A program made the translations under genes and the position numbers. A stretch of 64,000 nucleotides of DNA, taken from NCBI RefSeq assembly GCF_037975245.1, contig NC_092581.1, forward strand, positions 10,671,303 through 10,735,302, read 5' to 3'. How positions within the stretch are numbered: position 1 is the stretch's first letter; every line of letters begins with the position of its first letter. Below the pieces are notes generated by a model. The model searched no databases and had not been told where the DNA came from. It saw nothing but the letters and a program-made list of their open reading frames with translations. Shown here piece after piece: positions 1 to 64,000 of this stretch. This DNA comes from Apostichopus japonicus (Eukaryota > Echinodermata > Holothuroidea > Aspidochirotida > Stichopodidae).

Positions 1-306
1 TGATTGTGAACCGCTAAGAGACAGACAGACGTGATAAGAGTTGAATTTCGACGATGTTACAAGGAAAACGTGGTGAGTGTAAATCACGTCCCGATAGCAT
101 CGTTACCACAAGTTTAATTTCGCGTACATCCAGATGTGTTAACGGATTGTAAATATTCAAATCAGCTAGATATTTCTTCCTGGTGGAGAAAAATAGAAGT
201 GAATAAAGCCATTTCGTTGGTTTACCTGTAACAATAACTAATCCTACAAAATTGTTTCATTACTTTTCACAAATGATGGGAATCTTGTCCCAGTTTATTT
301 ACTTAC

Positions 307-857
307 TCGGTTGCTGCAAAGTGACTATTGCTTCTTCGATTGGCCTTCCAAGAAGAACATGAATAATTTTGTATTGATCGAAGTCACTCTTTGTTACTTC
401 GTTGATAATCAAAGCTCCGGTCTCAGAAATATCATAAAGTTTTCTGCCCCCCTCAGAAAATCTTTTCCGTCCGTTTTCAAGTTTCACAATGGGAAAATCA
501 AATGCCGTCTTCCCACTATACCAGAAAACATCACCAATGTCACTCAAGTTACAGTTGATGGAAGCTCGTTCACCCAATTCAGCATATACTTTCTCATAAC
601 AAGGAAGTACGGTACCTGAGTACGAAATAATAACAGGAATAGAAATGGATTTCTAGGTAACCTTTTAGAGATAGAACGAGGAGCATCACGTGGTGGTCTC
701 TTTATTTGTTGAAGGATAACATCACTGGACAGTAATATACATACAAAGAAGTAAACAAAAATAATGTTTTTAGTATACACATTGTTTCTTTGTAAAGCTG
801 AATATATTACCTATTAACCGAGTAATTAAACATATATTTATATACACATATATACAT

Positions 858-910
<53 letters not shown>

Positions 911-1578
911 TATGTGTATAAAATGTGTATGAGTATGTGTATATGAATATGTGTATAAGTATGTGCGTGTGTGCTTACATTTGAATTACGACCTTTCTTA
1001 ACGGTTTCGAACCTCTGGACATACAATTCGCTTCCATAGCCCACTTGGTTAGGGTGTCCGCATATAAAGTAGGAGGCCCGGGTTTAATTCCCGGAGGAAG
1101 CTGGAACTCACTACAATTTGAAAATTATATATATATTCATTTCTTGTTGTCTTGTATTTCCATTTCATTTAACTAAGTCTGTTCAAAGTATCTCTTTCGA
1201 GATTCGGATTTAGGAATCACAAGTGACTGCGAGTTGATAAACATCATGTTTGTCCTCTAGAATAAGGCAAAATATGTCTCCAAGCAGAATTGGCATTCTT
1301 TGATACAGATGGCAATTCCTTATTCCTTACCGACTCCGAATTTTTGGACATACAATGAGCTTCAATAGCACAGTTTGTTGGGGTGTCCGCATATAAAACT
1401 TGATGCCCGGGTTCGACTCCGATGGAGGCAAGCAGCGTTTTTACTGTTCTGGGTTTCCCAACTCACTACAATTTCAATAATATATCATAGCGGAACCTCT
1501 TAGACAAACATTTAAATACTTACCCGCAATAAAAGGTGAGGATACCATGAAAAGCACAAGAATCTTCAAAACTTCCAT
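307..1578 (-). CDS. Secreted or membrane Ig-domain protein, first two coding exons (partial)
   Basis: Two exons join in phase. Exon 1 (1524-1578) starts at ATG 1578 and encodes a hydrophobic signal peptide, MEVLKILVLFMVSSPFIA, ending at a strong donor (G|GTAAGT). Exon 2 (307-615) follows an acceptor reading tactcag and ends at A|GTAAGT. It is 309 nt long and flanked by phase-1 introns on both sides, the usual arrangement for an Ig-domain exon. The encoded domain has the Ig pattern: first cysteine in ASINCNLSD, core tryptophan in VFWYSG, and a late strand like the D-x-Y region in NEVTKSDFDQYKI. The cysteine expected two residues after that tyrosine is isoleucine, so the canonical disulfide cannot form as usual. 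An additional cysteine lies near the domain start (VLPCYEK). The gene continues left of the window, so its anchor and later domains are unknown. Splice structure is seen directly; function in recognition or adhesion is inferred. Confidence 0.72.
859..907. repeat. (TA)n microsatellite
   Basis: Uninterrupted TA dinucleotides, followed by a GTGTATGAG-type degenerate stretch to about 965. It lies in the intron of the Ig-domain gene and creates spurious YIYIYI reading frames. Confidence 0.95.
975..1135 (+). mobile_element. tRNA-derived SINE, family 1, copy 1
   Basis: It contains a degenerate RNA polymerase III A box (TAGCCCACTTGGTTAGGGTG) and a B-box-like block (GGGTTTAATTCCCGG) at tRNA-like spacing. 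Upstream is a family-specific head (GGTTTCGAACCTCTGGACAT) and downstream a tail (AACTCACTACAATTTGAAAA) running into TATATATA. The same head, tRNA-like part and tail recur at 1300-1488, 17837-18064 and 59879-60113. The B box here carries changes, so this is an old copy. Confidence 0.75.
1300..1488 (+). mobile_element. tRNA-derived SINE, family 1, copy 2
   Basis: Same family as the copy at 975. It shows head remnants (GATACAGATGGCAATT, TTTTTGGACATACAAT), a degraded A box (TAGCACAGTTTGTTGGGGTG), a B box (CGGGTTCGACTCC) and the CCAACTCACTACAATTT tail ending in ATATAT. It lies in the intron of the Ig-domain gene, in tandem orientation with the first copy. Both head and A box are diverged. Confidence 0.72.
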
Positions 1579-1641
1579 TTTGATTTGTTTTCTTTTTATG
1601 TACGGTTAACGTTAAGTCCTTATCTGAAAAAGAATTATTTA

Positions 1642-1645
<4 letters not shown>

Positions 1646-1735
<90 letters not shown>
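1646..1735. repeat. (TA)n microsatellite
   Basis: About 90 bp of uninterrupted TA, just upstream (on the minus strand) of the signal-peptide exon. The reading frames across it are repeat artefacts. Confidence 0.95.
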
Positions 1736-1737
<2 letters not shown>

Positions 1738-2099
1738 GGGGATTTTGTTTTATATTTATATTAACAAATCATGTTTCCAAGAAACAAACACCAGCAAGAT
1801 ATCTTACTGTAGCTTGGACGCTGCTCTATGTTACACAAAAATAGAAACATGTATAGTCTTGTTTTTACAAGGACTTGCAGAACAATACGGCGGCAAGTTC
1901 TTTCTCAATGTAAATAATATTTGGAATATTTCCTAAGCTAAAAATATCACCACAGTTTCGGGTAGAGTAATTGTTATACTAATGGCATGATATAAGTTTG
2001 TACAATCCGTCACAAGGTATACAGGTATGAATGAGATATACGTCCACCCGGTCTAGGCCAGTGTTTGTAAAATGTGTGGCTAATTAAACTATTACAATT

Positions 2100-2455
2100 G
2101 TACAAAGATAATGGAAATTGGAAGAAAATTTAAGGTGTTGCACCTTCACTGATTGGTAAACTTCTTTACATATCGAAAAGACACCAGAGAGGATAGTCTT
2201 AAATACTTCCACATACTTTTGTCTTGTCTTTTCAATTATTGATACCATCTGATCCCAAACTATATAAACAATGCAATTCAGAAAATGGCAATTGGAAGGA
2301 AAGGTCTTTCTAGATCACTGATTGGTGTATTTCTTGATGGATCGGAAATATAGCATCGAGGACAGCCTTTAAAGCGTTCCACATAACTTCGTATTGAATT
2401 TTAATTCTTAATATTATCTCATCCCAAATGATTTATAAAGCATAAATAAATAGCA
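2100..2455. repeat. Diverged tandem duplication, unit about 175 bp
   Basis: Two adjacent units share the same order of blocks: ATGG(A/C)AATTGGAAG, CACTGATTGGT, a cATCG block, a CTTAAA/TTTAAA block, TTCCACATA and an ATCTGATCCCAAA-type block. Unit 1 starts near 2107 and unit 2 near 2285. No coding potential is visible. The rest of 1740-2700 shows nothing recognisable apart from a G run at 2712-2723. Confidence 0.55.
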
Positions 2456-2807
2456 AAGTTTCACTTCCATTATTGAAGAAAGAACGCGACAAATACATTG
2501 AGAATTACTGATAATCAAAATATATCATAAGAGTAACAGTAGCATGATGAAACATATATCAAAATATTCTTGGGAATTTCTGATTCTACGCCTTCTTTGT
2601 AAGTGATTAATACTAATATCACGAGTATCGTTAGACGGCGAAGTTTCCAGAAGCCATTAGAATCATTTGTAATCCACTAACTGACGTGTGAATGTAGGAA
2701 CGGGATGGGGGTCGGGGGGGGGGCCTGGTGGAAATTCCAGTTGAAATTTTGAACTGGGTTCAACTGGAATTTTCTATACGGAAATTGGCCCAAATTTGAA
2801 CTAGGTT

Positions 2808-3065
2808 GAAATGGGTGAACTGGGTCCAACTGGTTCAACTATGTTTCACTGGGTCCAACTGGTTCAAGTTCAACTATGTTTTACTGGGTCCAACTGGTTC
2901 AACTATGTTTTACTGGGTCCAACTGGTTCAACTATGTTTTACTGGGTCCAACTGGTTCAACTATGTTTTACTGGGTCAACTATGTTTTACTGGGTCCAAC
3001 TGGTTCAACTATATTTTACTGGGTCAACTATGTTTTACTGGGTTAAACTGGGTGAACTATGTTTT
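2808..3065 (+). repeat. Tandem array, period about 29 bp (left arm of element A)
   Basis: Repeats of a unit reading ACTGGGTCCAACTGGTTCAA followed by CTATGTTTT, with three near-identical copies at about 2880-2965 and shortened variants on each side. Two overlapping reading frames across it (rich in GSNWFNYVLL and GPTGSTMF) come from the repeat and are not genes. Confidence 0.88.
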
Positions 3066-5159
3066 ACTGCTTTTATTTTTAAATAGTTTAAACTGGGATT
3101 CTCAACTGGTGTTATCTACACAATATAACACCACACTATAAGAAGTTTTCATTATTTTTACAGTAGATCTATACTGTATGTGTTAGGGTGTTAGCCACTG
3201 AAAATAAATGTTTGTTGTTGATCAGAGAACTCTGCGTTTGGTGTGATGACCAAATACAGAGCAAGACACATAAAAAAATGGAGAACTCAACTGGATTGGA
3301 TCAAAAGAAATTATAATTATGAATAACAAACAAAGTACAGTTGATCTTGGATCTATCAAAGAATTAAATGAAATAACTTACAGTGGTGAGGTGCGCACCC
3401 AAAATATAAAGAAATACACTTAATTTAAAAGTATGTTCTGGTGATTTGGCCTGCTGGTGATATCAAGTATTCTACGACCTCAGATCTTCCACGACATCAG
3501 ATATTCTACAACATCAGTATAGTTGATCCCCAATAAATGGTATGTCCGATCCCAACAAAATACAGTAGTATCCTTTAATTTATATGAAATATTGTCCAGG
3601 GTATCCTTTCAGTAAAATAATGTCAATATCCTTTGTACATAGTAAAATAAGGTCCTTCATAAGTGATGGTGTCCCAGAATATCCTTTATGTAAAATAATA
3701 TCCTTTATAGTAAATAGTATCCTTTAAAATAAATAGTGTCCCAGACTATCATTTGAGTATCACAAATTCCATAAAATAATAAGGTCTACAGTAACTTGAA
3801 CTATGTAAATTAAGGTTTAAAACAAACTATCTAGCTATTAAACTATCTCTTCTTTTACAACTGCCTTGCTCAGATACTCATAGCCAACTGCCTAACTACC
3901 TATACCCTCACAAAACTCCTTTGTTTCTAAAATATATACACACAGACCCCATTTCCTGTGAGGGCTAATTTCGAGGAAGAACAAGATAGTTGCCTAGCAA
4001 CCCAGAAGAAAGAGAATTGTTAATCAACCCTTTTGCTGGCACACGACAACATACAAATATACTGTACAAATGTATAGCCCTCTGTACAGTGAACACTGCA
4101 CTAATAAACAAGTAAAACTATGGTACAAAACAAAACTTTATGTAAGAGCTGACCATCTTACACTGCACTAATGAAGCCTCACTTAAAATTAGATTGATAT
4201 TTTAATCATATGTCCATAATGTTCAGTTTAGGGCATCCTCACATTTGTAGCATATACGTGTATGCTGTATACTTCACTAATGACTTTTGCAAAGTATGAC
4301 GCTTCATGTTTGAAACAACAATCAAGGCAATTGCGTTAATTTTGAAATATCTGTGAGCTTCTTTTGTTTGTGACACCTTAAGAAGTTGCCATTATGTTCG
4401 CTAGTTGACAAAAGCTTTCCTAAAATCATGCGGCTAAATATAGTGTTAACTTGAGTATAACTACTGTAGGTTAGGCCCCTATAAAGTATAAGCTAGTCAA
4501 CTAAAACGTTAGAATATGTCTAACGTTAGTAAATGTACCATGCATGTAGTAGTATACCTAGTAGGGAACCGGTTTCTTAGGCCTAGCCTATACTATAGTC
4601 CTCGGCCACTATATACAAAGTTTCTGTTCAATTCAAATATTTATGATAAAGAACACGTTTATAATCAATTATAACGTTACAAGTATGTAACAATAATATA
4701 AAGATACTGCAAGATCACAAAGGAGGGAATTTAGCCGCGGTAATTATTTGAAATTGTTGGCAAAATCGGTTACAAATGCAATTCTGCGAAGCTTCTGTTG
4801 GCGTTTGTGGTTTGCGGATTCGGAATTTATAAATTTAGCCCAACGCAAGACAAATGTCAAAGTTCAAATTTAGTCGGATCATACTATTTAGCACTGGGAA
4901 GGCATTTTGCCTACCAATTGTTCAAATCGCCTAACAAAGTATAACATAATTTTTTCAAATTTATTATATAGTAAATATTTCATATCTTTAATCATTGCGG
5001 TACAAAAGTTTAATCGTTTAATCATAACTGTGATAAATATGACAAAGATTTATTTTACACCCCTCATAAGTTGGTTAGTTTAGCATATTCAATATATTAC
5101 GATACGGTTACTGCTTACGAACTTACATTTGATTATTACGCCAAAAATAAAAGCAGTCA

Positions 5160-5625
5160 ACATAGTCCAGACCCAGTTGGGCCAGTGTGAAACCTAGTTC
5201 AACCCCAACAGGGAAAGTTCACCAGTAAACATAGTTCAAACCCAGTTGGGCTTGTGCAAACCAGTGAAACCTAGTTAAATCCCAGCTGGGTCAGTTCACC
5301 AGCCAATAGTCCAAACCCAGTTGGGCCAGTGCAAAACCAATGAAACCTAGTTCAACCCCAACAGGGCAAGTTCACCAGTCAACATAGTTCAAACCAAGTT
5401 GGGCTAGTGCAAAAACCAGTGAAACCTAGTTGAAGCCCAACTGGATCAGTTCAAACATAGTTCAAATTCAGTTTGGCCTGAACAAACCCAGTTGAACATT
5501 GTGTAAACCCAGTTGAACCTAGCTCATGTACAGCATAGCCCAGTTGGAACCCAGTAAGACCCAGTTAAACACAGTTAAAAACCAGTTAAACATAGTAGGC
5601 CCTAGTAGAACCTAGTTGACTTTTT
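5160..5625 (-). repeat. Inverted counterpart array (right arm of element A)
   Basis: Degenerate repeats of CCCAGTTGGGCCAGTGCAAA, ACCAGTGAAACCTAGTTCAA and CCCCAACAGGG, i.e. the motif of the left arm in inverse orientation, decaying to CCAGTTAAACATAG near the right terminus. Period is about 60 bp, made of two related halves. It is more diverged than the left arm. Confidence 0.75.
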
Positions 5626-5654
5626 AACTGGGTTCTACTGGAATTTCTACCAGG

Positions 5655-7734
5655 GGGGGGGGGGGGTAAGGTGTCTTGCAGTTAGATCAATTGATATCTG
5701 CTTAACTTTGGGTAAAACTTGCATAGTTCCCGTAAATTTGCCTAACATTTGCCACCAAATTCAAACAGCTACTTTAAAATGTATTACAATTTTCTAATGA
5801 GAACTTATTGTCTTTTTCTTTATTTAAGTTGCATGTACAGGAATTATTTTAGTAAAAAAAAAGGAACAAAAGAGTCCGTTCGGGTTCCAGAGGCGGAGCT
5901 ACCATTTTTTTACCAGGTGGTCAAGCCCAAGATCAAACATGTACATTTGGTGTATAGACCTTTAGAAAATTTAAAATCTGTCCACTCATGAATGCAATTG
6001 CTGCTACACATTTTTCTTGAACTGCTGATATTACAGCAGCAAATTGCGAATCATATTGAGTAGAATTATGAAGAAACTGTCTGTGTCCAGAAGTGTCCAT
6101 TCCAGTACATTAAAACAGGCTCGACTGGCTCAAGTCTGGGTCCAAGACCGAAGTCCTCATGCAGGAAAGTGAGTTCAAGTCCACAGTCTGAACTTGAGTT
6201 CTCTAGCACTGGCGATATTAAATAATTATATGTAAAGGTTTGCCACTGAGAAAATAGGAGTTTCACCCCCTGTGTAATTTTAATTGTTCTACAAAATATC
6301 AACTTTAAAAATGAACTTGAAATATGCCCTGAAACAATATTAGTACAGGCATATTATAAGTGGCAGAGCGCTTCAAGTAATATGCTGAAAACTCTTATAT
6401 TAAGAAAGTGTTAATGATTTTTCAAACTACCAATTTATTTACTATTTTGGGGGGGGGGGTGGTTTCAAGGTTTTTGGGACATTCAGAACTATGAAATAAC
6501 TTCTCCTTCACACTTGCATAAGACCATTAGAATAAACGGTATAAAAACAACACTAAGATGACACTAAAAGTTTGTGTAACTTTATCAAAATAGGCTATTT
6601 CTAACACTGCAGTCATGTAACATTTGAAGTGTTCTATGAGTAAATTAAAAATACCAAAAGAAAAAAAAGTACAACATGCGTTATGGCAAACCATACTTTT
6701 GCACTAAGTTATGTATTTACTCTAACCCTCTTACAGCACTTGAGGCAACATCAATGCATGATATAATACTTAAGTTGGGTGACATATATACCATCCACAG
6801 ACTAATTGGGGTTCATAATATTGAAAGAAGTGATGATCATGGAATAGTTGAGAAGCTTTAGGCTAGTCCATGACACTAGTACAAGGTATTCATCAGTGAC
6901 ACATGCACGTATTACTTCCATTGTCTATAGATAGCCTATACCTAGAAAGGGGATATGGGCAGGCATCATGCACCCCGTCACTTTACAAATTATCTGCATG
7001 AGGTTTTAGCCTATTAATATATATCACAAGTTTTATTCCACTGTTTCCATCTGGCGAAACCACTCCTGAATAAGCAATGTAATGTTGCTGGGGTAACTAA
7101 TTACTTGCATACATATCACCATTAATTTCATACCAACTGAGACAATGCTAACAGTTACAATTGCATTAAAAATAAGACCTTAATTATAAAACGACAATAA
7201 TGATCATCTACTACCCATGACTAATAACATTAACTATTATGATATAGATTTGATGTGTTCTTCTGGAGATATAGTGTTCAACTAGTCTGCTTGGTGACAC
7301 ACACTCGCACATGCACATCCATAGGTACGTAGCTCTATAGCTAGAGCTTCTTACATAGGAAATATTGTTTCTACTACGTTTCTATGTTTTGCACAGTGGG
7401 GAACACATATGACCTTTGACCTCCATCAAAGAAGAGGCGTTTCTTCCTCTCAACATTTAGCATAAACATAGCAAGTATAAGATTGTGTCGATCTTTCCTG
7501 CTGGATATGTCATGTTTAAAAGGTTTTTGTTTTGAAAATTGACTTCTGGTGACCTCAGCGTACAGCTTACCTTTAAATTAAATAATGTATGTTTTCGTTC
7601 TTTTAATATCATACATCTACGTAAATATTGGGTTAACGTATGCTAAGTTTGAAATTCATGTAAGCTTCCCTTGTGAAGTTGCAATGTGATGCTGTGTTTA
7701 CAAGTCCCAAACGGACACACCTAGTAGACGGTTG
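5655..7734. other. Intergenic, no gene seen
   Basis: AT-rich unique-looking sequence with a G run at about 6450. Short reading frames here (for example 5749-5991 and 6066-6302) have no recognisable motifs or splice context and are not called. Confidence 0.6.
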
Positions 7735-7985
7735 CCGTTTCATAGTGTACTGTATACACAGTAAAAACAATGTGTAAAAGTTAACGGGGTATAAAAGTGA
7801 GGGGTAAAGAGTTGTGCAATTTTTACACAACGCTGAGTAAAACATGTATATCAGGCGACACAGACACAGGTGTAATGATTTACAAATGCGTATTGTGTAA
7901 AAAAAAGGACCAATTTGCCCCTTTCTACCGGTAAAACAAAATACCGGTGTAATTTGTTGCACTGCACTGGGTAAAATACATTTAT
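7735..7985 (+). repeat. GTAAAA / TTTACACA motif cluster, left
   Basis: About 250 bp saturated with the motifs TGTGTAAAA, TTTTTACACAA, GGGGTAAA and CGGTAAAACA. It ends about 60 bp before the SAM-gene start codon. A denser cluster of the same vocabulary lies at 12490-12895, mostly readable as the inverse. Together they resemble the subterminal arrays of the other elements in this window, but I could not find matching outer termini. Confidence 0.5.
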
Positions 7986-8045
7986 GTTACAACTTTGATG
8001 TGTAAACACGCTTTCATACCGCGTCGCTGCTTGCAGAACGACAAC

Positions 8046-9522
8046 ATGGAAGCCACTAAAAGTTCGATGGTCGTTTCACAATTTCTGGAAAACATCGGCC
8101 TAGCGGAACTGAAGCCACAATTAGAAGGTAGGATGGTGTATTTCGGGCACCAGTACTAACCTTTTATGCGGAAAGAATAATATTTCAATAAGTCTTGAAC
8201 TACAATTTCACCGTTGAATACTGAACGAAAACTGTTTTAAACGGCATATACTCGTCGCCTAGGCCTCACTCTTGTTTAACGTTACGAATAAATGTTAGTG
8301 CAAGGTTGAACGTTAGGCTAAGCTATTTCTAATAGTAAGCGCCAAGCATACATATATAGCCTTTCGTTCCTCTCTAGATTCTCTTTTCATGCCCATAGAG
8401 ACTAGGTAGTGCACATAACCATCTTGTTCGTACTAAAGATATTACTCACGTATGAGAGTAACTTAGGTTACGTATAACGTTGGCCAACGTTGAACCATCC
8501 TAGCTTTGGCTTATGTTTAAGGCCCAAGCCAATTCTACATTTATATACTGATAGGTCTCCTTAACCAACACTACAAATAGGCAAGCGATACAGCCTAGGC
8601 TAACATTACCAGTTGAATATTAGTTTTAAGGCCAGGCAATGACTCATTATGACTAGCATATCCATTAAAATAAGCCTCACTATGATCCTGCAGTAGTCAA
8701 CCAAGACCCTGGCTCTCATATGTTAGGGCCAAATGGTAACACAAGCTTTGTTAGTTGTGATGAAAATAGTATGCTTTGCAATCATAATGGCGTATGTGTG
8801 TGTTTGTGCTGCCAAGCTTGTAAACACAGTATTTCAAGAAGGGAATTTTGGACTTCTCATGTTTGGTGTGTACGTGACCACATTAGGGACAAGAAGCGCA
8901 CTGATTTTTGGGGAAGTCAATGGTCATTTGGGGTCATCAGAGGTTAAATTGTGAAAACTACTAAACCTGATATCTCAAGAAGGGAAGCTTGGACAGATCT
9001 GATATTTGATATGTGGGTGTGTCACATGAAGTTGGCCTACAAGAAGCCTACATTCCAACTAAGACCTTGGCCCATGGTGGCTTAATAAAGTAATGATGTT
9101 AGTGTTTAACCTTTGAACGCAGTTGACTTTTACCTGAAGAAAATAAGTTATGTTAATGAGTGGGCTAAGCAGTAAGCACATTAATATCTCTGCATTTTTT
9201 TTTTATTTCACAATAAAATGTTTACATTCTCTGGTTGTTTTTTATGTCTAGAATAATATGTGATGATTGCAATATCCATGAATGTTCATTTTACGGAAGC
9301 AATTTCCTAATATGCAACATGTCCTTTGTCATTACTGTTATTAAGCTTTGTAACAGTGTTATATGGAAAATATTTTCCCTCTAATTTCCACAGCTCACAG
9401 GATTGATGATGAAGTATTTGAGTTACTGGATGACGAGAGCATAACACAGATAATCCCCAAACTCGGTCTTCGTTTAAAGTTTAAACATCACTACAACCTA
9501 AGGTGCAACTCTCTTTCAGAAG
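8046..9522 (+). CDS. SAM-domain protein, first two coding exons (incomplete)
   Basis: Exon 1 (8046-8127) starts with ATG in a good context (ACAACATGG) and ends GAAG|GTAGGA, phase 1. Exon 2 (9394-9522) follows the acceptor CTAATTTCCACAG and ends GAAG|GTAATA, again phase 1, so the frames join. The predicted start carries VSQFLENIGLAELKPQLE followed by IDDEVFELLDDESITQIIPK and LGLRLKF. This is the pattern of a SAM (sterile alpha motif) domain: a hydrophobic helix 1, the I-D-(D/G)-E block, a D-(D/E)-S-(I/L) turn and the final P-K-(L/I)-G helix. SAM domains self-associate or bind partners. I recall large families of uncharacterised multicopy SAM proteins in fish and echinoderms, but have not checked this. 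No intact third exon was found; candidates at 10,682 and 11,045 are broken, so the locus may be a pseudogene or the rest of a mobile-element gene. Confidence 0.62.
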
Positions 9523-10681
9523 GTAATAATATCATTGTTCAACACAGGTTCGATTCCTTGCTGCACACAGAATAGTATATGTGTCCAGGTCCATGTGCAT
9601 ATGTACGTGTACTGTGTATGCATGAGTGAGTGTGTGATGCTTGGCTTTGTTACGTGATAACTCAACAATGGGTGATCGCCCTTTGTTACTTAAAGATATT
9701 ATTGTGTATGGTGTTCATCGATCTCATCGTAAATATCAGTTAACGTATTGGGTCAGAGGTCAAAATATTTCAATAACAATGATTCTGCACCCAAAGGTCA
9801 CATTATATCCAAACTTTGTATGATCTTTTTGGTTATCATGTTTGTAAATGTTATTGTGACATAATTCTGAGTGGTGGGCCTCATTTCATAAGATGGCATG
9901 ATATATCAATTACCATGCTAGTAGATGCCCCGTAGTAACTTGTAATCAATTGTTTTTGGTGTACATAGCATTGATGTTGTCACAGATTGAGGTCAATATG
10001 TAAATGTTGCAATATTACTCAAGTAATGGTTCTGATGCCACAGGCAATCATCAAAGGTATTACTGTACTACAGTATAAATGCCCTGAAATACTGCATTTA
10101 TGCTCATAGTAATCAGTTCCACTAAATAAAATTAAATAGACTGTTAACCCTGGAGCACCTGCATGGTTGTCAAATTGGGTGGGTGCGGAATATGCCTCTT
10201 CCTTAAAAGGAAATACCATCACAAAAATGAACTAGTAGTAACCATGGGTGAGGGTTGCATGGGGATACCTTCTTTTAAGGGAAATTTCCTGATAGTTTCA
10301 GTGCCCCTTTGACTCTATACCCCACATAACTCGCCCATTGTCAGAACCTGGCTATGTTACTGCAATATACTACCAAAATAAGTTGCCCTTAATTTGGCCA
10401 GAACTAACATATCATTTCCATGGTACCTCTAGACTTTGATAATTTATTATACCAGGAATCTTCATAGGACTGGAAAAGAAGATATTAAATAATATTTCAA
10501 ATCCTTTTGGTGTCGAGACAAGTATGACCTGTGTGTTGTAGAAGTTCCCCCTGAAGAAACCTGTTTCTTTTTTACTAGCATTGGTCAGATATGCTTAAAA
10601 CTACACAACTGGAAGGTTACCTATACATATTTCCCAGATTGTGGTCAATATATATAAATTTTATATAATAACTTGTCTTTT

Positions 10682-10917
10682 CAGGAAGGTGTAAACTTAG
10701 CGCAATACTTGACTCAATTTGATGGACGTACACAGCCATTCGTTTTGATCTTGGGAGGCAACTACTGCCAGCCACAGCAGCTCTTCGTCATCATTGAGCG
10801 AAAGGCAATGGTGTAGACACACTTATTGCAGCAATTGACCTCTGCTACAAGGCTTACCAGATTTTAGACCTCTGCTATCCACCTCAGGCTACAGTATGGG
10901 GGTATGAACTGCTTTAG
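10682..10917 (+). pseudogene. Frameshifted downstream exon, possibly of the SAM-family gene
   Basis: A pyrimidine-tract acceptor (CTTGTCTTTTCAG) ends at about 10,684. One frame reads TQPFVLILGG and PQQLFVIIERKAMV before a stop; a different frame then continues as VDTLIAAIDLCYKAYQILDL and CYPPQATVW to a stop near 10,917. The order (a QP-F-V-L-I-LG block, a Q-x-F-V-I-I-E block, then L-x-A-I-D-L-C-(F/Y)-K and YP) resembles the C-terminal half of multicopy uncharacterised proteins I recall from fish and lancelets. The frame change shows it is inactive as it stands. The protein-family match is from memory and uncertain. Confidence 0.5.
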
Positions 10918-11044
10918 ACACTCTCATTTATGCTATTAAAGTACCGAATGAACCAGGGTCTATCCGGGCATTCAGGGCATACTATCATTTCAAATCAATT
11001 ATGTAAGACCACTGTCAGCAACATGGCATTATTTTCGTCATTGT

Positions 11045-11160
11045 TAACAAGTAATCCGCTCCAGCAGCTCTTCGTCATCATTGAGGAGAAGGCACTGGAA
11101 GTGGGCCCGCTCTTTGTATCCATTGGCCTGTGCTATGTAAAGCTAAACAGATGTTAGACC
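11045..11160 (+). pseudogene. Second, shorter copy of the same broken exon
   Basis: The DNA from CCAGCAGCTCTTCGTCATCA onward repeats the exon at 10,770 and encodes LQQLFVIIEEKALEVGPLF then VSIGLCYVKLN before a stop. It keeps the Q-L-F-V-I-I-E core but has diverged through the D-L-C-Y-K block. It lies about 290 bp after the first copy in the same orientation, which points to a local duplication followed by decay. Confidence 0.5.
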
Positions 11161-11219
11161 TCTAGCTGCTATTAACTTCAGGTTACAAGGGTATGTAAAA
11201 CTTTACCCAGTTTAACATA

Positions 11220-11715
11220 TAAGTGATGATTTGAGTCTGTTCCTATATAGATATTTTCTGTTGTTTTCAAAGTTGTGTTGTGTTCTTTCTATTATACGTG
11301 ATCACTGCGTATAGGTAATTTTGCAGGGCTTTAGTTCTCCAGCATGTTTTATTGAACAACTGTGATAACAGATAAGTGATGATTTTACTTTCATTCCATA
11401 TAGATATTTTTCTGGTGTTTTCAAACTTGTGTTGAGTTCTTTCTATTATATGTTAGATTTTTGTGAAATATCACAGCTTATAGGTGATTTTAAAGGACTT
11501 GAGGTCTCCAGTATGGTTTATTCAACAACTGTGAAAGCATATAAGGGATGGTTAAGTTTCTTCAAAGTTCTGTTTTAGTACCTCAACTATATGATACATT
11601 GTAACATTTGTCGATGTAAATATGTTAGAATTTTGAGAAATATGACAGCTTAGTAAAGTTGAGTTTCATAGGGTTTTAAGCATCTAGCATGGTTATCCAA
11701 CACATAGTAATTATA
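11220..11715 (+). repeat. Three diverged tandem units of about 165 bp
   Basis: Units starting near 11,220, 11,374 and 11,540 share, in order, AAG(T/G)GATG, a TATAGATATTTT block, TTTTCAAA.TTGTGTT, TTCTTTCTATTATA, an ATCACAGCTTATAGG block, and CTCCAG(C/T)ATG(G)TTTATT.AACA. The third is the most diverged. No open frame runs through them. Confidence 0.6.
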
Positions 11716-11719
11716 CACT

Positions 11720-12489
11720 TTACATTAATTCTAAATAATATTGCCCGAATGTTGGAAAACTTTCTGAATAACTCGTTGATGAGGTCAACATTAGGCACAA
11801 ACAAATTAAAAAAATGTAGATTTTGTTGGCTATATAGTTGCTATGTGAGATTGATATCCAAGAAATACCCCAGGAATAAAATATCACAAGGATTTAAAAG
11901 TCATGTGTATGTTTCACCTGTTTGATATGTAGCTTAACTCGTCTTTCACCTAAACTTGAGTTGATATTATGCAAGCCCTTAGCAAGTGGTGTCAAAAAAA
12001 GCCCCCCCCCCCCACACACCAACCTGATTAGAAAAACAATTAAGAATAAGAAAAGTACATTTCATTATGCAATGGCTCCCCTACAAAAAATATTTTAGCC
12101 TACTATGAACAATATTATTAACCTATATATGTGGCTGCATTGCTGCTAATACTGTAATGGTATTCACTTCTATGATTTTCATGTTCTGTTTTATGCAAGA
12201 GAAAATTCATTTTTCCTGATAAGCTGAAAGTTATTTACAGAAGTCTTAATAAATTTTATCAGTTCATTTTGATGTTACAAGTGTTTTATTTTCTTGCACT
12301 GAGATCATAGGCTTCCTTGCCATAGAGCCAATGTTTGTTCCCATGTTTGTTCATATATACTAAAGTCTTAAAATTATTGCAACCTTACTTAACACGCAAG
12401 CATATGCAAGTATGGAAGTTATATCAAATTGTTCAAAGGTATATGTTTTTGACACGATTTTGAAACATTTACAGTATATATAAAATTAT
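11720..12489. other. Intergenic, no gene seen
   Basis: AT-rich sequence with a poly(C) run at 12,001-12,013 followed by CACACACC. The reading frame at 11,689-11,925 overlaps the decayed tandem repeat and has no motif. Confidence 0.55.
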
Positions 12490-12895
12490 ATTATTTACAC
12501 AAGTGTGTGTGTAAAAGTAACCCCAAAAGGTGTGCTTATATTACACAACTGTTTTGTAAAAAAAAAAAAGGAACCCCGAAAGGTGTGCTAATATTACACA
12601 ACTGTTTTGCAAAAAAACTACACAACTGTGGGGTAAAACCAGTGCCCTGCTTGACATGGGTAAAATTTACACAAAATGGGGTACAAAAGGGAACATGGTC
12701 ATTGTTGTGCAAATTTTACACAATGCTCAGTTGGTAAAATAATTTACACATTGTGTGGTAAAATATTACCCCACAGTAAGGTAAAACTTTGCCAAAGCAT
12801 TAATGTGTAAAGTTTACACATCTGTTGACCATGTTCCCTTTTTACACCATAGAGGTGGTCCATTTTACCCCATGTTGAGCAATTATTTTTAAGTG
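12490..12895. repeat. GTAAAA / TTTACACA motif cluster, right
   Basis: Dense repeats of GTGTGTAAAA, ATTACACAACTGTTTTG, GGGGTAAAA, TTTACACAATG and GGTAAAATATTACCCC. A nearly exact pair, AAAGGTGTGCT(T/A)ATATTACA, sits at about 12,528 and 12,577. Part of the array is self-complementary (GGGAACATGGTCA at 12,690 against TGACCATGTTCCC at 12,825), so a long imperfect hairpin of about 150 bp can form. It uses the same motifs as 7735-7985. Confidence 0.6.
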
Positions 12896-12899
12896 TGTA

Positions 12900-14215
12900 G
12901 GCTAGGCTATCTACTAAAGTGCATAGTCTAGACTGCAGAAAGAAATACCACGAATATCATTTTCACTAACTCCAGCCTATTCAATATTCCACGAAGCGGG
13001 TTTTTTTTCCTCTCAAGAAATCGAATAATACTTTAACCGTTGAACTTACCTAAAAACAAATTAGAAGCTTATTAATAAAGCAACCTTCTAAGTTACCGAA
13101 GCATTTTTCTCAGTTGCGACGGGAAAGATATATTTTTACAGCTCACATACCATATACGTAGACAATGATGCTCGAATGTAAACGATCAATCGCATGCATT
13201 GCATTGCGTTGCGACATAAAGGGAAAAGTCCAAACATTATTTTGATTCCTTGTGTACGGAAGCATAGAAGATGCATTATTGTTAACTATCACACATTGAA
13301 AAACCAGGGGAGGGGAATGAAACAAAAATCGTTTTAACGAAATACAGCAGGACTGTAGTATAGTTAAGATCTTTGAGAATAAAACAACAACATCTGAACG
13401 TTAATTCTTAACTTCAAGACGTTAATATATTATAATGACAGCGTATTGGACGGAGACATTGTCCTCTCTGTAGACTGTGTTAAAGGGTTAAGTTCCATAC
13501 AGTTCTATTTTGACGATGCGAACAAAATGTTAAAAACAATAAAGATATGAAAATAACCAATTTTCACACTTTCAGATAAAAAAGTATGCATAACCGTAAT
13601 TTACAAATGTTTTAATATTTTTGTTCAGATATTCAGACTTTCTCTGTGATTTATTTATAAAAATGATGAAAAATGAGATGGAAAAGTATAAAATATACAC
13701 TACAGAGGGCGAGTCCAATTGAACTCATACAATTTTATTACATTTTTTTTGCGAGCAGAACAGTGTTATAACAATACTGTAAGCGGTTGTGTCTTGTGTC
13801 TTATTGAAACAATTCCCAAAGAAAGTTGATTATATATTTATAATGCATAGACTCAATATATTACACTACTTTACGTTGTAAGGAATCGGTATTGTATTCT
13901 GATAGTTACACATAGATAATGCCCACTAACGTTAAAAGCTCATGACTATGAACAACACTGTTAACTGTATTTTGAAACCTTTTCATTCTGGCAGGAATAG
14001 CAAATATCTTTACAAGCCTTGGAATTCCATGGTCTTTGTTTGTTTGTGATTCACACTTGTACTAACGACCTTTGCGTAGACTTTTTACAGAAGACTATTT
14101 ACATATTCGAATACTGTTGTGTGCGTTTGCTATTATACGAGGGCGGTATACAAGAATTAAAGATATGTATAAAGTTAAAAGTTGAAGGTTTACAGTCTTG
14201 TATGAGGCTAATGCC
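12900..14215. other. Intergenic, no gene seen
   Basis: AT-rich, with no recognisable gene or repeat. The frames at 13,143-13,325 and 14,019-14,516 lack motifs; the second runs through the antisense strand of a SINE. Confidence 0.55.
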
Positions 14216-14224
14216 TCCTCACAT

Positions 14225-14541
14225 GACTTTACAACTTAACCCCTGGTCATTGGTAACTTGTCACAGCCACACGCCAAAGTGTGCACAATTCAATCAATCT
14301 CTCCTGGGGCACCACGGTGCACCCTGGGGACTTCCCATAGGGTGCAGCCACACACCGGCGCACGCAACTATATTTACAAGTTACCTCGCAGGTCCCCATT
14401 TATACACCTGGGTGAAGAGAGGCAATGGAGATAAAGCGCCTTGCCCAAGGACACAACGCAATGATCTGGCCAGTGCTCGAACCTGTAATCCTTATATCAC
14501 AAGTCCACTGCCTTAACCACTTGACCACAACGCCCTCCGTG
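14225..14541 (-). mobile_element. tRNA-derived SINE, family 2
   Basis: On the minus strand the 5' end carries GTGGTCAAGTGGTTAAGGCA (A box) and GGTTCGAGCACTGG (B box) at tRNA spacing. After these comes a body including GTCCTTGGGCAAGGCGCTTT and CTCTTCACCCAGGTGTATAA. I recognise that body as a widespread invertebrate and deuterostome SINE core, from memory. It differs from family 1 in both head and tail. The element would be transcribed right to left by RNA polymerase III and mobilised by a LINE in trans. The left end is approximate. Confidence 0.75.
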
Positions 14542-14929
14542 TATAGCTGGTAGAACTCCTTTGGAAGGCATAATTCAAATATAATAAACAAGGAAGGTTT
14601 GCATGGTCACTGGGATTTTGTAAGTGGAAACATTTTATTAGTTCAATTGCAGATAAGTTTGAATAAAATGAAGCGCTGCTGGTAAGTTCCAGCAAAATGC
14701 TTTACTCTATGGCTCCTCTGCTTTGGAATATGTTTTTATTTTGTTTACATATTATAAAAAAAAACAGGTGGTCATAGTCACCCATTGTTAGATGTCTGTA
14801 TTTGTTTGAAAATGATAAACGGGCACCTACTGAAAGAAAAATAAATTGCAATATACGTAGATACATCTAAAAGAAATTAATTAAACAATCTCCTTGGTAA
14901 TTAAATTAAAGTTCGAAGCTTGGCCAACT

Positions 14930-15335
14930 AATTAGCCATTACTAATGTAAAAGAGAGTTTTGACATAATTGGACCTCCATGCTTTTTCGCCATCTACATA
15001 AGACATTTCGTTGTTTAGATGGGCATCCCGCGGTGTACTGCGCAACTTTCACGGACCGTACGGTACACGATGGTATGCGATGTAATAACCGACGCTTGCT
15101 TATATGATATTGACATTGACGTGTTGAACGCGCGAAATGATGTTGGTTATATTTTTCGGGCAAGTCGTTACAGCCTCCCAATTCAAATTGGGCTCCTACG
15201 CCTGTGGTAGTAGCGCGCATTCAACGTGTTAATGTGCATATCATATAAGCATGCGTTGGTTATAACATCGCATGCCAATAACATACAATCATAGGCCGTG
15301 TTATAACCCTTCCAAATTGGTTAGAATTATTCGGA
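14930..15335. repeat. Dispersed repeat with internal inverted arms, copy 1
   Basis: 14,930-15,140 is nearly the same as 55,877-56,110: shared blocks include TAAAAGAGAGTTTTGACATA, ATTGGACCTCCATGCTTTTT and ACGGACCGTACGGTACA. Here a second arm (15,210-15,335) repeats part of it inversely: CGCGCATTCAACGTGTTAAT against ACGTGTTGAACGCGCG, and ATATCATATAAGCATGCGTT against AACCGACGCTTGCTTATATG. The result is a foldback structure, probably a non-autonomous DNA element. Confidence 0.6.
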
Positions 15336-15339
15336 AAGT

Positions 15340-17440
15340 CGTTACAATAATAATAATCATAATAATAATATCAGTTTAACCATTGAAAAACACATAGAAA
15401 ATTATTTTTCTTTCAGTATTTTGACATATTTCATTTGCTTTCATGCATGTATCGATCGCGTACGTATGCAGGGACTTGGACTTTATAATGATTTCACCTC
15501 ATTTTGTCTTTTTCCTTGTTTCCCAATTTGCACATTAGATATTGCAGTGCTAATATGCATTGTTTCCTTGATGGGGGGGGGGGGAGGGGGGTGGTGGCGT
15601 TGATGGAGTGATGTGTATACGCAAATAAGATAATACAATAAGAGTTATAAAGGGTACTAAATATCAGGCTGCATCAGTCCAATCGAATTTCTGCTAAGTG
15701 CCCTTCGACGTTGGTGCCCCCCAGATTGAAAGTGCTTCCGCCGCCCTTGTATTTGCTACAATTGAACCAAGTACTGCTAATGGTTTAATAATGTCGTCTT
15801 CATACCATTTGACGGTTTTGTCTTGCACGTAGTGCTTCACGAAAGTTGATATCATTCCATTTGCTACAATTGAGCAAAATGCACTGGTACAAAATTGTGT
15901 CTTATGTATTGATAGAAACCCAATTTCGGTTGTTTAATTGAGATGTCATGCACTCAACTTTACAATTTGTCACAAATGTTAAATTACAACTGATAAACCC
16001 ACAACAAATCATGATTTTGTAAGTGTAGGGGCACCGATGTTTGCTTCTAACTTACATATTAACCCGAGTTACTCATGTAACCACCCATATCCCCTGTTCC
16101 ACAAATGAAGTGTAACAGTTTATTCCAGTGTTTTCGGAATAGAAGGAAATTGTGACGGTATAAAATAAAACGTAGGGGATGTCTTCTAGTTTAGTCAACA
16201 CTTTAATGGTTCGAGAATAAATGAGTCTATGCTCATATTACTAATTCATTTTGTTTCGTTTATTTCTGCCAATAAATCACAATGAAGTACATATTTTGTT
16301 AATACATAGTTATAGCAACAGTAAAATAATTATTTAAACATAAAGAGTCTGGGTGAGCTGTGCACTGCAGAGCCTGGTAATGATAAAGGGAAGCAAACTT
16401 CATTTTAGTAACTTTGGGGACGGGGGGGGGGGGGTGGGGTGATGAAATCGTCTCATGTGCCCCATGTAATGATACCGTGTTACAATGGTGTACTGAGTAC
16501 CAGATGTTGTGGTTTGTTTAATGATACCGTGGAACAAATGTGTACTGAGTAAAACTAGAAAAATGTAACCACGTGTATACACATACAAATGAAATGAAAG
16601 GTACACGAATTGAATGTATCGAAAACATCTGCAACGAACGTAAGAGACAGAAAAAAATGTATATATATATATTCATAGAGGCCGGAAAAATAAGAGGAAT
16701 AAGCAAACAGTGTACAGATCTATGTCTTTACGTTAAAACATTCTGTGATATTAAGGTGGCATACTCAATATGTATAGTCTAGATCAATCAGCAAAAGTGT
16801 TGCACTCAGGATAACGTCGGGTCTGGTTTGTTTGTTGTGGCTCGGGTGTAGAAGAACATGAAAGAAAGTTCATGTATTGTAAAAGTTAAGACAATTTGAG
16901 ATTGCTTAAAACACCCCAAGAACAGTGCACATAATTATCCACTAGTGAGAATAGAGAAAATAGAGCCAAATTGGTCTATTTTAATGACATTCAAATAGAT
17001 CTTGTGTTTCTGTTCCTCGATAACACAAAAGTTCTTAATTATACATTAAAATGTTAAACTTGATTACACAAATTAATTGCCTGATAGCAAAAACGATCAT
17101 CAAATCCCTCACCCCCATAAAACAAAAATAGAAAAGTTGTGGGAAATCTGTAAGTTATGAAACGATGTTTGTTATTCTAATATAAGGATGGAAGGGAATT
17201 CTCACTAGACTATGTACAGAAGTTAATTAAGATTCTAGTTCCTCCATAGTTCTTCCATGATAGTACGTCCAACTGAGTATGTACAGCAGAATTATGACAA
17301 TACATGGTAATTGGTGAAATAGTCAAAAAAAAAGAAAGCCCAAAGAAATAGATGACATAGAGACAATAAAGGCAATAAATATAGTATTATAAGAATACTA
17401 AAAGAAATTGTTCTTTAACAGTTAATTAAAAACAACTTGA
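15340..17440. other. Intergenic, no gene seen
   Basis: Contains an AAT-rich patch (15,345-15,372), G runs at 15,571 and 16,423 and scattered short frames without motifs. This is the 3' flank of the IAP gene on the minus strand; no convincing polyadenylation signal was picked out. Confidence 0.5.
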
Positions 17441-17441
17441 T

Positions 17442-25572
<8,131 letters not shown>

Positions 25573-26872
25573 CTGAAGCAGTATGTGGCCTCTCTCCTGT
25601 TCGTACGTGTAGTTATCGTCTGTCATGGCCGCGCTGCTTTCCTGCGTACTGTTTACCTTTCATATTCATCTGTTTTCTTCTTGATCATATACTGAATCGA
25701 AGGTCACAGGTTGAAAGTCCGCGACGTATATTGCAACACAAAGGGAACTTCCCACAATTGCGAAATTTTTCCCTGAGAGTGGGTAGATTCTACGGCAGCG
25801 TTGAATGGACATCATACTTGAGACTTCACACAAATAACGACTGAGACGTCGCAAAATATTTTTAAAAAAAACGTTTTGCAAATTGACGCGATTTTCTAAC
25901 TACAGTGGCGTTTAATATGGTAGAAAAAAACAATTGGCCGTTTTGCCTACTTGGTACCAAATGTGACCAAAGGTCAACATATCTGCAAATACTCATTTTA
26001 CGCACTTGGAACGTCTCGTCAAACTTCAAAAATCGTTTTGACGGAAAACTCTTAATCTGTTTTGTTAATTGTTTTTTTTATCCAATTTGCCATATATGCT
26101 ATCCCTGGATGTGATTTTCCTTCTACAATACCATAGGATTCTTCTTCCAGATTCTGAAATTGTTGGCAAGCTAATTGCTGGTGTCTTTAATTGATAATGA
26201 GCGTGTTTGTTAGATTTGCCATCGCCATGTTGCCAGAACGTGAATTAGATGAAACGTTCGGTGTTTTTTTTATAACCTAGTATAGAGCTCGTTAAGTTAA
26301 ATGATGAGTGGAAAAAAATATTACCTTAAAATATTACATGATAATGCAGGAAAACTCACGTATGTTAAAAATGAAAATATTTTAATGGTGACGCGGTGAG
26401 AAAAATTGATGAAGGATAACCCGTGGCATATTGATCTATTAGTTACTTTATTTCAACACTATAATAAAACTGTTCATACAGTTTTAAATTGCTTTGAAAC
26501 ACAGAAATTTCATAATTTTAATAAAAAGTCTTTGATGTTTGGATATAAAAGAAAAGGCTGATGTCGGTAAGATTGATTAGCTATATTAAAAAGATTCACA
26601 TGACAACAAGAGCGTCTTCTTACGAACACCCCACCCCTCCCCGTCCATGCAAAATATTTGTATTGCTTTTGCTAAAACTTCACAAACATGTCTGTTAGTG
26701 CTTTAATTTGACAACATTGCATTCTATGATATGTTAAATCGTATATCAATGTCAAGTACATATTAAACCCACTATGTCAGGGTATCTACATTTAGGTTCT
26801 AGAGTGTGAAATGACACACCAGTAGAATAACTGTGGATATAGATATATATGAATATATATATATATGTATAC

Positions 26873-26963
<91 letters not shown>

Positions 26964-27060
26964 ATATATATATATATAAGATAGTGCTTCGAGTCTAATT
27001 TAAGCATGTGATATATCATGAAATCGATATGTAAAGTCTCTCTTTGGCACCTGATTTCTG
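25573..27060. other. Region between IAP genes; probable 5' end and promoter of the five-exon IAP gene
   Basis: No coding sequence was recognised. The noncoding first exon and promoter implied by the acceptor at 25,573 should lie here, but no clear TATA box or donor could be singled out. A (TA)n tract with GTATACATATG interruptions spans 26,846-26,976. Confidence 0.5.
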
Positions 27061-27923
27061 TTACTTTTTAGTTGAAATACAGCGCCTTATAAATTGTTGT
27101 ATTTCAACTTCGTCCATGTCTTCTTCCTCGCTACCCTTATTGGTAGCAAATTGACAAGGCATTCCATCCACATCTTGATGTTTCTCCTTTGGTCGATCTC
27201 CTAACTTCCAGTCTGATACCTCCTTTCCACATCCAACACACATCACTGTAGATGTACCATCAAGACAGTAAAATCCAGTAGCAGCTAAATCGTACCTATC
27301 GACGGGACTGCTGAGCGGCCATTTCTCAAAAGACATCAGTCTGTTGAACTCACTCCAGAAGAATTCCATGGCATCTTCCTCGTTGGAGGTTTCTCCAGAA
27401 TCGGCTTCCTTCTGAGGACTGTCAAACTGTGTTCGTTTCTTGATTTCATTCTCTGATAACTTGATCACAAAATCACACCCCGGATAGATCTTCTTGTGAA
27501 GCCTGATCGGAACTTCAAATTCCGACCAGTTGGAAATGACTCCTCTGCATTCATAGCAAACCACTTCATCAGTAGTGCCAGTGCAGCAAAAACCAGCGAC
27601 TGCCATATCTTTCATTGATATTTCCCCTTTCCACTCCTTAGTCATAAAGGTATTTAGACGATTCTTGTAACATTCCATACCTTTTTGGTCCATACCTTTT
27701 TGGTCCATACCTTTTTGGTCCATACCTTTTGGGTCCATACCGTTTGGGTCCATACCTTTTGAGTCCATATCTTTTGGAAATAGCTCCTTAAATTTCTCCT
27801 TTTCCATAATGACAGGCATTATCTTTCTGGGTGGTTCCCTTTTAGTAATTCTTTTCAATTTTTCAAAAACCCTCATTTTGTAGCAAGTTACAACACAAAC
27901 CCAACGGAATGTCGTCCAACAAT
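27061..27923 (-). CDS. Two-BIR protein without RING, with an expanded KGMDx repeat (271 aa)
   Basis: One coding exon runs from ATG 27,876 to TAA 27,061. An acceptor (TCTTTACTGCAG) places the exon start at 27,923, so 47 nt of 5' UTR share the exon. BIR1 spans about 74-138 with ligands C107, C110, H127, C134. BIR2 spans about 179-243 with C213, C216, H233, C241; its H-to-C spacing is seven residues rather than the usual six. Residues about 37-66 are seven five-residue units of the form (K/N)GMD(Q/P/S), encoded by a 15-bp tandem repeat at about 27,680-27,770. There is no UBA, CARD or RING, so it cannot act as an E3 ligase alone. It may bind IAP-binding-motif proteins, or pair with the full IAP next door. 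Its duplicate at 30,652 lacks the repeat. Confidence 0.88.
27680..27775 (-). repeat. In-frame 15-bp coding tandem repeat
   Basis: On the plus strand the unit reads CATACCTTTTTGGTC with later units diverged (TGGGTC, TGAGTC). Three central units are identical, which indicates recent expansion by slippage. It adds a hydrophilic Lys-Gly-Met-Asp linker upstream of BIR1. The paralogous site (31,258-31,275) has a single KGME. Confidence 0.93.
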
Positions 27924-28899
27924 CTGCAGTAAAGATATTAGAATTTGGTTATTAAAATTAAACAATCATTAAAGTACGTGATATGAAGGTAACTTATTGA
28001 CCGGAACAAACATCAGATCACTGAGTATAAGTTTGACACTTTATTTTGAAATAAATTGTGTTTTTTGACAAGCCAATAAATTAAGTGTGAGTCCAATATC
28101 GTAGACAATTTCGGTTGGTATTAATTTCACCCACCGACAAAGCTCTTAAACAACATTGACAGACATTTGATTCCATCAGACATTACTTTTGTAAAGAATT
28201 TCGTCATTTTTCAACATGTGGGCTATAGGAAGATATGCTGGCATCTTAAGACTTCCAAACAAAAAATTAAACATGCATATTAAAAGGAATAATTTAACGG
28301 TTTGAGATCAAATCAATAGATAGTTAAGCCTCAATCATCATTGAACATTACAGCCCAATCGTGCAGTGAAGATGAATAGCAAATGCTGAATTATTGCTTT
28401 GAAACACATTGATGTATGTATATATCAGTACAAGGCCATGTATGATAACGTGACAGGTGAATTCACACCTTGCGAATATCCCAAACTATCGTATACAGTG
28501 GAATTTTTGCTTCTTCAAATTGACTTCGAATAGTTATTCGGCTTAGGCTAATATCCATATGTGACGCACCGACAAAACGGAAACTATACCCTACAACATA
28601 TTGTTCACTGTTTTACAACAGAAGAAGTAACAATTAAGTACATTAATTAACCGATAACACCTTTCAGAAAGTCTAGCGTGTAATTATATGTAGACTTACC
28701 GGTTTAAACTGAGGGAAAAATAGGTTATTTTTCATGCACACTGATCCGCCCAATTGAGCCGGGTGATGTGTAGAAGGAAGACTTACTGTATCGTGGTAGG
28801 ACTATGCATATATACCGTAGGAACTGCACCCTTGTAGTTATCATATAACATGTTATAAGGTGCAAAGGTTGCAGTGCAAATGTTTGTCTTCAATATCTC

Positions 28900-30535
28900 A
28901 CACAGCGTTCTCTAGAGCTGCAGGGAATATACATATTCGAGAAATATGTCAGGCAATATGCTAGCTATATGTCATTGCCAAATACCAAAATATACACTCA
29001 TTTGGTACTTAACCACGTACGTGCGTACTCTCACGGTGTGTGTTATGTGATCATGTATAGTAGGGGTGGTGGGGGGGGTGATTATCTTTCACCAGGGGTT
29101 GGTTTGGGTATAGCATTAATTTCGGAAATACTGCACTAAGAATTAAACAGATGCTAATTGAAATGATTGTGCATGCCACTTTGCAAACATCCGCTATGTT
29201 AAGTTTGTGTGAGAGGCTTTACTAAACCTAGGCTTCGAATTCGTGCATTATGTGAACGGGTGTATCAATTAATTTGTCATTAAAAGTCCTGATAACGCGG
29301 TATCGTGTTTTTTCTTCTGTTTTTCCGGGAAGGTGACAGTAAAGGGGAGTGGGAGGGGAAGGGTGAGGGAGATTGTTGAATGTTCCACTTTTTGAAGATA
29401 CCATATAGCCTAGAAAGGCAACTAATGTAAAGTTATAACGTTAACGCCGTTAGAGCATAGATAGAACTTTCTTCAACTAACGTGTCCTACTATTCAGCAT
29501 ATATACACTATGACAACTAATGGCTTTGTCTATTTTGGCACACACAAATGTACCAACCATAATGGTTACATTTTGAACTAGAGTAGGTGAAAGTATATCA
29601 TAGTAGGGGAAGATAGGGTACGACAGACCCCTTAACCGTCCGAATCAATCGAATTGTCACTGATGTACTCTGTAGCGGTCAGTTCCAAGTTTAAAAGTGG
29701 ACGATTACACTACAAAGTGTACAGTTTGAAGACCATATGCTGTTTCATGATCGAGAATTAAAGATAATTCTGAAAGTCTGAAAGAGTCAGGGATCCGTTT
29801 TGACATGAACGTTTTATTCAACACATCGCTAACGGAAATGTACTTTCTAGAAACTTTTAAGTCTTACATTAAGTAATATCAATTTCCGTACACTTTTAAA
29901 CATAAATATAAACATATACTTTCGTAACGAAATTAAAGCAAAAAAAGCTCCAGTATATAAAAAAAATATTATATGGATAACTTGGTCTATAAACTTTAAT
30001 TAAAAACATCCTTAACAGAAACACGTTTATCAGAAAAAGATGAAATTTATGGTAAATATGAAATTCAATGCACAACCGTGGTATAACAACTTTGGTTGGC
30101 AAATGATATTTATGCTTTAACTAGTTGGGTAACTTTTCCATTACATTTGTTTTCCTTTATGTTATTTATTGTTTGTATGCATGTAAATATTACAGTGATG
30201 ATCATATATTAGCTTTCAAACACGTCAATATCATAAATACCATCATTTGTATATCATTGTCGACTCTTGCCTTAGTACTTGTTTGCGTTATAGTCTCACA
30301 TCTTTATTTTACTTCATCAAATACAATACTTAACATAAAATATTTTACAAGGTTCATACACAAACACGCACACGCATGTTGAGACTAGTTGAACACTAGT
30401 AGTAGTAACTTAGAATTTCAGGCATTTGGGCGATCATCGGATAACTAATTCTTACCTATACTTCGCTCTGTCCATAGGACAAAGAGCACACTGCGCCAAG
30501 ATAGACGCCAACTAACCATAAACCATAACCCATAA
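28900..30535. other. Intergenic, no gene seen
   Basis: Spacer between the two copies of the segmental duplication. It includes a G-rich stretch near 29,066 and 29,340-29,370. The frames at 29,896-30,102 and 30,125-30,382 are AT-rich and hydrophobic by composition, with no motif or splice support. Confidence 0.55.
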
Positions 30536-30637
<102 letters not shown>

Positions 30638-30639
30638 TG

Positions 30640-31896
30640 TTATTGTTACTTTTAAGATGACAAACAGTGCGTTATAAATTGTTTTATTTCAACTACGTCC
30701 ATGTCACCTTCCTCGCTACCCTTATTGATAGCAAATTGACAAGGCATTCCATCCACATCTTGATGTTTCTCCTTTGGTCGATCTCCTAACTTCCAGTCTG
30801 ATATTTCCTTTCCACACCCAACACAAATCACTGCAGATGTACCATCAACACAGTAGAATCCAGAGTCAGCTAAATCGTACCTATCGACGGGACTGCTGAG
30901 CGGCCATTTCTCAAAAGACATCAGTCTGTTGAACTCACTCAAGAAGAATTCCATGACATCTTCCTTGTCGGAGATTTCTCCAGAATCAGTTTCCTTCTGA
31001 GGACTGTCAAACTGTATTCGTTTCTTGATTGCATCCATTCGTAAGGTGTTCACAAAATCACACCTTGGATAGATCTTCTTGTGAAGCCTGCTCGGAATTT
31101 CAAATTTCGACCAGTTGGAAATGACTCCTTTGCATTTATGGCAAACCACTTTATCAGTAGTGCCAGTGTAGCAAAAACCAGCGACTGCCATATCCTTCAT
31201 TGATATATCCCCTTTCCACTCCTTAGTCATAAAGGTATTTAGACGATTCTTGTAACATTCCATACCTTTTGGAACTAGCTCCTTAAATGTCTCATTTTCC
31301 ATAATGACAGGCATTATATTTCTGCGTGGTTCGCATGCAGTAATTCTTTTCAATTTTGCAAAAAGCACCATTTTGTAGCCAGTTACAACACAAACCCAAT
31401 GTAATGTCTTCCAAAATCTGCAGTAAAGACATTAAAATTTGGTTATTAAAATTAAACAATCACTAAAGTACGTGATATGAAGGTAACTGATTGACCGGAA
31501 CAAACCTCAGATCAATGAGAACAAGTTTGACACTTTATTTTGAAATGAATTGCGTTTTTGACAAGCCAATAATTTAAGTGTGAATCCAATACCATAGACA
31601 GTATTGATGTTAACCATCGACAAAGCTCTAAAACGTGTTATCAAGATTGGCAGACATATGACTCCATCAGACATTACTTTATGATAGATTTTGTCATTTT
31701 TCAACACTGGAGCTATAGGAAGACATGGCATCGTAAGACTTCCAAACAACAAATTAAACATGCATGTTAACAGGAACAATTTAACGGTTGGAGTTCAAAT
31801 CAATACATAGTTAAGAGCTTAAGCCATCATTGAACATTAGAGAGGTAATCGTGCAGTGAAGATTGCAAATGCTGAGTTATTGCTTTGAAACTCATA

Positions 31897-31960
<64 letters not shown>

Positions 31961-32391
31961 TACAAGACCATGCATGATAACGCGACAGGTGAATTCACAC
32001 CTCACTTCAGTTATTCGGCTTTGGCTAATATCCATACGTATACGTATATGGAATGACGCACCGACAAAATGGAAACTACCTTAAAACATATTTTGCACTG
32101 TTTTACAACAGAAGAAGTAACAAAAACATGAATTAACCGATAGCACCGTTCAAAAAGTCTAGTGTATGTGTAATTATATGTAGACTTACCGTTCCAAACT
32201 GGAGGGGGAAAAAAGGATAGCCTATTTTCATAGACAGTGATCCGCCGAATTGAGCCGTGTGATATGTAGCAGAAAGACTTACTCGACCGTGGTAGGAATA
32301 TGGATATATGCAGTAGGAACTGCACCCTTGTAGTTGTCATATAACATGTTATAAGATATAAATGTTGCAGTGCAAACGTATGTCTTCAATA
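30640..32391 (-). repeat. Segmental duplication unit 2
   Basis: Second copy of the unit at 27,040-28,897, in the same orientation about 3.6 kb away. It carries its own two-BIR gene, intron and candidate noncoding exon (donor at 32,190). A (TA)n tract at 31,901-31,957 replaces a short GTATGTATATA in unit 1, which shows expansion after duplication. Confidence 0.85.
30652..31417 (-). CDS. Two-BIR protein without RING (239 aa), duplicate of the 27,061 gene
   Basis: A single coding exon from ATG 31,371 to the stop at 30,652. The acceptor GTCTTTACTGCAG puts the exon start at 31,417, as in the paralog. BIR1 ligands are C77, C80, H97, C104; BIR2 ligands are C183, C186, H203, C211, with the same seven-residue H-to-C spacing as the paralog. 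N-terminal and linker residues (PVIMEN, FDSPQKETDSGE) and the acidic tail match the paralog, but the KGMD expansion is absent. All zinc ligands and the frame are intact, so it is probably functional. Like its twin it lacks a RING and would need a partner for ubiquitin transfer. Confidence 0.88.
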
Positions 32392-32807
32392 ACCACTCAG
32401 TACAAGTTAGCGGTCAATAAGCACAGACAATAGAAGCGGACAATAAGAGCGAACAATAGCAGAAACCAAAAGCAGAAAATTACTACGGTGTAGTATAAAG
32501 GCCACATTTAACCCTTATCCTGTCACTGGGTTCTTTGAAGCCAGTCGAGAATATACGTCTTCACACTTGCACGTCGGGCTCGACGCTGCGTGCTACGATC
32601 GAATTTTTCAGTCACAGGTATCACAATAATTTTGGGAATGACGACAGGTGGGTGGTCGATTAAGGATGCTTTGGGTGGGGTTGTACCAGACTTTCCCTTT
32701 GCAGTTTTAAGGTAAAAGGTTGGTTTTGTGGAGCTTGCAAATTTAGTTTCTGTGAGTAAAGTGACAAATAACCCACAAAAAAAACCTCTAATTTGACAGG
32801 CCTTTTG

Positions 32808-33190
32808 GCAAACAAATCGTCGTTGTAACGGCATACCATGGGGGGTTTTCGAGAAGAGGGAGACACCCTCTACAACGCCTCTGTCGCTATCCAGGGGGCA
32901 CTTTTTTCGTAACGGGCGTAAGAGGACCCAAAAAGTAGGCCCAGCGGGGAAACTAAATGCGAATTTGACAAGCTTTTTTGGCAAACAAATCGTCGTAGTA
33001 GTGGCATACCATTGGGGTTTCGAGTAGAGGGGGACACCCTCTACAATCCTTCTGTCGCTATCCCGGGTGAACCTATTTGTAGCGGGAGTAAGAGAACCCA
33101 GAAAGTAGTCACAGCGGGGAAACTAAATGCGAATTTGACAAGCTTTTTTGGCAAACAAACTGTCTTTTTAACGGCGAACCATTGGGGGGG
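32808..33190. repeat. Tandem repeat, unit about 177 bp, just over two copies
   Basis: The unit begins TTTGGCAAACAAATCGTCGT and contains GACACCCTCTACAA, CTGTCGCTATCC and AGCGGGGAAACTAAATGCG. A second copy starts near 32,980 and a third breaks off at about 33,190 in a G run. The minus-strand frame at 32,523-32,984 (153 codons) overlaps one copy; its other half is unique. It has no motif and is not called as a gene. Partial LTR or mobile-element origin is possible. Confidence 0.65.
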
Positions 33191-33204
33191 GGGGGGGTGT
33201 TCGA

Positions 33205-33289
33205 GTATGTATATATATAAATATATATATATATATATTAATATATATATATATTAAAATATATATTAATACATATTAATATTTATATA

Positions 33290-33332
<43 letters not shown>
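33205..33332. repeat. Interrupted (TA)n / ATTAATAT tract
   Basis: TA repeats broken by AAATATA and ATATTAATAT units, then pure TA to 33,332. It follows a 14-base G run. Confidence 0.9.
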
Positions 33333-33335
<3 letters not shown>

Positions 33336-33766
33336 GTGGGGAAGGGGTACCACCTTCTGCGAGAGACAGTGAACCTACCTTGAAACTACCCAGTGACCTC
33401 TCAGCTCCTATTGCGTATTTTTTGGAACTAAACTTCTTACTGGCCATTGTCAATCGCATTTCTTTTCTTGTTAATTGCATAATTGTATTTCCCATAGCCT
33501 GGTTGTTCTATTGCATTTTTAATCTATCTGATCAAAATTGCAATTTTACAATAATTGCAAGTCTAGTATGTGCATGAGTTATTTAGCAATATATAATAAT
33601 CATATAGGGGGAAAACGGTACCCGGGGTCCGATTTGACCAATTTCGGGTATTCCGGTTTTCCCCAGCTGCATTACCATTGCAATACTGATCTCATACGGT
33701 GTATTTTATTTCTGAATGGACTTTATACTTAACCGTTTTGTCAGTTACGTGACTGTCAACGTATAC

Positions 33767-34415
33767 CAGGCCTCGACAAAAAAACCTAAAAATACTCGCC
33801 AACTGGCGACCGAGTCTAAAATTCTACTCGCCGAAACGTTAACTTTACATTTTTTCTGTCGCTAAATGTTTGTGTGATATAAGCCTAGGTAGTATGGCCT
33901 AACTTAGGATATCGCGTTATAGTGTTACTGTTAGTTGTTTACAGCAAAAACGATCTATTTAAATTGTGTTCGTCAAAGTGTTTAAAACATGATATATATA
34001 TATATGAAAATATAAAACGGTGAAACAATGTTTATGACTTGGTTTGTATGAGTGACCACAAATAGGCCTATAAGCAATGGCATGGCTGACCATATGTAAC
34101 TTTCACTGGACATGACATCAGACTACTGTACCAGTGTATGTGTTAGTATCGTTAACAAGTTAAGATCACGCTTGGTACTGGCAATAATTATTATCATCGA
34201 TTATTAATGAGTGTCCAACTTGCAGCTTTCACTGGTCGAGTTAAACATTATGCCAAATTTGTTGATTGGCTCACAAGTTAAAAGTAAGCCTATCGTATAA
34301 AGGCAGTGAGCGAATGAGCCACTCGCCAAATTGTAGAGCGTAATGCATTTTTTCTCGCCAGTCGCAAAATTCTAATCGCCATTGGCGAGTTGGCGACCGC
34401 CTTTGTCGAGGCCTG
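33767..34415. mobile_element. Non-autonomous hAT-type element, 649 bp, with 8-bp target duplication
   Basis: The ends are perfect inverted repeats CAGGCCTCGAC / GTCGAGGCCTG, followed inward by CTCGCCAACTGGCGAC-type sequence in both arms. The flanking octamer ACGTATAC is present on both sides (33,759-33,766 and 34,416-34,423). A CAG-starting TIR with an 8-bp duplication is diagnostic of the hAT superfamily. There is no transposase: the minus frame at 34,290-34,568 is terminal sequence. Confidence 0.9.
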
Positions 34416-34423
34416 ACGTATAC

Positions 34424-35573
34424 CAAACTTTTCTTTAGATAAATCGTTAAAAAGCAGCATACTCAGTAAGATCAGGATACACAGGATTATTTCAGATTGA
34501 CAGAGTTGCGTGCGGTATACGTTATAGTCGATATTTGTTATTATCACTTTGCGAGACGCTTTGCGCACTATAGAAAATCAAAAATAGATGGCGGCATCTC
34601 GTTTTATATGTCTTGAGGGTGTTCCGTTTTCCTCGGGAATGCGGAGGGGCCCGGAGGCGGCCCATATTACCCTCAACCCATCTGCTCTCGCTGTGAAACC
34701 TTCCTTTTCTTCTTCACCACCCAAACGTTCTGAAAACAAAATAAATATTATGACTGAAAAAATGTCTAAAAAGTCATTTCAGTATAGGTCCACATCGGAC
34801 TATTTTCCAACAATGGCAGATGTACACTAGTAACTCTAATTGTGGAATGCAGGGACGTAAATCCTCTGGGTTAGGAGTGGGGTTGGGGTTGGGGTGAGGT
34901 GGGGTGGAGTGGGGTTGGGGTGGGGGTGTCACCTAGCCTATCAGCAATAGTTGACTCCAATTCTGACATTTATTCTCGAAGCAGAACGGTATTCATTCCA
35001 TATTCCGTCGGTTCACACGTACCTGGTCAGGAATTATACCTAATAGCCTACATTGGGTATAAAGGGAGATTGGAAATGTTATGAAGCATTACATGGGGGA
35101 AATGATAAAGCGCCTCGTTTTGAATAGGTTATTGGTCAAAGATATGTATATTTATCAAAGGTTATTGGCCTGCATTCATATTGCCAAACTTTTTAACAGA
35201 GCAGGGCATTGGAATAGATTCTAGAGAATTGCAATTTTTTATCTTTCTGATAAGCGTTTTTTTGCCTTAAAAGTCGCAACGAGAGAACGATATTTACCAA
35301 ATACTAAAGCTTCCTTCTGCTTACCCCGTGGACCCCCAGAAGGGCTTTCATGATAAACAAAATCCAGAGAAAGTAAAATCCTATCCTCATTCACACTTTT
35401 AGTTTTGTACTTTATTGTCGCTACGAGAGAACAAGAAATATCTGGAAACACTGTTGCTTCCGGGAGGTTCCCCTGGAGCCCCACTACGGCACTGACATAG
35501 CTTAAATTCCAGACAATTTTGGATTAAATGTTTTTTTTTTCTGACAGACAATTTTTTTCTAAAACTGTTGCAG
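34424..35573. other. Intergenic, no gene seen
   Basis: Includes a GGGGTTGGGGT-type G-rich minisatellite (about 34,875-34,928). Two related segments near 35,275-35,400 and 35,405-35,490 share (A)GTCGC(A)ACGAGAGAAC and a CCCC(G/C)TGGA block; these are probably decayed repeats. Confidence 0.5.
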
Positions 35574-35611
35574 CGTCCGTATGGCAAGCCGTTTTAACAT
35601 TTACCTCGCAA

Positions 35612-35966
35612 TTCGACTTAAGTCGAATACATTTCACTTAAGTGGAATACATTCTACTTAAGTGAAATGTTATTCCACTTAAGTAAAATGTATTCCACTT
35701 AAGTGGAATTCAATTTCACTTAAGTGGAAATGGATATTTCTATTTCACTTAAGTGGAAATGCATTCCACTTAAGTGGAATTGTATTCCACTTAAGTGAAA
35801 TTGTATTCCACTTAAGTGGAATGCATTTTCACTTAAGTGGAATTGTATTCCACTTAAGTGGAATACAATTTCACTCAAGTGGAATCATATCTTTTGGGCG
35901 TCAATTTCACTTAAGTGGAATTCTGTTCTGCTTAAGTAAAATACAATTCCACTTAAGTGGAATTGT
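35612..35966. repeat. Palindrome array, left end of element C
   Basis: About 16 units of the perfect or near-perfect palindrome TTCCACTTAAGTGGAAT and its half-variants (TTTCACTTAAGTGGAA, TTCCACTTAAGTGAAA), at roughly 17-24 bp intervals. The outermost unit is CGACTTAAGTCG, the same as at the other end. Likely transposase-binding sites; each unit can form a hairpin. Confidence 0.93.
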
Positions 35967-36071
35967 TGATATGTGGCATATATATAAATACAATTTAGGG
36001 TAATGTTCGTCGTAACGCATTCAATTGCTCATCACATATAATGATGTATTCGATCCTCGTTGCACGTGTAC

Positions 36072-36371
36072 TTCATGGCTATGGCTATTCATTCACATCT
36101 AACATTGCTGGAATGCGATCAAATAATTGTTGTTGCTAGAGACACAATTCGAAGTTTTGTTTCCTCACTTGCACAGGGGAATAATCAGTATGATGCACAA
36201 CAGAAGCGACTTACATCTTGTTTAAGTAACATAAGCAGAATTCGTAAGTTTTTAGATAGTGAAACTTTTGACGAAATAAAAGATTCCATCCCAAACCCGA
36301 AATCCACAAAAAGTAATACGTTCTCTTGCCCTTGTCAATGCGTTTCCGGCTGTAGCTCCAACCACTTGTAA
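36072..36371 (+). CDS. Hypothetical protein near the left end of element C
   Basis: An open frame of 99 codons from ATG 36,072 to TAA 36,371, just inside the left palindrome array. The middle looks like helical protein (RDTIRSFVSSLAQGNNQYDA, then RLTSCLSNISRIRKFLD). The C-terminus has a Cys cluster, CPCQCVSGC. No family is recognised and there is no splice evidence. It could be a real small gene, an exon, or chance. Confidence 0.28.
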   Translation, partial: FMAMAIHSHLTLLECDQIIVVARDTIRSFVSSLAQGNNQYDAQQKRLTSCLSNISRIRKFLDSETFDEIKDSIPNPKSTKSNTFSCPCQCVSGCSSNHL

Positions 36372-36770
36372 AGTATTTGTTATGGCTTTATTTCGGTAAT
36401 GGTATTCGTCAGGTACCAGGTCAGGTACGTTCGTACACACCTTGCACAGATGTTAAAGGCGATATCGCTCGTAGACTTTTTTTTGAGGGCGCTGGCATTT
36501 TCGAGGTTTCAGCGAGGTTTAGTGGGACTCCGAAAACTCACGTGACCTCGGTGACAAATTTAGATCAGTGAATAGCACAGGCAAGCGTATGCGTAACAAG
36601 CCCGTACCCATGCACACATAATGTTATAACACAGCATTTCAGATTATTGTACTGTTTACTGCAAAGGATTTTCGTACGCGATAGTTTGTTGTTTGTGTGC
36701 CTTTTGAGTAAAGAATACTGTACGATTTTCGTACAAATACATTCGATAAGACTAGAGTATAGTGACAATC

Positions 36771-39700
36771 ATGGAAAAGGGATCAGGGCAAGGAGAATCG
36801 GGCGAAAGAAAACGACCTTATCCTGGAACGAGCGTAGGTTCAAGTGGAGGAAAGCCATTGTTGCATGGACCTGACAAAAACAGCAGTGCAAAGGAACAAC
36901 AGCGACGAAGAGATGCCACGAAGATCTATCTTCTACGTTCCTACGTAAACTGGCAAATGGAGAAAGAACTCTACAAACATGTCCACGATTTGACTTCTGT
37001 TAGCAACGCAGATTTCGCAGAACATTTGCTTCAGGATCACACAAAAAGGTAATGATTTGCTAAGCTAGGCTAAAACTGTATAGGGTAATACTAGTACATA
37101 GTAGTACTACAGGGTATTGTCCTAGGTAACTGTCAGTATTGCGAAGTACAGAAAACTGCAAAGTTCGGACACCCCTAAGAAATACACGATTTCACCATGA
37201 TAACCTACAAGCGAAAGCCAATATCACTAAAAACTGGGAAGCTACAGTTATTTCCTCTCCAAAATGACCCGTGCGCAAGTATGTACGTACATATCTGTCA
37301 ATAAAATGAAGATAGTTTTTGGGGTATTTTAAGGCTTAGGTGTTCGAACTTCGCAGTGTCTCTGCTATTGTATTTGTAACATACATGATTTGATGAGCCT
37401 AGGCTTTGTAACTAGGCCTATCATTCATTATTTTTCCAATGGACCTAGCGTATGCTAACCTTATCATACTTATCCTAGCACAAAATAGCAGTAAGTTGTA
37501 TTACTGAGTCATCATCATCACTGTTTGTGAATGCTTGTCATGAGGATACTGTATAGGCCGTGGCTATTCTTACGACTAGTCGTAACAATTATTTATAAAC
37601 TATTCTTACGGCAAATTCAAGTGCAGTAAAGTAAATAAAGCAACTGCGCATGTAGTAGGGGTAACCCAAACATAACCCTAAACCTCAATCCTAACCCTAA
37701 CCGGAAGTTATTGTTACTCCTCATCGTAAAATTAGTACTCCTAATCATAAAAATAGCAACTGCCCATGCGTAGTCGGAAATTATTCTTACGACTAGTCGT
37801 AAGAATAGCCACTTTGTACTGTATACAGTTAAAAATTAAAATATACTTCCTAAAGAAGACTGACAGGGACTGGGGGTCTTTAGTTTCACTCCTCATATTT
37901 ATGCCATGGAAAGCTGGGCCTTCTCATCACCAAAAAGTAAACTGTTTTTTTGCCTCAACAAATTGATGGAAATATATTTTCTAACCACTAGGCCTAGGTG
38001 ATCTGTTCATCCCCACCCCCTCCAGGTTCTAAATTGTTATCAGCTGTCCTTGTTTGAGGAATAATTCTTGTGAATGAGCATTTGAAAGAAAAGCCTCACC
38101 TATGCCCAGTCATAATTAACTAGGCATACTGTATAACATAGGACTAAGGCCTAGTATTAGTAATAAGTATCTGAATTTAGTGTTCATAGTAACTGTATTC
38201 CCTAATTTTGTAATATACACCAGTGAGGAAGGCCTACTGTGCTGTAAAAGTACAACCACATGGACCTGCAATTTTTCCTATAAAAATAATGCATCTACAT
38301 AAATAATTTAGAATCACTACTAACTGATTCACATGTTTTCACACCGCTGCGTATGCAACTAGACCTTAGGTTTTTCTAAGGTCAGCCACAGCCAGCATAT
38401 ATGCAATCAAGTTTTAATGGTTCATTTGGGAAACAGGGTGTTATACTGTTATCTACTGACTGTCTGTCCAATATTCCAGCAATCATGTGTACATTTCTGT
38501 GTTTGGGATTTTTGAAGGAACCCAACTGCTATGCAAGAAATTAGGTAAATTAGCCTCACAAATTGAGGGACCATATTAGTACATATAGCTATACCTATAT
38601 AAACCTTTATATAGCCATGCCTGGAGGTAAGAAAATACCAGTTTTTTTGTGTAGGCCTGATGCTCATACTTAATGATGCTGTGCTAAGTTATCATATTTT
38701 TTATATATAGTCAGTACTATGCTTGTTTTTGTTCAGCTTCTTCTGAATGATCTGATGTTTAGTGTTCAAAAATTATAATATCTGGTCAATTCCATGATAA
38801 GGTCAACATCATACCAAAAAATTTAAAATCATTGTACATTAAAATTGTATAAGTTTCCAATAAATAGAATACTTGTAGTTACTAAAAATAATTTTTTCAC
38901 CCCCGAAACATCATTTGTTTGATTATGGGGTCAGTTATAACAAATGGTTCCCGTTGTAACTAAATTATGAAAAATACAGTGAAATTCATTTTGTGCAGAT
39001 TTGTACATAGTAATCATAGATATCATCAGTTTTTTGGACTAATTATATCTGCTATAGCATAGTGTTCACTTAATAGCTTCAATTTTTTTCGACATCAAGG
39101 CATTAGACAATAGTGGTGAATTGAAAACACCCTCCATTTACTGTCACGCGAGTCACAAAATTTACTGTTTTTGTTTTTTTTCTCCTTGCCTGCACAATAG
39201 TTTTACCCCAATTAATGAATATCAAGTCTACACATAGATACCAAAGGGATTACTGAATTTTCCTTTCCAGAAGATATTCAAATTTTGCGGAAAATCACCC
39301 TTTATGAATGTCACGCGAGTCACGTCACGCTAGTCACGTCAAATCAAGATAGTGTTTCTACCTATTTACTGTGTGTTGGACTAATTATATTTGCTATATA
39401 GCATAGTGCTCACTTCATAGCTTCAATTTTATTTTGATATCAAGGCATTAGACAACAGTGGTAAATAGAAAACAGTAAATACCCTCGATTTACTGTCACG
39501 GAGTCACAAAATTGACTGTTTTTTTTTTCTCCTTGCCTGCACAATAGTTTTACCCCAATTAATGAATATCAAGTCTTCACATAGATACCAAAAGGATTAC
39601 TGAATTTTCCTTTTCAGAAGATATTCAAACTTTGCAGAAAATCACCCTTTATGAATGTCACGCGAGTCACGTCACGCGAGTCACGTCAAATCAAGAAAGT

Positions 39701-42700
39701 GTTTCTACCTATTTACTGTGTGAAAATTACAGGGATGTTATCTAGTTTGATGAATGAATCACTGATTAAAGATATCATATATGCATTCCCCTTTAATTAG
39801 GCAACTTGAATAATATGGGCACACATAATGCAACTAATTATCATAATTTCATTTGAAATATCAGAATTTAAAATCATGCATATTTATTCGCAATATAATG
39901 CCTATTTTATCACCACATTTGGAAAGTTAGCACATGTCATTGACTTTTTAGTATTATACTAAAACATAATCTACATTTGTATCTGGCAAAGTCATGTGCT
40001 ATGTCTTGACAACCTTAAGGTCTTAACTGCTCAATCATTCCCAAAATCCTATGAGCAAATGTATCTTCTCAAATATTACACTTTTGGTTTATTCAAATAT
40101 GACAAATGAGAATGGTAATTTGAATCACATTTTGATAGATCTGTTTCTTCTATAACTTTCAAATGAGTGACTTCAACAGACTAAATATTGTTATAAATAT
40201 TAATTGACAAAATATATTGCCTGAACAACTGTACTACCCGTACAGTATATTACCTACTGTCTGCAGTCATGAAGGTTACTCCGGGACATTAATATCATCT
40301 GGACATTCCCAAGGGAAGTACCTTTTGGACACTTTCTAGACCAATGAATGTTATATTTCACTATGCAAGATCTGTACCTTCAATTCACTACTGCATTTGG
40401 TCTAGAACTATCCGAAAAATGAACTTGTCACGCGAGTCACGTTTTCTTGTCACGCGAGTCACAATACATCTTCATCGTTATTTTCATGCGTTACAACTTT
40501 TTTTCAAAGTTGCATAGCAATTGAGGTAGAGGTATTTTTCAACTTCAGTATGACTATAAAAAGTGATTGGAAATTTTTTAATAAGACATAAGATATCAAA
40601 CATTTGTGTATGCATTCTGATTTTTGCTAATAGTAACTGTCATGCGAGTCACGTTTAGTTTTTCACCAATTTCACCCCCAATACTTGAGGTATAAATATT
40701 TTTTCTCTACTGTTGTAAGCATTAAGGCGTACATTCACTGCTACATTAATGCTTTTCTCCCAGGTAATTTCTTTATTTGTTAAATGATATCAAATAGAGA
40801 GGAATTTGAGTAAAAATGTCACGCGAGTCACCATGGAATTGACCATCTATTAAATTTGGTGGCCGAAACTATCTCTTGTGGAGAGTAATCTAGCGTTAAA
40901 TTAATGGTAGTCTGAAATCAAGCTATTCATGTAATTAGGAATTTTTCACAATGGTGGGCTTATGTCATGGAGTAAGCTAGCATCTCAATTCTCACTCATG
41001 AAACCAACTGCTCACATAAACAGGAAGTTTACACAGTAGGTAAATAATGAGTGTACATCAAACTTTGATCAAAAGACTGGACATCTTTTAGCGATATGAA
41101 ACCAATCAGTTCACTAAGACAGGAAGTTTACATAGTAAATTTTACATTGACATGTGAGCTCAAGTTGTTGGGCAAGCAGTTGGGCAACACCAAATTATCC
41201 TTACAATTCTTGAAAGGTACCGCGGTTTATGGATATGTTGAAGAAGAGTATGAAAGAATATCTCATCCTTATCTGGGTTTAAATCAATGTGGGTTAACAA
41301 TATGTTATTATTGAAATCTGCCTAAGTGTTTGTTTGTTACTTTTCTCTTTCATATTTTTTCTTGGGTAGGTATGATAAAAACATGTATGTTTGTAATGAT
41401 TTGGTCATTACCAGATTCATTACGCATACAATTAAGCTTGGGGTGTACAGTAAAACTACTATTTCAGTTATATGATTTACGGACAATTTTTTTTGTTTCA
41501 TTGTATAGGTTTCAAATGCATCTTTTCCGGAAAGATGCTGAAAGTCAAACAGAGGCATTCTCAGCAGCTGTCACCACAGAAAGATCAGTGGACACTCAGA
41601 AAGGAGAAGGTAAATTTATGTTTATCCTTGCATGAATTACAGACTGGAAGAGCAGTGCTAATCTTATCTGATCTGATGTGATTAGAAAAATAATACAATT
41701 TCATTCTCATTAAATTCCAAAAGAAAAGAAAAAGATGGTAGCATATTGCTCATCCACTAAAAAGCATACATGTGTATGAGAATTTATAAAAGTTAGTGGG
41801 CCTGATATTATCAGGATCTTCTTTAGAGGCAAACTGACTAGTAACAGTAAATTCAAGAGACACAATAGAGCCTGGAACAGAGAGGACATGGTGAACACAA
41901 AGAAAGAAGTTAATGGTGTATTGAACAAAAGGAGTCAGTGAAAGCAGAGGTATTTAGATAAACTGTGGAGTACAAAGCGAGGATTAAGTAAGGAGAGAGG
42001 GCGAATAAACTATAGCAGAATACAGAGATGGCGCAGGATAAAGTTAGTCATGTCCTTCCTGTATATTGAGTCCATTCAGTTGAATGGTGCTAGGGCACTC
42101 CGTCCACTCTCTCTATCTCTGCTGTGGTGTACTATGTCTGAGATGATTAGTCTACGAATTTAGTTACCTGTTGGGACATGTCTTTAATGGTATGATTGCT
42201 TTCTAGTCACTTCGCCCAACTGCCATTTCGCCCAACCAGCCTGGTCATTTCGCCCAACCAGCCTGGTCATTCGCCCAACCAGCATGGTCATTTCGCCCAA
42301 CCATCATAGTCATTTCGCCCAACCAGCATGGTCATTTCGCCCAACCGTGTCGGTCATTTCGCCCAACCTTATTTTTACTAATATTCAGTCAGAATAATAT
42401 TACTTTTTCTATACCACAAGTTCAATTTGACTTATTTTGGGTTAGGTTACTTCGTAATAGGTAAATAAAAAAGTGAGGTCCACTCGATATCGATCGGAGT
42501 CTGAGCAGTTATTTCGGGTATAATGGGAGGATTACACTACTTTAGGCGTTTACGCATATAATGGAAGTTATATTATTATACAAACACAGGGGAATAGGTC
42601 TTCATAAAAACCTATCAAACCAAACCCCTAAAACACTATTCCATCCTACTGACTAACAATTCCCGAACGTTTCCTTATTAAATATAAACCCGTCCGTAAT

Positions 42701-43519
42701 ATTGAATTACTATATTTAATCAATGTAACCACTTTATCAATATAACCACATATGTAATCACATATGTAATCAATTTAACCACGACTTCAAGCTTCCTTAA
42801 TACTCGGTTCGTATCCCGTAACGTTAACAATTCCCGAACGTTTACTATATCAAACCTATCAAACCTAACCCCTAAAACACTGATCCATCCTCAAGATTCC
42901 TTAATATTCGGTTCGTATCCTGTAACGTTACAAATTCCCGAACGTTTCCTTTTGAAATATCATATTTAATCAAGGTAAGGTTGGGCGAAATGGCAGTTGG
43001 GCGAAATGGTTGTTGGGCAAAGTGTCCTGCTTCCGTATGATTGGGGAGCTGAAAGTGTTCCCCTACTGGAGTCTCCATTTTCATGGTATTGACTTGTGAC
43101 TAGAACTGCTTCTTGAGGGTGGTCTTGGTTTCACCAACATACTCGTAACTTCAATGTCCTCTAAACTCAATGACACCATTTAAATTGAAATATCAGTTTC
43201 CAGTGCTGCATAAGTGTGATAAGTTCTAAACAAAAGGTATATTTTTAGTCACAGCCATAGAAGCTATAGCAGGATACTTGCAATCTAGTAACTCTTGTTT
43301 TATGTAATCTCTACAGATACTCCTGATCCAGTTACTTCAACACCTCTCAAGAAGCCATCTGCCAATGTTCTGTCCAATGTCACCAGTAGGATTAGATATG
43401 GAGCAGCATGGGAGAGAAACCTCAGACTATACGAATACACATTGCCACATTTACATGATCCTGAACAAAAGAGATCATACATATGGCAGGGGCAAGCACT
43501 TTTCCCAGACTTTTGTTGA
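36771..43519 (+). CDS. Three-exon gene of unknown function inside element C (193 aa)
   Basis: Exon 1 is 36,771-37,048 (ATG to AG|GTAATG), exon 2 is 41,509-41,609 (acceptor TTGTATAG, donor G|GTAAAT) and exon 3 is 43,317-43,519 (acceptor CTCTACAG, stop TGA). Phases match at both introns, giving 582 nt. The N-terminus is basic and low-complexity (KRPYPGTSVGSSGG). Then comes a helical block, QQRRRDATKIYLLRSYVNWQ and DLTSVSNADFAEHLLQDHTK, which resembles the N-terminal region of multicopy uncharacterised deuterostome proteins (basic KIYL..x..W block, then an (A/E)-x-LL-x-x-H helix), a guess from memory. Exon 2 adds AESQTEAFSAAVTTE and exon 3 a WERNLRLYEYTLPHL region. Intron 1 holds two nested elements and intron 2 one. 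It may be the element's own DNA-binding or accessory protein, or a captured host gene. No catalytic motif is seen. Confidence 0.6.
37560..37812. mobile_element. 253-bp MITE with palindromic termini, in intron 1
   Basis: The termini are perfect 26-bp inverted repeats beginning GTGGCTATTCTTACGA; the inner 16 bases (TTACGACTAGTCGTAA) are themselves a palindrome. The interior includes CCCTAAACC and CCTAACCCTAACC, which resemble degenerate telomeric repeats. An obvious target duplication is absent. Confidence 0.85.
38783..40845. mobile_element. 2.06-kb TIR element with repeated GTCACGCGAGTCAC motif, in intron 1
   Basis: The ends are inverted copies of TGGTCAATTCCATG (38,783-38,796 and 40,832-40,845). 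Between 39,143 and 40,831 the 14-mer GTCACGCGAGTCAC or a one-base variant occurs about ten times, always in the same orientation. No open reading frame of note. The element is nested in intron 1 of the 193-aa gene. Confidence 0.7.
39030..39716 (+). repeat. Tandem duplication, unit about 343 bp
   Basis: Unit 1 (about 39,030-39,372) and unit 2 (about 39,373-39,716) share TTGGACTAATTATAT, GCATAGTG.TCACTT.ATAGC, ATCAAGGCATTAGACAA, CTCCTTGCCTGCACAATAGT, TTACCCCAATTAATGAATAT and AAGATATTCAAA, ending in paired GTCACGCGAGTCAC motifs. They are highly similar, so the duplication looks recent relative to the host element. Confidence 0.9.
42208..43024. mobile_element. 0.8-kb MITE with TTCGCCCAAC subterminal repeats, in intron 2
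   Basis: The left arm (42,208-42,368) is a tandem array of a 22-bp unit, CATTTCGCCCAACCAGCCTG, with about seven copies. The right end (42,978-43,024) carries three inverse copies (GTTGGGCGAAATGGCA). The termini are CACTTCGCCCAAC and, inverted, CACTTTGCCCAAC. The middle has diverged direct repeats around AATTCCCGAACGTTTCCTT and GGTTCGTATCC(C/T)GTAACGTT. Confidence 0.82.
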
Positions 43520-45948
43520 CAGGTTGTGCGACATTCACAAACGTTGGATTAGCAGCTAATGATACATCTGCATCACCAGATTGAGATAAATTGCTTTCGT
43601 CCATCGTCCATTTTGTTCGATAGTAGCTATGACTGTGAATCAGGAGCTTGGCCACCCTCTAAGTCAATGTGGGCAAGGTTGGGGAAATTCAATCAAGGAG
43701 TAACAATCAGAGAATGGCCAGCTTTATATTGTATATAGACCTACACGCACAGCGTGTATAAATATCTGTATCGGTTTATTTATACTGGTGTTCATTTCCG
43801 TTGCCAGGAGGGGATATGATTTGAACGTGAGGGGGGGTGGGGAGGGGGTCCCATTTGAAGGGTCCAAACGATGCTAATCTTTACATCTATCTTCTTGAAT
43901 CACATGTACCCCTATCGACACGATCAATCAGTCCTGTCTCTCACCTCCTCTCATGCACTGGTGTATTTATTTCCTGGCAAGATAACAGTTAGGCATAGTA
44001 AGGGTCAGAGGTCATCACAACTTAAAGAGTTGTGCAAGTCCCTGTGGTCTCTTACATCCTGGTAGCAGTAGAGAGAAGAAGCCTAATAGATCAGAAACCA
44101 TAATCATCTTCTGTTGTGTCTTATTTTCCAGCATCCTTGAAACATTATGTCCTTCCCCTTTGATTTGTTGATGTCATAAAGCTGTATTTATGTTGTGCAT
44201 TATTTAATTCCAGTATTTAGATTGTATATTCTTCTTGTGTATTTGACAGTATCCCAGTGATCTCCATTTTTCTGCTCTTGGTTTTTTTTCTCTGTACTTT
44301 CATATCATATCTATCTCTACCCCTAGCCTCCATCTCCACATTTTCTTTACTTTCTTCCTCCATCCCTTCATCTGTCTTTCACTCTTTCTTTTTTGACCTC
44401 TTTCCTCCCCTCTGTTTACCCTGTAATGTTTTAGTTTGCCGACTCCCCCACCCCCGCGTCTCACCCCCAAAAAAGTTCACAAGGTTGACAAGTCTCCCCA
44501 TGCTAGTCCCAAGCTATACACCCTTGTTGTGGTGACCGTTCAATATACTTGCGGATCAAATGGAAAGCCCCACCCCTTATTCCCAGTGTAATGAATCGGC
44601 AAATGGAAGATTATTCGGAGTTGTTCGTGATGGTTCAATGATCTTATAGTCAGGCATAGGCCTATATGGTTCTCTTTGTCCTTCATTGCCGTCGAAGTTT
44701 GAAATGAATTAATCGTGCTAGGAACTTCCGGGCAATGTTTAATTTTCTGTGGCAAGAAAAAAAGCTTCCCCCAGTCTCTCCTGGTTGACTATATAGAGCC
44801 TGTACGCCTATATGGTCACACAATAGTATAGATAAGTATGATCCATGCAGACAGCTAGTGTATATTTTTTTTAAATTCAATCCAATTTCAGTTAAAGTTT
44901 CGAGTTGTAATTCGAGTCAGTCGAGATGAGGTGCCCCATGGTGGAGCTGGGTAACCCACCCCAACCCCGTTGCCGACTTTTTGGCATTTCGTTGGGAGCC
45001 GTTCGGAACAAGAAGCAGGATAGTCAATTCTGGGAGTACAGTACGCTGGAAAGCAATACACTGACGTGATTTAGAAAAAAAAGTTTTTTGCTTTGACGGC
45101 CGATGCTCAGCGAGACACTTTTCAATGGAAATAACTATTAGTTTATTGTTCATGTACTTATTCCCTTTTTGCCAATCCTTTCTACAGAGGGTGGAGCCGC
45201 CCCTTATGGCAACTTATTTTCCTTCCCTTTTCCGTTCAAGTTTCGTTATTTTTTAATTCGGGTCAAAGGGGTGCAAGGACAGGGTTTACGTGCACCGGTT
45301 AGGAGGACGGTGTGCAGCTAGCCTGGGCAAGTGCTCTGTGATCGCCTAAAGGGCCCGTTGCCAGGAGTCCAAAATAATTAAATATACATATTTATCTATA
45401 TATGGTATATGACATAAAATGCTTTGTCTTACCCTCCTGATATATAACTAAAATTTATATATAAAATACAATGTAAGCTGTGACTCTGTCTATGTATAAT
45501 TAATACCTAAATTGGCTGAAATACCAATTGTTCACACATGACGGACTTGACTTTACGTTTGATACCCAATTTTGTAATCACTTCAGTCAATTTTTTCACT
45601 CATTCGCGTTTGTCTTTTTGTGACACCAGTCAGCGTGAATCAGACATAAAGTTCATAACTATTAGTTTCTTGAGCTGTTTCTTGACTTCGACTGCTCACC
45701 ATGTAGGCCTAAAAGAGTAAAAGCAGGGAACTGCTAGAGTAGCAGCTCCCTGGTCAAATTATTACGCCTGATGCAAAGCTCGACCGTAACCTATACTGTA
45801 CAGCCCATTAGTTGTGAAAAGTTCTGAACGTAAAACAAAGCACAGTTTTGTATCACACAACACACACGAAAACGCGGCGTAGAACTGCATACTACTGACC
45901 AGGGAGTTGTTCCATAACAACTCCCTGTACTGCCACAGACAAGAAACT
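43520..45948. other. Interior of element C downstream of the gene, no further gene seen
   Basis: Pyrimidine-rich sequence at 44,250-44,480, a more GC-rich stretch at 44,925-45,360, and no frame with recognised motifs. The last exons of a longer product could be hidden here, but no in-phase acceptor-donor pair stood out. Confidence 0.45.
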
Positions 45949-46149
45949 ATGCAGGAATTTCGCCAAGGCCACCGTTCAAGTAACCGAACCCGTTTATTGC
46001 TTACTAGCCGTAAATACGGGATTGCTGAGAAATTACGAGACAACAGCGACGAACCGGTAGAGGGTAGTATTGATATTATTTTTGAATCGGGTGGTGTGAA
46101 GGACAGAATTTACGAGGAAATTACGAGCGATCCCACCTTTAAGTGCTAG
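45949..46149 (+). CDS. Hypothetical protein near the right end of element C
   Basis: An open frame of 66 codons from ATG 45,949 to TAG 46,149. An AG that could be an acceptor (CCTGTACTGCCACAG) lies 12 bp upstream, so it may be a terminal exon. The product is charged (SRKYGIAEKLRDNSDEP, SIDIIFESGGVKDRIYEE) and the sequence is less AT-rich than its surroundings, which favours coding. No family is recognised. Confidence 0.33.
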   Translation: MQEFRQGHRSSNRTRLLLTSRKYGIAEKLRDNSDEPVEGSIDIIFESGGVKDRIYEEITSDPTFKC

Positions 46150-46287
46150 CTGGATCCCGATGGACAGCCGATATTCATTGTGCACATATCGACACCACGT
46201 ACGTACGTACACGTATCGCGGCAAGTTGTTTATAATGGCGCGCAAAGGCATTGGCAAAGTTTGGCGGTAAATGTACTAGCCAATCAC

Positions 46288-46727
46288 ATTCCACTTAAGT
46301 GGAATAGACTAGCCAATCACATTCCACTTAAGTGAAATAGACTATCCAATCACATTTCACTTAAGTGGAATGCATTTCCACTTAAGTGGAATTGTATTCC
46401 ACTTAAGTGAAATAGACAGGACATTTCACTTAAGTGGAATTGTATTCCACTGAAGTAGAATACAATTCCACTTAAGTGAAATGCATTTCCACTTAAGTGG
46501 AATACAATTCCACTTAAGTGGAATGCAATTCCACTTAAGTGAAATAGAATTTAGCTTAAGTAAAATGCAGTGACAAGTTGATGAATTCAGCTTAAGTAAA
46601 ATACAATTAAGCTTAAGTGGAATGGTATTCCACTTAAGTGAAATAGAATTCCACTTAAGTTAAATAGTATTCTGCTTAAGTGAAATTGAATTCCACTTAA
46701 GTGAAATGTATTCGACTTAAGTCGCAT
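46288..46727. repeat. Palindrome array, right end of element C
   Basis: About 19 units of TTCCACTTAAGTGGAAT or close variants (including TTCTGCTTAAGTGAAAT and AGCTTAAGT forms). The outermost is CGACTTAAGTCG, mirroring the left end. The inner three units are spaced by CTA(G/T)CCAATCACA, giving a 33-bp higher-order repeat. Confidence 0.93.
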
Positions 46728-47091
46728 TGCGAGGTAAATGTTAAAACGGCTTGCCATACGTCCGGGGTCTTTCCCAACCTATACTACCACGAACAATAGC
46801 AGTGTACAGTTGCAATTGTTCAAGGTTTATTGGTTTACTTGTCGATATCAAAAGTTGGACTACTTCCTCTCATCATGTCGACTATAATTCCAAATTTCAA
46901 CATCCCTTCCCCCCTTTTTTTTCTTTTAATTATTCGTTATAAAAAATACCGATATGTAATTATTTCGACTAAACTTCACCAAACTTCAAAAATTCATTTT
47001 TCCTGAAAATTTTCGACTATATATTTGGACTATACTCTCGAAAATATGATGTTCATATAAAAGTTCGACTAATGGGAGGATGACGCAATGC

Positions 47092-47498
47092 CAGTGGCGG
47101 AGCGTCCATACAGTCAGGGGGGGGGCGGATCCCCCCCCCCTCCTGACGGACTCAGATGGACTGCTGGCGCCCTTTTCAGTTTTTTACCACTTTTGACTTA
47201 TTCGCGATTATTTACTTTTTTATTGCGCTCTCATCTACCTATTGACATTTGTCACATTTTGTTGGCGATGACTCCTATTTATTCTTTGTTTATCTGCAAA
47301 TTAGCAAGGCCCGGAAAGGGTCATTTCCGTCGATCTAGGAAGTATCTTTACTGTATATTCCTGTACGCTCCGCGCCAACCTGTGGTGGCGCTCCTCTTAG
47401 ATAATGTCCAGAGCCTTATATATAAGGCTCTGATAATGTCGAAAGCGCCCCTACTGACCATTCTCGCCCCCTTGATCAATACCCTAGCTCCGCCACTG
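47092..47498. mobile_element. hAT-type MITE, 407 bp, copy 1, with 8-bp target duplication
   Basis: Termini CAGTGGCGGAGC / GCTCCGCCACTG are perfect inverted repeats, and CGCAATGC flanks both sides (47,084-47,091 and 47,499-47,506). It matches 55,474-55,853 in the inverse orientation across most of its length. The plus-strand frame of 146 codons over this stretch is an accident of the element. Confidence 0.92.
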
Positions 47499-47506
47499 CG
47501 CAATGC

Positions 47507-48530
47507 ATTGAATGTCCCACATTACTAAAGGTGTAGGTGCCGGCTTCGAAGGGAAGACATATCGACGCTCATGGTAATTGCAAATAACGATTTATTTCAT
47601 CGGCACTATAATAATTTCACATCTGTATATACCGAGCTTAGTTTGTCATTTTCAGAAATCGCTAATTGATGGTGAAATTAGCAGATATATGTATCTCTCC
47701 ACTGTGTGTTAAATGTTAACAAAGATAGGTCAGAATATTACAGTTAGTATGCCTATACGTTGAAAACAACGTAACTTTCTAGCGCCACCATTCACAACAA
47801 CGGAAAAAGAAAAAAAAAAAAAACAAGAACAAACTAAGGTTGCATGAAACTGTATACCAACCATGATTGATGTACTATTCTGTTTATGAAATTTACCCTT
47901 TTATATCCTTCTTGTAACATTGAAAAGAAACCTTTTCTTTTGTGTCCATTTTTCAATGTGAAATTAAACAGTCCAATAAACAAATACCAGTATTATGACA
48001 AATTAAAATATCAAAACACCAGCCGATCATTCCCACTTTAGACTTCCTCCATGCAGTCTTCAGTTTCATATATAAAGAAACGTTAACAAGAAATTTATTT
48101 TGTCTTAGTTGTTGGCGGCTTTGCTCATCTCAAGCATCACTCTAGCCTAATTTATAACTACCTTTATCTGGCTTAGTGAAACCTAGTTACACAGTAAAAG
48201 GTCACATACTCTTACATGAAACTTTGGAAGGTACTAGCATAGTTCTTTCTTAAGTAGTTAGTATTCTACAAAGGACGAGGAGGGGGGGGGGGCGTTTTGA
48301 CCGAATTACTAGAAAAATCTGTATATAGCAACGTTCAGATTTGAGAGAATCTTGGATGTTTTCTTCTATAGGGTCATAGGGGAACTTAAACCGTAGCAGA
48401 CCTTTTGGAAAATTAAACCCAAGTCAGAACATGGACACGTAAACCAAATGAACTTCATCAAACTGATACACCCTCAGCCCTGGTTTCCATACATTGGGAT
48501 TGGTAACCCATAAGGTTGCTCGACATAAGA
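47507..48530. other. Intergenic, no gene seen
   Basis: AT-rich, with a poly(A) run at about 47,808-47,823 and a G run at 48,283. No motif-bearing frame. Confidence 0.5.
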
Positions 48531-48539
48531 AAGGAGAAG

Positions 48540-49030
48540 GCACTTGCTGTTCCAGAACGGAAGTTACAAGCCACTTGAAAGAATCCATGTACTGCAGACA
48601 TCAAACATTCTATTAATCCAAGATATTGTGTCTCATTTAGATTGTAAGGAAACAACTATAACAAAGGTCCTTTTTCTTGACTTTCAATTGCGTTTAATAT
48701 ACTGCATTGCCAAATCAATTAATGAATGATCTTTCACGATTTATCAAAAAACACGGCTTATTCATTGGCTGGCGCAATTTTTTCAAGGATAGTCCAGACA
48801 AGTTAAGTTGGATAAAGGGTTATTGGAATATCGAAAATATAGGTTGGTGTACCTCAAGGGGGTCATTTATCTGCTATATTATTTACTATATATACTGATG
48901 AAGTTAGGTCAAAGTCACACATATCTGTTACAAAATATGCCGATGGTACTTCTGTATCATGCACAATTCCTATAGCTCTGTTGAAACTGACCAATGAAAT
49001 TATCAGTGTTCTGTAAATGACATAGTTCAA
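48540..49030 (+). pseudogene. LINE-type reverse transcriptase fragment, inactive
   Basis: Two reverse-transcriptase landmarks are present in order but in different frames. VLFLDFQ at about 48,667 corresponds to the strand with the first catalytic aspartate. VGVPQGGHLSAILFTIYTDE begins at 48,843 and is followed by VTKYADGTSVSC, with the YADD box as YADG at 48,936-48,947. GVPQG and YADD are hallmark motifs of non-LTR retrotransposon RTs. Stops and at least one frameshift separate the parts, and the second catalytic aspartate of YADD is lost, so the copy is dead. No endonuclease domain or clear 3' end was found. Confidence 0.78.
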
Positions 49031-49501
49031 ACATGTGACCGCAAGATTTAATTGCTTTATCAAAACAAATTAAGGAAATGTGTTTTAATATAATAACATA
49101 AAACATGAAGGTCTCATTCTATCAAAATCGCAAACTTTTATTATTGAGAGATCTGCTAGGTGGCTAGAACCTCCAATACTGAGTATACTAGTTGTGTATA
49201 TATACATCGACGACAGTTTGCCTTTTCTTGTCATTTATAAAGTATGTTATATAGTATCTACTGTATAATGTGACTTACGTAGTGCCTTTCTTTAACCAAA
49301 ATGCTAAAAAAACTGTTTTCAATCAAATTATTCTACTGATCTATGCAGTGCATGTCTGGTACCATTTTATATTGCAAAAAAAAACAAAGAAAGAAGAATG
49401 AAGTTTCTTAAATACACATCAACTATAATTTAGATTACATTATACTTTTAGAAAAAGTAAATGCTGCTGCAAGGACTGAGTTTATAAGAATGGCTCATAA
49501 G

Positions 49502-50193
49502 CAGGCGCGTAGCCAAGTGGGGGGGAGAAGGGGGCATCCGCTTCCCCCCCCCCCCTTGAGCATATTTTTTTTGTATGTTTTTGTAAGCGAGGCCGATTAC
49601 GGTAAATGTAGAGTTCGGAAGGATACAAAAATATACTATGTACAACACTGTGAACTGTGCGTAACATATATTTAATCAAAAGTACTATGTCACATCTCGT
49701 GGCCAACTCTACCAGCCTTCTCTACAAGCGAGCCAGGGCTCGCCGACAGCTAACATGCATCAGTGAACATAAAGATTAAACTATTGTTACCAAAATAAAG
49801 GGCATCATTCCTATATCGTCTTAGCATTTCGGATATGCAAATGAGGGATATAGGTTAAGGGTGAGAGTTAACTTTACAATTGAATACAGTCGTTTGTTAT
49901 TTCACTAAAAATATAGTGGGCCAGCAGTCTTTATTATAAGATGTTACATTTTTATGATATCGTTAGTAAATTCAAAAGGGAAAAATGCTAAGATGCAACT
50001 TACAAGGCCTGGGAAGTGCCATTTCCAGCGATCTGGGAGGCATTTTCAGCCAAAATTTTCTTGTACGCTTCGCGCCAACTTATGGTGGCGCTACGCTTAG
50101 ATAGATAGATAGTTTGCAATGCCGTATCTACGACTCTGATAGTTTGCCTATACAGTTTCGCCCTCCCTTGGCAATTTCCTCGCTACGCGCCTG
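49502..50193. mobile_element. hAT-like non-autonomous element with CAGGCGCGTAGC termini
   Basis: The ends CAGGCGCGTAGC (49,502-49,513) and GCTACGCGCCTG (50,182-50,193) are perfect inverted repeats. The right half holds the module CTTGTACGCTTCGCGCCAAC with TGGTGGCGCTACGCTTAGAT, which recurs in other elements here. The middle includes G/C runs and AT-rich filler. Flanking octamers do not match, so the target duplication has decayed or the ends come from two insertions. Confidence 0.7.
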
Positions 50194-50359
50194 ATAATTT
50201 AATAGTATTATCCTTTGTATACTGTACTAAAGCGTCTGCTGCACAAATCAAACAGAAATCTAAGAAATCTCCACATCAAAAATACAGAACATAAGTTTAC
50301 AGAAAGGCTGTAGTCTATTGTATACCGTGCTGCTTTATACATTCCATCCGAGCACTTGA

Positions 50360-50560
50360 AATGTTTGTTGTAGGCTGTTTGTAATACCGTTTATGTATTT
50401 ACTGTTGTATGTGTAGATGTATTTTTATATGATATCCTATCATCTTAACCTTTTTTCCCCTTTTATATTGGTTATTCTTAGAATGTTTGTTGTAGTATAT
50501 TTGTTATCTCGTTTTATGTATTAACGTTTGTATGTGTAGATGTATATATAACACTGTAAG
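50360..50560. repeat. Dispersed repeat with two internal halves
   Basis: Two halves of about 115 bp share GTTTGTTGTAG, TATGT.TTTA, TTGTATGTGTAGATGTAT and a CCTTTT block. A related segment (GATATCCTATCATCTT, then ATTTTTTCACATTTTT and TTAGTTATTCTT) occurs at 53,140-53,200. The content suggests the 3' tail of a LINE or SINE, but this is unproven. Confidence 0.45.
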
Positions 50561-50599
50561 AAATGTCTGTGATGTAACAGCATTAAACTGTTAAGCAAC

Positions 50600-51485
50600 T
50601 AAAGATTAATCATTTTGTTAACAAAATTTGTTAACCATTTACAAAATGTATTGTAACAACATTTGCTGTATTATAGGAACAAAATCTTCATAACAAGTCA
50701 TCAACTACTGTGTCGGAACAAGAACATCAGACTCGATCCAAGTTTTCATTGTGCGGCAGAAGTGAATATGAATTTGTTACCCTAAATCTTGCATCATGAA
50801 AATATTTTCTGATTGTTCTTTACCCTCGGATATTGTAAAGCATTAAGTTGACCAAAAAACAATCCCAGTGTGCCTGAGCATCTTAAAAGAAGTTCCATCA
50901 CTTTGACATTGACCACCAATACAACTTTTTTTCTATTTTCTTTCAAGTATAAATTGGGAGATATATACTGATAGCAGTAAAGCTAAAATCCTAGAGTAGC
51001 TATGCATGGTAATCATTCAGGACAAAGTATCTTTACCAGAAGAAATCCTTTTGATTACTATAGCATATAAGCAAATAACTAATATAGTTTGTCTTTCATA
51101 CTGCTACTAACATTGTGTTTCACTGTTTTAGTCTCAACTGGGTTTCCAAGTGCATGTTATTGCTTGTTTCTTAATTATATGTTTTGTTTTTAGTATGTCA
51201 TAGAGTAAAGTATCGTTTAGTCGTTGCTCTCTCATTCTAGACACAATCTCTTTGTATAGAGTGCTATAGTTGCAATGGACAGCGGTATCCTTGATCGGTG
51301 CATAAGGTAAATTGACCCCTGCCATCCAGTATAGGTACTGGCTAAACGCAATGTGAGTCTTATCAATCTTGCTTAAATAATATGTTACATTTGGAAATCT
51401 AATATCATCAGGAAAATTTCAGAGTAATATTCTGAGATAGTTTAGTATAGTAGTATGATACATATCACTACTTTACAACGCATTG
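50600..51485. other. Intergenic, no gene seen
   Basis: The minus frame at 51,134-51,325 has no known motif. No recognised repeat. Confidence 0.5.
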
Positions 51486-51490
51486 GTAAT

Positions 51491-52473
51491 TGTCACAACT
51501 TCCCTGGGGTAAAACAAAATGGCACCCTCTAGAGCCCCCTCTGTTGCGACCCCGGGTTTTTCCTTTGGCCTTCAAAGCCGATAAAAATAAAATTTTAGAT
51601 AGATTCAGGGAAGTAAACTCAAAGGACCAAAAGACTACTGAGATGTTTCTGAAAGTTAACAAAACGATATATTTACAATGATACGATCTCTACTGATTTG
51701 TACAAGGATTATTGGTACTAGAAATTTGGAATATTACAGACAGATTTTACAATATTATACGGCCGTTAAATTTTTAAAAGATTACTTAACTTATCTTACG
51801 CGGCGCGTGCCGGCTCTCGGTTCCTTTCGTAGCTGTTCTGACCTCCTTGCGTCACCAGCAACGATGTCGGGATTCTCCCTCGTAGACTGGTATCCCGTGA
51901 CTTGGTCAGGAGCAAAACCGTTCCCCGCTGGTCCAATTCGACTCAACGTTTGTATCCCAAGGATGGCTTCCTCCTGGGTGAACTCCGAAAAACTCTGCCG
52001 AAGTCACGCCTGTCCCGGTTAAACGACGCACCAATCTTATAAACAAACAGTCCACCGGTTCCTCCGTCCGTCCCCTCGATTAATCTTTTATCTCAGATGA
52101 ATTTCTTTTTACAATAGATCGGAAAACTCTGAACTAAACTCCTCATCACCGAAAATATCTCTTCTTATATAGCCGGGTTTAATCTCCCGAAAATTCTCTT
52201 CCAGGAATCCTGACGGAAAAACATCGAGAATCATCCATGTCTCGAAGATACGACTGATAGTGCATCGTTCATTGGTCGACGATATCCGGTCACCTGCTAA
52301 AAATTACTTCCCGTATGTTCTGGAAATTTGCACTCGTTAATACCGAATAGCGCCATCATTTCTCGACGCTTCCAGAAAAAACGCACAAGTTGTCAGTCAC
52401 GACGAGTGACCTACTTATCACCCTGACCAGCATATACTGAATACACGTACAATGAATAAAGTCGTTCGTGACA
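51491..52473. mobile_element. Solo LTR, 983 bp, with 5-bp target duplication
   Basis: The segment begins TGTCACAAC and ends GTTCGTGACA, the short TG...CA inverted ends expected of an LTR. GTAAT flanks both sides (51,486-51,490 and 52,474-52,478). A TATATAAG box on the minus strand lies near 52,170, favouring minus-strand orientation; however an AATAAA near 52,455 on the plus strand leaves orientation open. No gag, pol or second LTR is nearby, so it is probably a product of LTR-LTR recombination. It is more GC-rich than its flanks. Gypsy-type origin is a guess from the 5-bp duplication. Confidence 0.8.
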
Positions 52474-52478
52474 GTAAT

Positions 52479-54784
52479 AAAATTCACACTTTAACCCTCT
52501 TGTGGAATGATATCTAAACGTTGGGGGTAAATGCAAGCTTAGAAACTTATTGAAACTGTACATGTTATGAAATATATTGTTTACGTTTGTTGTTTGCCGT
52601 TTATAATTCCACATTTACTATATAAGTTATTTTAAAAGTCCAAAACTCCTGTCTAGATGGCATGTTGGTAAAAGAAAAGGTATGTGTCTTTAATAAATTT
52701 GATGGGTTCATTTTGGTATAACCGTAATTTGTATGCTTTTATCTACATCTCTTTCATGTACAACGAATTCCACTTTACGGAAGATTCCCCCAGGATCACA
52801 AATTACCTTACCGACATAAGGCAACTTCTGTTGGATACGTAAGTTTTACTTTCAACAACGAACTTATGTATCCAAACTGTATGTAAATTAACGGAAACAT
52901 TCTGTCTGCAAACGGAAAAATGTTTGACACTTATACAACAAGGATTTTGAATTTTACATCACTTTTTATATGTTGACATATACAAGTCTACCTGAATAAC
53001 AGAAATGAATCTGTTTTTATACTAACCGTGGATTTGCATTTACAGTGGCTGTTGTATACACTGATGAAAAACAGATGGAAACTGTTTGACAGCTCGTCTT
53101 GTGTAAAACATACAGAGAAATTGTTTACAGTGTATTTATTATGATATCCTATCATCTTCACATTTTTTTCACATTTTTTATTAGTTATTCTTCTTGTTGA
53201 CGACGTATTATATGACTCCTATTTATAAATTGTATATATATACTGGAAGGAATAAATGAAAAAATAAAGTAATAAAATAAATAAAAAGTAAATAACAGAA
53301 GGAGCCACATAATATAGTTCAACTTGGAAACACTTGAACAAGGACACAGTTGTACCTACTTTAACATTGAGGATTCACGCGAGGTTGGGTTGGATATTAC
53401 GAATGTGCTTGTGAGCGTAAGAACAATATCACATTCCGTTTAAAGGGTGTGAAGACTTGCTCAAAAAGGAACGTCTAATGCCGGTAATCTGACCTAGTTT
53501 CGAATGAGGTGTAACAGAAGTGTTAGACACCACCATTGATCCTTAAAATACACACACAACTTGCTACCGTCGGTAATTAGACACTAGTGTACAGTCAGTA
53601 CATACAGCTGCGGCCAATACCCACAGCACAGTGTATAAACGATACAGCAATGGACATCTCAGGTCCAGCTAAAGAAAACAAGGTATCACGTTTCATTACT
53701 GTCTGCATTTCGTAGCGACACGAACAAAACGTCACTTGCAAGCAACAGAAAGTAAACGTTTTCAGATGGCCGCACGCGATTTTGGGCGAGTCCTCAATGC
53801 CTTTAAGGGGATAGTAAAGTGCAAAGGCTTCCTAAACGTTTGAAGGATAGTTAGAAATTATTGTCAGAGACGTTTTACGTAATACACTAACTTGAAAATG
53901 AAGAATTGCACACAATTTTCCGTAGTCTGTGTACTTCATAAGAGTTCCGACTATTATTTTCGCACCTGCATATGTTCCCATTTTCATCAAAACGGAATAA
54001 AAACTACCACATTATACTTTCGCATGAATCTAAGCAATGAAATCGTTTATGATTTATCACGGAAATTAATTTTACAGTACCATAACTAAGACAATTGTTA
54101 ATTAAAACTCGAATTCTCAAATAACAGTATGCAATTCGATTGATGTGCAAATGGAATGTATGTATTCATGTTTGACAATTTGGAAGCTGAATCGTGTTGT
54201 CGCATAAGTATGAATTGATGGATATTAAACAAACTTTGTCATTATAGATGTTAATGGGTTTACAAATCGTACAATGTGTTTTGTGAAATATCGAGGCAAT
54301 ACCAGTTGTATGCTTCTAGGAATAAGTTTGATAAATTCATTCTTTAATATCCTTAAAATTGAACGGAAAAGACAAGTTGTCTCGATCAATGAAATATTAT
54401 TGGAAATAAACCATAGAATTTTTCTGTCTTGTTAGAATTTAGTTATATTTCATAAATAGTCGGTTACAAGCAAAAATGAATATTCATCATGTTGATCATG
54501 GTGCGTTCCAATTACGTCATGTATGTGTCGATCCACTGGGGTGCAGGACGTAGGAAGAATACAAAAGGATACATTAAAATACTTTAGAAGTGATAAATAA
54601 TAACAATAATAACACACCAACGACGCAGGACTTGTGATACATCAATAAAGGCACAGTGCCTGCATGCCAATACACATGGTTACTGAGCTTTATAAGGATC
54701 AACACCTTTATACCAGAGAGTATCCGTCCCATCATGCCATGCACATTGACTCCCTATAGTAAACAATTTCATATACACAATGTC
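52479..54784. other. Intergenic, no gene seen
   Basis: AT-rich, with no motif-bearing frames. 53,140-53,275 resembles 50,430-50,500 and ends in an AATAAA-rich patch typical of a retroposon tail. Confidence 0.5.
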
Positions 54785-55473
54785 ATAAACAGGCGCGTAT
54801 CCAGGATTTTCAAACCCGGGGGGCGCGAATTACTATCTAAGCGGAGCGCCACCATCGGTTGGCGCGCAGCGTACAAGAAAATTTCTTGTTTTGAAACCCC
54901 CCAGATCACCGGAAACGGCACTTCTCGGGCTTGAAATGACCAACCAGATGTACACTTTTTGCCTGAGAACCAAGTATTTCCTAATAGTTTTTTTTCCATC
55001 CATAACCTTTTTGAAGATTGTCAACCCGGCACACATCATGTTCGACCTGATCGCATCTCCTGTGGGTCTTTGCTTTTGTAGGTGATTCTACGTCGCGGCC
55101 CACAATACCCGTCAGCCCCACTTTTCAAGGTTTTAAGCCCCATATTTGTTGAGAATTTGAAAATTCACATTTCTCGTGAATAAACTCACTTGAAAACATA
55201 CCTATAATGTTGTACAAAATTTCATCTATGGACAACCAATATAGAAAAACTTCCTTCAACCCCTAACAGACCGGTCAAAATTGCACGAGTAGAGGGAAGT
55301 GTGATGCAGAATGTTGGTCAGAAATTTTCTAAACAGACACAGTTAATTTATTGGTGTACAAATATTGCAACCTCTTATAACGGCTATTATAAAAGTTGGT
55401 TGAAGGAAATGAAAAAATAGCAGATATTTCCTTCAACCGAACACTACACACATAGGCGTAGGAGGTGCGGCGG

Positions 55474-55853
55474 CAGTGGCGGAGCTAGGGGTATTGGTCA
55501 GGAGTGGCGAGAATGGTCTGTAGGGGCGCTTTCGACACTATCTAAGCGGAGCGCCACCACTGGTTGGCGCGTAGCGTACAGACAATTTTTGAGTAAAGAT
55601 ATACTCCCTAGATCGCCGGAAATGACCCTTTCCGGGCCTGGCTAATTTGCAGATAAACGAAGAATAAGGTGTCATCGCCAAATTACAGCAAGAAAATGTG
55701 AGAAATGTCAATAAGTAGATGAGAGCGCAATAAAAAAGTCAATAATCTAGAATAAGTAAAAAGTGGTAAAGAGCCGAAAAAGGCGCCAGCAGTCCATTTG
55801 AGTCCGTCAGGGGGGGCATCGGCCCCCCTGACCGTATGGACGCTCCGCCACTG
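55474..55853. mobile_element. hAT-type MITE, 380 bp, copy 2
   Basis: Same family as 47,092-47,498 but inverted. Termini CAGTGGCGGAGC / GCTCCGCCACTG are perfect. The flanking octamers TGCGGCGG and CGCGGCGG differ by one base, an aged 8-bp duplication. The interior includes TCTAAGCGGAGCGCCACCAC and GGCGCGTAGCGTACA. Confidence 0.88.
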
Positions 55854-55876
55854 CGCGGCGGGGGTGCAGCCCCTAA

Positions 55877-56110
55877 TTCGCCATTACTAATGTAAAAGAG
55901 AGTTTTGACATAATTGGACCTCCATGCTTTTTATACATCTACATGAGACATTTCGTCGTTGTTTACATTAGCATCCCGCGGTATACTGCGCAATTTGAAC
56001 GGACCGTACGGTACATGATGGCATGCGCTGTAATAACCGATGCTTGCTTATATGGTATTGACATGAACACGTTGAATGCGCGCTTCGCGCGCGAAAATTT
56101 TTGGTTATTT
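55877..56110. repeat. Dispersed repeat, copy 2
   Basis: Matches 14,930-15,140 in the same orientation: CATTACTAATGTAAAAGAGA, TTGACATAATTGGACCTCCA, ACGGACCGTACGGTACA. It lacks the inverted second arm seen in copy 1 but has CGCGCTTCGCGCGCG at the point where that arm would begin. Confidence 0.75.
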
Positions 56111-56809
56111 TTTCAGGCAAGTCGGACAATTTTGAGGCTTTTCATCCTGGAACGCCATTTTCATGCTCACTGATATGATGTGATATCTGCTGTTTGCGTT
56201 ACAAATTCGAACAGGCGCGTAGCGAGGAATTTGCCAAGGGAGGGGCGAAGCCTGTAGGCAAATTATCTAAGCGTAGCACCACCATAGGTTGGCGAGAAAG
56301 CGTACAAGAAAATTTTGGCCGAAAATGCCTCCCAGATCGCTGGAAATGGCACTACCCAGGACCATTTGTTAGCGCGAAGCGTACAAGCAAGTTTTGGCCG
56401 AAAATGTCCCCCAGATCGCTGGAAATGACACTTCCCAGGCCTTGTAAGTTGCCTCTAAGCACTTTCTATTTTGAAATTACTTAGCGATATCATTTAAAAA
56501 AATGCTGAATGGGGGGAGGGGGGCGGGCGGTCGCCCCCATCCCAAAATGCGTCATGTTCCCCGACGACACGGTCGAGTTCGAGACCAGCCACAGTTGGTT
56601 TCAGAGCACAATTCTACACACGCGTTATGATAGACCATATATAGTATATATATAGATCATTAGTGAGAGAGGAAAATGGAAACGTCAAAAAATGGAGTTG
56701 TCGGTGTAAGGGGTAGGGTGAGTCACACTTTTACGAAATCATTGATCCGTCACTGGCTACCCTTCAGCGCTGTAATGATGTCACTGTTCCTCTTTCTCTT
56801 CCCGGTGTC

Positions 56810-56950
56810 TTCGCGTTTTTCTTTTACTCCCTCCTTTTCTCCTTTTTCTCTCTTTCTTCTTTTTCTTTTCCCTTCCTTCCTCTCCTCCTCCTCTTTTTTC
56901 CCCTCTTTTTTCCTTTTTTCTTCTCTTTTTTTCTCTCCTCTTTTTCTTAC
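56810..56950. repeat. Polypyrimidine tract, about 140 bp
   Basis: Almost uninterrupted C/T on the plus strand, next to a G run and CGCGCGCCCCC. Such tracts can form triplex DNA. The long frames on both strands (Lys/Glu/Arg-rich or Phe/Ser-rich) arise from composition. Confidence 0.85.
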
Positions 56951-57317
56951 CCGGGGGGCGCGCGCCCCCAACGCCCCCCCCCCGGATACGCACCTGATAA
57001 AGATCTAGGTTTTGGCCAGAGCTGGGACGTTAGAGCCGGGCGATGTAGGCGATGGGGGCGGGAACGATTACATAACATCATTGAACCGCATTCGGGTGTG
57101 TTAATTAATGTCATAATGGATAAATTTACCTAGATTAGTGGTTACGAATTCCTGTAGAGGTTCTTATCACTGATACAGTTCATTTAACATTGACTAATGT
57201 TAGGGGATAGTTGTATTAAGTAGGCCTATAACTGATTTTCACAACGACGTTATAATTAACACGAACAACCTGATTTCTAAATTAAATCCAAGTTTTTAAA
57301 CTTCTTCATTTACTTAT

Positions 57318-57775
57318 CAGCAATCGGCTCTCCTTGCCCTCTCTATACTCTCCCGTCGCCCTATCCACGCCTCCCCCCTCCCCCCAATGCCACCCAAGAA
57401 AAACATACTAAAATACTATATGTTTATTTATGTGCATAACTCATTCAAATCCCTTGGCTATCTTATACATTGTAGAAAATCGTGGGGGGCCTAAATAAAT
57501 AAGACCAATGTACCACCCCTTCCTTCAGCAGCAGGCTCACCTTGCCATCCCTACCCCAACATATCCCTATCCGACACCATATATGTCACCCAAGAAAAGC
57601 ATACTCAAACACTTAAATCCGCGCATAGCCCTTACAAACTCCTTTTCTATTTTATACTTTGCAACAAAACGTGGGCGCTCTTTTTACAAATTAATAAGAC
57701 CAATATGCCATGCAAACCTTTCAGCAGCCGGCTCTACTTGCCCTCTATACCCCCCTCCCCTCACTCTATTTCGAC
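57318..57775 (+). repeat. Tandem repeat, unit about 200 bp, just over two copies
   Basis: Units begin at CAGCAATCGGCTCTCCTTGC (57,320), CAGCAGCAGGCTCACCTTGC (57,523) and CAGCAGCCGGCTCTACTTGC (57,721). They share CACCCAAGAAAA(A/G)CATACT, TTATAC.TTG and AATAAGACCAAT(G/A)T. Its origin is unknown. Confidence 0.8.
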
Positions 57776-57779
57776 CACA

Positions 57780-59445
57780 TCAGACTAACATTTTTTCAAC
57801 TTTTGTTTAAATTAAACACTTCCACGACTTTATAATAATATTGTGATTGGATTAGAATTAACCCGATAAGTTTCTTTACACAACATGGGATCAGAACTAT
57901 ACTTATTGTCTTCAAAATGGTCCATTTCGTTAAGAATAAGAAACCTACTAGGAAATAAGTCACTGCCCAAACGAGTAACACATCGGCGTAGCAAAGGCGG
58001 AAGAGGGCGGAATGACCTTTGCAGAATGTGAAAGGTGGCGGGGGGGGGGGGGAGGGGTGGTCATTAAACATTTCCCGCTACTTAATATATGTATTGGCAT
58101 GAACCTTAGGGAAGAGGTTTATGTGAATGAACGACTAAATTGAAGAGGGGGGTATCCAGAAAAAAAATTAAAAGTTAACACGTGACATAATGCAGGCTGT
58201 GGCAAATTTATAAGTTCGATCTATTTAGGTAGCTTTAACGCAGGGGTTTGCTTATAACCACTTTATGTCAGGTTGACGAGGGGAGCAGTGGTTCCCCCCC
58301 CCACCCCATCACCTCCTTTGCCGCTTTGCGCACGCCACTTGTTACGATTAAGATATAATTGACAACTCGGAAATGAACAAAACAAAAAGTGACTTTCGGT
58401 TGACAAAACAAATCGACAAGCGAAGAGCCTCCAATTTCCCCGAAATAGCTATGCCGTGTTCCAAGTGAATCTTATTTTTACCTTCTTGAGTTGATGATTG
58501 CTAGTCTCGGGCGTAATACGTTCACAAAGTGACAGGTGGTATGATCAGTAAAACACAAGAATTCACATCCCAAAAGATTATCGCCAAAAGGATGTCAAGC
58601 ATGAAAATATGGGAGGAGAAGTCTGTAAGAGGTGAGGAGGTTAATCCTTACGTGGATAACTCTGTTTTTATAAGACATGACAGTTGATAGAAATGTTCTA
58701 AATATCACGCCACAGCTCAGTGGTAATGTAGCGCAAAGACCATTAGAAACTATACTTTGCTTGTTTAATTACACAAACGGCGTTCGTCGAACCCCGGAAG
58801 ATTCCAAGTTGAAAGTCGTAAATATTTTCATGAGATGCTGCCTATGAACAACAATGATAACTTAATGCAGCTGTTTGCGTTTGATGGCTCAGCTTTGACA
58901 AGACTGTTAACATGGATTTAGGGCTATGGAGTATTATTATATATAAAATATAAAAATACGAGGAAATCTTCACGATGCTTCTTTATTATTTTGATATAAA
59001 CCTGACTTATATAGGCCTGACGAAAGCCGGTCATGCAGGGAGAGGAATAACAGCCCGAGGTCAATTGGCTAATTAGAAGGTTCGCGAAAAATTGGAGGGG
59101 GGGGGGGGCGGGTTGAACCAAGAAAATATTGGATAAAGAATAGTCTCCTTTAGTGTTTCCTTACTTGAAGAACAAAGAAGGTAAAATAATTGTTCATGTG
59201 TTCCGATATGGCTGTCAATATTTCTGACTAAACTTATAAGCTGCACTGCAATGGGATTTACGAATTGGTTGATATCGAAGCTCTACCAATGACTGCCCTG
59301 CATCGCAGAAATTGCGAGACAATGTTTAGTTATTGCATATTTATTAACATGACACTGATATGGAGGACGTATCGATGACATTATAAATAGCAAATCATGA
59401 AACATGTTTTAAAAATATGATGATGACACTGTAGGTAACATCTTT
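57780..59445. other. Intergenic, no gene seen
   Basis: G runs near 58,038 and 59,096. Frames here have no motif. Confidence 0.5.
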
Positions 59446-59449
59446 CATG

Positions 59450-59660
59450 AAGTAAATCGCAATCGTGTGACATCACTAAGAAGTGACATCATTAAAAAGT
59501 GACATCACTAAGAAGTGTCGAAACTGTGAAGTGACGAAACTTTTGTGACTTGACAACGTATAGTGTCATCAATGCGTAGTGACACCATTACAAAGTGCCT
59601 TTACTACAAACCATCATTACTACACGAACACGAAATGACGTCGTAACGGAGTGATATCAT
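59450..59660 (+). repeat. Degenerate AGTGACATCACTAAGA minisatellite
   Basis: Short repeats of AAGTGACATCA(C/T)TAA(G/A)A from 59,470 become progressively diverged (AGTGTCATCAATGCGT, AGTGACACCATTACAA, GAGTGATATCATA). Confidence 0.7.
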
Positions 59661-59756
59661 ATACGATGTACCAACATTGCCAATCACAAGAAAGTTGCAT
59701 CATCTCTAGACCTGAAACTTAAATTTGTAAAGATATCCTTTAACGAATATATATTC

Positions 59757-59801
<45 letters not shown>

Positions 59802-59878
59802 CAAATTAAACATACATATATAGATATATATATATCTATATATTAATGCAATGGAGGTAAACGACAAAGGCAAATGAA

Positions 59879-60113
59879 TATATATAAATGAAAATCGTAA
59901 TGAGTTGGAAAATCAAGAACAGTGAAAAAACTTTCAGCCTCCACCGGGATTCGAACCACGGGCCTCCCGCTCTGTACGCGGACACCCTAACCACTAGGCT
60001 ATGGACGCTGATTGTATGTCCAGAAGTTCGAAACCGGTAAGGAAGATCGTAATTCCACTGTAGGCGTTTGTCACCTATATCGAACAATAATAGTTCTGTT
60101 TTTTGGTGACATA
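59879..60113 (-). mobile_element. tRNA-derived SINE, family 1, copy 4 (best preserved)
   Basis: On the minus strand: head TGTCACCAAAAAACAGAACT, then CTACAGTGGAATTACGATC, GGTTTCGAACTTCTGGACAT, A box TAGCCTAGTGGTTAGGGTG, B box GTGGTTCGAATCCCGG and tail CCAACTCATTACGATTTTCA, followed by TATATATA. Both boxes are near consensus. (TA)-rich sequence flanks both sides (59,752-59,850 and 60,114-60,150). Confidence 0.88.
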
Positions 60114-60150
60114 TCTATATATATATCTATCTATATATATATATATGTAT

Positions 60151-61963
60151 AATTTGAAAATCTAGAAAACCCTTGGCAATTCTCTAGGCATTCTCACATC
60201 TGTATAAACACATGTTTCAGCTACACATTCACATGGCGTTTAATGTCTATGATGTGGGATAACCAAGCTCTGTATCCACATGCTGTAGGTTTTGCATATA
60301 TAGCGTCAATGTTAGCGTGTGAGAGGGCATTTATTCACAGATGGCCTTTGACACTGTACATACGCACAGCCCCATGCATTGCATGACGATTCACGAGGGC
60401 TTTATTTGAGATCAAACTTAATTATATTTTAGGGACAGAACAGCAAAAGAAAGCCAATTGATTCGGTCACTGCGTTTCACATTTTCGAAGTAAACTTTTA
60501 TGAGAAATATTTGGAAAATAAAGTGAAACAAATCAGGAAAGTTTATGCGGATCGATGAAGACTAAACTCCCTTTTGCACTAGGCAGCGACGCGATGAGAT
60601 GTGACTTGATGAAAAAGTCGCCAGCGCGATTTTTTTGTTTTCACACCACAGGCGACATTTTATTTATCGTTCGGAGGTACTATTTTTCATAGCGGGAAAT
60701 TTTTTTGTGTCATGGGTCACATGAGGATATGTATATTCAATAAAAAAATATGTGCAATAGTTATACAACGACACTCCAAAACATGTCAGCAACGGTGAAA
60801 GAGGTTTAACATAATTGTGATGAAATCAAGTTAGTTTATATGACTAAATTTGCTGTATATAGAAGAGTGAAATGGAAGAGGTAAAGACCATTGTGGGTAC
60901 ATCATAACAGGAATGACACCATCGACTGGTAGAAGAACTTTGATTGGATGGAGGGAATGCTTTTAGTAATAAATTTTGTGTTGCATCTGAGGAACTGACG
61001 TAATGGCCTCTGCGTGCTAGACTAAGTTGACCAGTCACTTATATGAAATGGCCTCATATGTTTTAAGAATCATTTGACAAAATTCAAAAATTAAAATATT
61101 AAATAGCCTACTTCTCTAAATGGCGCCAAATCTTATCATTAAGGTATACATATCTCCTATTCAGTTGGATAGGTGGAAGTATAGTATCAGCTAACCCCCT
61201 CCCTCTTCCGTCCTCTCTCCCCCCCCCCCCCTCGAACATTGCGGCTTAATCATTAGTGAGTAATCACCATCAATCGGAAGCCTATTGGGGAAATGGAGAA
61301 ATATTCACCGACCGAAGGCATAGGAAGTATCACCAACGAATTAACTCAAGCCCACCATGGATGGGAGCATGTCAGGAAAATATCGCTTTCCTTTGCCAGA
61401 AATGATACTTTCAATAAAGCCTCTGACAGCCTTGAACATTGACAGCGTATAGGATCGAGTCAGCAAAATGATAATAGGCACATCTTTGCTTTTATAAGGC
61501 AGATATTCTCATATCCTGCGAAGACATAAAGTTATATAAGCCTGTACTTTAGCCTCGTGTTATAAGTGTTTCGTGTTTATATAGAGCGAACCATTTCAAG
61601 AGTACACTGTTTTTTGTGTACAAAAATCATATTATACGATAGGCTATACCCATAACAGAATAGACTGAAGTAATTTTACAATGTCCTTATCGTGATGTCA
61701 AGTTTTTTTAATGACGGTATAGTGTGTTGACCACATCTGTATATTTTATTTTATTGCCATGTTATATAGAACTGAAAAGTTGCCAAATCAAAGTCGGGTT
61801 TGAACTTTGTAGTATATATAACCCCTTTAACACAGATCAAAAGAGTACACATTTGTTTGCCACACTTGAAACTACACACATTATATCGTAAGAAGTCATA
61901 CGGCAATGGGAATAAACAGGGTCAATTCGGGGCCCTGGTAAACCATGGAGAGGGAGGGATGGC

Positions 61964-62004
<41 letters not shown>

Positions 62005-62185
62005 ATATATCATATATCTTGACCTGTCCCAATGCCCCCCTCCCCCAAACCCCCTCCCCTCGACCTACCGTTCATAGTCGGCTGCTCAAGCGAGGAATCA
62101 GACTGTCCGAAGACATGCTTATAGGAATAAAAAATAGCCTACATTCGATACAAGATGATGAATTTTCTCTCAACAATAGTTTTTT
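60151..62185. other. Intergenic, no gene seen
   Basis: A GCAGCGACGCGATGAGATG stretch at 60,583 looks like part of a transposon terminus, but no partner was found. A (TA)n tract lies at 61,963-62,011. Confidence 0.45.
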
Positions 62186-62189
62186 CCCC

Positions 62190-62355
62190 CAGACCCCATG
62201 GATGCCCTAGTGTGCCCTAAATCGCTGCAGTGTTGTGTCGTAATCGTCAGGGACCCCCCAAATCAGTGCCAACGCCCCTTACTCCCTGTGTACCCTGTAT
62301 CGCCCACTGAGACTTCCCAACGCCCCCCTTAGGGGACCACTTTGAGAACCACTGG
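62190..62355 (-). mobile_element. hAT-type terminus
   Basis: The plus strand ends ...CCACTTTGAGAACCACTG at about 62,353; its inverse, CAGTGGTTCTCAAAGTGG, is the common hAT terminus pattern. The other end was not found, so this is a truncated copy or its partner has diverged. Confidence 0.55.
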
Positions 62356-62359
62356 TATA

Positions 62360-62807
62360 GTAGAATGCTACTAAAGATAATAAACTTATGGGCACAATTT
62401 AAGCTGTACGTAGAATATACCGCGGTGCTGTATAAAAACATCTGGCTTCATATGATAGTTGGCACGCATGCGTCCAGACTAGACGATATTTTGCCTTTAA
62501 TATTATGATAGGCGTATACTTTAGACCATGCCATTGATAAACCACATTGATCGGTCATCATAGAATTGTGCAGCCGTTCGTTAAGAAAAGTACTTGGATT
62601 ATTATGTTGATTGTATTTTAATTAATCTACGGTCATGCACTTATACTAAATTACTTTGCATGAATCAAAAAAATAAAAAATAAAACAAACGAAAATGTAA
62701 GTTTAACATGAGTCGTCGTGAGAAAGAATTTAAGAAGGGAATTTACAATGTTATCGAGAACTATTAATAATGGCAATGCACTTGATTATGTGAAGTCACA
62801 TATATAC

Positions 62808-62838
<31 letters not shown>

Positions 62839-63675
62839 GTTAAAAAAATGTCTCACCTATAGGATCATTGTAGTTACCCATTATTGTCTCAATAAATCAG
62901 TTAAAACAATCGGTTTTGACAATATTAACTTTAAGGAATATAATTAAATTCTTTTGAAGTGAGTCACAGAAGAGACAAATCAAAGAAGAAAAGTACTCGC
63001 GATAGTGTATAGTGTCCAAGTTTAATATAAATGTAACAGATAATTACCTATTATCTATACGTTCGGCTTGTAGCCTATATATGTTACCTATGAAGGGCTG
63101 CATTGAAAATATGCTAGAGGACATCCATACACTTACAGTTATATCCAAGTCTGTGTTCTATACCGTAATGTTTTACTTTCAAAATAAAGCACCGCATGGC
63201 AGAAATTGTGCCTGCTGTGTTTCTACCTTATTGATTACTAAAATTGTCTTCGATGAGAAGTTATCTAGACTCAGTGGAAATTTTGATCGAAAAAAATTTC
63301 GTTGTTTCAAACCTTGATCTTTTGATCCCTCTCCGTATACAACAGGTGTGTTTCTCATGCACTCATGAGCTCGTGATATTATTTACTACGTGTGTGTTTA
63401 GAGTATCCAGGGTTGCATAAAGACCGACTGGAACTGGTAAAGCACTCCCTATTCTTAAGGTTTACTGTTTGAGAAACTTTATCATACATACTGGGGGACT
63501 CATGGAGGTTGTGACTCGCAAAACTTCCCTACAGTTTACAGTTTGTTCCTAAGCTGATGCGATCTCATCATTCACGTAGATCATCTGGCTAGCTGTTATC
63601 AGTCAGTATAGATCGAAGTTCTCTCAGCACATTCGTCGTTAAATACATATTAGTCATAATCAAAAACATTGGTCG
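62360..63675. other. Upstream region of the SLC22-like gene, no other gene seen
   Basis: A poly(A) run of about 23 at 62,816-62,838 may mark a retroposon tail. The 101-codon frame at 63,012-63,317 has no recognisable motif or splice context. Confidence 0.5.
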
Positions 63676-63682
63676 GTAGCTC

Positions 63683-63689
63683 TATATAG
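63683..63689 (+). promoter_or_regulatory. Candidate TATA box of the SLC22-like gene
   Basis: TATATAG lies about 75 bp before the ATG at 63,760, a plausible distance for a short 5' UTR. In a TA-rich genome this could be chance. Confidence 0.3.
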
Positions 63690-63759
63690 GAGTGACTATA
63701 GGCTAAGTGTCGTAATACAAACTATAGCCTATACATACAGATTTCCACGCGGAACGACA

Positions 63760-64000
63760 ATGGCGCTGGATGATTTATTCATCCATATCGGAGAACTTGG
63801 AAGGTACCAATGGTATCTCTTTATTTTGGCGTCGCTGGGTACTGTAGTGTGTCCTGTGACACTGTTCTCACAGATATTCTACACAGTTCCTACCGAACAC
63901 TGGTGTAGTGTGGACTCGTGGGGTTACGAAGATTGTGATATCTATGGCCTGGATCATTCGCAGTGCGAGGAAGCTCAGAGAAATCTTTCTATTCCTTGGT
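63760..64000 (+). CDS. SLC22-like: SLC22-family organic ion transporter, N-terminus (runs off the window)
   Basis: An open frame starts at ATG 63,760 (GACAATGGC) and stays open for 80 codons to the window edge. It begins MALDDLFIHIGELGRYQWYL, which matches the family start (x-D-x-(L/V)-x-x-(I/V)-G-E-(F/L)-G-x-(Y/F)-Q). A hydrophobic first membrane helix follows (FILASLGTVVCPVTLFSQIF), then T-E-H-W-C at the start of the large extracellular loop, with further cysteines (DC, QC) as usual for organic cation and anion transporters. These 12-helix plasma-membrane carriers move small organic ions such as carnitine and amines. Substrate cannot be inferred from the N-terminus. Confidence 0.87.
   Translation, partial: MALDDLFIHIGELGRYQWYLFILASLGTVVCPVTLFSQIFYTVPTEHWCSVDSWGYEDCDIYGLDHSQCEEAQRNLSIPW

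What the first reader, a model, noticed from the sequence alone, without database searches (positions are those of the whole stretch)
35580..46758. An 11.2-kb element with 6-bp target duplication and no recognisable transposase
Seen: matching termini of about 70 bp, CGTCCG on both sides, palindrome arrays at both ends, one spliced gene inside. Established: 6-bp duplications are uncommon among cut-and-paste families (reported for IS3EU, some Dada and Polinton elements), and the start TATGGCAAGCCG does not look like a Polinton AG terminus. Inference: this may be a little-described large DNA element, or a non-autonomous derivative that has captured a gene. It is the best candidate in the window for an undescribed system.
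Basis: partly seen in the sequence, partly recalled or inferred. Interest (0 to 1): 0.85.

Follow-up and report, generated by a model that had tools for sequence, protein, structure and literature searches.

The report
Nested transposons posing as one element
What looked like one large unknown mobile element is four jumping genes stacked inside one another, a small one invaded by a larger one that was itself invaded twice; it is a tidy example of something common in animal genomes.

Summary
The termini, the 6-bp duplication (CGTCCG) and the palindrome arrays are real, but the 11.2-kb "element" is not one unit: it is four nested DNA transposons. (1) The outer one is about 1.5-1.6 kb with TA..TA ends and 6-bp TSDs (IS3EU/GingerRoot hallmarks); 476 termini exist genome-wide. 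(2) Into its TTAA went an element with AG..CT ends (window 36457-46138), Kolobok-like, usually 6.8 kb, with 143 right ends genome-wide; it carries the spliced "gene". The uninterrupted site was found in 20 of 20 outer loci L009-L028. (3, 4) Two further insertions, 38784-40844 (TSD ATCT) and 42199-43034 (9-bp TSD), are absent from a reference copy (L049). The inner family has a likely autonomous partner: three copies of about 14.1 kb share its ends and first exon (91% protein identity, open) and carry, on the same strand, a 550-aa frame with a borderline match to PF20700, a Mutator-like transposase domain. So the "captured gene" is most likely the front of the element's own transposase gene, left by internal deletion; this is inferred. 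No partner was found for the outer family. These are probably new families of known kinds, but repeat databases could not be searched. Low surprise.

The parts
35574..35579 (.). left 6-bp target duplication CGTCCG of the outer element
35580..36456 (+). left part of the outer, IS3EU/GingerRoot-like non-autonomous element (TIR, palindrome array, open frame near 36045-36371)
36453..36456 (.). TTAA, left target duplication of the inner element
36457..46138 (+). inner TTAA (Kolobok-like) element; about 6.8 kb in the commonest copies, longer here because of two insertions
36771..37048 (+). exon 1 of the inner element's predicted gene
   Evidence: same exon in the 14.1-kb copies
38780..38783 (.). ATCT, left target duplication of insertion A
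38784..40844 (.). insertion A, 2061 bp, both ends GGTCAATTCCATG, absent from L049; right TSD ATCT at 40845-40848
41509..41609 (+). exon 2
42190..42198 (.). GTATGATTG, left 9-bp target duplication of insertion B
42199..43034 (.). insertion B, 836 bp with CGCCCAAC repeats, absent from L049; right TSD at 43035-43043
43317..43519 (+). exon 3, ends in TGA
46139..46142 (.). TTAA, right target duplication of the inner element
46143..46758 (+). right part of the outer element (palindrome array and TIR)
46759..46764 (.). right 6-bp target duplication CGTCCG of the outer element

Best explanation
A nest of four cut-and-paste DNA transposons. A roughly 1.5-kb non-autonomous element of IS3EU/GingerRoot type (TA..TA ends, 6-bp TSD) inserted at CGTCCG. 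Later a Kolobok-like element inserted at a TTAA inside it. That element holds a 2.06-kb insertion (TSD ATCT) and a 0.84-kb insertion (9-bp TSD). The nesting is shown by uninterrupted sites in other copies. Inferred: the 6.8-kb element is an internally deleted derivative of a 14.1-kb autonomous family and moves with that family's transposase, and its 193-aa gene is the truncated front of that transposase gene. Inferred too: the outer element moved with an IS3EU-type transposase, which I did not find. The confidence is for the nesting; the Kolobok-like partner I put near 0.8 and the truncated-transposase reading of the gene near 0.65.
For: Outer family: 236 + 240 termini, control 0. Complete copies are 1.4-1.7 kb and 21 of 22 measured pairs match the outer halves of the window copy at 92-96%. 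Of 15 target sites (window, 13 single sites, one site in an amplified repeat that accounts for 10 loci) 10 have exact 6-bp duplications, 3 have one mismatch, 2 have none in register. Inner family: the uninterrupted joint is found in 20 of 20 loci L009-L028, with TTAA itself kept in 19. Of 19 other exon-1 loci read, 18 begin at TTAA+AGGCGATATCGCTCGTA, with differing upstream letters. The right end with its TTAA occurs 69 + 74 times, control 0. Of 40 exon-1 places, 38 pair with one of the 100 listed right ends, 18 of them at 6634-6829 bp. L049 is TTAA-bounded, 6.8 kb, and lacks both extra insertions. Partner: a right-end variant occurs at 5 places; two of these span 14122 and 14130 bp end to end (coordinates). 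At C5, C9 and C15 the same exon 1 (91% protein identity, no stop) and a 550-aa frame with PF20700 lie on one strand. IS3EU ends and TSD: PMC10045372, passages. Kolobok TTAA and RR..YY: PMC9587614, passages; AG ends: PMC6004289, passages.
Against: The PF20700 match of the partner is at the cut-off (26.8 bits against 26.5), far stronger PF20700 matches elsewhere (up to 184 bits) were not examined, and the three 14.1-kb copies are not independent. Their letters could not be read. THAP domain and DDE residues were not checked. Of the five variant ends, C12 has exon 1 only at 66% with stops and no PF20700 match, and C17 has a PF20700 match 12 kb away but no exon 1 in the listed matches. No IS3EU transposase with the outer ends was found; the one IS3-type hit read (L051) looks Ty3-like to me and lacks these ends. 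The joint was not found in L050 and L052, outer copies broken by other insertions. The gene model has no RNA support, and a 2-bp insertion breaks exon 1 in 10 of the 19 copies compared.
Confidence: 0.95

Rival explanations
1. One large undescribed element with 6-bp TSDs whose short relatives are internal-deletion derivatives.
For: Short copies share both ends and join element position 877 to 10560, which by itself would also fit an internal deletion.
Against: The joint holds TTAA once in short copies, while the 9.7 kb is flanked by TTAA twice. The same block starts at TTAA at 18 of 19 other loci; in only two of these 19 did I see outer-family sequence near its left end, L044 and L045. Its right end with TTAA occurs 143 times.
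Confidence: 0.02
2. The inner element belongs to another TTAA-using superfamily (piggyBac, Sola3 or other), not Kolobok.
For: TTAA duplications alone do not tell these apart; the transposase match is to a model named Mutator and is borderline.
Against: AG..CT ends fit the RR..YY rule of Kolobok and not piggyBac (PMC9587614, passages) and resemble the AG ends of Xenopus Kolobok elements (PMC6004289, passages). Sola3 ends were not checked.
Confidence: 0.18
3. The 193-aa gene is an accessory or captured gene rather than the front of the transposase gene.
For: It is a closed reading frame and has no PDB match and no credible Pfam match. Kolobok lineages with separate accessory proteins are known (PMC9587614, passages).
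Against: In the 14.1-kb copies exon 1 and the transposase-like frame lie on the same strand, about 8.5 kb apart, so one spliced gene is simplest, but not shown.
Confidence: 0.35

Closest known systems
IS3EU/GingerRoot DNA transposons (outer element)
   Same: TA..TA termini and 6-bp TSDs, as reported in PMC10045372 (passages).
   Different: No transposase identified in the copies read; long arrays of palindromes at about 21-bp spacing next to the TIRs, not mentioned in the passages I saw.
Kolobok DNA transposons (inner element)
   Same: TTAA TSD, AG..CT ends within the RR..YY rule, large size (PMC9587614 and PMC6004289, passages).
   Different: No recognisable transposase in the window copy; the likely partner matches PF20700 only at the cut-off; THAP domain not tested; the 193-aa protein has one cysteine, unlike the seven-cysteine fold described for KolX.

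Membership tests
IS3EU/GingerRoot | 6-bp target site duplication | tested here: met
   10 of 15 target sites exact, 3 with one mismatch, 2 not in register
IS3EU/GingerRoot | TA..TA termini | tested here: met
   TATGG...CCATA
IS3EU/GingerRoot | IS3-like DDE transposase | tested here: inconclusive
   no frame over 112 aa in the three short copies checked; NF033516 search gave integrase-like hits, the one read (L051) looks Ty3-like and lacks these ends
Kolobok | TTAA target duplication | tested here: met
Kolobok | RR..YY termini | tested here: met
   AGGCG.../...CACCT
Kolobok | Kolobok DDD/E transposase in the autonomous partner | tested here: inconclusive
   PF20700 at 26.8 bits, cut-off 26.5, in 550-aa frames at C5, C9, C15; that PF20700 covers Kolobok is recalled, not tested
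Kolobok | THAP DNA-binding domain | not tested
   letters of the 14.1-kb copies not available
piggyBac | ends of piggyBac type, not RR..YY | tested here: not met
   ends are AG..CT; rule
Polinton/Maverick | AG terminus with 6-bp TSD (recalled and from the finding) | tested here: not met
   the 6-bp-TSD terminus is TATGG
Polinton/Maverick | polymerase and integrase genes | tested here: not met
   no Pfam match at E<=1 in six frames of 36000-45900

The most novel reading that the evidence does not exclude
The intact 193-aa protein kept by many deleted copies is a trans-acting regulator of the 14.1-kb element (a truncated transposase acting as a repressor, in the manner recalled for the P-element KP protein), and the coexistence of an intact and a frame-broken lineage reflects that regulation.
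Probability: 0.08. Interest if true: 0.5.

Novelty: new member of a known kind. Interest (0 to 1): 0.25.

Why it matters
It shows how a single genomic copy with good TIRs and a TSD can mislead: the inner boundaries were settled only by uninterrupted sites in other copies. It also gives a case of a high-copy 6.8-kb TTAA family with a plausible 14.1-kb autonomous partner in the same genome, and of a 1.5-kb IS3EU-like family with conspicuous palindrome arrays.

Tried and rejected
Rejected: a single large element; Polinton; KolX as the 193-aa protein (one cysteine; description). Two long outer copies, at C5:13178261-13184220 (L050) and C15 (L052, an interior piece), carry frames that I read as non-LTR retrotransposons, not as an outer transposase (no family search was run on them). 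The IS3 family search gave integrase-like hits; the one read looks Ty3-like. The scans of viral contigs found no relative. I first took the low diversity of exon 1 for selection, then dropped it: the loci had been picked by exon-1 similarity, and the intron part of that comparison was misaligned. The chance figure (0.011 expected hits) treats relatives as independent and assumes lengths for two of five elements; it is only a rough guide. My first count of outer target sites (8 of 14) mispaired nested ends in L021; the recount is 10 of 15. The searches with exon 3 and with the outer relic peptide did not complete, so two questions stay open.

Full report
Observation. The window lies in a eukaryote-sized genome of 671.6 Mb, at G000:C21:10671303-10735302. 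The arms are 74 bp and 97% complementary, and 27 of the 28 CTTAAG-type palindromes found in the window lie in the two end arrays (2.24 expected in all). The 31-bp terminus occurs 236 + 240 times in the genome with up to 3 mismatches, and 0 times in the reversed control.

The unit is short. I fetched 20 loci with this terminus (L009-L028). Complete copies are 1.4-1.7 kb, and 21 of the 22 pairs measured align to the joined outer halves of the window copy at 92-96%; the odd one, L021_2588 at 53%, is a mispaired set of nested ends. Ten of the 22 sit at one site inside a larger repeat: their first 60 flanking bases agree, and for L015-L020, whose rows I could see, the agreement runs over thousands of bases. 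I count them as one site. Of 15 target sites including the window, 10 have exact 6-bp duplications (three of them from nested pairs in L021), 3 differ by one base (L012, L013, L028) and 2 show none in register (L010, and L021 101-991).

The extra 9.7 kb is another element. Exon 1 of the gene, used as a DNA query, gave 40 scored matches of 119 candidates at 99-100%. Of the 19 loci other than the window copy that I read, 18 start at TTAA followed by AGGCGATATCGCTCGTA, with differing letters upstream; L047 does not. In the window the block is 36457-46138 with TTAA on both sides. A query made of the two flanks joined at one TTAA was not found on the + strand of the window and was found in 21 of 23 loci searched: all 20 of L009-L028, and L044, but not L050 or L052, which are broken by other insertions. 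The TTAA letters are kept in 19 of the 20. So the site before insertion is seen directly. The right end of the block with its TTAA occurs 69 + 74 times, control 0. Of the 40 exon-1 places, 38 pair with one of the 100 right ends listed (of 143); 18 are 6634-6829 bp long, 9 are 7395-7578 bp, and the window copy is 9690 bp.

Two more insertions lie inside. Against L049, a 6.8-kb copy bounded by TTAA, the window copy has two extra blocks: 38784-40844, flanked by ATCT, with ends GGTCAATTCCATG; and 42199-43034, flanked by GTATGATTG. L049 has each target once.

What the families are. The outer ends and TSD match what is reported for IS3EU/GingerRoot (TA..TA, usually 6 bp; PMC10045372, passages). I did not find its transposase. 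The inner ends and TSD match Kolobok (TTAA, RR..YY; PMC9587614, passages; AG ends in Xenopus, PMC6004289, passages). Six-frame Pfam scans of 36000-45900 gave no family at E<=1.

The likely partner. A right-end variant (AAATTCC) occurs at five places. From the coordinates two of them, at C5 and C9, run 14122 and 14130 bp end to end. A search for PF20700 (113 matches, a lower bound) hit C5:9993470, C9:27008893 and C15:10873846, each with a 550-aa open frame about 5.36 kb from the right end, and C17:25104928, 12 kb from that right end. An exon-1 protein search (150 scored of 231 candidates) hit C5:9985005, C9:27000421 and C15:10865345 at 91% identity with no stop, 301 bp from the left end at C5 and C9, on the same strand as the PF20700 frames; at C15 the left end is inferred, giving about 14.2 kb. 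At C12 exon 1 matched at 66% with stops, and at C17 no exon 1 next to the variant end is in the list. The domain score is at the cut-off (26.8 bits, cut-off 26.5), much stronger PF20700 matches elsewhere were not examined, and these copies are relatives of one another, so I call the partner likely, not shown. I chose PF20700 because I recalled it as covering Kolobok-like transposases; a literature search did not test that link (listing only).

The gene. Its reading frame is 193 aa over three exons with GT/AG borders. It has no PDB match at E<=10 and no credible Pfam match (best E 0.035, below that family's cut-off). The best reading is the front of the partner's transposase gene, left behind by an internal deletion. 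Ten of the 19 copies compared (window plus 18) have a 2-bp insertion that breaks the frame from the ATG, so the full protein seems not to be needed in cis. More distant matches at 36-66% exist in the same genome, so the exon belongs to a wider family.

Verdict. The interpretation as one undescribed 11.2-kb system is not supported. I make no claim that these families are absent from Repbase or Dfam, which I could not search.

Noticed in passing
window 24546-25622, 27064-27948, 30655-31431 (- strand): Three reading frames with two BIR (inhibitor of apoptosis) stretches each; the latter two lie in a direct duplication spaced about 3.5 kb.
   Followed up: partly
L015-L020, L022, L024-L026: The outer element sits at the same site (GTCGTGCACT) in a larger repeated segment found on several contigs.
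   Followed up: partly
L039, L040, L042, L045: Inner-family copies carry an insertion with a 9-bp overlap at its borders: about 700 bp in L039 and L045 and about 300 bp in L040 at window-equivalent 37078-37086, and about 700 bp in L042 at 37404-37412.
   Followed up: no
L044, L045: L044: an inner-family copy lies in the palindrome array of another outer-family element. L045: an outer terminus lies about 120 bp from the inner left end.
   Followed up: no
inner element exon 1, after window 36834: A 2-bp TA insertion separates an intact and a frame-broken lineage of the inner family, both in many copies.
   Followed up: partly
L021: Several outer-family copies are stacked or nested in one locus, three pairs with exact 6-bp duplications.
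   Followed up: partly
G000 C7:5562174, C16:8067547, C16:3188875: PF20700 matches over the same profile region as the 14.1-kb partner, with open frames of 532-646 aa; possible further relatives.
   Followed up: no
window 59935-60009 (-) and 1030-1102 (+): tRNA-like sequences by Rfam; the first is also called tRNA-Cys by ARAGORN.
   Followed up: no
window 302-652 (-): Weak immunoglobulin V-set match, 17.6 bits, below Pfam's cut-off.
   Followed up: no
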